Positions 1 to 47,504 of a stretch of 47,504 nt of DNA are shown in pieces. The notes under the pieces are model-generated. The model had not been told where the DNA came from. It saw nothing but the letters and a program-made list of their open reading frames with translations, and made no database searches. The stretch comes from Methanosarcina sp. Ant1. GTDB taxonomy: Archaea > Halobacteriota > Methanosarcinia > Methanosarcinales > Methanosarcinaceae. The translations under genes were made by a program, and so were the position numbers. Each line of letters starts with the position of its first letter. Within the stretch, counting starts at the first letter, position 1. The stretch spans positions 1 to 47,504 of the forward strand of contig MDTP02000058.1 of NCBI GenBank assembly GCA_001714685.2, written 5' to 3'.

Positions 1-63
1 TACAGAAATTACAGCTTCAGGACCAGCTTCATAGATAACAAAAATCTCTTCACGTGTAAGCAT
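1..63 (-). CDS. IS66-family transposase, N-terminal 21 residues (partial)
   Basis: The minus strand reads M-L-T-R-E-E-I-F followed by IYEAGPEAVISV before the window ends. This matches the typical start of IS66-family transposases, in which an I/YxAGPEAVI segment precedes a coiled coil and the SSKPPS motif. Only the extreme N-terminus is visible, so whether the gene is intact is unknown. It points away from the DUF3344 gene that the element interrupts. Confidence 0.6.
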   Translation of the reverse strand, partial: MLTREEIFVIYEAGPEAVISV

Positions 64-154
64 AATAACGAAACAAATAGGATTCAATTTATATGCAATT
101 TTTCCTCGAAACGAGAAAAAATTGTAGCCTTTGAAAGGCTATCTGAATAGTTAC
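1..154 (-). mobile_element. IS66-like insertion sequence, one end only
   Basis: The element starts inside the window and runs off the left edge. Its inferred outer end is at 154, where the minus strand begins GTAACTATTCAG, a GTAA-type terminus as expected for IS66-like elements. The DUF3344 reading frame on the other side stays homologous up to its codon TTC just before this point and then becomes unrelated. The transposase start codon lies at 63. The target duplication cannot be tested because the far end is outside the window. Confidence 0.6.
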
Positions 155-982
155 GAATTTTAAATCAAAATAACTTTTTGAATTTGCGATGTCGTTTTTA
201 TTGTCCCCGTCCGAGAGCTGTTCGTCGTTAAAGTAAATGGAGTCTTCAAGCCCGGGACTGCCGCAGAGGTATGCTACAGCAAGGTTTGCAGTCTTGTATT
301 TATCTGCATCTATATCTCCCGAGAAGTCCGAATATGCTTCATCATGCATTGACCCCATATCTTCACTCCATCCTTTGCCGTGAAGGTTCAAATTTCCTTC
401 CTCAATCCAGTATTTTGTATCCTTCCCATTTTTATCTTCGTATACTGCAGCAAGTACTATTCCATATACTCTGCCGTCAATGTCCCCTCCAGTTCTGGCT
501 TCCACTTTTACAGGCCCCGTACTTATGTTCGTACTAACGTCATAGGCTACCCAATATACCCCATACCCGGCACCGTATATGGCAGGATTCTGATCCTCAT
601 CGTCTCCCTTGTCTCCTTTACCTTCTAATTTTACACTTTCGAAATCTTTACCGTTAACGATAAGGTCCAGAGTTCCGGTTTTATCTTCGTTTCCTCCCCA
701 CACCCCCACGTATATTCTTGCCCATTTCACGGAATCTCCCGGAACGTTGAATTCCTTCACATAAGGGGTCTTCTTAAGTCCCTCCCCTTCGTCAACATAC
801 AGTCCGCCTTTTACTGTACCTGATGTGATTTCTTTCATTTTGTCCTGTTCAGGGGCACCTTCGAAATTGTAAGTTGCCAGGCATGGAGAAATATACAAAA
901 AAATAATCAAGGTTCCTGCAATGCAGAGGAAAAACCTACCCAATCTGCTCTTTGAAAACATATTATTCTCCTGTCTCTTCAA
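89..982 (-). pseudogene. DUF3344 surface protein, C-terminus removed by IS insertion
   Basis: The start has a hydrophobic signal segment (about residues 14-36) ending near CLA, then a DUF3344 domain. Typical DUF3344 blocks are visible: GTVKGGLY near residue 55, VKWARIYVGVW near 85, YGIVLAAVYED near 173 and KYWIEEG near 188. These proteins are predicted extracellular beta-sandwich proteins of methanogens; their function is not established. The homologous part stops at SYFDLKF (around position 155), and the last 20 or so codons come from the inserted IS66-like element. Two further DUF3344 genes in the window are also broken. The product is probably a truncated or dead surface protein. Confidence 0.75.
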
Positions 983-1483
983 TATCAGTTATTTTAGCTT
1001 CTGGCAACTTTTTGCAGTGTAAGTCACGGACTTTCAGAAATGTCTATATTTACCTTAAGTTTTTAATTGAGTATATTTTCTCACAAATTTTAACTTTTGT
1101 CTTACTTTATTTATTATCAATATATCAATTTTTCTAATTTATGTTGTTTTATTATGAAAAATTTGTTATTAATTGATACTTAATTATTAAAAAATTACAG
1201 TTTTCCAAAATCGTTTTATAACGTGAAAAAAAATATCAGGTAAGAAATAGTCGTAGATAGCATGTGTTATTCTCTTATTGGAAACATTCTTAAGGCTGAA
1301 GTTACAAAGAATATATAAATGTGATATTCTAGTTTGAATGTTAAGCAAAACTCAACTGCGTAGCTGCAACAGTAATTTGAGTCTTTCATGTTACAATTAA
1401 TTTTAAATATAACATTAAATAAGTAATTTTGGCATAATATTCTGAGTCTTCGACCGCATTAAACCCTTTATGGAGATATGTGA
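983..1483. other. AT-rich divergent intergenic region
   Basis: This 500-bp region separates the leftward DUF3344 gene from the rightward histidine kinase gene and should hold both promoters. It is very AT-rich, with several TATA-like stretches such as aatatataaatg near 1310-1321. I see no gene or clear repeat. A Shine-Dalgarno GGAGAT at 1472-1477 supports the kinase start at 1484. Confidence 0.5.
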
Positions 1484-3580
1484 ATGGGTATGAACATTAG
1501 AAATTCTGGTATCGGTATTGTTGGAGACATTCCCTGGGGAACCCATATCTGCCAATTCTATCAAACAACAGAAGATTTGGAAGACATAATGGTTCCCTAT
1601 TTCAAAGTAGGATTGGAAAACAACGAGTTTTGCCTTTGGGTTACGTCACAACCCCTGGAAGTAGAAGAGGCAAGAGAAGCCTTGAGAAGGGCTGTTCCTG
1701 ATATTGATGTTTATCTAGAGAAAGGACAAATCAAAATTATCTCTTACACTTGTTGGTATGTAAATGGGGATATTTCTGATTCTGAAAGGGTCATAGACAG
1801 CTGGATTGAAATACTCAATCATGCTCTGGCAAGTGGTTATGAAGGACTGAGGTTGGCAGAAAACACTTTCTGGCTGGAAAAAGAGGATTGGAGGGACTTT
1901 ATTGATTATGAGGAAAAAATGGATGCTATTATCAGTAAATACCGAATGATAGCTCTATGCTCATACTTTCTCGACATGTGCAGCGCAAGAGAGATTATTG
2001 ACGTAGTCTCCAGCCACCAATCCTCTTTAATCAGAAGGGAAGGAAAATGGGAGTGGATAGATAATTTCGGGCGGAAAAAGGTGGGTGAAGCAGCTTTTCG
2101 AGCTGCAGAAGAAGCAGAAGTTAAGTTGGAAGAAGCACATGAAAAGCTTGAAAAAGCTTATAATTCATTACTGGAAAATGACATAAAGTTTTCTGAAGCT
2201 CAAAAAATAGCTCATATTGGAAGTTGGGATTGGGATCTTGCAACTGATAGATTTTACGGATCTGATGAATTTTACCGCATTTTTGGGTGTAACTATAAAC
2301 AATTCTATGTAAGTTACGATGAAGTTTTGAATTTCATATACCCCGATGATAGGGGCCATGTGGAAAATGCCGTTAAAGGAGCTTTAAACGGAGAGCCCTA
2401 TGACATTGATTATAGGATTATTTTGGCTGATGGAGAAGAGCGCGTAGTCCACGCACAGGGAGAAATCATCTTTGAGAAGAGAAATACTCCTGTTAGAATG
2501 AGAGGAACACTCCAGGACATTACAGAGCGTAAAAATACTGAAAATGCGCTTGAATTAAGCGAAGAAAGGTACCTTTCTTTCATACAAAACTTTACGGGGA
2601 TTGCTTTTCAGAGAAATAAGGATTTCAACCTGGAGTTCATGAAAGGGAGTGTAGAAGAGATTACTGGATACGGTGAAGAAGAATTAATGTCTAAAAAGCA
2701 GTGGAGAGAGCTTATTGAGGAGGAAGACCTGCCTTTATTCCTCGAAAAAGAAAGAGAAGTCAAAAACTCTCCCCCTCCTTATTGTGGAAAACTTAGCTAC
2801 AGAATAAGGTGCAAGGACGGTAAAATAAAATGGGTACACGAAGTTTGTCAGAGGATTCCGGGAAAGAAAGGGAAACCTGATAGTTACCAGGGTACGATAT
2901 CCGACGTTACCGAGAGAATAAAGGCAAAAGAAGCCTTGGTAAAAATTGAAAATGCCAGGAAAAAAGAGATCCATCATAGAATCAAGAACAACTTGCAAGT
3001 AATCTCGTCCCTGCTGGATCTCCAGGCTGAAAAATTTAAGGATAAAGAGATACTCGAAGCTTTCAGAGAAAGTAGGAACCGGGTAATCTCAATGTCCCTT
3101 ATCCATGAAGAGCTCTATAGAGGGGAGGAACTCGATACACTGGATTTTTCGGCATACCTTCGAAAGCTAGCTGAAAACCTTTTCCAGACTTATAGCCTTA
3201 ATAATGAAAATATCCACCTGTGCATGGATCTGGAAGAAAACGCATATTTTAATATAGATATTGCTATTCCGTTAGGAATAATTGTCAATGAACTCGTTTC
3301 CAACTCCCTCAAACATGCATTTCCCAACAGGAATGAAGGAGAAATTCGAATCCGGCTTTGTAGGGAAGAAAGGAATAACAGGATACATGAATCCCTTTTC
3401 AGCCTGACAATTTCAGATAACGGAAAAGGAATTTCTGAAAATATAGAATTAGAAACTCTCAAATCACTAGGATTGCAGTTAGTAAGTACTCTCGTAGATC
3501 AGCTGGATGGAAAAATAGAGCTTAAAAGAGCGCAGGGGGCTGAATTCAGAATCACATTCAAGGTAACAGAAAGATCATAA
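1484..3580 (+). CDS. MEDS-PAS-PAS sensor histidine kinase
   Basis: A 698-residue protein with no predicted membrane segments. Residues about 8-195 form a MEDS domain (opening GDIPWGTHICQFY), a module known from methanogen and methylotroph sensors such as DcmR. A short coiled coil follows (about 205-235), then two PAS domains (about 240-350 and 358-485, each followed by a D-I/V-T-E-R motif). A HisKA_2-type phosphoacceptor region carries EIHHRIKNNLQVISSLLDLQ (about 490-510). The C-terminal ATPase domain shows N-box NELVSNSLKHAFP and G1 box DNGKGI. There is no receiver domain and no adjacent response regulator, so the partner is unknown. GGAGAT lies 6 nt before the ATG. The ligand cannot be read from sequence. 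Confidence 0.88.
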   Translation: MGMNIRNSGIGIVGDIPWGTHICQFYQTTEDLEDIMVPYFKVGLENNEFCLWVTSQPLEVEEAREALRRAVPDIDVYLEKGQIKIISYTCWYVNGDISDSERVIDSWIEILNHALASGYEGLRLAENTFWLEKEDWRDFIDYEEKMDAIISKYRMIALCSYFLDMCSAREIIDVVSSHQSSLIRREGKWEWIDNFGRKKVGEAAFRAAEEAEVKLEEAHEKLEKAYNSLLENDIKFSEAQKIAHIGSWDWDLATDRFYGSDEFYRIFGCNYKQFYVSYDEVLNFIYPDDRGHVENAVKGALNGEPYDIDYRIILADGEERVVHAQGEIIFEKRNTPVRMRGTLQDITERKNTENALELSEERYLSFIQNFTGIAFQRNKDFNLEFMKGSVEEITGYGEEELMSKKQWRELIEEEDLPLFLEKEREVKNSPPPYCGKLSYRIRCKDGKIKWVHEVCQRIPGKKGKPDSYQGTISDVTERIKAKEALVKIENARKKEIHHRIKNNLQVISSLLDLQAEKFKDKEILEAFRESRNRVISMSLIHEELYRGEELDTLDFSAYLRKLAENLFQTYSLNNENIHLCMDLEENAYFNIDIAIPLGIIVNELVSNSLKHAFPNRNEGEIRIRLCREERNNRIHESLFSLTISDNGKGISENIELETLKSLGLQLVSTLVDQLDGKIELKRAQGAEFRITFKVTERS

Positions 3581-3785
3581 TCCAGGATAAAAAACAACAG
3601 ACCTTCATATTCTAGATACTTAAAATCCTCCGAGAAATGGTCCGTCTTATATTTTGAGCTTTTTTACTAAAAGAACATAAATCCTTCGAATAACAGGCAC
3701 AAAATAATGAAAGTACCTTCAAATTAACAGGGCATTTATGCAAAATTAAGCTGTGAAATCAATTATTGAAACTATATACAAAAAG

Positions 3786-5110
3786 GGCTCTTCGCTACTT
3801 CATGTGGGTAGTTTGAAATCTAACTTTCCAATTTTTAGATAGATAGTATTAATAAAATATTGAGTGTTTCGATACCCTCTAGCATTACTTTTTATTAACT
3901 GTGCGATACTGTTAATACCTTCCAAAATGCCGTTAGTAATTCTGGACTCAAAGTAATTCAAAATTCCATCCCAATGGCTTTTTATTGTCTTAGAAACTTC
4001 AATTACTGCTTCTAACCTGCTATGAGTTGCCCATAAATACCATTTTTTAAGGTATTGTTCAGCTTCCTCTCGATTTTTGCATTCCCAGAACTTTTTAAGG
4101 CTTTCTTTTATATTGTATGCTCTTAGTGTCTCCATTTTTTGGTTTTTGAATTCTAAAAGCCTTTTCTTTTTTTCTTCAGTTAAATTTTCCTCGTTTGTAA
4201 GCCATATGAATTTGGTTTTTTTGAGCTTCTTAGTTTTTTTTGTTCTTGTATCCTTACTTCATTGACTCCTTCATTCATCGCTTTTATCACATGAAATTTG
4301 TCGAATGTAATTTCTGCATTAGGAAGCCCTTTTGAAATTCCACTGATATATGATGGAGACATATCACAACATACCATTCTGATGTTGCTAGGGTTTCCAT
4401 TATGATTTTGCAAATCTTCGCTAAAACTGGTAATGGTAGAAGAGTCTTTTCCTTCACAAGCAAATATTACTTTAGAATCTTTGTTATCAACAACAAGCGT
4501 TATGTATTCGTGTCCTTTCTTGGATGAAGTTTCATCTATGCCAACCACAAATACATCCGAAAAGTCTTCATTGGATCTTGCTTCGTCAACGTAATGGTGT
4601 ATAACTCTCCAAAGCCTCGTGTCATGCTCTCCAAGCAAGTTCCCAACTTGTAATACTGGCATTCTTTTTGCCAGTTCTAGGATCATGGCTTCCATTTGAA
4701 GAGTAAAACCACTTTGCTCGCGAGCCCATGGAAATTCTATTTGGAGAATTCCACAATTGCTACATTTTACTCGCGGAACTCTACAATGCAAATAGGTGGT
4801 GTAATTAAAGTAGTCGGTATGTCGCAACACTTTTTCTTTAGTATCATAAGCTGAGCAATTAGGTTTACCACATTTAGGACAAGGAAATTTAGAACCACTT
4901 CTAAAATCAAGCCAAATATCAAGGTTTTTAGATATTGAGTCAAGTTTATAATCTCTTATGTACCATGGTTCTTTAACATTCAAAGGTAATTCAAACGCTT
5001 TTTCGCAAATGAGTGATCAAACTCCTATAGTTATTTACGTCAAATATTGGCCACTCAATTATATTATAATTATATTATAAAAAACTACCCATATTAACTA
5101 GCGAAGAGCC
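3786..5110 (-). mobile_element. ISL3-like insertion sequence (1325 bp)
   Basis: The ends are inverted repeats: GGCTCTTCGCTA at 3786 followed by GTGGGTAGTTT, and the matching AAACTACCCA...TAGCGAAGAGCC ending at 5110. The interior holds a frameshifted ISL3-type transposase on the minus strand. The flanking 8-mers, acaaaaag on the left and atcgagca on the right, do not match. The element therefore lacks a target duplication, and one flank was probably lost by deletion or recombination. The right end abuts the broken DUF3344 gene. Confidence 0.85.
3800..4983 (-). pseudogene. ISL3-family transposase, frameshifted
   Basis: The N-terminal part (4180-4983) has the ISL3 zinc-binding layout CPKCGKPNC...CSNCG, then VVGIDETSSKKGHEY and VCCDMSPSYISG around two catalytic acidic positions, and FDKFHVIKAMNE. 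The C-terminal part (3800-4135) has the family ending with NGILEGINSIAQLIKSNARGYRN. The two parts lie in different frames. The join is at a run of eight A on the minus strand (4234-4241), where a -1 shift restores a continuous protein of about 390 residues. This may be a disabling indel or slippage on A_AAA_AAA. ISL3 transposases are normally single frames, so an indel is more likely. Confidence 0.8.
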
Positions 5111-5579
5111 ATCGAGCAGTAAGGTCGTACCACATCAGGTAGTCGCTCGTCACGCGGTTCATGTGGTCGTTGACTCAGACAGGTCCAGTTCCACCAGAGC
5201 CGGGGAACGAGTAAGATGTATTAAAGGTCTCACTCTTCTGGAGCTCGTAGTTTCCGTCGCCGTTCGCGTCGATGCCGATAGTCACATTGCCCTTGCGATT
5301 TTCCTGCATGTGGCCGTCATAGACGGTAACGTAGAGCCTGGCCCATTTGATATCCGTGTACACAGGCAGGGTAAACATCTTCTGCGCGGACGTTGCAAAT
5401 CCGGGATATGAGCCGTACCAGAGTCCACCGGAGACAGTCCCTTTCTGGACAGTCGTCAGCGGAATGCCGTCATCGTAGCTGTTTGCGGTAGTCGGAGCTG
5501 CTGCCGAAGCAGTGCTCAGTAAAAGCAGCATTACCAGTATTGGAAGTAGATATTTAGCGTATTTGAAGTCCATATTCAT
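5111..5579 (-). pseudogene. DUF3344 protein N-terminal fragment with in-frame TGA
   Basis: The fragment has a signal peptide (hydrophobic LLPILVMLLLLSTASAAAP) and the first third of a DUF3344 domain, with GTVSGGLWYG and IKWARLYVTVYDGH. The frame is open to a TGA at 5172-5174, then continues in the same frame as V-N-D-H-M-N-R-V-T-S-D-Y until the ISL3-like element at 5110. TGA is not the pyrrolysine codon, so this is a nonsense mutation in an already truncated gene. GGTGAT precedes the ATG at 5579. The protein is related to, but not the same gene as, the DUF3344 proteins at 89-982 and 8296-10295. Confidence 0.75.
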
Positions 5580-6613
5580 CACCTTTTGAATTCATGTTCA
5601 TCACCTGAAAAAGCAGGAGAACGACCTGATCAGGTCGCCTCTGCAGAAAGTATTGTTTCTTTTCTGTTTCTTTGGAACAGTGCGGCTTATTTGTTGACGC
5701 ATCGACTTTGTACTGGTATGGGCAGGCATCTGTCTATGTATTTCCTGGCGTGCTGCTGCTGAAATTGTAGAGACGAGATGCTAATCAGCCTTAACACCGC
5801 AAGGAGCGGTGAGAGGAATGTTTCGCCTTAGAAGGCTTAGGCTAGGTGGATCATATATCGTGCCTTTGGCATTATTTCCTCTCCAGACAGAAGGCAGAGA
5901 GCTGCCTTTGAGGTACACAAAGTCGTTCTAGGGATCGGAAGTTTTTGTTAAGAATAAAATAACTAGAAGCAGTTGGTGCTGCTAATTGTTGAACCAGGCA
6001 GTTGGAGTTATCGAAGTTGTCGTTGCCGAGCTGCAAGCCTTCTGGTGATTTTCCATGCCTGGTTGCTGAGATTATGGGGGAGTTAAAAACAGGCAGCTGC
6101 ACAGATTAGAGTTCATGAGTTTCTAATACTTGTCAGGTCTTTTCTTAAATATCACCTCCTTATTAATGAAATCAAATTTGCGGGCATTTTTTTCACAAAT
6201 CCTACTAAAGAAGAGGATTTGTTTATCACAATACAGTTAATTCAAAAAAGAGTTATGAATATGAAGTATTTAAATTTTGTTAAAAATTAAAACTCATATC
6301 CATTAATATATGTGATAAGTAACACGGTTCTAAATATTAGTAATATATAGCTTGTAGATTCTTTTTTTCCGATCTTTCATTTTTTCACGAAAAGTCCAGG
6401 CTTCCTCCCGGAGAAAGAATATCGAAAAGGATTATGTTTTTCAGTTAGGGTTCAGACCTTTTCCAATGAAATATCTCTTTAATTCGATACTCACAAAAAG
6501 TAACTAATGAAAAGAACCTCCCTATTTGGGTGCCTCACGCAGGACGCAATCGTCCCTTTATTCTTTTGAAAACCTTCATAGTCATGTGTAACCCCGAGAA
6601 CTACAGTTGTTTG
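5580..6613. other. Gene-poor region with a perfect palindrome
   Basis: No convincing gene is present. A perfect 16-bp palindrome, CGACCTGATCAGGTCG, lies at 5622-5637, about 45 bp upstream of the DUF3344 fragment start. A 76-codon minus-strand frame (5872-6102) has no recognisable domain and no convincing Shine-Dalgarno, so I do not call it. The remainder is AT-rich. It is probably the former upstream region and debris of the surface-protein locus. Confidence 0.4.
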
Positions 6614-6790
6614 GCTCTTCGCCGCTTTGCGTGGGTTGAAAATAATTATTCAGTTAGTAAGTTATCATGCCAAATAGATAAACATCGAATCTGGATTTGA
6701 TTTTCCCATTAATTTATCCAAAGATTACGCGTATTACACCTACATTTCGAAAGTGAACGTATAATTACCCACACGAAATAGCGAAGAACC
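6614..6790. mobile_element. 177-bp MITE with ISL3-type terminal repeats
   Basis: The left end is GGCTCTTCGCCGC followed by gggttgaaaat. The right end, read inverted, is GGTTCTTCGCTA followed by gggtaatta. These match the ends of the ISL3-like element at 3786-5110, but there is no transposase. A second element of this kind, with an insertion, is at 25112-25547. No target duplication is visible. It is probably a non-autonomous derivative mobilised by an ISL3-type transposase. Confidence 0.7.
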
Positions 6791-8295
6791 TATGTTCTGA
6801 GTGGTATTTCCGATCACGCTAATTTTTCCAATGGCTAGGTGTCCAGCGAAATCCACTGTTGAATAATTGCATAAAGAACTACATGCAGTTGAGGTGATTG
6901 ATACCAATTTGATCTTTAATGAATATACTTAGAATCACTTTTTTAAAGTTGTAAATTTCATTCTTTCTGATATCACGAATTTTTAATTTAGTAATATCAA
7001 ATATTATAAAATTAAGGAAAAGTGTTAAATAAAATGTTATAATACACTAGTATGCAATACGAACAGACCAAAACTAGAAAGCCTCCTAAATTTGTTAATA
7101 GCACCTACAATGCTGGGAATTCTTCACCTGTAAGAGCAGGCAGGTGAGGAGTTTCAGGTGCGAGGTTGAGTCAGAAAACTCTGACTCTTTGTTCATTATT
7201 GAACTTTTTTTGGCATGTAGCCTGAGAACTGCAAGTTTTTTTGATTTTTATGGTCAATCGGTTTGACCGGCAAAACGGTCACTATACCCATCGTGCCTGC
7301 ATATTACCTTTTCTCGACCCTGGAAGGAATTAGTACTATCCTGTTGTCCTATAAAGTCTGTCTGCAGTACTTTCCCAATGCTGGCAGGAGAAAACAGTTG
7401 TTCTGATTTCACCTGCAAGCTTTTCAGGGGCAAGTATGCAAGCTACTTCGATTTCCTGTTGAGATCTGCAATAGAAGGATCTGGTAGTTTGTTTTTCCGG
7501 ACTTTTGCTTACTGTCTGAGCTGAAAATTCTCATTTAAGGATTCTTGTTCTGCCGGTATCAATTAATGCAGCTAAATATTGTGAGGTAAAAAGGGAAATA
7601 TTCGAAAATGAAGTCAAAATGGAGGGTAATCTCCATTCTCTGCGTTCCTGCAGAGAATATGATCTCTTAAAATAGTTGAAAACTGAAAAAGACTGATTAG
7701 AAACTACAGATATCCATAAAATTTTTGCGTCAGTATGACCTGTGATTCTGGAGTATCTTCTTCTGGAATATAATAAACTTCTTATGAACTCATACAGGTT
7801 AATAGTATTTATTTTTTTAATAGTTATTATTTTTGTGTAGAACGTAGCAAAAAATTGATATTAAATATTGATACTAAATTAAAAAATAATAATAAATATT
7901 AAATAAATATTTGAATAATTGATTAAATAAGCAAACTAATTTAAAAATGAATGATGGAAATTTTGGATTACTCAATAACTCCTAAGTTAGCAAATTGAAA
8001 AAAAGAACTTAATGCCTTAAAAAAAGTAGGCACTGAACAGATTCATTCACTCTCAAACTGAAATAATATGAAAGTATGACTAAATATGCACAAGAAGTTA
8101 AGCATAAGTATATTCAAGAGACATTTGGAAAAGTTAATATATCTGAATAATTGTTAATAAAATACTTATTTGTGTTAAGAATCAAATATAAACTGGGAAG
8201 AACTTAAGTAGAAAGGATCCTGCAGATGATCTGTTAAAGAGAATTCTATCAGAAATGGTAATTTATTTAATAGTATTTAGCCTGAAACTAGACTA
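6791..8295. other. Gene-poor region with dispersed repeat and hairpins
   Basis: No gene is supported. The region holds one inverted-orientation copy of the dispersed hairpin repeat (about 6983-7280) and two adjacent perfect hairpins at 7618-7655 (AATGGAG...CTCCATT and CTCTGC...GCAGAG). A very AT-rich stretch from 7800 to 8290 follows. An upstream part of the next DUF3344 gene would be expected here but is absent. Confidence 0.4.
6983..7280 (-). repeat. Dispersed hairpin repeat, copy A
   Basis: Read on the minus strand it has the family order: ccggtcaaaccgattgacc box, GCACCTGAAACTCC, the stem CACCTG/CAGGTG (7124-7130 with 7141-7147), GAATTCCCAGCATTG, AGGAGGC...tctgttcg, then an AT-rich tail containing ATTTAACACTTTT and ATTACTAAATT. 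Seven copies occur in this window. The function is unknown. Confidence 0.75.
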
Positions 8296-10295
8296 ATGGG
8301 ACATTTACTAAAAGGCAGTTACTGCGGAGCTGACACATGGGATGTTAAGAACAATTTTAAACCGAACGGCGCAAACACCCTAACTTATGACAGGACTGAT
8401 TCATTCTATAAGAATGTCCTTGGCATCTTGACAGCCGAATACACGACATCGTCTTCAAGCAACACTGGTGGAGATACTTCTTCTGGTACTTCTTCTGGTA
8501 CTTCTTCTGGTACTTCTTCTGGTACTTCTTCTGGTACTTCATCTGGTACTTCATCTGATACTTTTTCTGGTAATACTAGTGGAGATACATCCTCTGGTAA
8601 CCAGTCAGGAAGCGGACAGATATTCTCAGCTGACCTGGGCATAAAGGAGATTAAAGTCTCGCACAATGATGTAGCGAAAGCCTGGGAAAATCTGAACAAC
8701 ACTGTAACGGTTAATGTAACGAATTACGGGCCGAAGGACGCAGGCAATTTTGCCCTCGAATTTTATTCAGAGGGGTCTCTTGTCGAAAGTAAATCGATTA
8801 CTGGACTTGCAAATGGAGCCACAGAGGCTGTTGAATTTACTTGGAAGCCGGAGGAAGTAAAGAATTACACTCTTAAGGCGGTTGCCGTTCCCGGCTCTAC
8901 TATAAGTGACCCGATCACTACAAATAATGAACTTAGTAAGACCCAAGAGGTACTACATAACGGTTACGTTGGCGACAAGCCTCTTGAAACCTATACCCAC
9001 GGCACCGTTAAAGGAAATCTTATTTATGATTATGGAAACAGCAGCTACAGCAATAAGATCTCCCCCGGCGGTATATACACTGTAATTCATAGTATTAACC
9101 TGCCTGAAGGGGCAACTGTGAAGTTTGCAAGGCTCTACGACTTCTGGACATGGAGTGCAACAGGCAGTAAGGGAGTCGATCCCTCCATGAGCCTGACGTT
9201 TGAAGGGAAATCTCTGACTCCGGAAGCCGAGTATAGTGATAAAAAGGGCTGGGGTTCACAGTATGACTACCCAACCGGGACCTGTGCTTATAACGTAACA
9301 GAGCTTGTGAGTGGAAACGGAAATTATACCACAACAGTCACAAACACCAATAACGATTCGAAAAACTATTTCTGCATTGACGGGGTCGGCCTGCTTGTAG
9401 TGTATGAAGACGTATCAGGCAAGGAAATCGAATACTGGATCAATGAAGGATGCGACGTGGTGAGTACGATGAGTTCCTCAGGAGGTTTAACTCCAGAGGA
9501 AGCTACCGTGAAAATCCCATTTGAAGGCGGCTTTATAAATCTCAGCAATGTAGACGAGGCCAAGCTCTGGACTACAGTTCAGTCCGGAGGACATGGTGGC
9601 ATTGCTTTAAAATTCAATGAAATGAATAAATCTGGTGCTTATAACTCGACTCCTTATTCAGATCTGGATATCGATGAAGCAAGGCCTGTCGGAACTTATC
9701 TCCTGGCTGAGAACAACACAGCTCAGATAATTGCCCCTTCGGTTACAGATAATAGTGGCGACTATCTGACCCCCTCGAATGCAATCCTTGTTGTCAGTTA
9801 TAAGGACGGGACAACTGACAACACGAACGGAACAACAGACAACTCAAACAACTCAAACGCAACAACTGACAACTCGGATAACTCGAACAACTCAAACGCA
9901 ACAACTGACAACTCGAATGCAACATGTTCGTCAGGATCGGGTTCTAAAGCAACGGTATCGCTTACTGTGAATATCACACCTACAATTTCCCTGGAGGTCA
10001 CACCGAACTCAGTCGATTTCGGAACAGTAAAACCAGGAACACTGAGCCAATCCGTCCCCCTGACTTTCCAAAACAATGGGCACGGTAGTATAAAAGTAAC
10101 GGCTGAAGTGGAAGACCAGAATAACGGCCCCTTCAATACAGGGCTAACGTTGATCAGAACAAATGTTCTGCTTACAGCAAACTCATAGCTTCAAAAACAT
10201 CTGAAACTTCGAAAGTCCAGCTTGACCTGCCGGAAAACTATTCGTCCGCAGGACAATTCAATGGAAGCCTTATTTTCTGGGCAGAAGCAGCCTGA
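8296..10295 (+). pseudogene. Large CARDB/DUF3344 surface protein, both ends damaged
   Basis: The frame opens inside a DUF3344 domain (YCGADTWDV...TYDRTDSFYKN) with no signal peptide, so the N-terminus is missing. A Gly-Thr-Ser-Ser linker of 12-bp tandem repeats follows (about residues 57-95), then a CARDB-type adhesion domain (about 110-215) and a full DUF3344 domain (about 220-500). Next come an Asn/Asp/Thr-rich linker of NSN-ATTD repeats and a C-terminal beta-sandwich module (SLEVTPNSVDFGTVKPG). The open frame stops at 10188. One frame over, D-Q-N-K-C-S...GSLIFWAEAA continues the domain to a TGA at 10293-10295, which indicates a single-base loss near 10150. It is probably a former cell-surface protein. 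Confidence 0.75.
8474..8572 (+). repeat. 12-bp tandem repeat coding Gly-Thr-Ser-Ser
   Basis: The unit ggtacttcttct is repeated about six times with few changes inside the large surface-protein frame. Units of 12 bp keep the frame, so slippage would alter only linker length. Confidence 0.85.
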
Positions 10296-10656
10296 TAAGG
10301 CTGCTTCTCTATTTTTTGGATTTAGTAAATAGTGTTATTTGGTAGAAAGGTTGAATCCAATCCAGAAATAGTTTAAGAGGATTTCGGCTTTTGTATATAA
10401 AATATTTATAAGTAACTTGACCAGATAGGAATTTTATTTAAGCGTTCCTTATTTTTTTAAATATTAGAGTCATTATAATTACTACTGACTCGCTGGGCTT
10501 TATTTTGCTCCTCAAGTGTGTAAGTCCCACTCCGGTAAATTAAGTCAGTTCAGGAGATTTTTGCATAGATTGGGTTTTAATATTTTGCAACATTGTGTTA
10601 ACATATGTTAACAATTTTTTCGAAAAGGATATTAAGTACTATAATGTATAAAAGTT
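10296..10656. promoter_or_regulatory. Intergenic region upstream of the FmdE-like gene
   Basis: A hairpin GCAGCCTGATAAGGCTGC at 10287-10304 overlaps the end of the broken surface gene and is followed by a T-rich run (ttctctattttttgg), so it is a plausible terminator. The rest is AT-rich. A TATA-like ataatgtata lies about 20 bp before the FmdE-like start, so the transcript leader would be short. Confidence 0.4.
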
Positions 10657-10665
10657 GTGATCAAA

Positions 10666-11310
10666 ATGTCTGAAGCATGTTCAAGCGAAAATAAAGAAGT
10701 AAAGCAAATAGCTCCGTTTTCTGATGTTGCAAAGTTTCATGGGCACGTATGCCCAGGACTGACTATAGGTTATATGGCTGCCAAAACCGGCATAGAAGAG
10801 CTTTGTGTTGATAGAGATGTTGATGAAGAACTTGTGACAATTGTGGAAAATGATGCATGTGGAGTTGATGCAGTACAGGTTATCACGGGCTGCACTATTG
10901 GCAAAGGTAACCTGATCTTCAAAGATTATGGGAAACAGGCCTTCACTTTCATATGCAGAGATAGCGGTAAAGCTGTCAGGGTGGTATTAAAAGCCAGTTT
11001 TAACATCGATGCTCTTGATCCGGAGTTAGGCGAGCTTCGTCCCAAAGTAATGTCAGGTACAGCTACCGAATCTGAAATACCAGAGTTTAGAAAACGTATG
11101 AACTGTGTATCGGAATTAATGAGAGAAACACCGGCTGAAAAAATGTTCGAAATAAAACATGTCAGTGTGGAAATCCCTCAAAAAGCCAGGATATTCAACT
11201 CGGTAAAGTGCACAAAATGTGAGGAAATGGTTGCAGAATCCCGTGCTAGAGTGCAGAATGGAGAGCTGGTATGTATATCCTGTTATGATGAATATACCAG
11301 AGGATGGTGA
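10666..11310 (+). CDS. FmdE-family protein with C-terminal zinc ribbon
   Basis: A protein of about 214 residues. The N-terminal FmdE domain starts with FHGHVCPGLTIGY and also has NDACGVDAVQVITGCTIGKGN, both hallmarks of the family. The C-terminus has CTKCEEM...GELVCISCYDEY, a four-cysteine zinc ribbon. FmdE-like genes are often linked to molybdenum formylmethanofuran dehydrogenase, but no fmd/fwd genes are here and the exact role is unproven. I prefer the ATG at 10666 because GTGAT, complementary to the 16S rRNA end, lies just upstream; a GTG at 10657 is possible. The gene stands alone. Confidence 0.85.
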   Translation: MSEACSSENKEVKQIAPFSDVAKFHGHVCPGLTIGYMAAKTGIEELCVDRDVDEELVTIVENDACGVDAVQVITGCTIGKGNLIFKDYGKQAFTFICRDSGKAVRVVLKASFNIDALDPELGELRPKVMSGTATESEIPEFRKRMNCVSELMRETPAEKMFEIKHVSVEIPQKARIFNSVKCTKCEEMVAESRARVQNGELVCISCYDEYTRGW

Positions 11311-11680
11311 GTAAGGATAAAACGGAGTGAAAAAGAGTAATTCCACTCCTCTTCTCTCTTTTCATTATAAGTGTTCTAATTTGTTCTGCTTTTAACCACA
11401 CAGACCGCAGCTGCAGAAAGTGTCGGCGAGGAATGAAACGGTTCGCAAAATGACCTAGGGTGAAAGCAATGATGGGGGATTTAGTTCGCGTCTGACATTT
11501 TATTCTTAGATCTCTGTTGTGTAATAACTGGTTTCTGTTTTGATGCGTGTTCTGGACAGAATACAGGGAGTTTCATTAATAAAGACATAACTAAAAAATA
11601 GAATCACAGAGTCTACTGTACTTAATTTTGCACATCAAAGGCATAAGTCCCAATAATTGGAATTTCATTAGAAGCCAGAG
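11311..11680. other. Intergenic region after the FmdE-like gene
   Basis: I see no gene in this stretch. A T-rich run with ctcctcttctctctttt directly after the FmdE-like stop (near 11345-11361) could act as an archaeal oligo-T terminator. It ends at an inverted-repeat element. Confidence 0.35.
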
Positions 11681-11933
11681 CTAGTGTATAGATTCCAAAA
11701 TCAATACATAATTCAGTAGCCAATTGCAGTTATGAACACAAAATTTAGTCCAACAGCATTCGAGATTCATTAAGCACTGAAAGCACATACGGGCACGAAA
11801 AACCCAATCAAGATGCTATAACTGCGGAAAACGCGGAAAGCGCAGAAGGATTGTGCCCGTGGGTTCTTAATTCTGTTTCTTCCGTGGTTTTCAAAAATTT
11901 ATTTTTTCACATATTTTGGAATCGATGTACTAG
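11681..11933. mobile_element. 253-bp MITE, copy 1
   Basis: The terminal inverted repeats are CTAGTGTATAGATTCCAAAA and, inverted, CTAGTACATCGATTCCAAAA. The interior is the reverse complement of the copy at 25149-25413, sharing for example ttcataactgcaattggctactgaattatg and the gaaaaccacgga / cgctttccgcgttttccg blocks. There is no coding capacity. It lies directly beside a degraded IS4-like transposase. Confidence 0.75.
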
Positions 11934-11950
11934 TAAAGTCTATATCTTCT

Positions 11951-12306
11951 TCAACTGCGGATTCTTCCCAGTATCAAATAACCCATTTTCAAAGTCCTTG
12001 CATTTATAGCTACGATTACGGTACTCAGACTAATGAGAACTGCGCCCATACATTGATGAAGAAACTCAACAAGTTCTGGAGTGAAACGAAAGTACCAGTT
12101 ACTGTCACTTAACTTGGTTTTTGATTCTTTTTCATATTGGCGTTTTAGGCTTGCGAGTGTACTCGGAAGGCGTACACCGAAGCTAGTAATTAAAACCCAA
12201 AAAATGATATTGGGATCGATTTTACGTTCCAGTTTAATAAGATCGGTCTCTCTAGCAGTTTCCCTTAGCCATCCTTCGGGAAACATTTTTCGGAGAAGAT
12301 CTTAGA
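11951..12306 (-). pseudogene. IS4-like transposase, N-terminal remnant
   Basis: The minus-strand frame contains EGWLRETARETDLIKLERKIDP, FGVRLPSTLASLKRQYE and SNWYFRFTPELVEFLHQC. I recognise these as the N-terminus of IS4-type DDE transposases common in Methanosarcina. The frame then becomes unrelated and ends at 11951. Traces of the native upstream residues (LLSKIF) lie just before the first ATG at 12286 but out of frame. The DDE catalytic part is absent, so it cannot be active. Confidence 0.6.
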
Positions 12307-12359
12307 GAGCAGATTTAGAATGAATCCTAAAATAAATGAAAAAAAATTAGTTACGCTTT

Positions 12360-12593
12360 TTAGGCGGGGATCCCAATGTAAATTTTATGAAGTTCCTTGG
12401 CTATATCCTCCGCGCTATTGTATTTCTTGTCTGGAAGCATGCCAAGTTCCCGCAGTATATCCTGGATTGCTTCACTCTTCCTTTCTTGCTCAATAATGTC
12501 GTTCCTGGTTACAGGAAAATCCATATTTTTTAATATTTCCTGAATTTCCATAGGAAGATCTTTAATACTTCCGCCTTTACTCTCAGTTTCCAT
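12360..12593 (-). CDS. Small DUF2795-like protein
   Basis: A protein of 77 residues. The pattern ILKNMDFPVTRNDIIEQ...LRELGMLPDKKYNSAEDIAKEL resembles DUF2795, with its L-x-x-hydrophobic-D-F/Y-P-hydrophobic-x-K/R-x-D and LPD-x-x-Y motifs. The function of that family is not known. The start at 12593 is favoured by GGTGA 5 nt upstream; a GTG at 12602 is possible. There is no operon partner. The AT-rich region between it and nikR is filled with repeats. Confidence 0.6.
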   Translation of the reverse strand: METESKGGSIKDLPMEIQEILKNMDFPVTRNDIIEQERKSEAIQDILRELGMLPDKKYNSAEDIAKELHKIYIGIPA

Positions 12594-12829
12594 GATATTC
12601 ACCCTTTACTTTTGTTTTGTCTCCTTTAAATTCCTTGGCAACATCTGCAGTGTTTGTATACTCCTTTTCCGGAGATAGTTACATCTAATTTCAAGTATAG
12701 TTACTGTGGTTTCTATCCTTGTCTCTTTTGTCCTCCTTTCTTTGTCATTCTTTCCTTGTCTCCACCATTGTTCTTGTTCCATCGGCAGAGCCTGCGCTTA
12801 CTGCTGCAGCTGTCACTGACATTAGGAAA

Positions 12830-13055
12830 AGAAGAAGACCAGACTTTCCTTGCTCCTCCCCTGCACCCTGACTCCCTACCCACCTTACAGGTGAAGAATT
12901 CCCGGAGTTGAATGTGCCATACACATTTTAGGAGACGTATCTGTTTTGACTTCTTTCGGTAAACATAATATGTTGAACTTGTATTTAATACTTTTCTTAA
13001 TCTACATAATATTTAATGTTACTATTATTATAATTTGTATAACTTTCTAGGAGAA
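12830..13055 (+). repeat. Dispersed hairpin repeat, copy B
   Basis: The copy contains gaccagactttccttgctc, the small stem CACCT-tac-AGGTG (12881-12893), GAAGAATTCCCGG, AGGAGACG, then tatttaatacttttcttaat and the AT-rich tail. It is the most degenerate stem of the family, with a three-base loop, but it keeps full pairing. Confidence 0.65.
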
Positions 13056-13192
13056 AATATGTTCCTTCGGAAATTTTTAATAAACATCCAGATCAGGCTT
13101 AAGCAGAATCAAAAACCTTCATTAACCCCTATTTTTATGTAACTCTCAAATCAGATCCTGATACTCTATATCAGTTCTTTTACTAAATGCTC

Positions 13193-13508
13193 ATTTGATT
13201 GACTCAAAAAAGTCCAAAAATATTCGCATTTTTCAGGAGACGTGCCAGAAAAGATTTAATTGAGTAGAGGTCCAAAACTTTTCTCGCTCTTCCCTTGCAC
13301 ATGAAACCCCTCACCTGTCTGCTTTTACAGGCGAGGATATCCAGCGTTGCGAGTTCTTTCTATAGATCTAGGAGGCGTTTTTTGTTTTTGTGTCTGTTCG
13401 TACAGACATCTGTATGTATGATTAGCTTCTATTTAACACTTTTCATTAATTTTATAACATTTAATAATATTAATATTTAAAATTATGTTACTAAATTGAA
13501 GGATATTA
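13193..13508 (+). repeat. Dispersed hairpin repeat, copy C
   Basis: It starts with gattgactcaaaaaagtcc. The stem CCTCACCTGT/ACAGGCGAGG (13309-13318 with 13327-13336, one mismatch) is followed by ATCCAGCGTTGCGAG, AGGAGGCG, a T-rich run, tgtctgttcgtacagaca and the AT-rich tail ending ttactaaattgaaggat. About 70 bp of its 5' part is nearly identical to copy E, and copy D follows it in tandem. Confidence 0.8.
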
Positions 13509-13530
13509 GTTCGTGTTTGTGAGTTATTAA

Positions 13531-13872
13531 ACAGTCAACCGGCCAAACCGATTAACCTTAAAAGCCCAAAAACGCTGGCATCTTCAAGGTGATATGAAAG
13601 AAAGGATTTCAGAAAAGATTTAATTGAGCAGAGGGCTAGAACCTTTCTTGCTCTGTACTTGCACCTGAAACTCCCCACCTCCTGCACTTAGAGGTGAGAA
13701 ATTCCAGCATTGCAAGTTCAAGTAACAAATTTAGGAAACGTTTTTTGTTTTTGTGTCTGTTCGCATAGACATATGTATGTATGGTGAGCTTCTATTTAAT
13801 ACTTTTTGTTAATTTCATAATATTTAATGTTATTATATTTAATATTTATATTACTCAATCGAAGGAGATTGG
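13531..13872 (+). repeat. Dispersed hairpin repeat, copy D
   Basis: It starts with cagtcaaccggccaaaccgatt. The stem is CACCTC/GAGGTG (13676-13681 with 13691-13696), where copies A and C use CACCTG pairs. It is followed by GAAATTCCAGCATTGC, AGGAAACG, a T-rich run, tgtctgttcg and tatttaatactttttgttaat. It sits about 360 bp downstream of the same position in copy C. Confidence 0.8.
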
Positions 13873-13884
13873 ATCATATCCGTG

Positions 13885-14040
13885 GGTTCTTGGAATTGAT
13901 TCGCTCGGTCAAATTGATTAACTCCGCAGAACTTCCAAAAACATTTACATTGTTAAGTAGACATACTAGAAAATATTTAATTAAGCACAAGGCCGGAATT
14001 TTTTTCCTGGCCAAGTCCCTACACCCGATATCCACAGATG
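13885..14040 (+). repeat. Partial dispersed repeat (5' part only)
   Basis: ctcggtcaaattgattaactcc, aaatatttaattaagcacaagg and ttttttcctggccaagtccctacacc match the 5' half of copies C and D at a spacing of about 360 bp. The hairpin and the AT-rich tail are not recognisable. It ends about 190 bp before the nikR half-site. Confidence 0.5.
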
Positions 14041-14232
14041 TACACAGATGTAGAATTCATTTGCCAATTTTCCCACTGTTATTCATTAAAGGGGGGATGA
14101 GTTTTTAAGTTACATTCATATTGGGAGAACAAGAAATATTTTTTTGACACTTGCGGGGAGTAAGTTTATACTGACGACGTTTTTCGATAAAATGCTTCGA
14201 AGTGTCATCATAAAATTAATTATATATATTTA

Positions 14233-14241
14233 TTAGTAACA
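14233..14241 (+). promoter_or_regulatory. TTAGTAACA half-site upstream of nikR
   Basis: The 9-mer TTAGTAACA equals the right arm of the inverted repeat upstream of the opp operon (36572-36597). It lies about 127 bp before the nikR start, next to TATA-like tatatatatt. It is only a half-site, so evidence for autoregulation is weak. Confidence 0.3.
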
Positions 14242-14367
14242 TCTAATATTCTTAACTGTACTCAACTTTTTTAATATAAATTATTAAGTAAGAAAAACAT
14301 ATATAGTAATACGTACATTAAGCCGAATATTATTTTGGCGATAAATATAAGATTAACTGGTGATACG

Positions 14368-14790
14368 ATGGAAACAGAACTTATGAGGATAGGAGTTTCC
14401 CTTCCGGACAACCTTCTGGGTAAATTTGATGAGATTATCGAAAAAAGAGGTTATTCTTCTCGTTCGGAAGGCATAAGGGACGCCATCAGGAGTTATATTT
14501 CTTATTACGAATGGATGGGTGATATTAAAGGCAATCGTGTTGGAACAGTTGCTGTCGTTTACGACCACACAAAACGAGGTCTATCAAATGCCCTTGGAGA
14601 TATCCAGCACCATTATTCTCACCTGATAAAGTCCTCAGTGCATATCCACCTCGATCATGACAACTGCTTTGAAGTGATTGTTCTGGAAGGAGAAGGCGAA
14701 GAAATTAAAGAGATTGCAGAAGCTATAATGGCTCTCAAAGGAGTAAAATCTTCAAAACTCACGACTGTAGCATCAAACGAAAAGATGTGA
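14368..14790 (+). CDS. nikR: Nickel-responsive ribbon-helix-helix regulator NikR
   Basis: A protein of 140 residues, normal for NikR. The N-terminal ribbon-helix-helix is [22 protein letters not shown]...[11 protein letters not shown]. The C-terminal ACT-like domain carries the nickel site: His in the IQHHYSH segment, then HIHLDHDNC, which matches the His-x-His...Cys ligands of E. coli NikR (His76, His87, His89, Cys95). The ATG at 14368 is chosen because GGTGAT lies 5 nt upstream and it starts at the conserved region; an upstream TTG at 14335 is less likely. It is monocistronic and surrounded by repeats. It probably represses the nickel uptake genes to the right when nickel is sufficient; this is inferred from the family and from gene content. 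Confidence 0.92.
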
Positions 14791-15726
14791 CCCTTTCAGA
14801 TAAGGATGTGAATCAAATTCGGAGCATTGAGGAAGTCAAACTTGATAAGTAGGTTAAATTTCTCTTGATCTCTCCATTAATTTTCTCCAAAGTGTCTTTC
14901 AATATGCTTAAAGAGGAGGATATCGAATTAGGTAAGATCATATATCTGGAAACTTCGTTCTTTTCGCTAGCCGCGCAGCTTTTTTCTTTTAAAAATTAAA
15001 GATGATAAAAAAGTGCTGAATGCTTCTTTCCGTAGACTCCACAAGGACATATAAGCAGAGTCTCAGGATTTCCATTGCTTTGAGAATCCTAAGTAAGGCA
15101 CAGAGTATGTAAGCACCTTGAACTAGCCACTATTTCTTCCACATCTCCATTCATTGCCGTATAAATGCAAGTCAAGAGCAACTAGTTTTGTTTATCCATA
15201 TTATAGAGTCGATCTACGAGACTTATATAAACTGATTCACTCAGTCAAACAAATTGACTCAAAAAAGTCCAAAAATATTCGCATTTTTCAGGAGACGTGC
15301 CAGAAAAGATTTAATTGAGTAGAGGGACGAACTTTTCTTGCTCTGCCCTTGCACTGAAATTCCTCATTTGCCTGCACTTACAAGTGAGAAATTCCATCAT
15401 TGCAAGTTCGATACATAGATCTCGGAGGCGTTTATGTTCTTGAGTCTATTTGGAAGACATCTGAATGTATAATTAACTTACATTTAATACTTTACATATA
15501 TTCATCGTATTTAATAATACTAAGGAATGACGAAAATATAATTTCAAGCATTTCTGTAACCGATATTGTCTTTGATGATTATTTTGGGAAATGGAATACA
15601 GAGCCATTCACGAATGGAAACTTGAAGTTATTTTTAAACCATTCCTAAACTAAAAAATAGTATTACAAAAAAGAAGGAAATTTACCGCCTTAAAAAAAGA
15701 TGACGTCCTAATTTTTACTTTTAATC
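14791..15726. other. Gene-free region after nikR
   Basis: No gene is supported. It holds dispersed repeat copy E at 15229-15526. The part from 14800 to 15228 shows no recognisable structure. A plus-strand frame of 82 codons across 15400-15648 lies mostly in the repeat and is not called. Confidence 0.45.
15229..15526 (+). repeat. Dispersed hairpin repeat, copy E
   Basis: It has cagtcaaacaaattgactc, about 70 bp nearly identical to copy C, the stem CTCATTTG/CAAGTGAG (15363-15370 with 15381-15388, one wobble pair), GAAATTCCATCATTGCAAG, GGAGGCG and the tail acatttaatacttt. The stem again differs in sequence but keeps pairing. Confidence 0.8.
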
Positions 15727-15886
15727 GAGAGCGTCGTAAAAGTCTATTTGATTCTACAAATAGGATAAATTGATCCTTAATAAGGTAGCAATTGCCTGAA
15801 TTTAATGTAAAAATTTTATATCCATATTTAAAGTCAACGTTCAGATTATCCAATTGTAGAATTGCTTTGACTTTTACGACGCTCTC
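15727..15886. mobile_element. 160-bp MITE, copy 1
   Basis: The terminal inverted repeats are GAGAGCGTCGTAAAAGTC and its complement. It is nearly identical in length and sequence to the copy at 47083-47242. A 5-bp direct repeat TAATC flanks it (15722-15726 and 15887-15891). It has no coding capacity. Confidence 0.85.
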
Positions 15887-15945
15887 TAATCAGAGAAATC
15901 AATTAAATTTTAATTTCATTGAAATAATTTCTTCATTAATGAGAG

Positions 15946-16104
15946 ATGGAAACAAAAAAAAATAAGTCAATAATAAAAACGATATTTGAAGGCAATATAC
16001 TAATTCCTTTGCCGAAAGTATTACTTGAAAATCGATATCATTCTATGTTATTTCGAGCTTATCTCATAACTCTAAATTTGCTTTTTTGGAATCTTGTCTT
16101 TTGA
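15946..16104 (+). CDS. Small uncertain ORF (52 codons)
   Basis: An ATG frame starts METKKNKSIIKTIFEGNIL and ends in a hydrophobic stretch LITLNLLFWNLVF. I recognise no family. There is no good Shine-Dalgarno and it may be chance or a remnant. It lies beside the 160-bp element. Confidence 0.15.
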   Translation: METKKNKSIIKTIFEGNILIPLPKVLLENRYHSMLFRAYLITLNLLFWNLVF

Positions 16105-16202
16105 GTAACCAATTGAGTTTTTGATTATCAATACAATCCTGAAACTTGTTAATGATTAAAATTAAAGGAATTTTGGAAGGCTAATTGAGGTGTTGGAAGT
16201 TT

Positions 16203-17024
16203 TCACTTTCTTTTCAAAAACACAACTGTATTATTAACCGGAGGTTCTGGCTGAATTCTAAGGTGTTCTTCAAATTCGGCAGGCAGTTCAAAGAGAATAC
16301 TGCCATCCAGTATCTTCCTAAATCCTTTTTCATAGAGACGGTAGGAAACTTTACTTCCTTTGGGCAGAACTTTTGCTAGGTGTTCAAAGATCTCTTTTTT
16401 GGGTTCGGCCTGGGCAGCGACCATGTAAAGCTTAATGCTGGTTTCGAGAGAAATGCAGAAGTGGTTTCCTTCTATTATCCTGATGCTTTTGGAAAGCCCT
16501 AGTTTGGAAATAACCTCTCTGGAGAGACTTGCCCTTTTTCCGTCCTGCTCAATTCCTATTCCTTGAACACAGTGCTCGTGGCAGAGCGTTATCAGACTTA
16601 GAGGAAGAGGGCCGCTGCCAAGAAACAAAACGCATTCTTTTTGTTTCAGGCCGGAACCTGTATATTCGGTCCTTGCAAGCTGCAGATAGTTTGGATAAAA
16701 TGTAAAATTCTTGAGGGTTTCCCACGGATTCCGGCTTGCGAGTAGGCTTTTTGCTTTTTCGACCTCAAGTTTTAGATTGTATAAAAACCGAAAGTTAGAA
16801 ATTGAAATCAGTAAATAGTCAAATCCCGGACTTTTGAGGATCGTCTCTATAGATTTTTCATCTACTTCAAGGGCAGCGAGTTCGTCCAGCCTTTCAAAGG
16901 CTGCCTGCAGTTTGACCGAGGAGCTCTCCAAAATCTCCTCCTCCTTAATATCCCTTACAAGAGCATGGATCTGCCAAAGTTCTGTAATTAAAGGCAGAGC
17001 TTCGTTTTTTAAGATGTTACTCAC
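16203..17024 (-). CDS. Nicotianamine synthase-like protein (second of pair)
   Basis: A protein of 273 residues if it starts at the GTG at 17024, which overlaps the stop of the preceding gene by 8 nt (GTGAGTAA); an ATG at 17075 inside that gene is the alternative. The fold matches nicotianamine synthase: a helical N-terminus, NPWETLKNFTFYPNYLQLARTEY, a SAM-binding segment VLFLGSGPLPLS, GIGIEQDGKRASLSREV and a late VSYRLYEKGFR. The archaeal enzyme of Methanothermobacter joins aminocarboxypropyl units from SAM into thermonicotianamine, a metal chelator. The segment equivalent to FIGCGPLPVTL in its neighbour is kept. Its substrate may differ from its neighbour's, since the two proteins are only moderately similar. 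It is probably cytoplasmic and co-transcribed with the gene at 17017. Confidence 0.75.
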   Translation of the reverse strand: MSNILKNEALPLITELWQIHALVRDIKEEEILESSSVKLQAAFERLDELAALEVDEKSIETILKSPGFDYLLISISNFRFLYNLKLEVEKAKSLLASRNPWETLKNFTFYPNYLQLARTEYTGSGLKQKECVLFLGSGPLPLSLITLCHEHCVQGIGIEQDGKRASLSREVISKLGLSKSIRIIEGNHFCISLETSIKLYMVAAQAEPKKEIFEHLAKVLPKGSKVSYRLYEKGFRKILDGSILFELPAEFEEHLRIQPEPPVNNTVVFLKRK

Positions 17025-17889
17025 ACTCCAGGAAGACGAGGGTGTTGTTTGCCCCACCTGTGGGAGGGATTTCACTTATTTTCTGAAAACCTCTGGAATG
17101 CTCAGGCCGGACAGGCCAGTAGAGCAGCTGTCTCATGCCTGTATAGTTACGGTAGCACACAGAAATGAGCTTTTTCGACTCTGATTTTCTTCTTTTTATT
17201 ATATTATGGAGGTTCTGGAATATTCGCGCTTTCGGTTCAGCAAGCCCTGCTATGAGCACAGAGTCCCATTCAAGTTCTGCGAGTACGGTTTCATCCCCCT
17301 CGACAATAATGATTTCTTTTTCAAGACCAAAGTGCTTTACACATCTTTTTGCCAGAGTCACTGCTTCGGGATCCTTGTCTATGCCTATGCAGCGAATGCC
17401 ATATAATTTACTGAAAAGCAGCAGAGTAACAGGAAGGGGACCGCAGCCTATAAAAGCCAGCACTTCAATTCGGGGGGAATTCCGGACATGGACATTGATC
17501 AGATTTTCGTATCTCGGATATAGGGGAAAAGATTCCAGCATTTTCCAGGGGTTCTCATGGTTCAGGATTTTTCGTGCAAGCTGGGTCTCATGCAGGCTGA
17601 AAAAACTACTGTAACTGGAGTGGACTGCAGGAAGTAAGGACTGGATCACCGGGTCTCGAAGAACAAACTCACACATTTCATTGTCAACATCCAGATGCCC
17701 GAGTGTATCTAATTCAGAAAAGATCTCATAGAGTTCTTCCAGACTTGACTCTGCCATTGTAGTCAAATCAAATTCGTTAATTTTATTATAAAAGTGTAGC
17801 ATCTGGGATCTTATCTCGTATAGTTGCTTCCCATAATCTTGAAATAAGGCTGGAAAATTATTGCTTTCAACAATCTGTGCATTATTCAT
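17017..17889 (-). CDS. Nicotianamine synthase-like protein (first of pair)
   Basis: A protein of 290 residues. Family blocks include NHENPWKMLESFPLYPRYENLI, the SAM-binding motif VLAFIGCGPLPVTLLLFSK, RCIGIDKDPEAVTLAKRCV and a C-terminal KLISVCYRNYTGMRQLLYWPV. The layout is the same as in archaeal nicotianamine synthase and the related bacterial CntL used in staphylopine synthesis. I see no opine dehydrogenase (CntM) or histidine racemase (CntK) nearby, so a staphylopine-type end product is not supported. Proposed role: forming a nicotianamine-like nickel/cobalt chelator. Upstream are TTAGTTACA at 17906 and TATA-like sequence, shared with the opp operon candidate operator. Confidence 0.78.
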   Translation of the reverse strand: MNNAQIVESNNFPALFQDYGKQLYEIRSQMLHFYNKINEFDLTTMAESSLEELYEIFSELDTLGHLDVDNEMCEFVLRDPVIQSLLPAVHSSYSSFFSLHETQLARKILNHENPWKMLESFPLYPRYENLINVHVRNSPRIEVLAFIGCGPLPVTLLLFSKLYGIRCIGIDKDPEAVTLAKRCVKHFGLEKEIIIVEGDETVLAELEWDSVLIAGLAEPKARIFQNLHNIIKRRKSESKKLISVCYRNYTGMRQLLYWPVRPEHSRGFQKISEIPPTGGANNTLVFLECE

Positions 17890-17905
17890 ACCATTATATC
17901 CCCTG

Positions 17906-17914
17906 TTAGTTACA
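17906..17914. promoter_or_regulatory. TTAGTTACA half-site before the nicotianamine-synthase pair
   Basis: On the minus strand this is TGTAACTAA, identical to the left arm of the inverted repeat upstream of the opp operon. It lies about 17 bp before the start at 17889, near the likely promoter, and is itself within CTGT-N5-ACAG. Confidence 0.35.
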
Positions 17915-18194
17915 GTTATAATATTATTATATTTCTATAACCAAATTTTAATAATTCTTTTTTCAGGGGATCATAATTAAAGTTTATGATTTTTATAGAA
18001 AAGTGTGTATAAAATAAGATTTCGTATATGGCAAATCAAAAATAAGATAACAAACGTAAGAAGGCTTAGCAACAACCTTCAGTATGGTATGAAAACAAAA
18101 AAAAGATAATTGTTAACACCGAGAATAAATGTATGTTGCGGCATCTTCTGGGAAAATCCAACCCAAAAAATGCCGGGACCAAAGAGACTTATTC
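17915..18194. other. Intergenic region upstream of the nicotianamine-synthase pair
   Basis: This AT-rich stretch contains tataatattattatatttctataa (17917-17941), a probable promoter for the leftward pair. I see no gene. Confidence 0.4.
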
Positions 18195-18947
18195 TTACTC
18201 TTTCTGTCCCGAGATCAGAAAAATAGAGTTACTCCCGAGAAGCCTCTGCGGAAATGATTGCCTACTTTTTTTAAATTTCTGCACCTCCATGAGAGGATTA
18301 ACTGCAGTGTTTACAAATCCGGTTTCAGAAAAGAGGAGAGAAGCATTCTTTGAACTTATTTCCTCATAGAGAGGAAGAGAATTTCTGATTGGTCCATAAC
18401 AATCCTTGAAAATCTTTGAGCTTTGATTTTTTTTAACAAAAATATTTGTCCATTCAGAGACCACCCTTTTGATTCGTCTAGCTGGATGTGGACTAAACCA
18501 ATCTCCATCTATGGCAAAAATCCGTCCTCCGGATTTAAGGACCCTCTTCCATTCCCTAGCAGCACAGGAAGGTTGCGGAAGGGTCCATAGTAGGAATTTA
18601 TTTACGACTAGGTCGAAAGAGCTGTCCTCAAAAGGCAGTTTTTCCGCATCTCCATGAAAAAAATCAATTTCAAGACCCATATTCTCTGCATTGTGCTTTG
18701 CTTTCTCTAGCATGCTTTCTGAAAGATCCACACCTGTTACCTTATGCCCCATCTCAGCAAAAAGGAGGGCGAGAAAACCAGCGCCTGTTCCCACGTCCAG
18801 TACTTTCAAACTCTCATGGGAAGACAGGGAATTTTCAAATATTTGCTTCCACACAGTGCGTTCTTCTTCATCAAATCCATTTACCCCGTTTTTGTAAGTT
18901 GAAGACCTTATATTCCAGTAGTCGGCTATAACTTTCTTGCAGTCTAT
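18195..18947 (-). CDS. SAM-dependent methyltransferase with apparent ATA start
   Basis: A class I methyltransferase of about 250 residues. Motif I is VLDVGTGAGFLALLF, then GVDLSESMLEKA, and the segment LLWTLPQPSCAAREWKRVLKSGGR is shared with the two methyltransferases of the opp operon (RHLLWTLPHPDTA), so the three are paralogs. The first usual start codon is GTG at 18854. The conserved N-terminus (IADYWNIRSSTYKNGVNGFDEEER) continues in frame upstream to an ATA at 18945-18947, preceded by GGAGGA at 7-nt spacing. No ATG, GTG or TTG exists in that stretch before a stop. The gene may have lost its ATG or initiate at ATA; otherwise a shortened protein starts at 18854. The substrate is unknown. 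Confidence 0.75.
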   Translation of the reverse strand: MDCKKVIADYWNIRSSTYKNGVNGFDEEERTVWKQIFENSLSSHESLKVLDVGTGAGFLALLFAEMGHKVTGVDLSESMLEKAKHNAENMGLEIDFFHGDAEKLPFEDSSFDLVVNKFLLWTLPQPSCAAREWKRVLKSGGRIFAIDGDWFSPHPARRIKRVVSEWTNIFVKKNQSSKIFKDCYGPIRNSLPLYEEISSKNASLLFSETGFVNTAVNPLMEVQKFKKSRQSFPQRLLGSNSIFLISGQKE

Positions 18948-19343
18948 ACAAACTCCTCCAAGAAACCCTAAAAAGAGAGGTACTTACCTGCCCTTCTTTT
19001 GCATAAATTTATTCTATTTTCTTAGTTTGATTTTTAGAAGGCTTTCGTTTTTGTATCCGTTCTTCGATTGGGTTGGTAGACACCCCCCATTTTCCAAAGG
19101 TTAGAGTTTTAAAGCCTTTTTTCGGCAGTGTTGCAAATTTGATGCAAATTTAAAGTCAATTTTCATGCATTTTTAGGATTTGACCCTATGGAAGGTAACA
19201 TCCTTTAAGATCAGATTCTTTATGAAGACAGGTTTTGGCTTCAGACCCTATATTTTCAAGCTTTGTGTGTGTGTATTTTTTAATCCAATGATTTTTGTTC
19301 TTGCAATTTCCTCAGGCATATTTTATTCATTTCCTTGCCAGAA
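18948..19343. other. Intergenic region between methyltransferase and insertion sequence
   Basis: I see no gene. Weak similarity to the dispersed repeat occurs at gctttcgtttttgtatccgttcttcg (near 19040-19065). The segment gcagtgttgcaaatttgatgcaaat (near 19127) resembles an end of the 131-bp element after nikN. Both are too degraded to call. Confidence 0.3.
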
Positions 19344-20974
19344 GACTCAGTTCCAAAATCCAGTGATTTTCATTATTTATTTCACTTGATTATGACTTTC
19401 CTCAAAATTAGTTTCATCAGTATGTTAACTTCATCTTCCAGCCTCACTTTAAGTGCTAAATTTTTTCAAATTTTCATAGAATCACCCCTATATGTGGAAA
19501 CTTTTAACTTTTTCATAGAAATAATTCGATACGCTCCGCTATTTCGACAGCATAATTCTCACCTAAAACCGTTTACTATGCCCGGAATGGCATAAATATT
19601 CTGAATAACTCCAAAAGAGATTTATCTGGTTTTGTAAGCTTACCAGCTCTTTTCATCTCAGCAAGTTTAATCTGGTTTTCAATTCCAATATCTGTCCTAA
19701 ACTGTTTTTTGCTATCAGTTTTTAGACTTTTAGAAAAATAACTTTCTACAGGATTGTTCGTCGCTGGAGCTCCAGGTAGATAATGAAACAAAGTGAGGTT
19801 TAACCAATGACTGTTTATCATCCGTAATCGTTTTTGAATTGATTCATCAAATGTTTTGATATGCTTCATCAATTCATCGAAATTGTTTTTTGCCTTTTCT
19901 AGACTATGATGTGAAAGATTTTCCTTTTTTCGTCTTTTTTCAAGCTTTAATTCATATCTAAACCTCTCAAATTGTTTTTTTGCAGTTTTAATCCATTCCA
20001 TGTACTTTTTTTTGTCACTGATCAAATTCAACTCTTCAGATAGAAGTTCTTCGAGAAATTCTATTTCTTTTTCACGATCATAAAAAATATTTAAAATTCT
20101 GTATTTTAATAGTTCCTGTTCAATAGTTGTTTTTCTAGGAAAATCGTGAACTACAAGCTTGTTTAAGTGCATCAAACAATATTGATGTACTAACTTGTTC
20201 CCAAAAACTTCACTTAGAATCTCAGGATATCTTTTGTCAAAATCCGTAACTATAAACACAGGTTCTGATGTATTCAAATGCTTTTTGAGGAAGTTTTTGA
20301 TTGTTTCTGAACTTTTATCGTCAAAAAGCTCATCTGCTAATGGTCTTTGAGTTTTTGGATCAAATAAGGTTAAACGATATTTTTGACAACGTCCTTTCTT
20401 TGGATGCTGTTCGTCATAGCACACTACAAGCACATTTTCGTCATGTGAAACCTGCTCTTGCTCCATATTCTTGCTGAATTCTCTGAGAATAGTGCTTTTT
20501 GATCTTGGATATATAAAATCCATAATGGCAGAAATTCCTTCATGTGAAACATTGTGAGATCTGAGTAGTTTGAAGAAATCATCAAGCGAATCAAAAAGAA
20601 CAGACTTAAGACCCTCCCAGAAACTACGATTTTCTTCATGTGTGGAGTCACAATTTGAACACTTGTATCTTCCGATTTTGATGTCCCCAAGCCCTTTTTT
20701 GGTGTATATGTTATAACCATTATGAACCATGGGACTGCTACATCTAGGACAGAATGGAGGAACCTTTCTACGAAAAATTCCTTCTGCCGTGTATTCATAG
20801 TTGTTGTCAAAACTGCCAAAGACTTCTAAAAGAGTTGGTAGTCCAGAAAAGTTATTAAAGTTAAGGTTTATCGTTACCATGTTTGTGTCGTAACATCATT
20901 ATATAAGTATAGAATTATAAATTTTATGTAATGGTGTTACACTTATTTTCATCACTGGATTTTGGAACTGAGTC
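19344..20974 (-). mobile_element. Complete 1.6-kb insertion sequence with 8-bp target duplication
   Basis: The terminal inverted repeats are 24 bp, both beginning GACTCAGTTCCAAAATCCAG. An exact 8-bp direct repeat TGCCAGAA flanks it at 19336-19343 and 20975-20982. It contains one intact transposase gene. These properties (8-bp duplication, about 24-bp ends, about 430-residue DDE protein) recall the archaeal ISH6 group. The name is tentative. The intact gene and perfect duplication indicate a recent insertion. Confidence 0.9.
19576..20880 (-). CDS. DDE transposase, ISH6-like
   Basis: A protein of 434 residues and intact. The N-terminal zinc ribbon is CPRCSSPMVHNGYN...YKCSNCD (about 44-77). The catalytic core includes VVCYDEQHPKKGR, VFIVTDFDKRYPEI and QYCLMHLNKLV, a MULE-like arrangement. 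Near the C-terminus is PATNNPVESYFSKSLK, which resembles the NN-x-E step of such transposases. It lies within matched inverted repeats and a target duplication, so it is probably functional. The ISH6 assignment is by analogy only. Confidence 0.8.
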   Translation of the reverse strand: MVTINLNFNNFSGLPTLLEVFGSFDNNYEYTAEGIFRRKVPPFCPRCSSPMVHNGYNIYTKKGLGDIKIGRYKCSNCDSTHEENRSFWEGLKSVLFDSLDDFFKLLRSHNVSHEGISAIMDFIYPRSKSTILREFSKNMEQEQVSHDENVLVVCYDEQHPKKGRCQKYRLTLFDPKTQRPLADELFDDKSSETIKNFLKKHLNTSEPVFIVTDFDKRYPEILSEVFGNKLVHQYCLMHLNKLVVHDFPRKTTIEQELLKYRILNIFYDREKEIEFLEELLSEELNLISDKKKYMEWIKTAKKQFERFRYELKLEKRRKKENLSHHSLEKAKNNFDELMKHIKTFDESIQKRLRMINSHWLNLTLFHYLPGAPATNNPVESYFSKSLKTDSKKQFRTDIGIENQIKLAEMKRAGKLTKPDKSLLELFRIFMPFRA

Positions 20975-20982
20975 TGCCAGAA

Positions 20983-21802
20983 AGTGTTTTCTTAGCTTTT
21001 GGCTCATACTAATGTTATTTTTCTTAAAATAAATTATTTCCTATCAGTAATTAATTGCATACAAAACTAATAAATTCTTCCATAGAAATAACAACAAAAT
21101 ATAATTTAACGATGTTAAATTAGGTGAATAGTTGGTGCCCAGAAAAATCGAAATATTCCAAGGAAATTGCGGAAAGTCAGTTTGAGAGTTAAACTCTAAG
21201 TTTTCCTTTTTTCCGAGCTCAGAGGATTTTAAGAGAGATGTAGCAATTTAAATGATAAAAGAGAACAGAAAGTATTGTAAAATCTGCGAAAAAGTATTGA
21301 GAAACCTTTCTCTGAAGAAAGACATAAGGGGGAGAACCACAGGGACTTTCCTGTGGCTCGGGTTGAAAATAAGTTAGATTATAGTTTTCAATGAATTATT
21401 TTGCATTTATATGCTATTTCTCAAAGAATCCAGTTTCTTTGTATCTTCTGGTGTATTAATACTAATTGTTATCTTCGTATGATAAATTATTTATTTTCTT
21501 GACTCTTCTATGTACAAATTAACATTAAAGTAAATATTAGTGTTACCAATTAACTCTAACGTGGTAGAAACAGGTGAATTTTGAGGGCTGGATTCTTGAT
21601 GCCGGAAATTAAAACAAAAAAGGCTTCGCCGAAGCAAAAAAACAGTTTGCAGTTACATGGAGAGTGGGGCGAGTCACCCCTTGTATCTTCGCCGACTCCT
21701 CATTTTGTCCAATTCTTCTCTCTTGTTTCTTTTCCCTTTCCTAATTGCTCTTTATCCCCTCCCGGGCTTCTCTATCTTGATCTGAACATTTACCGGGAGC
21801 CC
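20983..21802. other. Intergenic region upstream of the HExxH gene
   Basis: No separate gene is convincing. A perfect hairpin CCACAGG-gactt-TCCTGTGG occurs near 21340-21359 and a GC-rich one GGGGCGAGTCACCCC near 21667-21681. attagtgttacc (about 21536-21548) is a weak match to the TTAGTAACA-type half-site. The frame is open from 21581, but the extension before 21803 has unlikely composition. Confidence 0.35.
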
Positions 21803-22573
21803 ATGATAAAAGCTCTTATCAAAGAACAAAGTGAGGATCTGTACCGGCTAATAAAAAGGGTTCACTTTGACGGAAAATGTTATCGGGTAAAATGTGTGCG
21901 TTCCGGAGAATGGGAATACTGCTGGGATCTGGCGGTCCGAGTGCAATTTTTTGGAATGATGCAGGGATTAGCCTTTGAGCCGAAGAGGATAGTTTCCAGA
22001 AAAGACAAGAAAATAATATACAGGTCACTTGTCCTGGTAAATCCCTATGAGTTGTGGGAAAGAGAACTGGTCGAAAAGTTATGGAACCTTCAGGAGAGAA
22101 TCGAGTTCCTGATTGCAAAAATTCTCTTCCACGAATGCATCCATATCCTTATCTTCTTTGGAAAAACTCTGCCATCAGGTTTCGAGCAGACGGATATTTT
22201 CCTTGAATTCAGAGAGGTGCTCAAGTTTGCAAACTCGGAGAAACTGTGCCCTGAAAGTTGTGATGTCCAGTCCGGTCTCCGCAATCTGGCTGACCTTGTT
22301 ACAAACTTTCCCGAAAGTTCCGAAAAAAAGCTGGATCTGGTTCCTGAACTTTACGAATTCCTGATCCACGAAAAATACAGCATCAAAAAAACCGATATGG
22401 CTTTCGGCCTTTCCTGGAGCAACAGAAAAATTTCCCGGAACTATGCGAAGATCGCAGCATTGAAAATGGGCCCCTCTCTGGAATCCAATAAAAAATTTTG
22501 GAAGAAGGAGGTTAGTAGGCTGCATAAGGATTTGGAAGAGCTGTATGATAGGATTGATATAATCAGGCTCTGA
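21803..22573 (+). CDS. Unknown protein with HExxH motif
   Basis: A protein of 256 residues from the ATG at 21803, where GGGAG lies 5 nt upstream. The longer frame from 21581 adds a Pro/Ser-rich segment that looks untranslated. IAKILFHECIHILIFFGK contains HExxH (H-E-C-I-H) within a hydrophobic helix, the zinc-protease signature. A following ...GFEQTDIFLEF segment could supply a third ligand. There is no signal peptide. I do not recognise the family, so a metalloprotease is a hypothesis only. It lies between the nicotianamine-synthase and nik transporter genes. Basic residues near the C-terminus (SWSNRKISRNYAKIAALK) suggest a helix-turn-helix-like end. Confidence 0.6.
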   Translation: MIKALIKEQSEDLYRLIKRVHFDGKCYRVKCVRSGEWEYCWDLAVRVQFFGMMQGLAFEPKRIVSRKDKKIIYRSLVLVNPYELWERELVEKLWNLQERIEFLIAKILFHECIHILIFFGKTLPSGFEQTDIFLEFREVLKFANSEKLCPESCDVQSGLRNLADLVTNFPESSEKKLDLVPELYEFLIHEKYSIKKTDMAFGLSWSNRKISRNYAKIAALKMGPSLESNKKFWKKEVSRLHKDLEELYDRIDIIRL

Positions 22574-22766
22574 GCGCGAGATAAATTGAAAAATTTCCTT
22601 GAAAGGCTTAACATCAGAAACTTGCAAAATGTCAGAACGAGAAACAAAGAAAATGGGGAAAATTAAGGTCATCAAGACCTTTTCCATTTTTCACAGATAA
22701 TGACCCCCCAATTTAAGAGAAAATCAGGAGGCAGGACTTTAACCTGAATTTTTGAACTGTTTTTAA

Positions 22767-22907
22767 GACATCCTTACAAATTTGCTGTAAATTTTAAGTA
22801 TTATTTTTGGATATGGTTAATAATCTGAGTCTAATGAATGTGAATTTGTGCCCAAACATCTCATTGAAATTTACAATTTTACTAAAATTTTGACACTCTG
22901 TTGATTC
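22767..22907. mobile_element. Degraded small inverted-repeat element
   Basis: The ends agacatccttacaaatttgc and, inverted, acagagtgtcaaaattttag resemble the 131-bp element at 24941-25071 (acagtgtcgcgaatttgctg), including the ttgctgtaaatt core. It is degenerate and the boundaries are approximate. Confidence 0.4.
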
Positions 22908-22954
22908 TCTTCTGGCTGGGAAAATTGTTGGCTATTATTTTTAATCCAGTACTC

Positions 22955-23165
22955 CATCTTTCGCACCCAGGTCCCTGCCAGCTTTATTACTACAGGCAGG
23001 GGCAAAAAAGTGTTCAGGTGCTTCCGGGTATTTAGGTAGAGATTTTAGTTTTGTGTCTGTTCCAGAGACACTTTACCTATACTAATAACTACTATTTAAC
23101 ACTTTTGTAATTTATCTTATTACTTAGTATTAATCTTAGATGGTTTATTCCTACTAAATCGAGGA
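22955..23165 (+). repeat. Dispersed hairpin repeat, copy F
   Basis: The stem here is CCCTGCC/GGCAGGG (22973-22979 with 22995-23001), fully paired but different in sequence from other copies. Downstream it keeps aggtagagatttt, gttttgtgtctgttc, tatttaacacttttgtaattt and tactaaatcgaggac. Confidence 0.7.
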
Positions 23166-23889
23166 CGTTAATTTCTTGGTGAGTTTGCTGTCATATAGTT
23201 GACAAAACATTGAAAGTGAGTGGAGGGTTTAAGAAACTACATACCATGTGAAAAGATAACAATGCAGAAAAATAAGACGTTCTGAGATCCAACAGATCTC
23301 AACTATACTCTTCATATTTTCCCTTTTCTCCTTTTGAGCAATGATCCCTCAGATTTTCTTCTTGTTAAGTTTCACAATAGATAAGGGATTACAGTCAACA
23401 AAGTTAACGAGCTGATTACAGAACTAATATTAAGCTGGAATTATAAATTTAGTGTTATGTCATTTCGTGATTGATACTTTCAATGAGAATCCATGAAACC
23501 TTATTTCCTCCTCAATATGTATAATATACAGAAAATTTTCGGGATAAAAATGGCAGATATAGGGACATTTAATCTGATTAAAAAAGACAAATATAAGCGC
23601 TAAATCGGAGTTAAACAAAAAATTATCGAATAAAGTAATATCAAAACATATATATGTAATACTACACAATCTGATCTTACCAAGGACATTCTTTAGAAAT
23701 GATCAGTGGGAACGTTGTCAGGGATTTGGATAAGTTGAGTCATCTCAGGAAAACACTCTCAAAAAGCTCATTTTAAGAGTGTTATTATTTCTCGCTTAAG
23801 GGAAATTTTCCATATGATAAAGAATTACTTAATCAAAAATGGATTCCCGGTTGGAACCATAGGAAATAAGTTAAGGGAAGAGAGAAAAA

Positions 23890-24615
23890 ATGCACATTCC
23901 AGATGGATATTTAGGGCCGTATACCTATATTGCGTTTTGGATCATTATGATCCCTATTTGGTATTACGCCGGAAAGAAGGTGAGCACAGAGCTTAGGTCC
24001 AGACAGGTCCCTCTGCTGGCTCTATCAGCCGCGTTCTCATTTGTAATAATGATGTTCAACGTGCCTATTCCGGGAGGCAGCACGGGCCATGCCGTGGGAG
24101 CTGCAATTATAGGCATAGTCCTGGGTCCATGGGCAGCAGTAATAACCATTTCTGTAGCTCTGGTATTGCAGGCACTGATGTTCGGTGATGGAGGAATAAC
24201 GGCCGTAGCCGCTAACTGTTTCAACATGGGAGTGGTGATGCCCTTTGTCGCTTACTACGCCTACAAGCTTATTAGCGGAAATTCGGAAATCACTTCCCCT
24301 ATAAGAATTATTGCTTCGGCCATTGCTGGCTACTTATCTCTAACGATGGCCGCCACGTTTACGGGCATCGAGTTCGGAATCCAGCCCCTTTTGCATCACA
24401 CGGCCGCCGGAGTCCCACTTTATATGCCCTATCCCCTGAGCATAACTGTTCCTGCTATGGTACTTGAACACGTTCTTGGATTCAGTATCCTGGAAGCACT
24501 GATTACCGCACTTATTTTTGCCTATATCCAGAAAACGGATACAACTATATTATACGGAGAGACATCTGAAGAGCAGAAGAACAAAATGAGAAGGGCAGTC
24601 CCAATTGAGGTGTGA
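23890..24615 (+). CDS. nikM: ECF nickel/cobalt transporter substrate-specific subunit NikM/CbiM
   Basis: A protein of 241 residues starting MHIPDGYLGP. In this family the N-terminal amine, His2 and further histidines bind the metal, so the exact start matters; the ATG at 23890 gives it. Six or seven hydrophobic segments follow, with NVPIPGGSTGHAVGAA and FGDGGITAVAANCFNMG, both family signatures. It forms the membrane S-component with NikN, NikQ and NikO. Nickel rather than cobalt is inferred from the nikR and nicotianamine-synthase context; motifs alone do not decide. Its stop overlaps the Shine-Dalgarno region of nikN. Confidence 0.9.
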   Translation: MHIPDGYLGPYTYIAFWIIMIPIWYYAGKKVSTELRSRQVPLLALSAAFSFVIMMFNVPIPGGSTGHAVGAAIIGIVLGPWAAVITISVALVLQALMFGDGGITAVAANCFNMGVVMPFVAYYAYKLISGNSEITSPIRIIASAIAGYLSLTMAATFTGIEFGIQPLLHHTAAGVPLYMPYPLSITVPAMVLEHVLGFSILEALITALIFAYIQKTDTTILYGETSEEQKNKMRRAVPIEV

Positions 24616-24617
24616 AT

Positions 24618-24932
24618 ATGGAAAAGATAGTAAGAAACTTAGCCATTGGCCTTCTAGTGCTGATAATTTTAGCGCCTTTGGGCCTTTTAGCCGTCGGCGA
24701 GACCTTCGGCGAGTGGGGGCCGGAGGAGCTCCAGGAAAAGCTCGGTTTTGTGCCTCCTGGGCTTGAGCAACTCTCTGGACTCTGGAACGCACCAATGTCG
24801 GATTATGCCTTCCCCGGCGGCGGGGAATCGATGACCGTATCTGCGGCAGCGTACATTCTGTCCGGAGTAATAGGCGCAGTAGTCTGCGGTGGCCTCCTGT
24901 ACGTCGTAGGAAAGAAGGTTGCCAAAAATTAA
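24618..24932 (+). CDS. nikN: PDGLE-type small subunit NikN/CbiN
   Basis: A protein of 104 residues with an N-terminal membrane segment (LAIGLLVLIILAPLGLLAVG) and a C-terminal one (AAAYILSGVIGAVVCGGLLYVVG). Between them is FGEWGPEELQEKLGFVPPGL and a NAPMSDYAFPG motif, as in PDGLE/CbiN proteins that follow NikM. GAGGTG overlaps the end of nikM and sits about 5 nt before the ATG at 24618, so the two are translationally coupled. Two small mobile elements separate it from nikQ. Confidence 0.82.
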   Translation: MEKIVRNLAIGLLVLIILAPLGLLAVGETFGEWGPEELQEKLGFVPPGLEQLSGLWNAPMSDYAFPGGGESMTVSAAAYILSGVIGAVVCGGLLYVVGKKVAKN

Positions 24933-24940
24933 ATTTTCAG

Positions 24941-25071
24941 ACAGTGTCGCGAATTTGCTGTAAATTGAAAGTCAAAGCTTTGCATACCGTATATAATTTG
25001 TCTCTCCCTATGTGGGAGTCTTTTCCAACAACTCTTGGGATTTGTGATTTACAGAAAAAATGACACACTGT
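24941..25071. mobile_element. 131-bp inverted-repeat element after nikN
   Basis: The ends are ACAGTGTCGCGAATTTGCTG and, inverted, ACAGTGTGTCATTTTTTCTG, followed on both sides by TAAAT. There are no genes inside. It begins 9 bp after the nikN stop. Related degraded copies lie near 22767 and 19127. Confidence 0.5.
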
Positions 25072-25111
25072 TTTTTTTCATTTTAATCTTTAACCTTAAC
25101 TCGGACAAATT

Positions 25112-25547
25112 GGCTCTTCGCTGTTTTGTCTGGGTTGAAAATGATTATCTAGTGCTTCGATTCCAAAATATGTGGTAAAATAAATTTATGAAAACCACGG
25201 AGAGCATGGAAAACACGGAATTAAGAAACAAAGGGCACATTTTTTTCCGCGCTTTCCGCGTTTTCCGTGGTTAATAGATTCTTGATTAGGCTTGTCAGTG
25301 TCCGCATGTGCTTTCAGTCCTTAATGAATCTCATGGTTTTAAACTAAATATTTGAGTTCATAACTGCAATTGGCTACTGAATTATGTTATTGATTTTGGA
25401 ATCGATGCACTAGTTGTAAAGTGACCAAATCAAAAAGAAATTATCGATTCTGAAGTGACTTCCCACACTAATGTTTTCAAATATTATAGGTGTTGTATCT
25501 GGTTTAGATAGTAGCTCTAAATTGTCCACTCGAAATAGCGAAGAGCA
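25112..25547. mobile_element. MITE with ISL3-type ends, interrupted by a second MITE
   Basis: The left end GGCTCTTCGCTG...gggttgaaaat and the right end ...ctcgaaatagcgaagagc match the 177-bp element at 6614-6790. Removing the internal 265-bp element leaves about 171 bp, close to the same size. It lies between nikN and nikQ. Confidence 0.7.
25149..25413. mobile_element. 265-bp MITE, copy 2, nested
   Basis: The ends are CTAGTGCTTCGATTCCAAAA and, inverted, CTAGTGCATCGATTCCAAAA. The sequence is the reverse complement of the element at 11681-11933. It sits inside the ISL3-type MITE, so it inserted later. Confidence 0.8.
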
Positions 25548-25756
25548 TCATACCGCCAAAATGACGTATCCCTATTAGAGAATGCAAAAAACAAACTAAA
25601 GTACTTACATTAGAGGCTATTGATGTTTGAAAATTCCGGATTAAAAAATACTTATTCCCTAAAGATGAATGGTTAAGGTTTTAATTTATCCCTGTGATGA
25701 TTTGGACGCAAAATTTTAATAGCTTACTGGAATTTAGGTTTAAAAACAGGTGAATG

Positions 25757-26692
25757 ATGATCCCAGACTGGATGAAAGAAGTGGATATCGGTCCATGCCG
25801 GTGCTCTGCGATATATCACGGCAAGAAGGGCTTCGTAGGGAAGACAATTGATGGAATCTTAAGCTTTTTGGAAGAAGCTTTTATCTCGGATAGCTTCTCT
25901 AGAAGAAATGGCTTTCTGCAGAGCTTGGATCCTAGGGCCAAGCTGGTTTCCATCCTGGCCTTGATATTCGCAACGAGTTTGATCGGCGACCTGAGATTAT
26001 TGATCTTTGTTTATATGCTTACGCTGCTGTTTTCTTATCTCAGCAAGATCGATGTTTTATTCTTCATCAAGCGGGTCTGGCTTTTCATACCTATCTTTGC
26101 AGGCATCATCGCCATACCCATGATCTTCAATATCTTCTTTCCAGGAGATCCTCTAATTAGTTTAGTATATCTCGGTCCTGGTGCTCACCTGGGGCCATTT
26201 TCACTGCCGGATAGTATCTACATCACCAGACAGGGCGTCAATAATGCTGTGATATTTACCATGCGTGTAGCAACATGCGTATCTGCCGTAGTCTTGCTCT
26301 ATCTCACTACGCCCCAGAATGTCCTCTTTAAGTCTCTGCGCACAGTGGGCGTTCCCAAGATCTATGTTTTCACGCTGGAGATGACCTACAGGTACATCTT
26401 CCTGCTGATGAATCTGGTTCGCGAGATATACGTTGCCAAGAAAGCCAGAACCATAAGGTCTAGAAGCATGTTCGAGGAGCAGAAGTGGGTCGGCGGACGC
26501 ATAGGCTATACGCTGATAAGGTCTCTGGATATGAGCGAAAAAGTCCATGCAGCCATGATGTCCAGGGGCTACAACGGCGATGTTAAGATAATGCAGGAGT
26601 TCAAAATGCGCAATCGCGATTACATTTCAGTGGTAATTGCGATATCCATGAGTGTAGTGTTAGTGTTGATCTCCCAAAACATCATCAGGTGA
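25757..26692 (+). CDS. nikQ: ECF transporter transmembrane subunit NikQ/CbiQ
   Basis: A protein of about 311 residues with five to six membrane helices between residues about 65 and 305. Family marks are SLDPRAKLVSILALIFATSL, then MRVATCVSAVVLLYLTTP, LRTVGVPKIYVFTLEMTYRYIFLL, and the coupling motifs AKKARTIRS and AAMMSRGYNG that contact the ATPase (Ala-Arg-Gly-like). The N-terminus has a Cys/His stretch (GPCRCSAIYHGKKG), which is unusual. Two ATGs are possible; AGGTGA touches the first (25754), so the second (25757) may be used. It is separated from nikN by 824 bp of small elements and followed 7 bp later by nikO. Confidence 0.87.
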   Translation: MIPDWMKEVDIGPCRCSAIYHGKKGFVGKTIDGILSFLEEAFISDSFSRRNGFLQSLDPRAKLVSILALIFATSLIGDLRLLIFVYMLTLLFSYLSKIDVLFFIKRVWLFIPIFAGIIAIPMIFNIFFPGDPLISLVYLGPGAHLGPFSLPDSIYITRQGVNNAVIFTMRVATCVSAVVLLYLTTPQNVLFKSLRTVGVPKIYVFTLEMTYRYIFLLMNLVREIYVAKKARTIRSRSMFEEQKWVGGRIGYTLIRSLDMSEKVHAAMMSRGYNGDVKIMQEFKMRNRDYISVVIAISMSVVLVLISQNIIR

Positions 26693-26699
26693 TACAAAT

Positions 26700-27533
26700 A
26701 TGGAAAGAATTTTTGACGTGAGGGATGTATCATATGCATACATGGGAAAGATCAATGCCTTAAAAGATATCAGCTTCAAAGTGAACTCAGGCGAGCAGAT
26801 ATCTATAATGGGCGCGAACGGTAGCGGCAAATCGACTCTGCTGACCCTTCTGGATGGGCTTGTATTTCCTACTTCAGGAGAATTCTATGCCTTTGACAGT
26901 AAGATAAGCGAAGACGTTTTCGATACAATTAAAGATAATGAATTTAGATCATATTTCCGGAAAAAAGTAGGATTTGTTTTTCAGAACTCCGATGTGCAGC
27001 TCTTCTCGCCCACGGTCTTTGAGGAGGTTGCCTTTGGACCCCTGCAGCTCAATATGACTTCGGAAGAGGTCAAAACCAGAGTTATGGAAGTCCTAGAGAT
27101 GATCGGAATCACTAAGCTTAAAGATCGATCTCCTCACACTCTGAGCGGGGGAGAGAAGAAAAAAGTATGTATAGCCGCTGTTTTGGCTATCAACCCGGAT
27201 GTTCTCCTATTGGATGAACCCACTGCCGGACTGGATCCGAGAACCCAACTCTGGCTGATAGAGCTATTGCAGGAGCTGGGAAGAGCGGGAAAGACGATAA
27301 TTACTGCCACTCATGACCTTGAAACAGTAGCGCAGATTAGCAAAAGAGCAATAGTCATGGGTGAAGACCATCGGATTGTGGTGGATGGGAATGTGGAAAA
27401 GGTGCTCGATAACCTGGAACTTCTCCTTTCCACAAATCTAATCCATGAACATACGCACATTCACGGCAAGCTTGTGCATAAGCATATGCACGCTGCCAAC
27501 GATGAGGAGCACATACACGAGCAAAAAAATTGA
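26700..27533 (+). CDS. nikO: ECF transporter ATPase NikO/CbiO with histidine-rich tail
   Basis: A protein of 277 residues. The Walker A motif is MGANGSGKST, the Q-loop VFQNSD, the signature LSGGEKKKV, Walker B VLLLDEPTAGLD and the H-loop TATHDLE. The C-terminal tail (about 250-277) is histidine-rich (HEHTHIHGKLVHKHMH...HIHE), which may bind nickel or cobalt. The core is CbiO-like and powers NikMNQ. GGTGAT lies just before the ATG. It is the last gene of the group; a convergent binding-protein gene follows after 594 bp. Confidence 0.9.
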   Translation: MERIFDVRDVSYAYMGKINALKDISFKVNSGEQISIMGANGSGKSTLLTLLDGLVFPTSGEFYAFDSKISEDVFDTIKDNEFRSYFRKKVGFVFQNSDVQLFSPTVFEEVAFGPLQLNMTSEEVKTRVMEVLEMIGITKLKDRSPHTLSGGEKKKVCIAAVLAINPDVLLLDEPTAGLDPRTQLWLIELLQELGRAGKTIITATHDLETVAQISKRAIVMGEDHRIVVDGNVEKVLDNLELLLSTNLIHEHTHIHGKLVHKHMHAANDEEHIHEQKN

Positions 27534-27699
27534 GTTGTTTTACGCGATTTACTCGCCTTCTAGATCTGATTCTAGTGGAATGCATTAGGCGAACTATCGC
27601 CAGCTAAATAACAAACTTTTTCAAGTATTCATTTTACTGCTTACGCTTTAATTTAAAAATGATAAGTTATGTGCCCTCACAAAAATCTCAGGACCCTAA
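27534..27699. other. Start of intergenic region after nikO
   Basis: I see no gene or strong structure here. The nikO transcript may end in the AT-rich stretch. The interval up to 28127 also contains a small element and a long hairpin, listed separately. Confidence 0.35.
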
Positions 27700-27938
27700 G
27701 AGGCTGTCTTAAAATTCAAATCAATTCTACAATGGGATAACAAGTATGTTTTATGTTAACTTTAAGGATATCACTTTATCCTATAGACCTGTGAGCTTAA
27801 TTCACAAAATCAAATTCAATAGACATTACGTTTTAAATCTACTTTATAGGCAGTAAACGGTTTAATGCTACAGTTTTTTAAATCAAATGTGTAATCCTAT
27901 CCCAATTGTGAGATCAGGTTGAATTTTCAGACACGCTC
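27700..27938. mobile_element. Small IS5-like MITE candidate (239 bp)
   Basis: The ends are AGGCTGTCTTAAAATTCAA and, inverted, AGCGTGTCTGAAAATTCAA. A CTAAG direct repeat overlaps both ends (27696-27700 and 27938-27942), fitting an IS5-type YTNAR target. There is no coding capacity. The parent element is not in the window. Confidence 0.55.
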
Positions 27939-27952
27939 TAAGTAAATGGTGC

Positions 27953-28023
27953 AATCAAAGTTGCGCTGGCGCGAACATCGTACCCCGTTGCTTGCAGCGG
28001 GATGCGCCAGTGCGAGTTTGATT
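27953..28023. terminator. Long GC-rich hairpin between convergent operons
   Basis: The outer arms are aatcaaagttgcgctggcgc and gcgccagtgcgagtttgatt, with an inner stem CCCGTTG/CAGCGGG. It is markedly GC-rich in AT-rich surroundings. The position, between nikO and the convergent binding-protein gene, fits a bidirectional terminator or mRNA-end stabiliser. No long T-run follows, so a repeated palindromic element is also possible. Confidence 0.5.
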
Positions 28024-28127
28024 AAAATGGAGTTTTTTCCATAAATTATTTTCTCATTGTCCTTCTCTCGATCTTTTTCTGCTATTTCATGCCACTTATT
28101 TCAAGATTTATTCTCTTCAATGTTCTA

Positions 28128-29738
28128 TCAGCTTTCAATGTATATTTCAGGATTCAGGAAGAAACCGTGCACCGTTGTGTCAAAGACCAGACCTTTTACG
28201 GAGTCTTTTTTGGCTACAGCGCAGCCGTAATAGCAGACTGGGATTATTGGCTGTTCCTCGTGCACAAAAGCCTGTATCTCATTGAATTTTGCGTACCTTT
28301 TTTTGAGATCTGCGATTCCGTTTGCTTCGGTTATCATGGCATCAAGCTTGGGATTTGAATATCCTCCCCGGTTTCCATCTCCTCCTGTTATGTACATGTC
28401 ATTGAAGACATAACTCGGGTCTGCAACATTTGAAACTCCCATAGTAGAAAGCAGAAGGTTCCAGTCGCCACTCTTCAGCCTGTCTGATATACCTCCCCAT
28501 TCCATTACTTCGTACTTAATGTCAATTCCAAGGTTTTTGTACTGGGCTGCCATGGTTTCTCCTATAGGCGGAAGCCCGGGGCGGTTTGGATAGGTTAGAA
28601 GGCCCAATTTAAGGGTTTTTCCATCTTTTTCCCTTATGCCGTCTCCATTGGAATCCACCCATCCAGCTTCAGTAAGCAGCCTTTTTGCTTTTTCTGGGTC
28701 ATAATTATAGGGTTTCAGATCACTGTTAACCCAGTGCATTTCAGGAAGGAAAATACCGATTGCAGGTCTTCCAACTCCAAAGAGAACGTTTTTGGCCATA
28801 TCTTCCCGATCTATTCCGTAAGAAAGTGCTTGCCTGACTCCTTTATCTGAAAGAGCCGTATTGTTTGCATTCGTTTCAAGAATGTATTCGTTGGCAGTGT
28901 TAAATTTTTCAACGCTGATTCCAGGTAAGGCATCAAGCCGGTCTACTTCGTTGTAGGGAACATCAAGAGTATAATCTATTTCTCCGCTTTCAATTGCCAT
29001 TGCCCGGGTATTTGGGTCTTCAATTGTCTTGAATGTAATCTTGTCAAGCCTGGGTTTGCCTCCCCACCAGTAGTCATTTTTCACAAATACAAGAGTGTAA
29101 ACCTTATCGTCATAGGACTCTATTTTGAAAGGTCCCGTTCCTATAGGGACTCCCATTTCCCCGTTTTTATCTATTGATTTCGGGCTGAAGATAACTGCTT
29201 TTGAATAATGGAGAGTCTCTGGAAGCACAGGATTTGGTTCTTTTGTTTTAATTTGCAGGGTATGATTGTCCAGCACGTTGATACTTCCAATCTTTGTCAA
29301 CTGGTCCAGCTTTTTGTTATTTTTTATATCCCATTCCAGGGAAAACTTCACGTCTTCTGCTGTAAATGGATCTCCGTTGCTGAAGGACACATTTTTTTTC
29401 AGTTCGAATTCCCATGTATTATTGTCAACAGCTTTCCAGGAAGTCGCAAGGTAAGGTTTTAAGGAAAAGTCGTTGTTGCATTTTACCAGGTATTCGGTCA
29501 CAAGCTCGTTAGTTTCTTCACATACAAGCGGGTCTATGTTATTGATTGCCCACATTACCCCCATTGTGAGATTTTTATCTCCTGATGTTTTTTGTATTGG
29601 AAGAGAGGTCGATTCCTCTGTTGCGACTTTCTCTTTTCCGGCTGATCCAGTGCAGCCCGAAATGCAAAGAGATGCGGTCAGGAGAATGAGAATTAGTATT
29701 AAAGTAAAGACTGAAGTCCCTTTATTATCTATTTTCAT
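28128..29738 (-). CDS. ABC transporter substrate-binding lipoprotein (SBP family 5), second copy
   Basis: A protein of 536 residues. The signal sequence with lipobox LCISGC places Cys29 as the likely lipidated residue. The SBP_bac_5 domain follows, with FSLKPYLATSWK, NTWEFELKKNVSFSNGDPFTAEDVKFSLEWD, IGTGPFKI and DPNTRAMAIESGEIDYTLDVP, as in NikA/OppA/CntA proteins. Last gene of the leftward opp operon, after the second methyltransferase. Proposed role: binding extracellular nickel, a chelate or peptide and delivering it to the permease pair. It is related but not identical to the SBP at 34112. The ligand is not readable from sequence. Confidence 0.88.
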   Translation of the reverse strand: MKIDNKGTSVFTLILILILLTASLCISGCTGSAGKEKVATEESTSLPIQKTSGDKNLTMGVMWAINNIDPLVCEETNELVTEYLVKCNNDFSLKPYLATSWKAVDNNTWEFELKKNVSFSNGDPFTAEDVKFSLEWDIKNNKKLDQLTKIGSINVLDNHTLQIKTKEPNPVLPETLHYSKAVIFSPKSIDKNGEMGVPIGTGPFKIESYDDKVYTLVFVKNDYWWGGKPRLDKITFKTIEDPNTRAMAIESGEIDYTLDVPYNEVDRLDALPGISVEKFNTANEYILETNANNTALSDKGVRQALSYGIDREDMAKNVLFGVGRPAIGIFLPEMHWVNSDLKPYNYDPEKAKRLLTEAGWVDSNGDGIREKDGKTLKLGLLTYPNRPGLPPIGETMAAQYKNLGIDIKYEVMEWGGISDRLKSGDWNLLLSTMGVSNVADPSYVFNDMYITGGDGNRGGYSNPKLDAMITEANGIADLKKRYAKFNEIQAFVHEEQPIIPVCYYGCAVAKKDSVKGLVFDTTVHGFFLNPEIYIES

Positions 29739-29756
29739 AGAATTTCCCTTCCCAAA

Positions 29757-30518
29757 TTATTTTTTCCCGTAAATCAAATGGTATTCGTAATTGAAAGCTA
29801 TCCGTTTTCGGAAAGACATAGCTCTCTTCTGGATTTCGATAATCTCCTTTAGGTCCAGATCCTTTACATTTTCAAACCCTGCCTTCCAGAAGTATTCAAG
29901 CGTTTTTTCAGGAGGGGCTCCGTAAGGGTTTGGGAGTTCGTTATTGATTTCTCTGGAGTAATGCCCCTTTCTTGGGTTCCTTCTCTCAACAAGCAAAGTA
30001 CAGAAATCACTTACAAGCCTCCTTAACTTTGTTTCGAGTGAGCCGTCATTCCATAGCCCATCCACAACAATAAGCACTCCTCCTTTCCTAAGCACTTTTT
30101 TCCAGTTTCGAACCGCAGTATCCGGGTGCGGAAGGGTCCAGAGGAGGTGGCGGTTGACAACAACATCAAAAGTTTCCGCATCAAATGGAGGGACTTCGGC
30201 ATCTCCTTTTTTGAAGGTGTTATCAAACACTTTCTTAGACGCCTTTTCCCTGGCTTTTGCAAGCATTTTTTCCGAAAGGTCAAGACCTGTAACACGATGT
30301 CCCATCTCTGCAAACAGGAGCCCGATTTCACCGGTCCCGCAGCCTACATCGAGTACTTCTAGCCTTCTTGGGGGGAGCAGGCTTTTGAAAAGTCGTTTCC
30401 ATGCTTCCCTTTCTATTTCACTCTGAATTCCATGTCCTTCTTGGCTGTCGTAGGTCTCGGATGAGCCATCCCAGACACGGGCAATATTCTGTTTTATCTG
30501 GTTTTCCTGAGTAGTCAT
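29757..30518 (-). CDS. SAM-dependent methyltransferase in opp operon (second)
   Basis: A class I methyltransferase of 253 residues. Motif I is LEVLDVGCGTGEIGLLFAEMGH, then GLDLSEKMLAKA, DAEVPPFDAETFDVVVNRHLLWTLPHPDTAVRNWKKVLRKGG. The N-terminus has GHGIQSEIEREAWKRLF, shared with the methyltransferase at 35751. Its start overlaps the stop of the upstream ATPase by 4 nt (ATGA), so it is co-translated with the transporter, and the binding-protein gene follows 19 bp later. Methylation of a metallophore or other transported ligand is a hypothesis from context. Confidence 0.88.
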   Translation of the reverse strand: MTTQENQIKQNIARVWDGSSETYDSQEGHGIQSEIEREAWKRLFKSLLPPRRLEVLDVGCGTGEIGLLFAEMGHRVTGLDLSEKMLAKAREKASKKVFDNTFKKGDAEVPPFDAETFDVVVNRHLLWTLPHPDTAVRNWKKVLRKGGVLIVVDGLWNDGSLETKLRRLVSDFCTLLVERRNPRKGHYSREINNELPNPYGAPPEKTLEYFWKAGFENVKDLDLKEIIEIQKRAMSFRKRIAFNYEYHLIYGKK

Positions 30519-31231
30519 GTATTGATTCCTCTTTTTATATTTTCAACTGAAGTAATAGTTCCATCTTCGAGATAGGCAATCCTGTGGCAGACCCTCCTTA
30601 ACACTTCAAGGTCATGAGAGATCAGCAGGTAGGAAACTCCAGTTTCTTTCTGGAGTTTTTGCATAAGGCGCAGGATCTGAGCCTGGACTGAGACATCAAG
30701 CATTGAGGTTGGCTCGTCCGCTACCACAAAAGCTGGAGAAAGAGACATGATCCTGGCGAGCACAATCCTTTGGATCTCACCTCCGCTGAGGTGGCTAGGA
30801 TAGCGAGCCAGATGTTCCGGGCGGAGTCCTGTGAGTTCGGCCAGTTCTTCTCCTCTCTCCAAAAGGGCATTTTTTTTGAGCCCTGAATGGAGCTTCAGGG
30901 GCTCTATGAGATTCTCAAAAGCTTTCATGCGTGGATCAAGGGAAGTTTCTGGGTGCTGGAAAATCATCTGAACTTTCGGGCGCAATTCTCTAAACTCCTT
31001 TTTGCCCATTCTCAGGATATCTTTTCCCTGAACAAGGATTTTCCCATATGTGGGTTTTTCAAGTCCTACAATACACCTTCCAATCGTGGTCTTTCCGGAT
31101 CCGCTTTTTCCAAAAAGTCCAAACGTTTCTCCCGCCTCTACGGAAAAACTGACGTTTTTGAACACCTCTGAATTCCCAAACTTCATTGCCAGCTCGTTTA
31201 CTGCAAGGACTGGAAGTGACACCTTATCCAA
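30515..31231 (-). CDS. ABC transporter ATPase, OppF/NikE type
   Basis: A protein of 238 residues. Walker A is FGKSGSGKTT, Q-loop MIFQHPETS, signature HLSGGEIQR, Walker B FVVADEPTSMLD and H-loop LISHDLEVL. It is shorter than typical OppF because the C-terminal oligopeptide extension is minimal, as in NikE. It overlaps the preceding ATPase by 34 nt. It pairs with the ATPase at 31198 to drive the permeases. Confidence 0.9.
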   Translation of the reverse strand: MDKVSLPVLAVNELAMKFGNSEVFKNVSFSVEAGETFGLFGKSGSGKTTIGRCIVGLEKPTYGKILVQGKDILRMGKKEFRELRPKVQMIFQHPETSLDPRMKAFENLIEPLKLHSGLKKNALLERGEELAELTGLRPEHLARYPSHLSGGEIQRIVLARIMSLSPAFVVADEPTSMLDVSVQAQILRLMQKLQKETGVSYLLISHDLEVLRRVCHRIAYLEDGTITSVENIKRGINT

Positions 31232-32139
31232 CCTCCATTATGAGTTTTCATCTCAGGGTGCTGTCTGGAACACTCAAAGCCCGAATTTTTGCACCTTTCA
31301 TGAAAAAAACAACCCTCTGGAAGCCTTATCCTGCTTGGACTCTGCCCTATCAGGGGAACAAGCCCATTTCGAGGATGAGCCCTGATAAGCCCTCTTGTAT
31401 AGGGATGCAGTGGTTCGCTCAGGACTTTTGAAGCCTCGTCCAACTCAACTATCTCCCCTGCATACATTACGGCTATCCGGTCGCAAACCTCAAGAGCCAG
31501 ATCGAGGTCATGGGTGATCAGCAGCATCGTTTTACCGTACTCTTTTTTTATTTTAGTGAAAAGGTCTACTGCACCTGCTTTTGCCTCGGGGTCAAGCCCT
31601 TTAGTGGGTTCATCCGCAATCAGAAGTTCGGGCTCAAAGGAAAGAGACATGCAGGCTATCAGCCTCTGCCTCATGCCTCCGGAAAGCTGATGAGGATAGA
31701 GATCTAAAAGTTTTTCAGGGTCTTTTAAAAGGAGTTTTTCCATGAGCTTTAGGGCTTTTTTGATTCCCTCTTTTTTATCAATCCCCCTTTCTTCGTAAAC
31801 CTCCTTTATCTGAAGCCCGTTTTTCAAAACAGGGTTCAGAGACCCGGCCGGGTTCTGCGGCATGAGTGCGATATGCTTTCCCCTGATTTTCCTGAGTTCT
31901 GAGGGTTTAATGGAAAAAATGTCCTGACCTTGGAAAAAAATATTTCCTGAAACCTCTGCATTTGTCGGCAGAAGCCTGAGTATAGCAAGTCCGATAACCG
32001 ATTTTCCTGATCCGCTTTCTCCTATAAGTCCGAAGGTTTCCCCTTCCTTTATATCAAAGGATGCATGAGAGACCGCTTTCACACTGTCCTCTCCTGTGTG
32101 AAACTCTACAGAAAGGTCGTTTATCTCAATCAGGCTCAA
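31198..32139 (-). CDS. ABC transporter ATPase, OppD/NikD type
   Basis: A protein of 313 residues. Walker A is IGESGSGKSVIG, Q-loop LMPQNPAGSLNPV, signature HQLSGGMRQR, Walker B LLIADEPTKGLD and H-loop LITHDLDLAL. The C-terminal oligopeptide extension has a four-cysteine cluster (CFFHERC...FECSRQHP...WIRCHF). Its start overlaps the permease stop by 4 nt (ATGA). Confidence 0.9.
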   Translation of the reverse strand: MSLIEINDLSVEFHTGEDSVKAVSHASFDIKEGETFGLIGESGSGKSVIGLAILRLLPTNAEVSGNIFFQGQDIFSIKPSELRKIRGKHIALMPQNPAGSLNPVLKNGLQIKEVYEERGIDKKEGIKKALKLMEKLLLKDPEKLLDLYPHQLSGGMRQRLIACMSLSFEPELLIADEPTKGLDPEAKAGAVDLFTKIKKEYGKTMLLITHDLDLALEVCDRIAVMYAGEIVELDEASKVLSEPLHPYTRGLIRAHPRNGLVPLIGQSPSRIRLPEGCFFHERCKNSGFECSRQHPEMKTHNGGWIRCHFQSLQ

Positions 32140-33038
32140 TATATTTCCCCCCCTTCATGGTTCGGATCAAGGATGTCTCTGATTCCGTCTCCAAGTATAC
32201 TGAAGATCACCACAAAGAAAGTGATTGCAAGTCCAGGGAAGATTGTCTGGTACGGAGCAGTCCTCATAAATTCCTTTCCCGCAGAAAGCATCGCTCCCCA
32301 TTCAGGAATATCTGCAGGTAGCCCTATTCCAAGAAAACTGAGTGTGGCAATTGAAAGAATTACATGCCCAAGGTCGATTGTGGCAAGTACAAGAACAGGA
32401 GCAATGGCATTGGGTACAATGTGCTTTCTGATAATGTAAAAATCGCCTGCACCGCTTGTAACAGCAGAAAGGACAAACTCCTGTCTTTTAAGGGATAGAA
32501 CCTGCCCCCGCATCACTCTTGCATAATGTGCCCACTGGACTATGGAAAGAGCAAGTATGAGGTTAAAAACTCCGCTGCCAAGAACTCCCAGAATTGTAAG
32601 GGCAAATATGACGCCAGGAAACGAAAGAAAGATATCTATAACCCTTGAAAGAGTTTCATCCACAATTCCTCCGTAATAGCCTGCAGCACAACCCATAACG
32701 GTTCCAAAAAGCAAAGAAATAAGAACTACTCCAAAGGCGATTGAGAGAGAGGTCTGGGCACCTATGAGGATCCTGCTCAGAAGATCCCTTCCAAGGTAAT
32801 CCGTGCCCAGAAGATGCTCACCTGATGGGCTAAGGTTTTTGTTTTTGAGGTCAATTGTATTTGGATTGTAAGGAGAAATTAAAGGGGCAAAAAGGGCAAG
32901 CCCGATGAAAAGCAAAAGCGCTACCAGAGCAAAGAGCATATCTTTTCTTTGAAAAACTTTTTTTACAAAATCACTGCCATAAGCTTCTGGTAGCAACAAG
33001 CCTTCTTTCCTGAATTTATCAGCAAATATATTATCCAT
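32136..33038 (-). CDS. ABC transporter permease, OppC/NikC type
   Basis: A protein of 300 residues with a cytoplasmic N-terminus, then a first membrane helix LFALVALLLFIGLALFAPLI. The NLSPSGEHLLGTDYLGRDLLSRIL motif is diagnostic of OppC/DppC/NikC. The EAA-type loop is seen around SAVTSGAGDFYIIRKHIVPNAI. Four to five further helices follow. It pairs with the permease at 33043, 4 bp upstream. Confidence 0.9.
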   Translation of the reverse strand: MDNIFADKFRKEGLLLPEAYGSDFVKKVFQRKDMLFALVALLLFIGLALFAPLISPYNPNTIDLKNKNLSPSGEHLLGTDYLGRDLLSRILIGAQTSLSIAFGVVLISLLFGTVMGCAAGYYGGIVDETLSRVIDIFLSFPGVIFALTILGVLGSGVFNLILALSIVQWAHYARVMRGQVLSLKRQEFVLSAVTSGAGDFYIIRKHIVPNAIAPVLVLATIDLGHVILSIATLSFLGIGLPADIPEWGAMLSAGKEFMRTAPYQTIFPGLAITFFVVIFSILGDGIRDILDPNHEGGEIY

Positions 33039-33042
33039 AATA

Positions 33043-33984
33043 TCAGCCGTACCTTATCCGCGGGTCTAAATGCGTATAGATTATATCGACAATGAAATTC
33101 ACAACTAGAAACATCGTAACAATGGCAAGTACACAGCCCTGTATCATGGGCAGGTCTCTGGCTGAAATAGAGTCTACGAGGAGGCTTCCTATACCTGGCC
33201 AGGCAAAGATCTTTTCAATAACAACAGCTCCCCCGAGCAGGCTTCCCATTTGAAAACCAATAACAGTAACAATAGGGAGCATTGCGTTTTTAAGAGCGTG
33301 ACGGCTTACTATTTTCCACATTGGAAGCCCTTTGGATTTCGCAAACATGATATATTCCTGCCCCATAGTTTCGAGCATGCATGTCCTGGTGATCCTCATA
33401 ACAGCAGCAACTGAATGAAGGGAAAGAGCTACTGCAGGCAAAAACAGGTTTTCTAAGTTTCCGTATCCTGATACAGGAACAAGTTTCAGCTTAAGAGAAA
33501 ATATCAGGATGAGAATCAGCGCCACCCAGAATCCAGGCATAGAAACCCCAAAAAGTGTTGCAACCCTCAGGATATGGTCCGAGAGCTGGTTTTCTCGAAG
33601 AGCAGAATAAATTCCCAGGCTTATTCCTGCAACAGCTGCAAGAACCATACTTGCCCCTGCAAGCTGGATCGTTGCCGGAAGACGCAAAGCCAGTAAGTAC
33701 AGGACAGGTTTTTTAAAGACATAGGAAGTCCCTATATCGCCTGTTAGTATGGCTTTTTTCACCCATGTGTAAAACTGCAGATAAAGTGGATCGTTAAGGT
33801 TGTACCGGCTTGAAATCTGCTCAAGCTGTTCTTTAGTCACGCTGTCTTCGATGCCTACAATGGTGTGCTTGATAATCAGCTCAGCTGTGCCTCCTGGAAT
33901 CAAGTTCACAAGGAAAAAGGTCAGAGCACAGACAGCAAATACTGTAATTGCCATGAACCCCACCCTTTTTACAAAATAGTTCAT
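33043..33984 (-). CDS. ABC transporter permease, OppB/NikB type
   Basis: A protein of 313 residues. The N-terminal helix MNYFVKRVGFMAITVFAVCALTFFLV is standard for OppB/NikB. The rest carries RLPATIQLAGASMVLAAVAG, RITRTCMLETMGQEYIMFAKSKGLP and the EAA loop HALKNAMLPIVTVIG, then VVIEKIFAWPGIG. The gene follows the first binding-protein gene after a 127-bp gap that holds two hairpins. Confidence 0.9.
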   Translation of the reverse strand: MNYFVKRVGFMAITVFAVCALTFFLVNLIPGGTAELIIKHTIVGIEDSVTKEQLEQISSRYNLNDPLYLQFYTWVKKAILTGDIGTSYVFKKPVLYLLALRLPATIQLAGASMVLAAVAGISLGIYSALRENQLSDHILRVATLFGVSMPGFWVALILILIFSLKLKLVPVSGYGNLENLFLPAVALSLHSVAAVMRITRTCMLETMGQEYIMFAKSKGLPMWKIVSRHALKNAMLPIVTVIGFQMGSLLGGAVVIEKIFAWPGIGSLLVDSISARDLPMIQGCVLAIVTMFLVVNFIVDIIYTHLDPRIRYG

Positions 33985-34024
33985 GCTTCCTCCTCAACGC
34001 TGGCAGATGGCAGGTTTGCCTGTC

Positions 34025-34077
34025 CACTCGCATCATTTCGAGTGAAGGGAAGGGCACAGGCTTAAAACCTGTGCTTT
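34025..34077 (-). promoter_or_regulatory. Two intercistronic hairpins after the first binding-protein gene
   Basis: Perfect stems are GCACAGG/CCTGTGC (34054-34060 with 34068-34074) and CACTCG/CGAGTG (34025-34030 with 34039-34044). They sit in the only large gap of the operon, directly downstream of the binding-protein gene. Such hairpins often stabilise or partly terminate transcripts so that the binding protein is made in excess. Confidence 0.5.
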
Positions 34078-34111
34078 TTCCAGACTCTCTTCAGCTTACT
34101 CCCTTCAGCTT

Positions 34112-35719
34112 TTACTTTTCGATATACATATCAGCATTTATGCGATAGTCATGGGCTGTCGGGTCAAACACATAACCTTTTACGTAGTCTTTCTTCACTA
34201 TCGCACAACCGTAGTAAGCCACAATTATCATAGGCTGTTCTTCATTCACGATAGCTTCGACCTCATTGAATTTCTTATAGCGTTCATTCAGGTCTGTGAT
34301 TTTTCTGGCATCTTTAATCAGAGAGTCTACTTTAGGATTGGAATACCCAGGCCCATTGTCAGCCCCGCCTGTCATATACCAGTTAGTAAGAATGTAGTCT
34401 GGATCCGGAACCATGGCAACATTGGCCGCTAAAAGGTAGAGGTCCCAGTTTCCATTCTTCCTTCTTTCGTCTAGTGACCCGAACTCCTGAACCTGTGTTT
34501 CGACACTTATGCCTGCCTCCTTCAACTGAGCAGCGATAGCTTCAGCCATTGGGGGAAGCCCTGGGCGCTGGGAGTAAGTCATTAAGTTCAATTTAAGGGG
34601 TTTTCCGTCCTTTTCCCTTATCCCGTCCCCGTTAGTGTCCACCCAGCCTGCAGCTTTCAGGAGTTCATCGGCTTTCTTAAGGTCCCTGGTGTAGGGCTTC
34701 AAATTCTTATTTGCCCAGACCATCGTGGGCAGGAAGGGGCCCGCAGCGGGTTCTCCAACATTATAGAGCACATGTTCGGCTATGTCCTGCCTGTCAATAG
34801 CATAAGACATTGCCTGTCTTACTCTGATATCATCAAGTGGTGAGTGTTTCAGGTTTAGCTCAAGCTTGTAGTCTCTTGGAGTTTTGTATTTCTCAACGGT
34901 TATGCCGTCTATTGCGTTAATCCGGTCCGTTTCACTGTATGGTACATCAGCGGTAAAATCAACTTCCCCATTTTCGATTGACATTGCCCTTGTGTTTGGG
35001 TCAGGTATCCCTTTAATGATCATCTTGTCAAGCCCAACTTTTCCTCCCCACCAGTTTTCGTTCCTCACAACTGTGAGAATCCCGCTCTGCTCATCGAAAG
35101 AGTCAAATTTATAAGGTCCTGTTCCTACAGGCTTTACGTACTTTCCGTCTTTATCAAAGGACGAAGGGCCTATTATCGCAGTTGTGGGATAATGCAGGAC
35201 TCCGGGAACAATCGGGTTGAGTTCAGAGGTTTTAATCCTGAAGGTGTAATCATCTACAACGTCAATTGAACTTGCTTTTAGCATGGAAGCGACTCTCGAG
35301 TCTTTTGCAATGACATTTTCAAGGGAGGATTTAACTTCCTTTGCAGTCATTTTGGTCCCATCATGGAAAGTAACATCATTCTTTAGATTGAACTCCCAGG
35401 TATTGTTATCAATCTGTTTCCATGAAGTTGCAAGCCCGGGTTTCAGCGAGAAATCAGGATTTGCACCAACCAGCGTTTCGGTTATGGCAGCTTTTTCACA
35501 GACCAGGGTGCCACCATCTCCATCCACTATATCGATCGATTTTATCTCCCACATTTCTCCAAGTACAAGGGTGTTTGATTGGGTGGTATTGTTGTATTGG
35601 GAGGTATTATTTTGCTTTGTTTCCTCTCCTTTCGTGCTGGTGCACCCGGAGGTTATTAGTATGGCACAGGTCAGCAGGAGAATTAACAGTATCATTAGGG
35701 TGGATCGTTTATTTTTCAT
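34112..35719 (-). CDS. ABC transporter substrate-binding lipoprotein (SBP family 5), first copy
   Basis: A protein of 535 residues. The signal peptide ends at LITSGCTST, giving a lipobox-like Cys near residue 26, followed by an Asn/Thr-rich linker. The SBP_bac_5 domain shows FSLKPGLATSWKQIDNNTWEFNLK, TFHDGTKMTAKEVKSSLE and VGTGPYKFDSF, as in NikA/CntA-type proteins. GGAGAT lies a few bases before the ATG. It is the second gene of the operon after the first methyltransferase (31-bp gap). Two diverged binding proteins share one permease-ATPase set, so they may recognise different forms of a chelate. Confidence 0.9.
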   Translation of the reverse strand: MKNKRSTLMILLILLLTCAILITSGCTSTKGEETKQNNTSQYNNTTQSNTLVLGEMWEIKSIDIVDGDGGTLVCEKAAITETLVGANPDFSLKPGLATSWKQIDNNTWEFNLKNDVTFHDGTKMTAKEVKSSLENVIAKDSRVASMLKASSIDVVDDYTFRIKTSELNPIVPGVLHYPTTAIIGPSSFDKDGKYVKPVGTGPYKFDSFDEQSGILTVVRNENWWGGKVGLDKMIIKGIPDPNTRAMSIENGEVDFTADVPYSETDRINAIDGITVEKYKTPRDYKLELNLKHSPLDDIRVRQAMSYAIDRQDIAEHVLYNVGEPAAGPFLPTMVWANKNLKPYTRDLKKADELLKAAGWVDTNGDGIREKDGKPLKLNLMTYSQRPGLPPMAEAIAAQLKEAGISVETQVQEFGSLDERRKNGNWDLYLLAANVAMVPDPDYILTNWYMTGGADNGPGYSNPKVDSLIKDARKITDLNERYKKFNEVEAIVNEEQPMIIVAYYGCAIVKKDYVKGYVFDPTAHDYRINADMYIEK

Positions 35720-35750
35720 TTAGGAATCTCCTTTTCCTGTCTGATGGCTT

Positions 35751-36518
35751 TTATTTCCGGCCGCAGACGAGATAGTATTGATAGCTGCTTAGAACTCGTT
35801 CACTTAATGGCATGCTCTCTTTCTGGGTCCCTATAACTTCTTTCAGGTCAAAAGTTCGAATATCCTCAAAACCCGTACTCGACAGGTACTCTTCAACTTT
35901 TTCAAGTGGGGCCCCTCCAGCGTGCGGAAGACTGGCTTTGAGTTTCTCCGAATATCCGCAGTGCCCTTTTCGGGGGTCTTTTCTTTCGACAAGCAGGGTC
36001 AGAAGGTCACTTCCAGCCCTTCGAATCTTTGTTTCCAGGCTTCCGTTGTCCCAAACTCCATCAATAATCACAACCCTTCCACCTTTTCGCAGCACTTTTT
36101 TCCAGTTTTTGATTGCAGTGTCAGGGTGAGGAAGAGTCCAGAGAAGATGGCGGTTAAACACAATGTCAAAAGAAGAGGCATCATAATGTGGATTTTCGGC
36201 ATCTACTTCCTCAAATGTTATGTCAACTCTAAAAGCTTCAGCCTTTGATTTAGCTACTTTTAGCATTTTTCTTGAAATGTCGATTCCCGTAACCTCATGC
36301 CCCATCTCCGAAAACAGTATGCTTAACTCCCCTGTACCGCAGCCGACATCGAGGATCTTCAAACCTCTCTCCGGGAATACCTCCCGAAAAATACGTTTCC
36401 AGGCATCTCTTTCTTTTTCACTCTGGATTCCGTGTCCTGCGTGGGTGTCAAAAGTTTCGGATGCAAGGTCCCATTTATGGGCTACAAGCTCTTTAATCTG
36501 AAGTTCTGGCGCAGACAT
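35751..36518 (-). CDS. SAM-dependent methyltransferase, first gene of opp operon
   Basis: A class I methyltransferase of 255 residues. Motif I is KILDVGCGTGELSILFSEMGH, then GIDISRKMLKVAKSKA and FDIVFNRHLLWTLPHPDTAIKNWKKVLRKGGR. The N-terminus LASETFDTHAGHGIQSEKERDAWKRIF matches its paralog at 29757. It is the promoter-proximal gene, 54 bp downstream of a candidate operator. That a methyltransferase leads the operon suggests its product is needed with the transporter. The substrate is unknown. Confidence 0.88.
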   Translation of the reverse strand: MSAPELQIKELVAHKWDLASETFDTHAGHGIQSEKERDAWKRIFREVFPERGLKILDVGCGTGELSILFSEMGHEVTGIDISRKMLKVAKSKAEAFRVDITFEEVDAENPHYDASSFDIVFNRHLLWTLPHPDTAIKNWKKVLRKGGRVVIIDGVWDNGSLETKIRRAGSDLLTLLVERKDPRKGHCGYSEKLKASLPHAGGAPLEKVEEYLSSTGFEDIRTFDLKEVIGTQKESMPLSERVLSSYQYYLVCGRK

Positions 36519-36571
36519 TAACCACTACATGCCTACCTGTGATTAATAACTTTCGATTTTGTATTACTAAT

Positions 36572-36597
36572 TGTAACTAATATTTTTTTTAGTAACA
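36572..36597. promoter_or_regulatory. Candidate NikR-type operator of opp operon
   Basis: A 26-bp inverted repeat TGTAACTAA-N8-TTAGTAACA with 8 of 9 arm positions complementary. It lies 54-79 bp upstream of the first opp gene, and a TATA-like aaataataaata (36620-36631) sits beyond it in the right place for a promoter. Arm matches occur upstream of the nicotianamine-synthase pair and nikR. The consensus of NikR sites in methanogens is not something I can confirm, so NikR binding is inferred. Confidence 0.4.
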
Positions 36598-37309
36598 TTA
36601 AATTTTAGTATTATTGCCATATTTATTATTTACGAGTAATAATTTTTAAAAAAATCTTACTAAATGCCTTGTCCAAGAATATAATCTTTCTTTATTTGTA
36701 TTCAGTTAAGATACGAATCATCACAAGTGTTATTTTTATAGTGATTTTTCTCAACAAGTAAATAGGAAATCACTATGCTTCTTGTCAGCGAGACGCAAAT
36801 AGTGACCTTAAATAACCTGATTTGGATGAGCTGATGCACATTTATCTGGCTGAGTACTTATGTAGAAAAATCGATCAAGACTCAGGTGATTATATCCTTC
36901 CTTACCTGCTTAATCCGTTTTGTACCCGTGGATGCTGTCCTTCATTTATGTTTTTTGATAAGATCGAAAAACAGCAAATAACCGACATTCCGCAGATGTC
37001 TTCAAGAAAATAACATTTCTCTTGCTATCGTTTTTGGATATTTGCTCAAAAGTTTGAAATTATTATCTCAACTGAAGCTTCCGGAAATAGGGGTTAAAAG
37101 CTTTCATTAAAGGTACATGACCAAAAAGTGTGAGATATTTCTAAAAAATATGCTTGAATAGGAAAAGCAATTTTCAGAAAAAACGATAGCGTGAATAATT
37201 GTTGAATTTTAGCAAACATCTGCGGAATTCAGAAATAAAGACAAATTAAGGCTATTGATACTGATCAAATTGCAGATTATTACTTACGTCATCCTTCCTT
37301 AAAAGGGTA
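36598..37309. other. Intergenic region upstream of opp operon
   Basis: The leftward opp promoter is at the left side. A 63-codon frame at 36822-37013 has no recognisable family and is not called; its Cys-rich end FCTRGCCPSFMFFDK is notable, so a small gene fragment is possible. The rest is AT-rich. Confidence 0.35.
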
Positions 37310-37560
37310 CACTCTCTCTTATTAAGTAATACAAATTTTATATATTATAACATTAAATTTTATCAAAGTGACGAAAAGTGTTAAATATGATCTTATCATA
37401 TGCACATATGCCGTAAAAGATACCTCTAAACGGAAAAATCTTCCACATGAGTAAGTGCCTCCGAGTCCTGGAATTCCTCACCTTTAACAAAAGGAAAAGA
37501 AGGTGGGGAATTTCAGGTTCAAGGGTGTGGCCAGAAAAAATTCAAGTCATTCCCACTAAT
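37310..37560 (-). repeat. Dispersed hairpin repeat, copy G
   Basis: This copy has the longest stem: CCTGGAATTCCTCACCTT (37467-37484) pairs over 18 positions with AAGGTGGGGAATTTCAGG (37500-37517), with two wobble pairs. On the minus strand it continues into atatttaacacttttcg and gtattacttaataag, the family tail. It ends 8 bp before a truncated PDGLE frame. Confidence 0.75.
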
Positions 37561-37568
37561 TATACTCC

Positions 37569-37781
37569 TTGAGGTTTCATATTTTGATTTTAAAGATCAA
37601 AGGTCGTCCGTCTAAGCTGTCTGAGCTGGAAAAAACTGAACCTGCAGTAAGCTCTCCAATGGCTGACTATTCTATCAAAGGCATGGGTAAAACCGGGGAA
37701 GTTCTAGCAATTGTCGTGGGGACAGTTTCAATACTAATCATCAGTTTTGGACTGGGTAAAGTCTTCAACAAAAAAGCCTGA
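37569..37781 (+). pseudogene. C-terminal fragment of a PDGLE (NikN-like) protein
   Basis: 70 codons from a TTG. The useful part is SSPMADYSIKGMGKTGEVLAIVVGTVSILIISFGLGKVF, matching the end of PDGLE/CbiN proteins: an S/A-PM-x-DY motif (compare NAPMSDYAFPG in nikN) followed by one membrane helix. The N-terminal helix and PDGLE region are missing, and dispersed repeat copy G abuts the start. It is probably a relic of a second nickel/cobalt ECF transporter. Confidence 0.55.
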
Positions 37782-37891
37782 ACAGAAAGCCTGACCTCTT
37801 TCCTGAAAAGCCGTTACTCTTCCCAAAAGTCCGGGAGAAACGGCTCAGATATCTACCTTTTTTCACGAGTAAAACTTTTCTTAAAGCTCTT

Positions 37892-38596
37892 TTATTTACC
37901 TATGAACATAACCCTGGAAGGACATAGCTCCTTTACAATACATATTTCACATTTCGGTTTTCTTGCCTGACAGATCTTCCTCCCATGATAAATCAGTGTC
38001 ATGGAGATCGAATCAAGGTCTTCCTTTAGCGCAAGGGATATAAGGTCCTGTTCGATTTTCTCAGGGTCGGAATTCTTTGTAAAGCCTAACCTTCTCGAGA
38101 CTCTTTTTACATGCGTATCTACAGCTATGCCCTCTACTACCCCAAATGCTCTCGCAAGTACGATATTTGCTGTTTTTCTTCCGACTCCGGGTAAAGTAAC
38201 CAGTTCTGCCATGGTCTCAGGAACTCTTCCATTGTAGTGCTCGACAATCAATCTGGCAGCATCTTTGATATTCTTCGCTTTGTTTTTGTAAAAACCCGTG
38301 GAGTAAATATCATTCTCGAGTTCCCTGAAGTCTGCCTCTGCATAATCCTCTACAGTCCTGTATTTTTTAAACAACTTCTCAGTCACCCTGTTAATCTGAA
38401 CATCGGTAGACTGGGCAGAGAGAATGGTTGCTACAAGAAGCTCCAGAGGGTTGCTGTAATTAAGGGAAGGCTTTGCATCAGGGTACTCTTTCTTCAGAAG
38501 AGCCCAGATTCGGTCGAAGTTGTGTCTGTTGTCAGGAATGTCATACTCCTGCAGAGAGTCCTGTGTATCCGATTTTTTTTGCTTTTTTTCAGGCAT
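37892..38596 (-). CDS. nth: Endonuclease III (DNA glycosylase/AP lyase)
   Basis: A protein of 234 residues. The HhH-GPD core is NPLELLVATILSAQSTDVQINRV...LPGVGRKTANIVLARAFG, with the catalytic Lys in GVGRKTA and Asp in VDTHVKRVSRRLG. The C-terminal 4Fe-4S motif is C-x6-C-x2-C-x5-C (CQARKPKCEICIVKELC). It excises oxidised pyrimidines and nicks abasic sites. The N-terminal extension is lysine-rich. It is probably monocistronic; the next gene upstream starts 1.5 kb away. Confidence 0.95.
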   Translation of the reverse strand: MPEKKQKKSDTQDSLQEYDIPDNRHNFDRIWALLKKEYPDAKPSLNYSNPLELLVATILSAQSTDVQINRVTEKLFKKYRTVEDYAEADFRELENDIYSTGFYKNKAKNIKDAARLIVEHYNGRVPETMAELVTLPGVGRKTANIVLARAFGVVEGIAVDTHVKRVSRRLGFTKNSDPEKIEQDLISLALKEDLDSISMTLIYHGRKICQARKPKCEICIVKELCPSRVMFIGK

Positions 38597-38733
38597 GAGT
38601 GACTCCAGGTTTATTCGGTTTATTTTCAGGTTTCAGCCGGGGTAATTTTTTGCAGGAATTTCTATTTACACTTTTTGGAGTTAGGCACCAGAAGGTAAGT
38701 TTGAGTGCTTGCGTTTATCTCTTGCCGGAGTAT

Positions 38734-40086
38734 TCACAGCATATACCGAATATCCGAACACGTAGTAGGATAGGAGAAAACCAGCTTTTTTATGTCCGAT
38801 GCCTTGAGTCCAAGCCGTATTACTGTAGCGAAAATATTGATGACTTCTTCGGCATTCGGGCCAAGGATATGAGCTCCCATTATACGGTCGTTTGCTTCGT
38901 CAATAATTACCTTTGAAGCCGCAAACTCTATTCCTGCTCTCCTGCTCGTATTCCAGTTGCTTCTGTCCTGGAAGATTACCTTATATTTATCGCTGTCTTT
39001 AGCGGCACTAATTCCTACTGAAGCTAGGGCAGGAATGGTAAAAACTGCACTTGGAATGCCTGTATAATCCGCCTCTACACTATCTTTAGAAAGGATGTTA
39101 GCTGCGGCAACTTCTCCTTGAAGGGTTGCCACAGGAGTAAGCTGCATACCCTCTGATGCGCAGTCCCCACCTGCATAGATTCGGGGGTTTGAAGTTCTCA
39201 TATGCGTATCAACTGCAATAGCTCCCTTTTCAATCTTGACCCCGGCTTTTTCTAGGTTCAGATCCTCTATATCCGGAACACGGCCTGCTCCATGCACTAC
39301 CATGTCTGCACTGAAGCTCTGGGTTTCGGATTGTGCCTCAGATTTAAACTCAGTCCGGACTAGAAAGCCATTGTTTTCCTTTTCGACAGCAGTCACTGGT
39401 TTATTTGTAAGAATTTTGATTCCTGCTGCTTCGGAAGCTTTTGAAAGTATATTCACCATGTCCGAATCAAAAGGTCCCAGGGGGCTTTCACTCCTGTGTA
39501 GAATTGTAACCTCTGACCCGGCTCTTCGTGCAACGTGAGCGAACTCAAAGGATATATATCCGCCTCCGATGAAAATAAGTCTTTCAGGGAGCTCCTCGGT
39601 TTCCATGAACTCCTCACTTGTGGTAACATGCTCTTCCCCGGGAATATTGAGTTTTCTTGGTTTTGAACCTGTAGCAAGGAAAATATATTCCCCTTTAAGT
39701 TTGTCCTCCCTGACAACTATGGTATTTTGATTCTCAAAATAAGCTCTTCCGTGATATGTATCAATTCCCATCTCAGCGAAATATTTCTCAGTTTTCCCTG
39801 GATATTCTTCCGTAAATGTCCTCTTGAAATCGATAAGCGAATGCCAGTCAATCTTTAAAGGATATTGTGTCCCTGAACCTTTTCCCATTAGCCGATTATT
39901 CCAGTCTGTAAGCTCAGCGGTATCTGCAAGCACCTTTTTCGGATCACAGCCCCTGAGAGGACATGTGCCCCCATATTCCCTCGAGTCAATAATAGCAATT
40001 TTTATTCCTGAACGCGCAACTTTGCCCGCAAGGGTTCTGCCAGCTGTCCCGGTCCCGATAATAATAATATCATAATATCTTTCCAT
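38734..40086 (-). CDS. Pyridine nucleotide-disulfide oxidoreductase
   Basis: A protein of 450 residues. The FAD-binding motif is IIIIGTGTAGRTLAGKVA. The redox-active disulfide is the CPLRGC (C-x4-C) after GGT. The NAD(P) motif is LIFIGGGYISFEFAHVA and the second FAD motif is IYAGGDCAS. The C-terminal dimerisation domain ends YPTTCSDIRYML, without the usual HPT-x-x-E at the active site, so it differs from lipoamide dehydrogenase and is nearer to a mercuric-reductase-like or uncharacterised flavoprotein. Substrate unknown. Isolated gene. Confidence 0.88.
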   Translation of the reverse strand: MERYYDIIIIGTGTAGRTLAGKVARSGIKIAIIDSREYGGTCPLRGCDPKKVLADTAELTDWNNRLMGKGSGTQYPLKIDWHSLIDFKRTFTEEYPGKTEKYFAEMGIDTYHGRAYFENQNTIVVREDKLKGEYIFLATGSKPRKLNIPGEEHVTTSEEFMETEELPERLIFIGGGYISFEFAHVARRAGSEVTILHRSESPLGPFDSDMVNILSKASEAAGIKILTNKPVTAVEKENNGFLVRTEFKSEAQSETQSFSADMVVHGAGRVPDIEDLNLEKAGVKIEKGAIAVDTHMRTSNPRIYAGGDCASEGMQLTPVATLQGEVAAANILSKDSVEADYTGIPSAVFTIPALASVGISAAKDSDKYKVIFQDRSNWNTSRRAGIEFAASKVIIDEANDRIMGAHILGPNAEEVINIFATVIRLGLKASDIKKLVFSYPTTCSDIRYML

Positions 40087-40461
40087 GATTCCCCATCCTT
40101 TGTCCTTTATATCTACTTACTTCCTGGAAAAAGTTATCGTAATAAAAGCTGCTCCTGCATACACTTTTTATTCACTCTATCTCCAGGAATAAGTAATTCA
40201 CCTGAACTTTCTTCCTGAGAAGATTTCCTGATATAAAACAGAAAAAGGTTAAAACGCTTCAAACCGCAAACTTAAAAAATTAAATCACCATGAAGTTAAG
40301 AGTTAAACCTTAATTAAATGGGTCAAACATTAACATAAGAATGTTAAGTCTGTGTTTCAAAGTCATATTTCTCCAAGAAAAGAAAGCATTTTTGATATAA
40401 TAATCTGTGGACCATAAGTTTTATAGCTAATAATTTTTAAACCAAGTATATTGGTGATTTT
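40087..40461. promoter_or_regulatory. Divergent intergenic region before purH
   Basis: This region separates the leftward oxidoreductase from purH and should hold both promoters. GGTGAT at 40453-40458 is the purH Shine-Dalgarno. There is no gene. Confidence 0.45.
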
Positions 40462-42078
40462 TTGGTAAAAAGGGCATTGCTCAGCGTCTCAGACAAGACA
40501 GGAATTGCAGAATTCGCGCGCGGGCTTGAATCACTTGGCGTGAAGATCATCTCAACCGGCGGGACAGCGAAAATTCTTCGCGGTGTAAGCATTGAAGTTA
40601 CCGATGTCTCGGAAGTTACTGGCTGTCCAGAGATGATGGGGGGGAGGGTCAAGACTCTCCATCCGAGAATTCATGGTGGGCTCTTATGCCTGCGGGACAG
40701 CGAAGAACAAATGGTGGAAGCTGCAAAAGAAGATATCTCACTCATCGATATGCTAGCCGTAAACCTTTATCCTTTCGAGATGACGGTTTCAAAAGAAGGC
40801 GTGGAACTTGAGGACGCCATCGAAAATATAGATATTGGAGGCCCAACTCTTCTCCGTTCGGCAGCCAAGAACTACCGTTCGGTGACAGTAATTTCCGATC
40901 CATCGGATTACGGGCACGTCCTGAAAGAACTGCGCTCAAGCGGGATAGTCTCTGATTCAACTCGGTCTGCCCTTGCAGTCAAGGCTTTCAGGCACACTGC
41001 CGATTACGATGCAGCCATCGATACCTACCTGAGCAGGACTTTACTCGGAGAAGAAGTACTCCGCCTGAAGTTTACTGATGGCGTGAAACTTCGCTATGGG
41101 GAAAACTGGCACCAGAAAGCCTATTTCTACAAAGACTCCAAAATTGAGGGCCCTAGCCTCGCAAAAGCCGCCCAGCTGCATGGGAAGGAGCTTTCCTATA
41201 ATAACTATGTAGACGCCGACAATGCCCTCCAGACGGTTAAAGAACTCGGAAATGCATCCTCTGCAGTGGCAATTGTAAAACATAATAATCCATGCGGACT
41301 TGCTACTGGAAGCACACTCTTACAGGCTCTCCAGGCTGCCTGGGACGGAGACCCGATTTCAGCTTATGGGAGCATAATCTGCACGAACGAGATCTTTGAC
41401 CTGAAAGCTGCTACTTTTTTGAATGGAAAATTTGTGGAAATCATTCTTGCTCCTGACTTCAAGCCCGATGCACTAGAATACCTGAAAAACAAAAGCGAAA
41501 ACCTGAGACTTCTAAAACTGCCTGAGCTCAGAGAAGCTTTCGGGACTGAGTACACATATAAGTATATAATCGGAGGCATGCTCAAGCAAAGCCGCGACAT
41601 AGGGATTTACGAAAAATGGGAGTCAATCACGGATATTCCCTATCCTGAAGACAAACGCTCTCTCTCGGAATTCTGCCTAAAAGCCTGTAAATCAACCAAA
41701 TCCAATGCAGTAATCCTTGCCCATGAATATGGGCCAGGATTTTTTATGGTACTTGCTATGGGTGCAGGGCAGCCTAACAGGGTCGACTCAATTCGCAAAC
41801 TTGCGGCCACGAAGGCTGTAGAAAATATCAGGATAATCTACGAAAGAGAAAATCCGGGTATCTCCTTCGAAGAGTATTGCCGGAAGATTATGTCAGAATG
41901 TGTAATGGCTTCGGATGCCTTTTTCCCATTTGATGACAGCATAATTCACGCAGCAGAGAGCAACATCCGCTACATAGTCTCCCCTGGAGGATCAATCCGG
42001 GATGGCGAGGTTATAGCTACTGCAAACCGTATGGGAGTTTCCATGGTTTTTACAGGCATGCGCCACTTCCTCCATTGA
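40462..42078 (+). CDS. purH: Bifunctional AICAR transformylase/IMP cyclohydrolase PurH
   Basis: A protein of 538 residues. The N-terminal MGS-like IMP cyclohydrolase domain opens ALLSVSDKTGIAEFARGL and has GGRVKTLHPRIHGGLL and NLYPFE. The C-terminal AICAR transformylase domain has LRYGENWHQKAYFY, the catalytic Lys-His in AIVKHNNPCGLA, and ends DAFFPFDDSIIHAAESNIRYIVSPGGSIRDGEV. It performs the last two steps of IMP synthesis. The start is TTG at 40462, supported by GGTGAT 3 nt upstream and by conservation of residues from the start; no upstream ATG fits. Confidence 0.96.
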   Translation: MVKRALLSVSDKTGIAEFARGLESLGVKIISTGGTAKILRGVSIEVTDVSEVTGCPEMMGGRVKTLHPRIHGGLLCLRDSEEQMVEAAKEDISLIDMLAVNLYPFEMTVSKEGVELEDAIENIDIGGPTLLRSAAKNYRSVTVISDPSDYGHVLKELRSSGIVSDSTRSALAVKAFRHTADYDAAIDTYLSRTLLGEEVLRLKFTDGVKLRYGENWHQKAYFYKDSKIEGPSLAKAAQLHGKELSYNNYVDADNALQTVKELGNASSAVAIVKHNNPCGLATGSTLLQALQAAWDGDPISAYGSIICTNEIFDLKAATFLNGKFVEIILAPDFKPDALEYLKNKSENLRLLKLPELREAFGTEYTYKYIIGGMLKQSRDIGIYEKWESITDIPYPEDKRSLSEFCLKACKSTKSNAVILAHEYGPGFFMVLAMGAGQPNRVDSIRKLAATKAVENIRIIYERENPGISFEEYCRKIMSECVMASDAFFPFDDSIIHAAESNIRYIVSPGGSIRDGEVIATANRMGVSMVFTGMRHFLH

Positions 42079-43305
42079 GATAATTCGTAAAATAACGAAT
42101 TAACTGAAGACATAATCTGAATAACCCTGCTATCTCAGGGCAGGGCATTTTTTTTCAAAACTCATTTTTAAGACCTTTCATTCAATTATCGCAACTATTC
42201 AGCCTGGGTAAGATAACCTTAATAGTTATCTTTCTTAACTTGACTATGTCACATTACAATGTAAAGCGTCATCATTAGATCTCGTATGCCAAAGATATCG
42301 TTCGTAGTGAAATCGATAAGAGCGATTGGAGTAACTGTCTAATCTGACAAAGTCAAGTTAAAATCCACTGGGAAAATTTCTCTGAATGAATCTTCGTTAA
42401 TTGTTGGCGATTTATTGCGTTTTTTCTTTTTTCATTGCTTAGTAATTACACTTCTCTGCGATATCAAAATCAAAATCAATCAACGGATTCTGGGTAAGCT
42501 GAGCAGCTCTCAATTGTCAGGATATATGGTATCACATAAAATATATATTTATATAATTTTAAAGAAAATTTAAGATCTGCAGGTTTTGGATCAGCACAGC
42601 TCTTTAAATTTCACTATCTTTATTAAAAAATAGAAATTTAATGCGTTTTAGATCTTTCTTATACTCTTTTATAGCTTTCTTATACTATTCTTGTATATCT
42701 TATGTCTTCAAGTATCTCTTATTTTTATCAAATATTAAAGATTACTAAATTTTACCTATGGTATATCTTTATAAGCAAAATTTAATGTTAATTCCCTTAC
42801 AATGCAAATATATTTATTTAATTATCTAAATATCGTCTTTTTTTCTAACTCATTTACTTTGTCAATTATTTGTCAATAATTCATTCTTAAATATTAATTT
42901 TTTACCTATGATTTCCTTTCTGCTACTTGAATACTAAGCTCTAAGTTGTATCTCAGTAAAATAATTGGATCTCATTAACATACAAGTTTTTTTTAGTTAC
43001 TAAGAGAAGCTATTTGGAGATTCAGTCGACTTTTTCGGGAAACGGATACCTAAAGTCCTGATTGATAGAACAAACTATTACTAATTACATCTACTCTCAA
43101 AAAAGATAATATACATTGAATTCATATTGATCATGTTAACATTATATCACCAGGATATAGCTGCCACTTTAATTCAATATAAAAACTGAAAAGAATAAAA
43201 AACTTGAATTTTCCTTATTGTACGTAAGATAAGGAGATTTATTTACGGATATGATACTTAAATTATTTCTATAAACAATTATAATATAATAATGGGTTGA
43301 TAACT
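42079..43305. other. Long AT-rich region after purH
   Basis: This 1.2-kb stretch has no convincing gene. It contains a small inverted-repeat element at 42234-42361. A segment gcaactattcagcc near 42191 resembles the IS66-like terminus at the left edge, which suggests an old remnant. The part from 42600 to 43290 is strongly AT-rich with many TATA-like sequences. Confidence 0.45.
42234..42361. mobile_element. 128-bp inverted-repeat element
   Basis: The ends are cttaacttgactatgtca and, inverted, tttaacttgactttgtca, then attac/attag. The interior is not coding and is less AT-rich than its surroundings. A small mobile element or a structured transcript end for purH are both possible. No flanking duplication is clear. 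Confidence 0.45.
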
Positions 43306-44091
43306 GTGAAATCCAGCGGACTTTTAAGCATTCTAACCTTTTCTGAAAAAAGGAAAGATATTTTATTTCTGCTTGAGGAGAGTCCAAAAACTCTTTCCGA
43401 GATCAAAGATTATTTCGACGTAAGGTCACCTGAAATCATACCTCGCCTGAAGGAGATGGAAGCTGCAAATATAATTATCAGACAGGATGGGTTGTATCGA
43501 TTAACTTCCCTAGGGAAAGTCTCAGCCATATATTTCAAACCATTTTTAGATACCCTCACAGCTATAGAAGCAAATGAAGATTTCTGGAGAGACCATGACC
43601 TTGGTGCAATTCCTGATAATTTATTAAACAGAATCCAGGAACTTAAAGATTGCAGTATTGTAAAAAGTGAACATGAGCACATTTACGACTCTCATAGGTC
43701 ATTTCTGGACAACGTACAGTCTTCTACTCGTTTAATGGGATTCACATCCATCTTCTTCCCGAGCTTTCCCAAAATGTTTCTGGAATTGGCCCAAAAAAAT
43801 ACTCCAATTTCTATTATTGTTACCCCTAATGTATTCTTCAAAGTAAAAAACGAGTATAGTGCTGAAATTGAAGAATTCCTTACTTATAAACACACCGATT
43901 TCCGTGTATACGACAATGCAAAAGTCTCATTTATAGTATCAGATCGATTTATGTCCCTTTCTCTTTTTTTCAAAAACGGAACCTTCGATCCCCGAAGTGA
44001 CCTGGTAGGTTTTGATTCGTCTGCAGTTAAATGGGGTGAAGATCTTTTTAAGCATTACAAAGAGAACTCAATTGAAATAAAGAGTCTATAA
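43306..44091 (+). CDS. Winged-helix transcriptional regulator (DUF1724 type)
   Basis: A protein of about 261 residues. The N-terminal winged helix is EKRKDILFLLEESPKTLSEIKDYFDVRSPEIIPRLKEMEAANIIIRQDGLYRLT. A C-terminal domain of about 160 residues resembles DUF1724, common in methanogen regulators (FilR/Msr-like); effector unknown. GTG at 43306 and TTG at 43297 are both possible starts. It is monocistronic, so its targets cannot be read from context. Confidence 0.8.
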   Translation: MKSSGLLSILTFSEKRKDILFLLEESPKTLSEIKDYFDVRSPEIIPRLKEMEAANIIIRQDGLYRLTSLGKVSAIYFKPFLDTLTAIEANEDFWRDHDLGAIPDNLLNRIQELKDCSIVKSEHEHIYDSHRSFLDNVQSSTRLMGFTSIFFPSFPKMFLELAQKNTPISIIVTPNVFFKVKNEYSAEIEEFLTYKHTDFRVYDNAKVSFIVSDRFMSLSLFFKNGTFDPRSDLVGFDSSAVKWGEDLFKHYKENSIEIKSL

Positions 44092-44327
44092 GTTCTGTTG
44101 AAAGCTTTCCGGATAGGAAACTTGAAAAGCAAGATGAGAAATTAAGGATAGAGGGGTTTGTAGTTTTCAGTCCACCAAGTTTACTGTGGATTGAATCACT
44201 TTATCTTAAATATTCTTTCGGCTGTACTTTATTTTAGATCTTAATACCAGATTCCAATTCAGTAGAACTCTCATACCTTCTTATTCATTAGATACTCTCA
44301 TACCATATTCTTATTCATTAGATACTC
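44092..44327. repeat. Intergenic region with a 25-bp direct repeat
   Basis: The sequence ttattcattagatactctcatacca occurs twice (about 44280-44304 and 44310-44334), the second copy reaching into the end of the next gene. It lies between convergent genes. It is probably a slippage duplication. Confidence 0.5.
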
Positions 44328-45251
44328 TCATACCAGCAGAGCACCTGCAATCATTCTCAGTCCAAGAGCTGAAACTGATTCTCCGTGTACAAGAGCCATT
44401 CTTTCGAGTTTCTGGAAAGGAAGCTCCTCCTCATCACATTTTGTATGGTTCTGAATACAGATCAGCCCACATATGAAACTGTAGAGAATGATCAGAGGTT
44501 CGAAGCCAATAATTCCATAGATTATGGCAATAATGAGCATCATATGGGAGAGGAGGTACATTCCGGTAAGAAGTTTACGGGTATTCCGCACTCCAAGGCT
44601 TACAGGAAGAGTTTTGATGCCTGCAAGAGTATCTCCTTTTATATCCTTGAAATCAAAGATGGCAGAATTGACAAAGAGTTTGACACCAAAGAAAGTAAAA
44701 ACCAGGATGATAGGAATAATGTTTCCACAATTGCTGCCTGCAAGCCCTGAAATGAAGGCACCCCATGTAATACCCACAACGAGATTTTTAACCCCAAATC
44801 CGCCTTTGAGTTTAAAAGCAAATTTTCCTATTTTAATGCCTTTGCTGTACAGATAACATGTTACGAGAGGTATGAATGCAAGTTCAAGCATTCCCTGTTT
44901 TGCAAGTATACAGGTTCCAATTAAAAAAGTAAGCAGACATACAGCAATTCCTATCTCTTTTCTTGAACCATTTAGTTCCTTACGGTTTATGGTATCCTCT
45001 TCAGAGCCAAGAGCCCTGTCAAGTGTATATATAGTATATATTATAAGCCCTCCTGCAATGCAGGTAAGCAAACTGGACCGGACATGAAGCAAAAGGAAAG
45101 CGAGATGGATCCGGAGTGCACCTGAAAACGCAACCAGTATAGAACTTTTTAATAGTTCAAAAGTAGCATTTTTTTCACTTAAATTGGGGGTGTTCGTTCT
45201 TATGTACTTGAAAAATCGTTCTAAACTTCCAATCACAACATTGTAGCTCAT
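44328..45251 (-). CDS. UbiA-family prenyltransferase-like membrane protein
   Basis: A protein of 307 residues with eight or nine hydrophobic helices. The first Asp-rich site is YTLDRALGSEED and the second is FDFKDIKGD, at positions typical of UbiA enzymes that bind a prenyl diphosphate through magnesium. The acceptor is not evident; archaeal UbiA proteins make ether lipids, quinones or modified hemes. A canonical N-D-x-x-D first motif is not exact (the first site reads D-R-A-L-G-S-E-E-D), so activity is uncertain. Transcribed convergently with the regulator at 43306. Confidence 0.75.
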   Translation of the reverse strand: MSYNVVIGSLERFFKYIRTNTPNLSEKNATFELLKSSILVAFSGALRIHLAFLLLHVRSSLLTCIAGGLIIYTIYTLDRALGSEEDTINRKELNGSRKEIGIAVCLLTFLIGTCILAKQGMLELAFIPLVTCYLYSKGIKIGKFAFKLKGGFGVKNLVVGITWGAFISGLAGSNCGNIIPIILVFTFFGVKLFVNSAIFDFKDIKGDTLAGIKTLPVSLGVRNTRKLLTGMYLLSHMMLIIAIIYGIIGFEPLIILYSFICGLICIQNHTKCDEEELPFQKLERMALVHGESVSALGLRMIAGALLV

Positions 45252-46014
45252 AGAGCTAATTCTGAGCCACTTTCTAATATTATTAACTTGATATAAGATT
45301 TTACGATCTGTATTATTTATAAGGAATGAACTAAATTTCAGAGAATGAACTAATGATATAGAGATGTACTAACGCTTATATTTATGGAAGTATTATGTTT
45401 ATTTATGGGGTATGTTACTGAAAATTGCGTATAGATGGGTTCCTTAAAATCTACTTAAAAATGGCATTTGTACCCGTTTTACCAAATTTAATTACTAATA
45501 CACAGATCAACATAAATTTTTATATTTCATTTCATATATTACTATACTCCCTATGGGAAATCTTAACGCTTGTAGGAGTGAAATTGCGTAGATTAAGAAT
45601 TTTTGAATAGCAACAATTTCTATTTTATATAAATTATTTGAGACAGCTCGGAGGATATCTACAATAAACACTTCTGTTGGAAGTGACTTGTAAGGAGAGG
45701 AGTGACAAAGATTACCTTAGTTGCAGCGGCAGTATTTTTTTCTGCCTGCACTTTATATCCCAAAAAAAAATTTGTCCCTGCTTTTTATTGGAGGGCAAAA
45801 GACATGTTTAAGAATGCAAATCTTGGGATGTATGAAAAATAAGATCAAAAATTGAATCCGAGCTGACTGTCGTTTTCAGGAGGAAAACGTTCAAACTTAC
45901 AAACAGCTGATGAAAAAAGAAATATAAATTTTTTCTTGACGATGGATATGTAGAATAATCAAGGGAATAAAAATATAGGGCAATAATAGCCCAAAAAGAT
46001 GCTAATTATAAATA
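45252..46014. other. Intergenic region between UbiA-like and acetate transporter genes
   Basis: It contains the AT-rich promoter zone of the leftward UbiA-like gene and one doubtful small ORF (45702-45842). I see no repeats. Confidence 0.4.
45702..45842 (+). CDS. Doubtful small ORF (46 codons)
   Basis: A GTG frame starts MTKITLVAAAVFFSACTLYP then a lysine-rich FVPAFYWRAKDMFKNANLG. An AGGAGAGG Shine-Dalgarno-like sequence is adjacent but too close. It reads like a small membrane-anchored peptide; no family is recognised. It may be chance. Confidence 0.25.
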   Translation: MTKITLVAAAVFFSACTLYPKKKFVPAFYWRAKDMFKNANLGMYEK

Positions 46015-46617
46015 TTACAGAGGAATAATCTTTTTTCCGTACATCTCATTCAGTACCTGACCCATGGCAGCGTAAAATGCTGAAAATCCTGTGAATATAC
46101 CCTCATAGCCGGCAATCTTGAGTATCGCCGGGTTTTGCAGATAGTTCCCTGCGGCAAGCAGGAAGAACAGGATCGTCAGGGACAGGAAAACGACCTGGAG
46201 AGCCCTTGTTGCTTTCAGTGTGCCTATGAACATGTAAAGAGTAAAAAGTCCCCACATGAAGAGGTACGCAGCCAAGGGAGCTGCATCTGTAGCAAAGCCT
46301 GAATATTCTGCAGACTTAGGGATCAGGACAAGTCCTACCAGACTGAGCCAGAAAAGCCCGTATGAGGTAAAAGCCGTGGTACCAAAAGTATTGCCCTTTT
46401 TCCATTCCATGATTCCGGCAATAACCTGAGCTATTCCACCATAGAAGATGCCCATTGCAAGGATCATCGAGTTCATCGGATAGAAACCTGCATTGTGTAT
46501 ATTCAAAAGTATAGTGGTCATTGCGAAACCCATCAAACCCAGAGGAGCGGGGTTTGCGGTTAGGTCCGTTATTTTTACATCACGAACGCTCATGATATCT
46601 TTAATGTTTTGACTCAT
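46015..46617 (-). CDS. Acetate uptake transporter, GPR1/FUN34/YaaH (AceP) family
   Basis: A protein of 200 residues with six membrane helices. The [23 protein letters not shown] stretch carries the N-P-A-P-L-G-L signature of the family. Other family marks are [40 protein letters not shown]. The family takes up acetate (with protons) or related small acids. In an acetate-using methanogen this would feed methanogenesis. Single gene. Confidence 0.9.
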
Positions 46618-47076
46618 GAAATCGAATACTCCTTCCGTTAACCGGATATTTAGCCTGAACTTCTAATAAAACTAATAATGATCATCTGCCGTTTTTGAGG
46701 TCTCTTTTTAGCCTCTTGGGGAGTTAAGTAGTTGTTAATGGCTATAGAGTTTACGATATGGATATAGAAGGAAAAACAAAAAATGATCATTTCCTTTACA
46801 TGTTAGTAAAATAAAGCAGAAAAAAGTAGTTTTAAACCATAATTTGTTCTATTTGACACTTTGTATTTTAACATAAAGAGTATTAAAACAATCATGAAAA
46901 AAGAGCGGAACTGGTTAAAAATAAAAGAAAAAAGATTAATTAACCCTGATAAACCTATTTTCGGCAGGTAACTTGTTTTTTCCGCGGTATTTTTACTGGT
47001 GGCGTTTTTGTGGGAAAATACATTATCTCCAATACTAAACATCATAGCATAAAATGTTTGTTGCTTATCTTGACAT
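46618..47076. other. Intergenic region upstream of the acetate transporter
   Basis: It includes the leftward promoter region of the transporter. An 80-codon minus-strand frame (46803-47045) is AT-biased with no known domain and is not called. Confidence 0.35.
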
Positions 47077-47082
47077 TGTCAT

Positions 47083-47242
47083 GAGAGCGTCGTAAAAGTC
47101 TATTTGATTCTACAAAAAGGATAAATTTATCCTTAATAAGGTAGCAATTGCCTGAATTTTATGTAAAAATTTTATATCCATATTTAAAGTCAACGTTCAG
47201 ATTATCCAATTGTAGAATTTCTTTGACTTTTGCGACGCTCTC
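47083..47242. mobile_element. 160-bp MITE, copy 2
   Basis: It is the same length as the copy at 15727-15886 and nearly identical to it. The ends are GAGAGCGTCGTAAAAGTC and, inverted, GAGAGCGTCGCAAAAGTC. A 6-bp direct repeat TGTCAT flanks it (47077-47082 and 47243-47248), supporting transposition. Confidence 0.9.
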
Positions 47243-47254
47243 TGTCATATTAAC

Positions 47255-47504
47255 TCATTTTTGTAGGTATTGCAACATATTTCCACCCAAATTTACATCA
47301 TTTTGAGACTATTTATCTTACAATTCTTGTTTCTTCTATTTTTGTCTTGATCAATACTTGGATTATTTATACTGTCATAGATTTTTCCTGGCAAAATTAC
47401 ATACTTACCAGTAACCAGAGCAAGAATCCAATTATGTTATCAGAAAATTATTATGAATCTCTTAACCTGCTAATTCTTGCCTTCCTTCTCAGATCATTAT
47501 CTTG
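47255..47504 (+). CDS. Partial open frame leaving the window
   Basis: An 83-codon stretch without a stop runs to the right edge. It is hydrophobic: IYLTILVSSIFVLINTWIIY, then a polar part, then SLNLLILAFLLR. It would be a membrane protein fragment if real. No start codon with a Shine-Dalgarno is visible near the beginning (a TTG lies at about 47347). AT-rich DNA can give such a frame by chance. Confidence 0.25.

Follow-up and report, generated by a model that had tools for sequence, protein, structure and literature searches.

A methyltransferase-bearing Opp/Nik importer operon of Methanosarcina and its possible role in nickel-chelate uptake

Main finding

The operon described here is located at positions 28128-36518, on the minus strand, of the window, the whole analysed stretch of 47,504 nucleotides of Methanosarcina DNA. 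The linkage, tree and operator evidence favours uptake of nickel chelates together with a methyltransferase directed at the chelator; the reaction itself we infer. With a probability of roughly one half, the operon imports nickel on a small organic chelator and its methyltransferases, MT1 and MT2, methylate that chelator, which here is probably nicotianamine-like. The metal, presumably nickel, would enter through the Opp/Nik importer bound to a chelator that may previously have been exported, and MT1 and MT2 would be dedicated methyltransferases acting on the chelator in the cytoplasm, either during its synthesis or after import of the loaded chelate. In this organism, the chelator would most likely be a nicotianamine-like aminocarboxylate that the tandem synthases NAS1 and NAS2 produce and a third methyltransferase, MT3, methylates.

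Organisation of the importer operon

The gene order is MT1-SBP1-PermB-PermC-ATPase-ATPase-MT2-SBP2:

35751-36518, minus strand: MT1, leading the operon, a class I SAM methyltransferase (Pfam Methyltransf_11, 9e-24)
34112-35719, minus strand: SBP1, family-5 solute-binding lipoprotein, NikA-like (SBP_bac_5, 2e-93)
33985-34111, minus strand: strong hairpin in the SBP1-PermB intergenic gap
33043-33984, minus strand: PermB, NikB/OppB permease (NCBIfam Opp2B, 331 bits, cut-off 350)
32136-33038, minus strand: PermC, NikC/OppC permease (TIGR02790 NikC, 309 bits, cut-off 358)
31198-32139, minus strand: ATPase D, NikD/OppD, with ABC_tran and oligo_HPY domains
30515-31231, minus strand: ATPase E, NikE/OppF (best NCBIfam match NikE, 219 bits, cut-off 333)
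29757-30518, minus strand: MT2, paralog of MT1 (Methyltransf_11, 6e-25)
28128-29738, minus strand: SBP2, paralog of SBP1 (SBP_bac_5, 2e-92)

The open reading frames, the Pfam matches and the sequence bear out the layout given in a preliminary description of this DNA; all eight genes were found where it had placed them, as was the 4-nt overlap between the ATG of MT2 and the TGA of ATPase E (ATGA, 30518-30515). The genes are tightly spaced except for a gap of 127 nt between SBP1 and PermB. A hairpin also occurs in the SBP-PermB gap of most of the related operons examined (L015-L021), with unrelated sequences. Identity is 57% between MT1 and MT2 and 52% between the two binding proteins, both of which carry a lipobox-like SGC motif at the N-terminus.

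The operon contains the complete NikABCDE gene set: a binding protein, a pair of permeases and a pair of ATPases. Every importer gene missed the NCBIfam nickel cut-offs (NikA/B/C/D/E equivalogs); with the NikA model TIGR02294 (cut-off 393 bits), SBP2 scored 256 bits and SBP1 224 bits. The best fold matches of the SBP1 model (pLDDT 87) were mostly nickel-binding proteins, the top ones including E. coli NikA, SaNikA (4xkr) and the nickel-binding protein of B. halodurans (3t66), and peptide-binding proteins ranked close behind. The AlphaFold model of MT1 (pLDDT 90) matched the folds of small-molecule methyltransferases, for example UbiG and phosphoethanolamine N-methyltransferases, and these predicted neighbours leave the choice of substrate unfixed. 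Among the matches listed, no specific NCBIfam model reached its cut-off on the methyltransferase family. Three identities were rejected: the arsenite methyltransferase ArsM, since a 29-row alignment had no column of at least eight cysteines; the corrinoid protein-associated methyltransferase CpaM, with 76.7 bits for MT2 and 79.7 for MT1 versus a cut-off of 180; and the DVU_1556 family, whose scores were far under the cut-off.

Nickel-related genes in the same window

Further nickel-related genes, absent from the preliminary description, are found no more than about 14 kb from the operon:

14369-14790, plus strand: NikR, nickel-responsive regulator (NikR_C, 9e-33; likely start ATG 14369)
16203-17024, minus strand: NAS2 (PF03059, 1e-31; PDB 3fpe, 3e-30), whose probable start, a GTG, overlaps the stop of NAS1
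17017-17889, minus strand: NAS1, nicotianamine-synthase family (PF03059, 7e-19; PDB 3fpe, 2e-38)
18195-18944, minus strand: MT3, third methyltransferase of the same family, 37% identical to MT1
23890-27533, plus strand: CbiM, PDGLE-domain protein, CbiQ and CbiO, an ECF-type Ni/Co importer (Pfam and NCBIfam)

Both predicted synthases passed the PF03059 gathering cut-off of 27.1 bits (NAS1, 68.7; NAS2, 110.5). Residue E81 of MtNAS is kept in 38 of 39 synthases and Y107 in all 39, and both residues are present in NAS1 and NAS2; in a plant NAS the corresponding residues are essential, according to PMC10248798. No PF03059 matches other than NAS1 and NAS2 were found in the genome at E 1e-5, and a plasmid search with NAS1 gave no match. 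Two more NikR genes are encoded elsewhere in the genome.

MT3 was found by searching the 4.29 Mb genome, in which the window is contig 58, with MT1, together with a fourth, decayed copy interrupted by several stops on another contig (G000:C233:1229-1968, L003). The homologous start position of MT3 (window 18930-18960, minus strand) contains no ATG, GTG or TTG, and a probable ATA start lies near 18944 behind ggaggag. This ATA codon behind a G-rich stretch resembling a ribosome-binding site is kept in four synthase- or Cbi-linked MT3 orthologs (window, L031, L213 and L240).

MT3 and synthase genes are neighbours in seven congeners, with gaps of about 0.4-1.2 kb, and most of the congeners examined have the synthase pair inside their CbiM/Q/O locus. 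In one genome (G339), one MT3-type gene adjoins the synthase pair (L214) and another lies inside an SBP-PermB-C-D-E operon (L242); the latter ortholog has an ATG start. MT1 and MT2 are about 10 kb from the synthase pair here, and in several relatives they are far apart from it or on different contigs. The presence of a third gene of the same family beside chelator-synthase genes suggests that these organisms methylate nickel-acquiring chelators.

Distribution of the methyltransferase family

Across the phylum, 295 genomes were surveyed with thresholds of E 1e-35 for the methyltransferase family and E 1e-8 for PF03059; 72 had the methyltransferase family, 24 had PF03059 and 16 had both. Their co-occurrence (16/24 versus 56/271; odds ratio 7.7, p 5e-6) is uncorrected for the relatedness of the genomes. 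As 56 of the 72 methyltransferase genomes have no PF03059 match at E 1e-8, the NAS product is not the general substrate of these methyltransferases; the family must have wider substrates, act on scavenged chelates or have another role.

The gene neighbourhoods were compared in 115 fetched loci plus the window, where 124 archaeal family members scored at least 190 bits. For 95 of these, Opp/Nik-type importer genes were found within 6 kb; 8 adjoin synthase genes, 10 have only some other ABC ATPase nearby, and 11 have none of these neighbours. The loci were picked by a methyltransferase or synthase match and not by their neighbours, the related genomes are non-independent, and the methyltransferase profile was built largely from importer-linked members. 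With 95 of the 124 members this close to importer genes, the linkage exceeds chance. The earlier statement that importer operons rarely contain methyltransferases fails for this family in archaea, and the linkage is conserved across the archaeal phylum.

Among the ten members near another ABC ATPase, two scanned ones (L081 and L088) adjoin FecB/FecCD importers, and one (L024) appears to belong to a molybdate-type cluster, judged from residues. At L101:3096-9131, family methyltransferases lie beside genes whose products, on inspection by eye, resemble NifH and NifD/E. In a scan of named genomes, the closest relatives of MT1 come from Methanosarcina and other Methanosarcinaceae; most lower matches in that contig scan cover the general methyltransferase core only.

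Duplication history and absence of SBP2 in congeners

The operon with two methyltransferases occurs in 14 of 31 genomes of the genus. The region downstream of MT2 was read in all 14: SBP2 is intact only in the window, a 103-aa remnant is present in G354, and the others have none; tblastn found no SBP2 remnant in L015, L130 and L132. Outside the genus, G025 and G043, both of one other genus, carry an SBP2 of complete or almost complete length; in one of the two, the genome search shows an in-frame stop. Since 13 of the 14 congeneric operons have no intact SBP2, the methyltransferase has no fixed binding-protein partner; SBP2 is missing or broken in these operons, and MT2 therefore persists without it.

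In the SBP tree, SBP2 falls outside SBP1 and the single-copy operons, and a single SBP1+SBP2 group received an AU p of 0.03; the methyltransferase tree gave p 0.475 on the same duplication order, no decision either way. A joint duplication of the methyltransferase-SBP pair, as the preliminary description supposed, is therefore compatible with the trees and not proven, and the lack of an intact SBP2 in 13 of the 14 operons weakens its strict form. Distances of methyltransferases and binding proteins in 48 operons are correlated (r 0.56; Mantel p 0.0005), with a partial r of 0.25 once the permeases are accounted for. The trees, once built, did not reveal independent histories combined with a lack of conserved linkage, the outcome that the same description had named as speaking against it.

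The methyltransferase tree (49 rows) grouped MT3 with other synthase-linked plus importer-linked genes, and a further synthase-linked group, which belongs to a different family of the phylum, was nested among importer-linked methyltransferases. Synthase-linked methyltransferases thus form two separate branches with three state changes, and a single clade was rejected (p 2e-60).

NikR-like operators

The delta-proteobacterial NikR consensus is GTGTTAC-N13/14-GTAACAC, as given in PMC545781. With this consensus relaxed to GTRTTAC/GTAAYAC, a relaxation fitted by eye to some of these data, sites with at most two mismatches were found at 14 of 80 methyltransferase-led or SBP-led operons, 9 of 32 synthase genes and 7 of 317 other genes, an enrichment at the first two groups. 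The window contains the following sites upstream of MT1 and CbiM:

36540-36567, minus strand: upstream of MT1, a degenerate NikR-like operator with 4 mismatches that shares bases with a TATA-like, A/T-rich stretch
23635-23662, plus strand: NikR-like operator (2 mismatches) upstream of CbiM

Most relatives have a better site (1-3 mismatches) at the position upstream of MT1. Nine of ten CbiM upstream regions, the window included, contain a site with 1-3 mismatches, and L213 has none. Near NAS1 of the window, there is no NikR-like site below 4 mismatches. A TTAGTTACA-type motif common to the upstream regions of MT1 and NAS1 was rejected: it has two exact sites, and overall its matches do not exceed those in shuffles.

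Comparison with known systems

The locus is similar to NikABCDE with NikR in the SBP-B-C-D-E order, the NikA-like fold and the NikR-like operators of relatives, but differs from it in the two methyltransferases and second binding protein of the operon and in the missed curated nickel cut-offs. Like staphylopine-type systems (CntKLM and CntABCDF), it combines a nicotianamine-synthase-family enzyme with an Opp/Nik importer having a family-5 binding protein; unlike them, the linked tailoring gene is a methyltransferase, and SBP2 and SBP1 reach 203 and 178 bits versus the CntA cut-off of 800. A staphylopine-type opine metallophore was rejected, as the genome yielded no match to opine dehydrogenase PF10100. 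NAS1 and NAS2 share homology with MtNAS, the archaeal thermonicotianamine synthase (PDB 3fpe), and keep E81 and Y107, but these predicted synthases are two tandem copies, with a methyltransferase next to them and a CbiM/Q/O locus close by.

Proposed function and alternative explanations

The link between ligand methylation and import proposed in the preliminary description is strengthened by the phylum-wide linkage, the synthase-adjacent methyltransferases and the nickel-type operators; its chemical side, the methylation reaction, remains a prediction. Metal release through modification of the chelate, which was also proposed, is possible. Counting against the nickel-chelate reading are the 56 of 72 methyltransferase genomes without a PF03059 match, the degenerate MT1 operator, the missed nickel cut-offs and the FecB/FecCD, molybdate-type and nitrogenase-like neighbours of family members; no chelator exporter was identified.

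It is rather unlikely that the methyltransferases act after import on chelates scavenged from the environment, for metal release or ligand detoxification, and that the NAS cluster forms a nickel system of its own, controlled by the same regulator. The many methyltransferase genomes without a nicotianamine synthase (56/72), the members accompanying FecB/FecCD importers and the distance of MT1 and MT2 from the synthase pair, here and in several relatives, would fit such a division, but an enzyme of the same family directly adjoins synthase genes in two separate branches, and the presence of the two families is correlated in the survey (p 5e-6, relatedness uncorrected). Less probable still is an importer of peptides or another non-metal nutrient, with methyltransferases modifying the nutrient or a derived metabolite: NikR-like operators upstream, mostly nickel proteins among the best SBP1 fold matches and the CbiM/Q/O and synthase context argue against it, even if many peptide transporters belong to Opp/Nik importers and SBP family 5, peptide-binding proteins are close behind in the fold search and all nickel-specific NCBIfam cut-offs were missed.

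Modification of an importer protein or lipid, or a regulatory role, would explain why the methyltransferases travel with the importer, as seen in their distance correlation with the binding proteins (r 0.56), but seems improbable, as they are also found with unrelated types of importer, or next to synthase genes where no Opp/Nik importer is present, and their fold neighbours are mostly small-molecule methyltransferases. An incidental linkage, an inherited arrangement with no shared function, is very improbable: related sequences make the counts non-independent, but the linkage appears repeatedly, in many of the phylum's families as well as in two synthase-linked branches, and the survey already disfavours this explanation.

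Returning to methylation of a nickel chelator, a more specific scheme is put forward tentatively, with the odds against it: in methanogens, paired synthases and a dedicated methyltransferase family may make methylated nicotianamine-like nickelophores, imported via NikR-controlled Opp/Nik transporters carrying methyltransferases of their own, which might mark, load or unload the chelator. A full-text literature search, with most subscription papers outside its reach, found no paper describing such a pathway. If the scheme is true, genetically tractable Methanosarcina would provide a candidate methylated-metallophore pathway with its importer, and a widespread methyltransferase family would gain a function.

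Other features of the window

The protein encoded at 21581-22573 has no Pfam match and contains a HECIH (HExxH-type) motif invariant in three aligned sequences; it was rejected as a member of the system, being genus-wide and mostly distant from these genes. The Rfam family sRNA41 (RF02905) is represented four times in 8.4 kb (7055-7167, 13291-13407, 13655-13770 and 15345-15458), with three of the copies around NikR.
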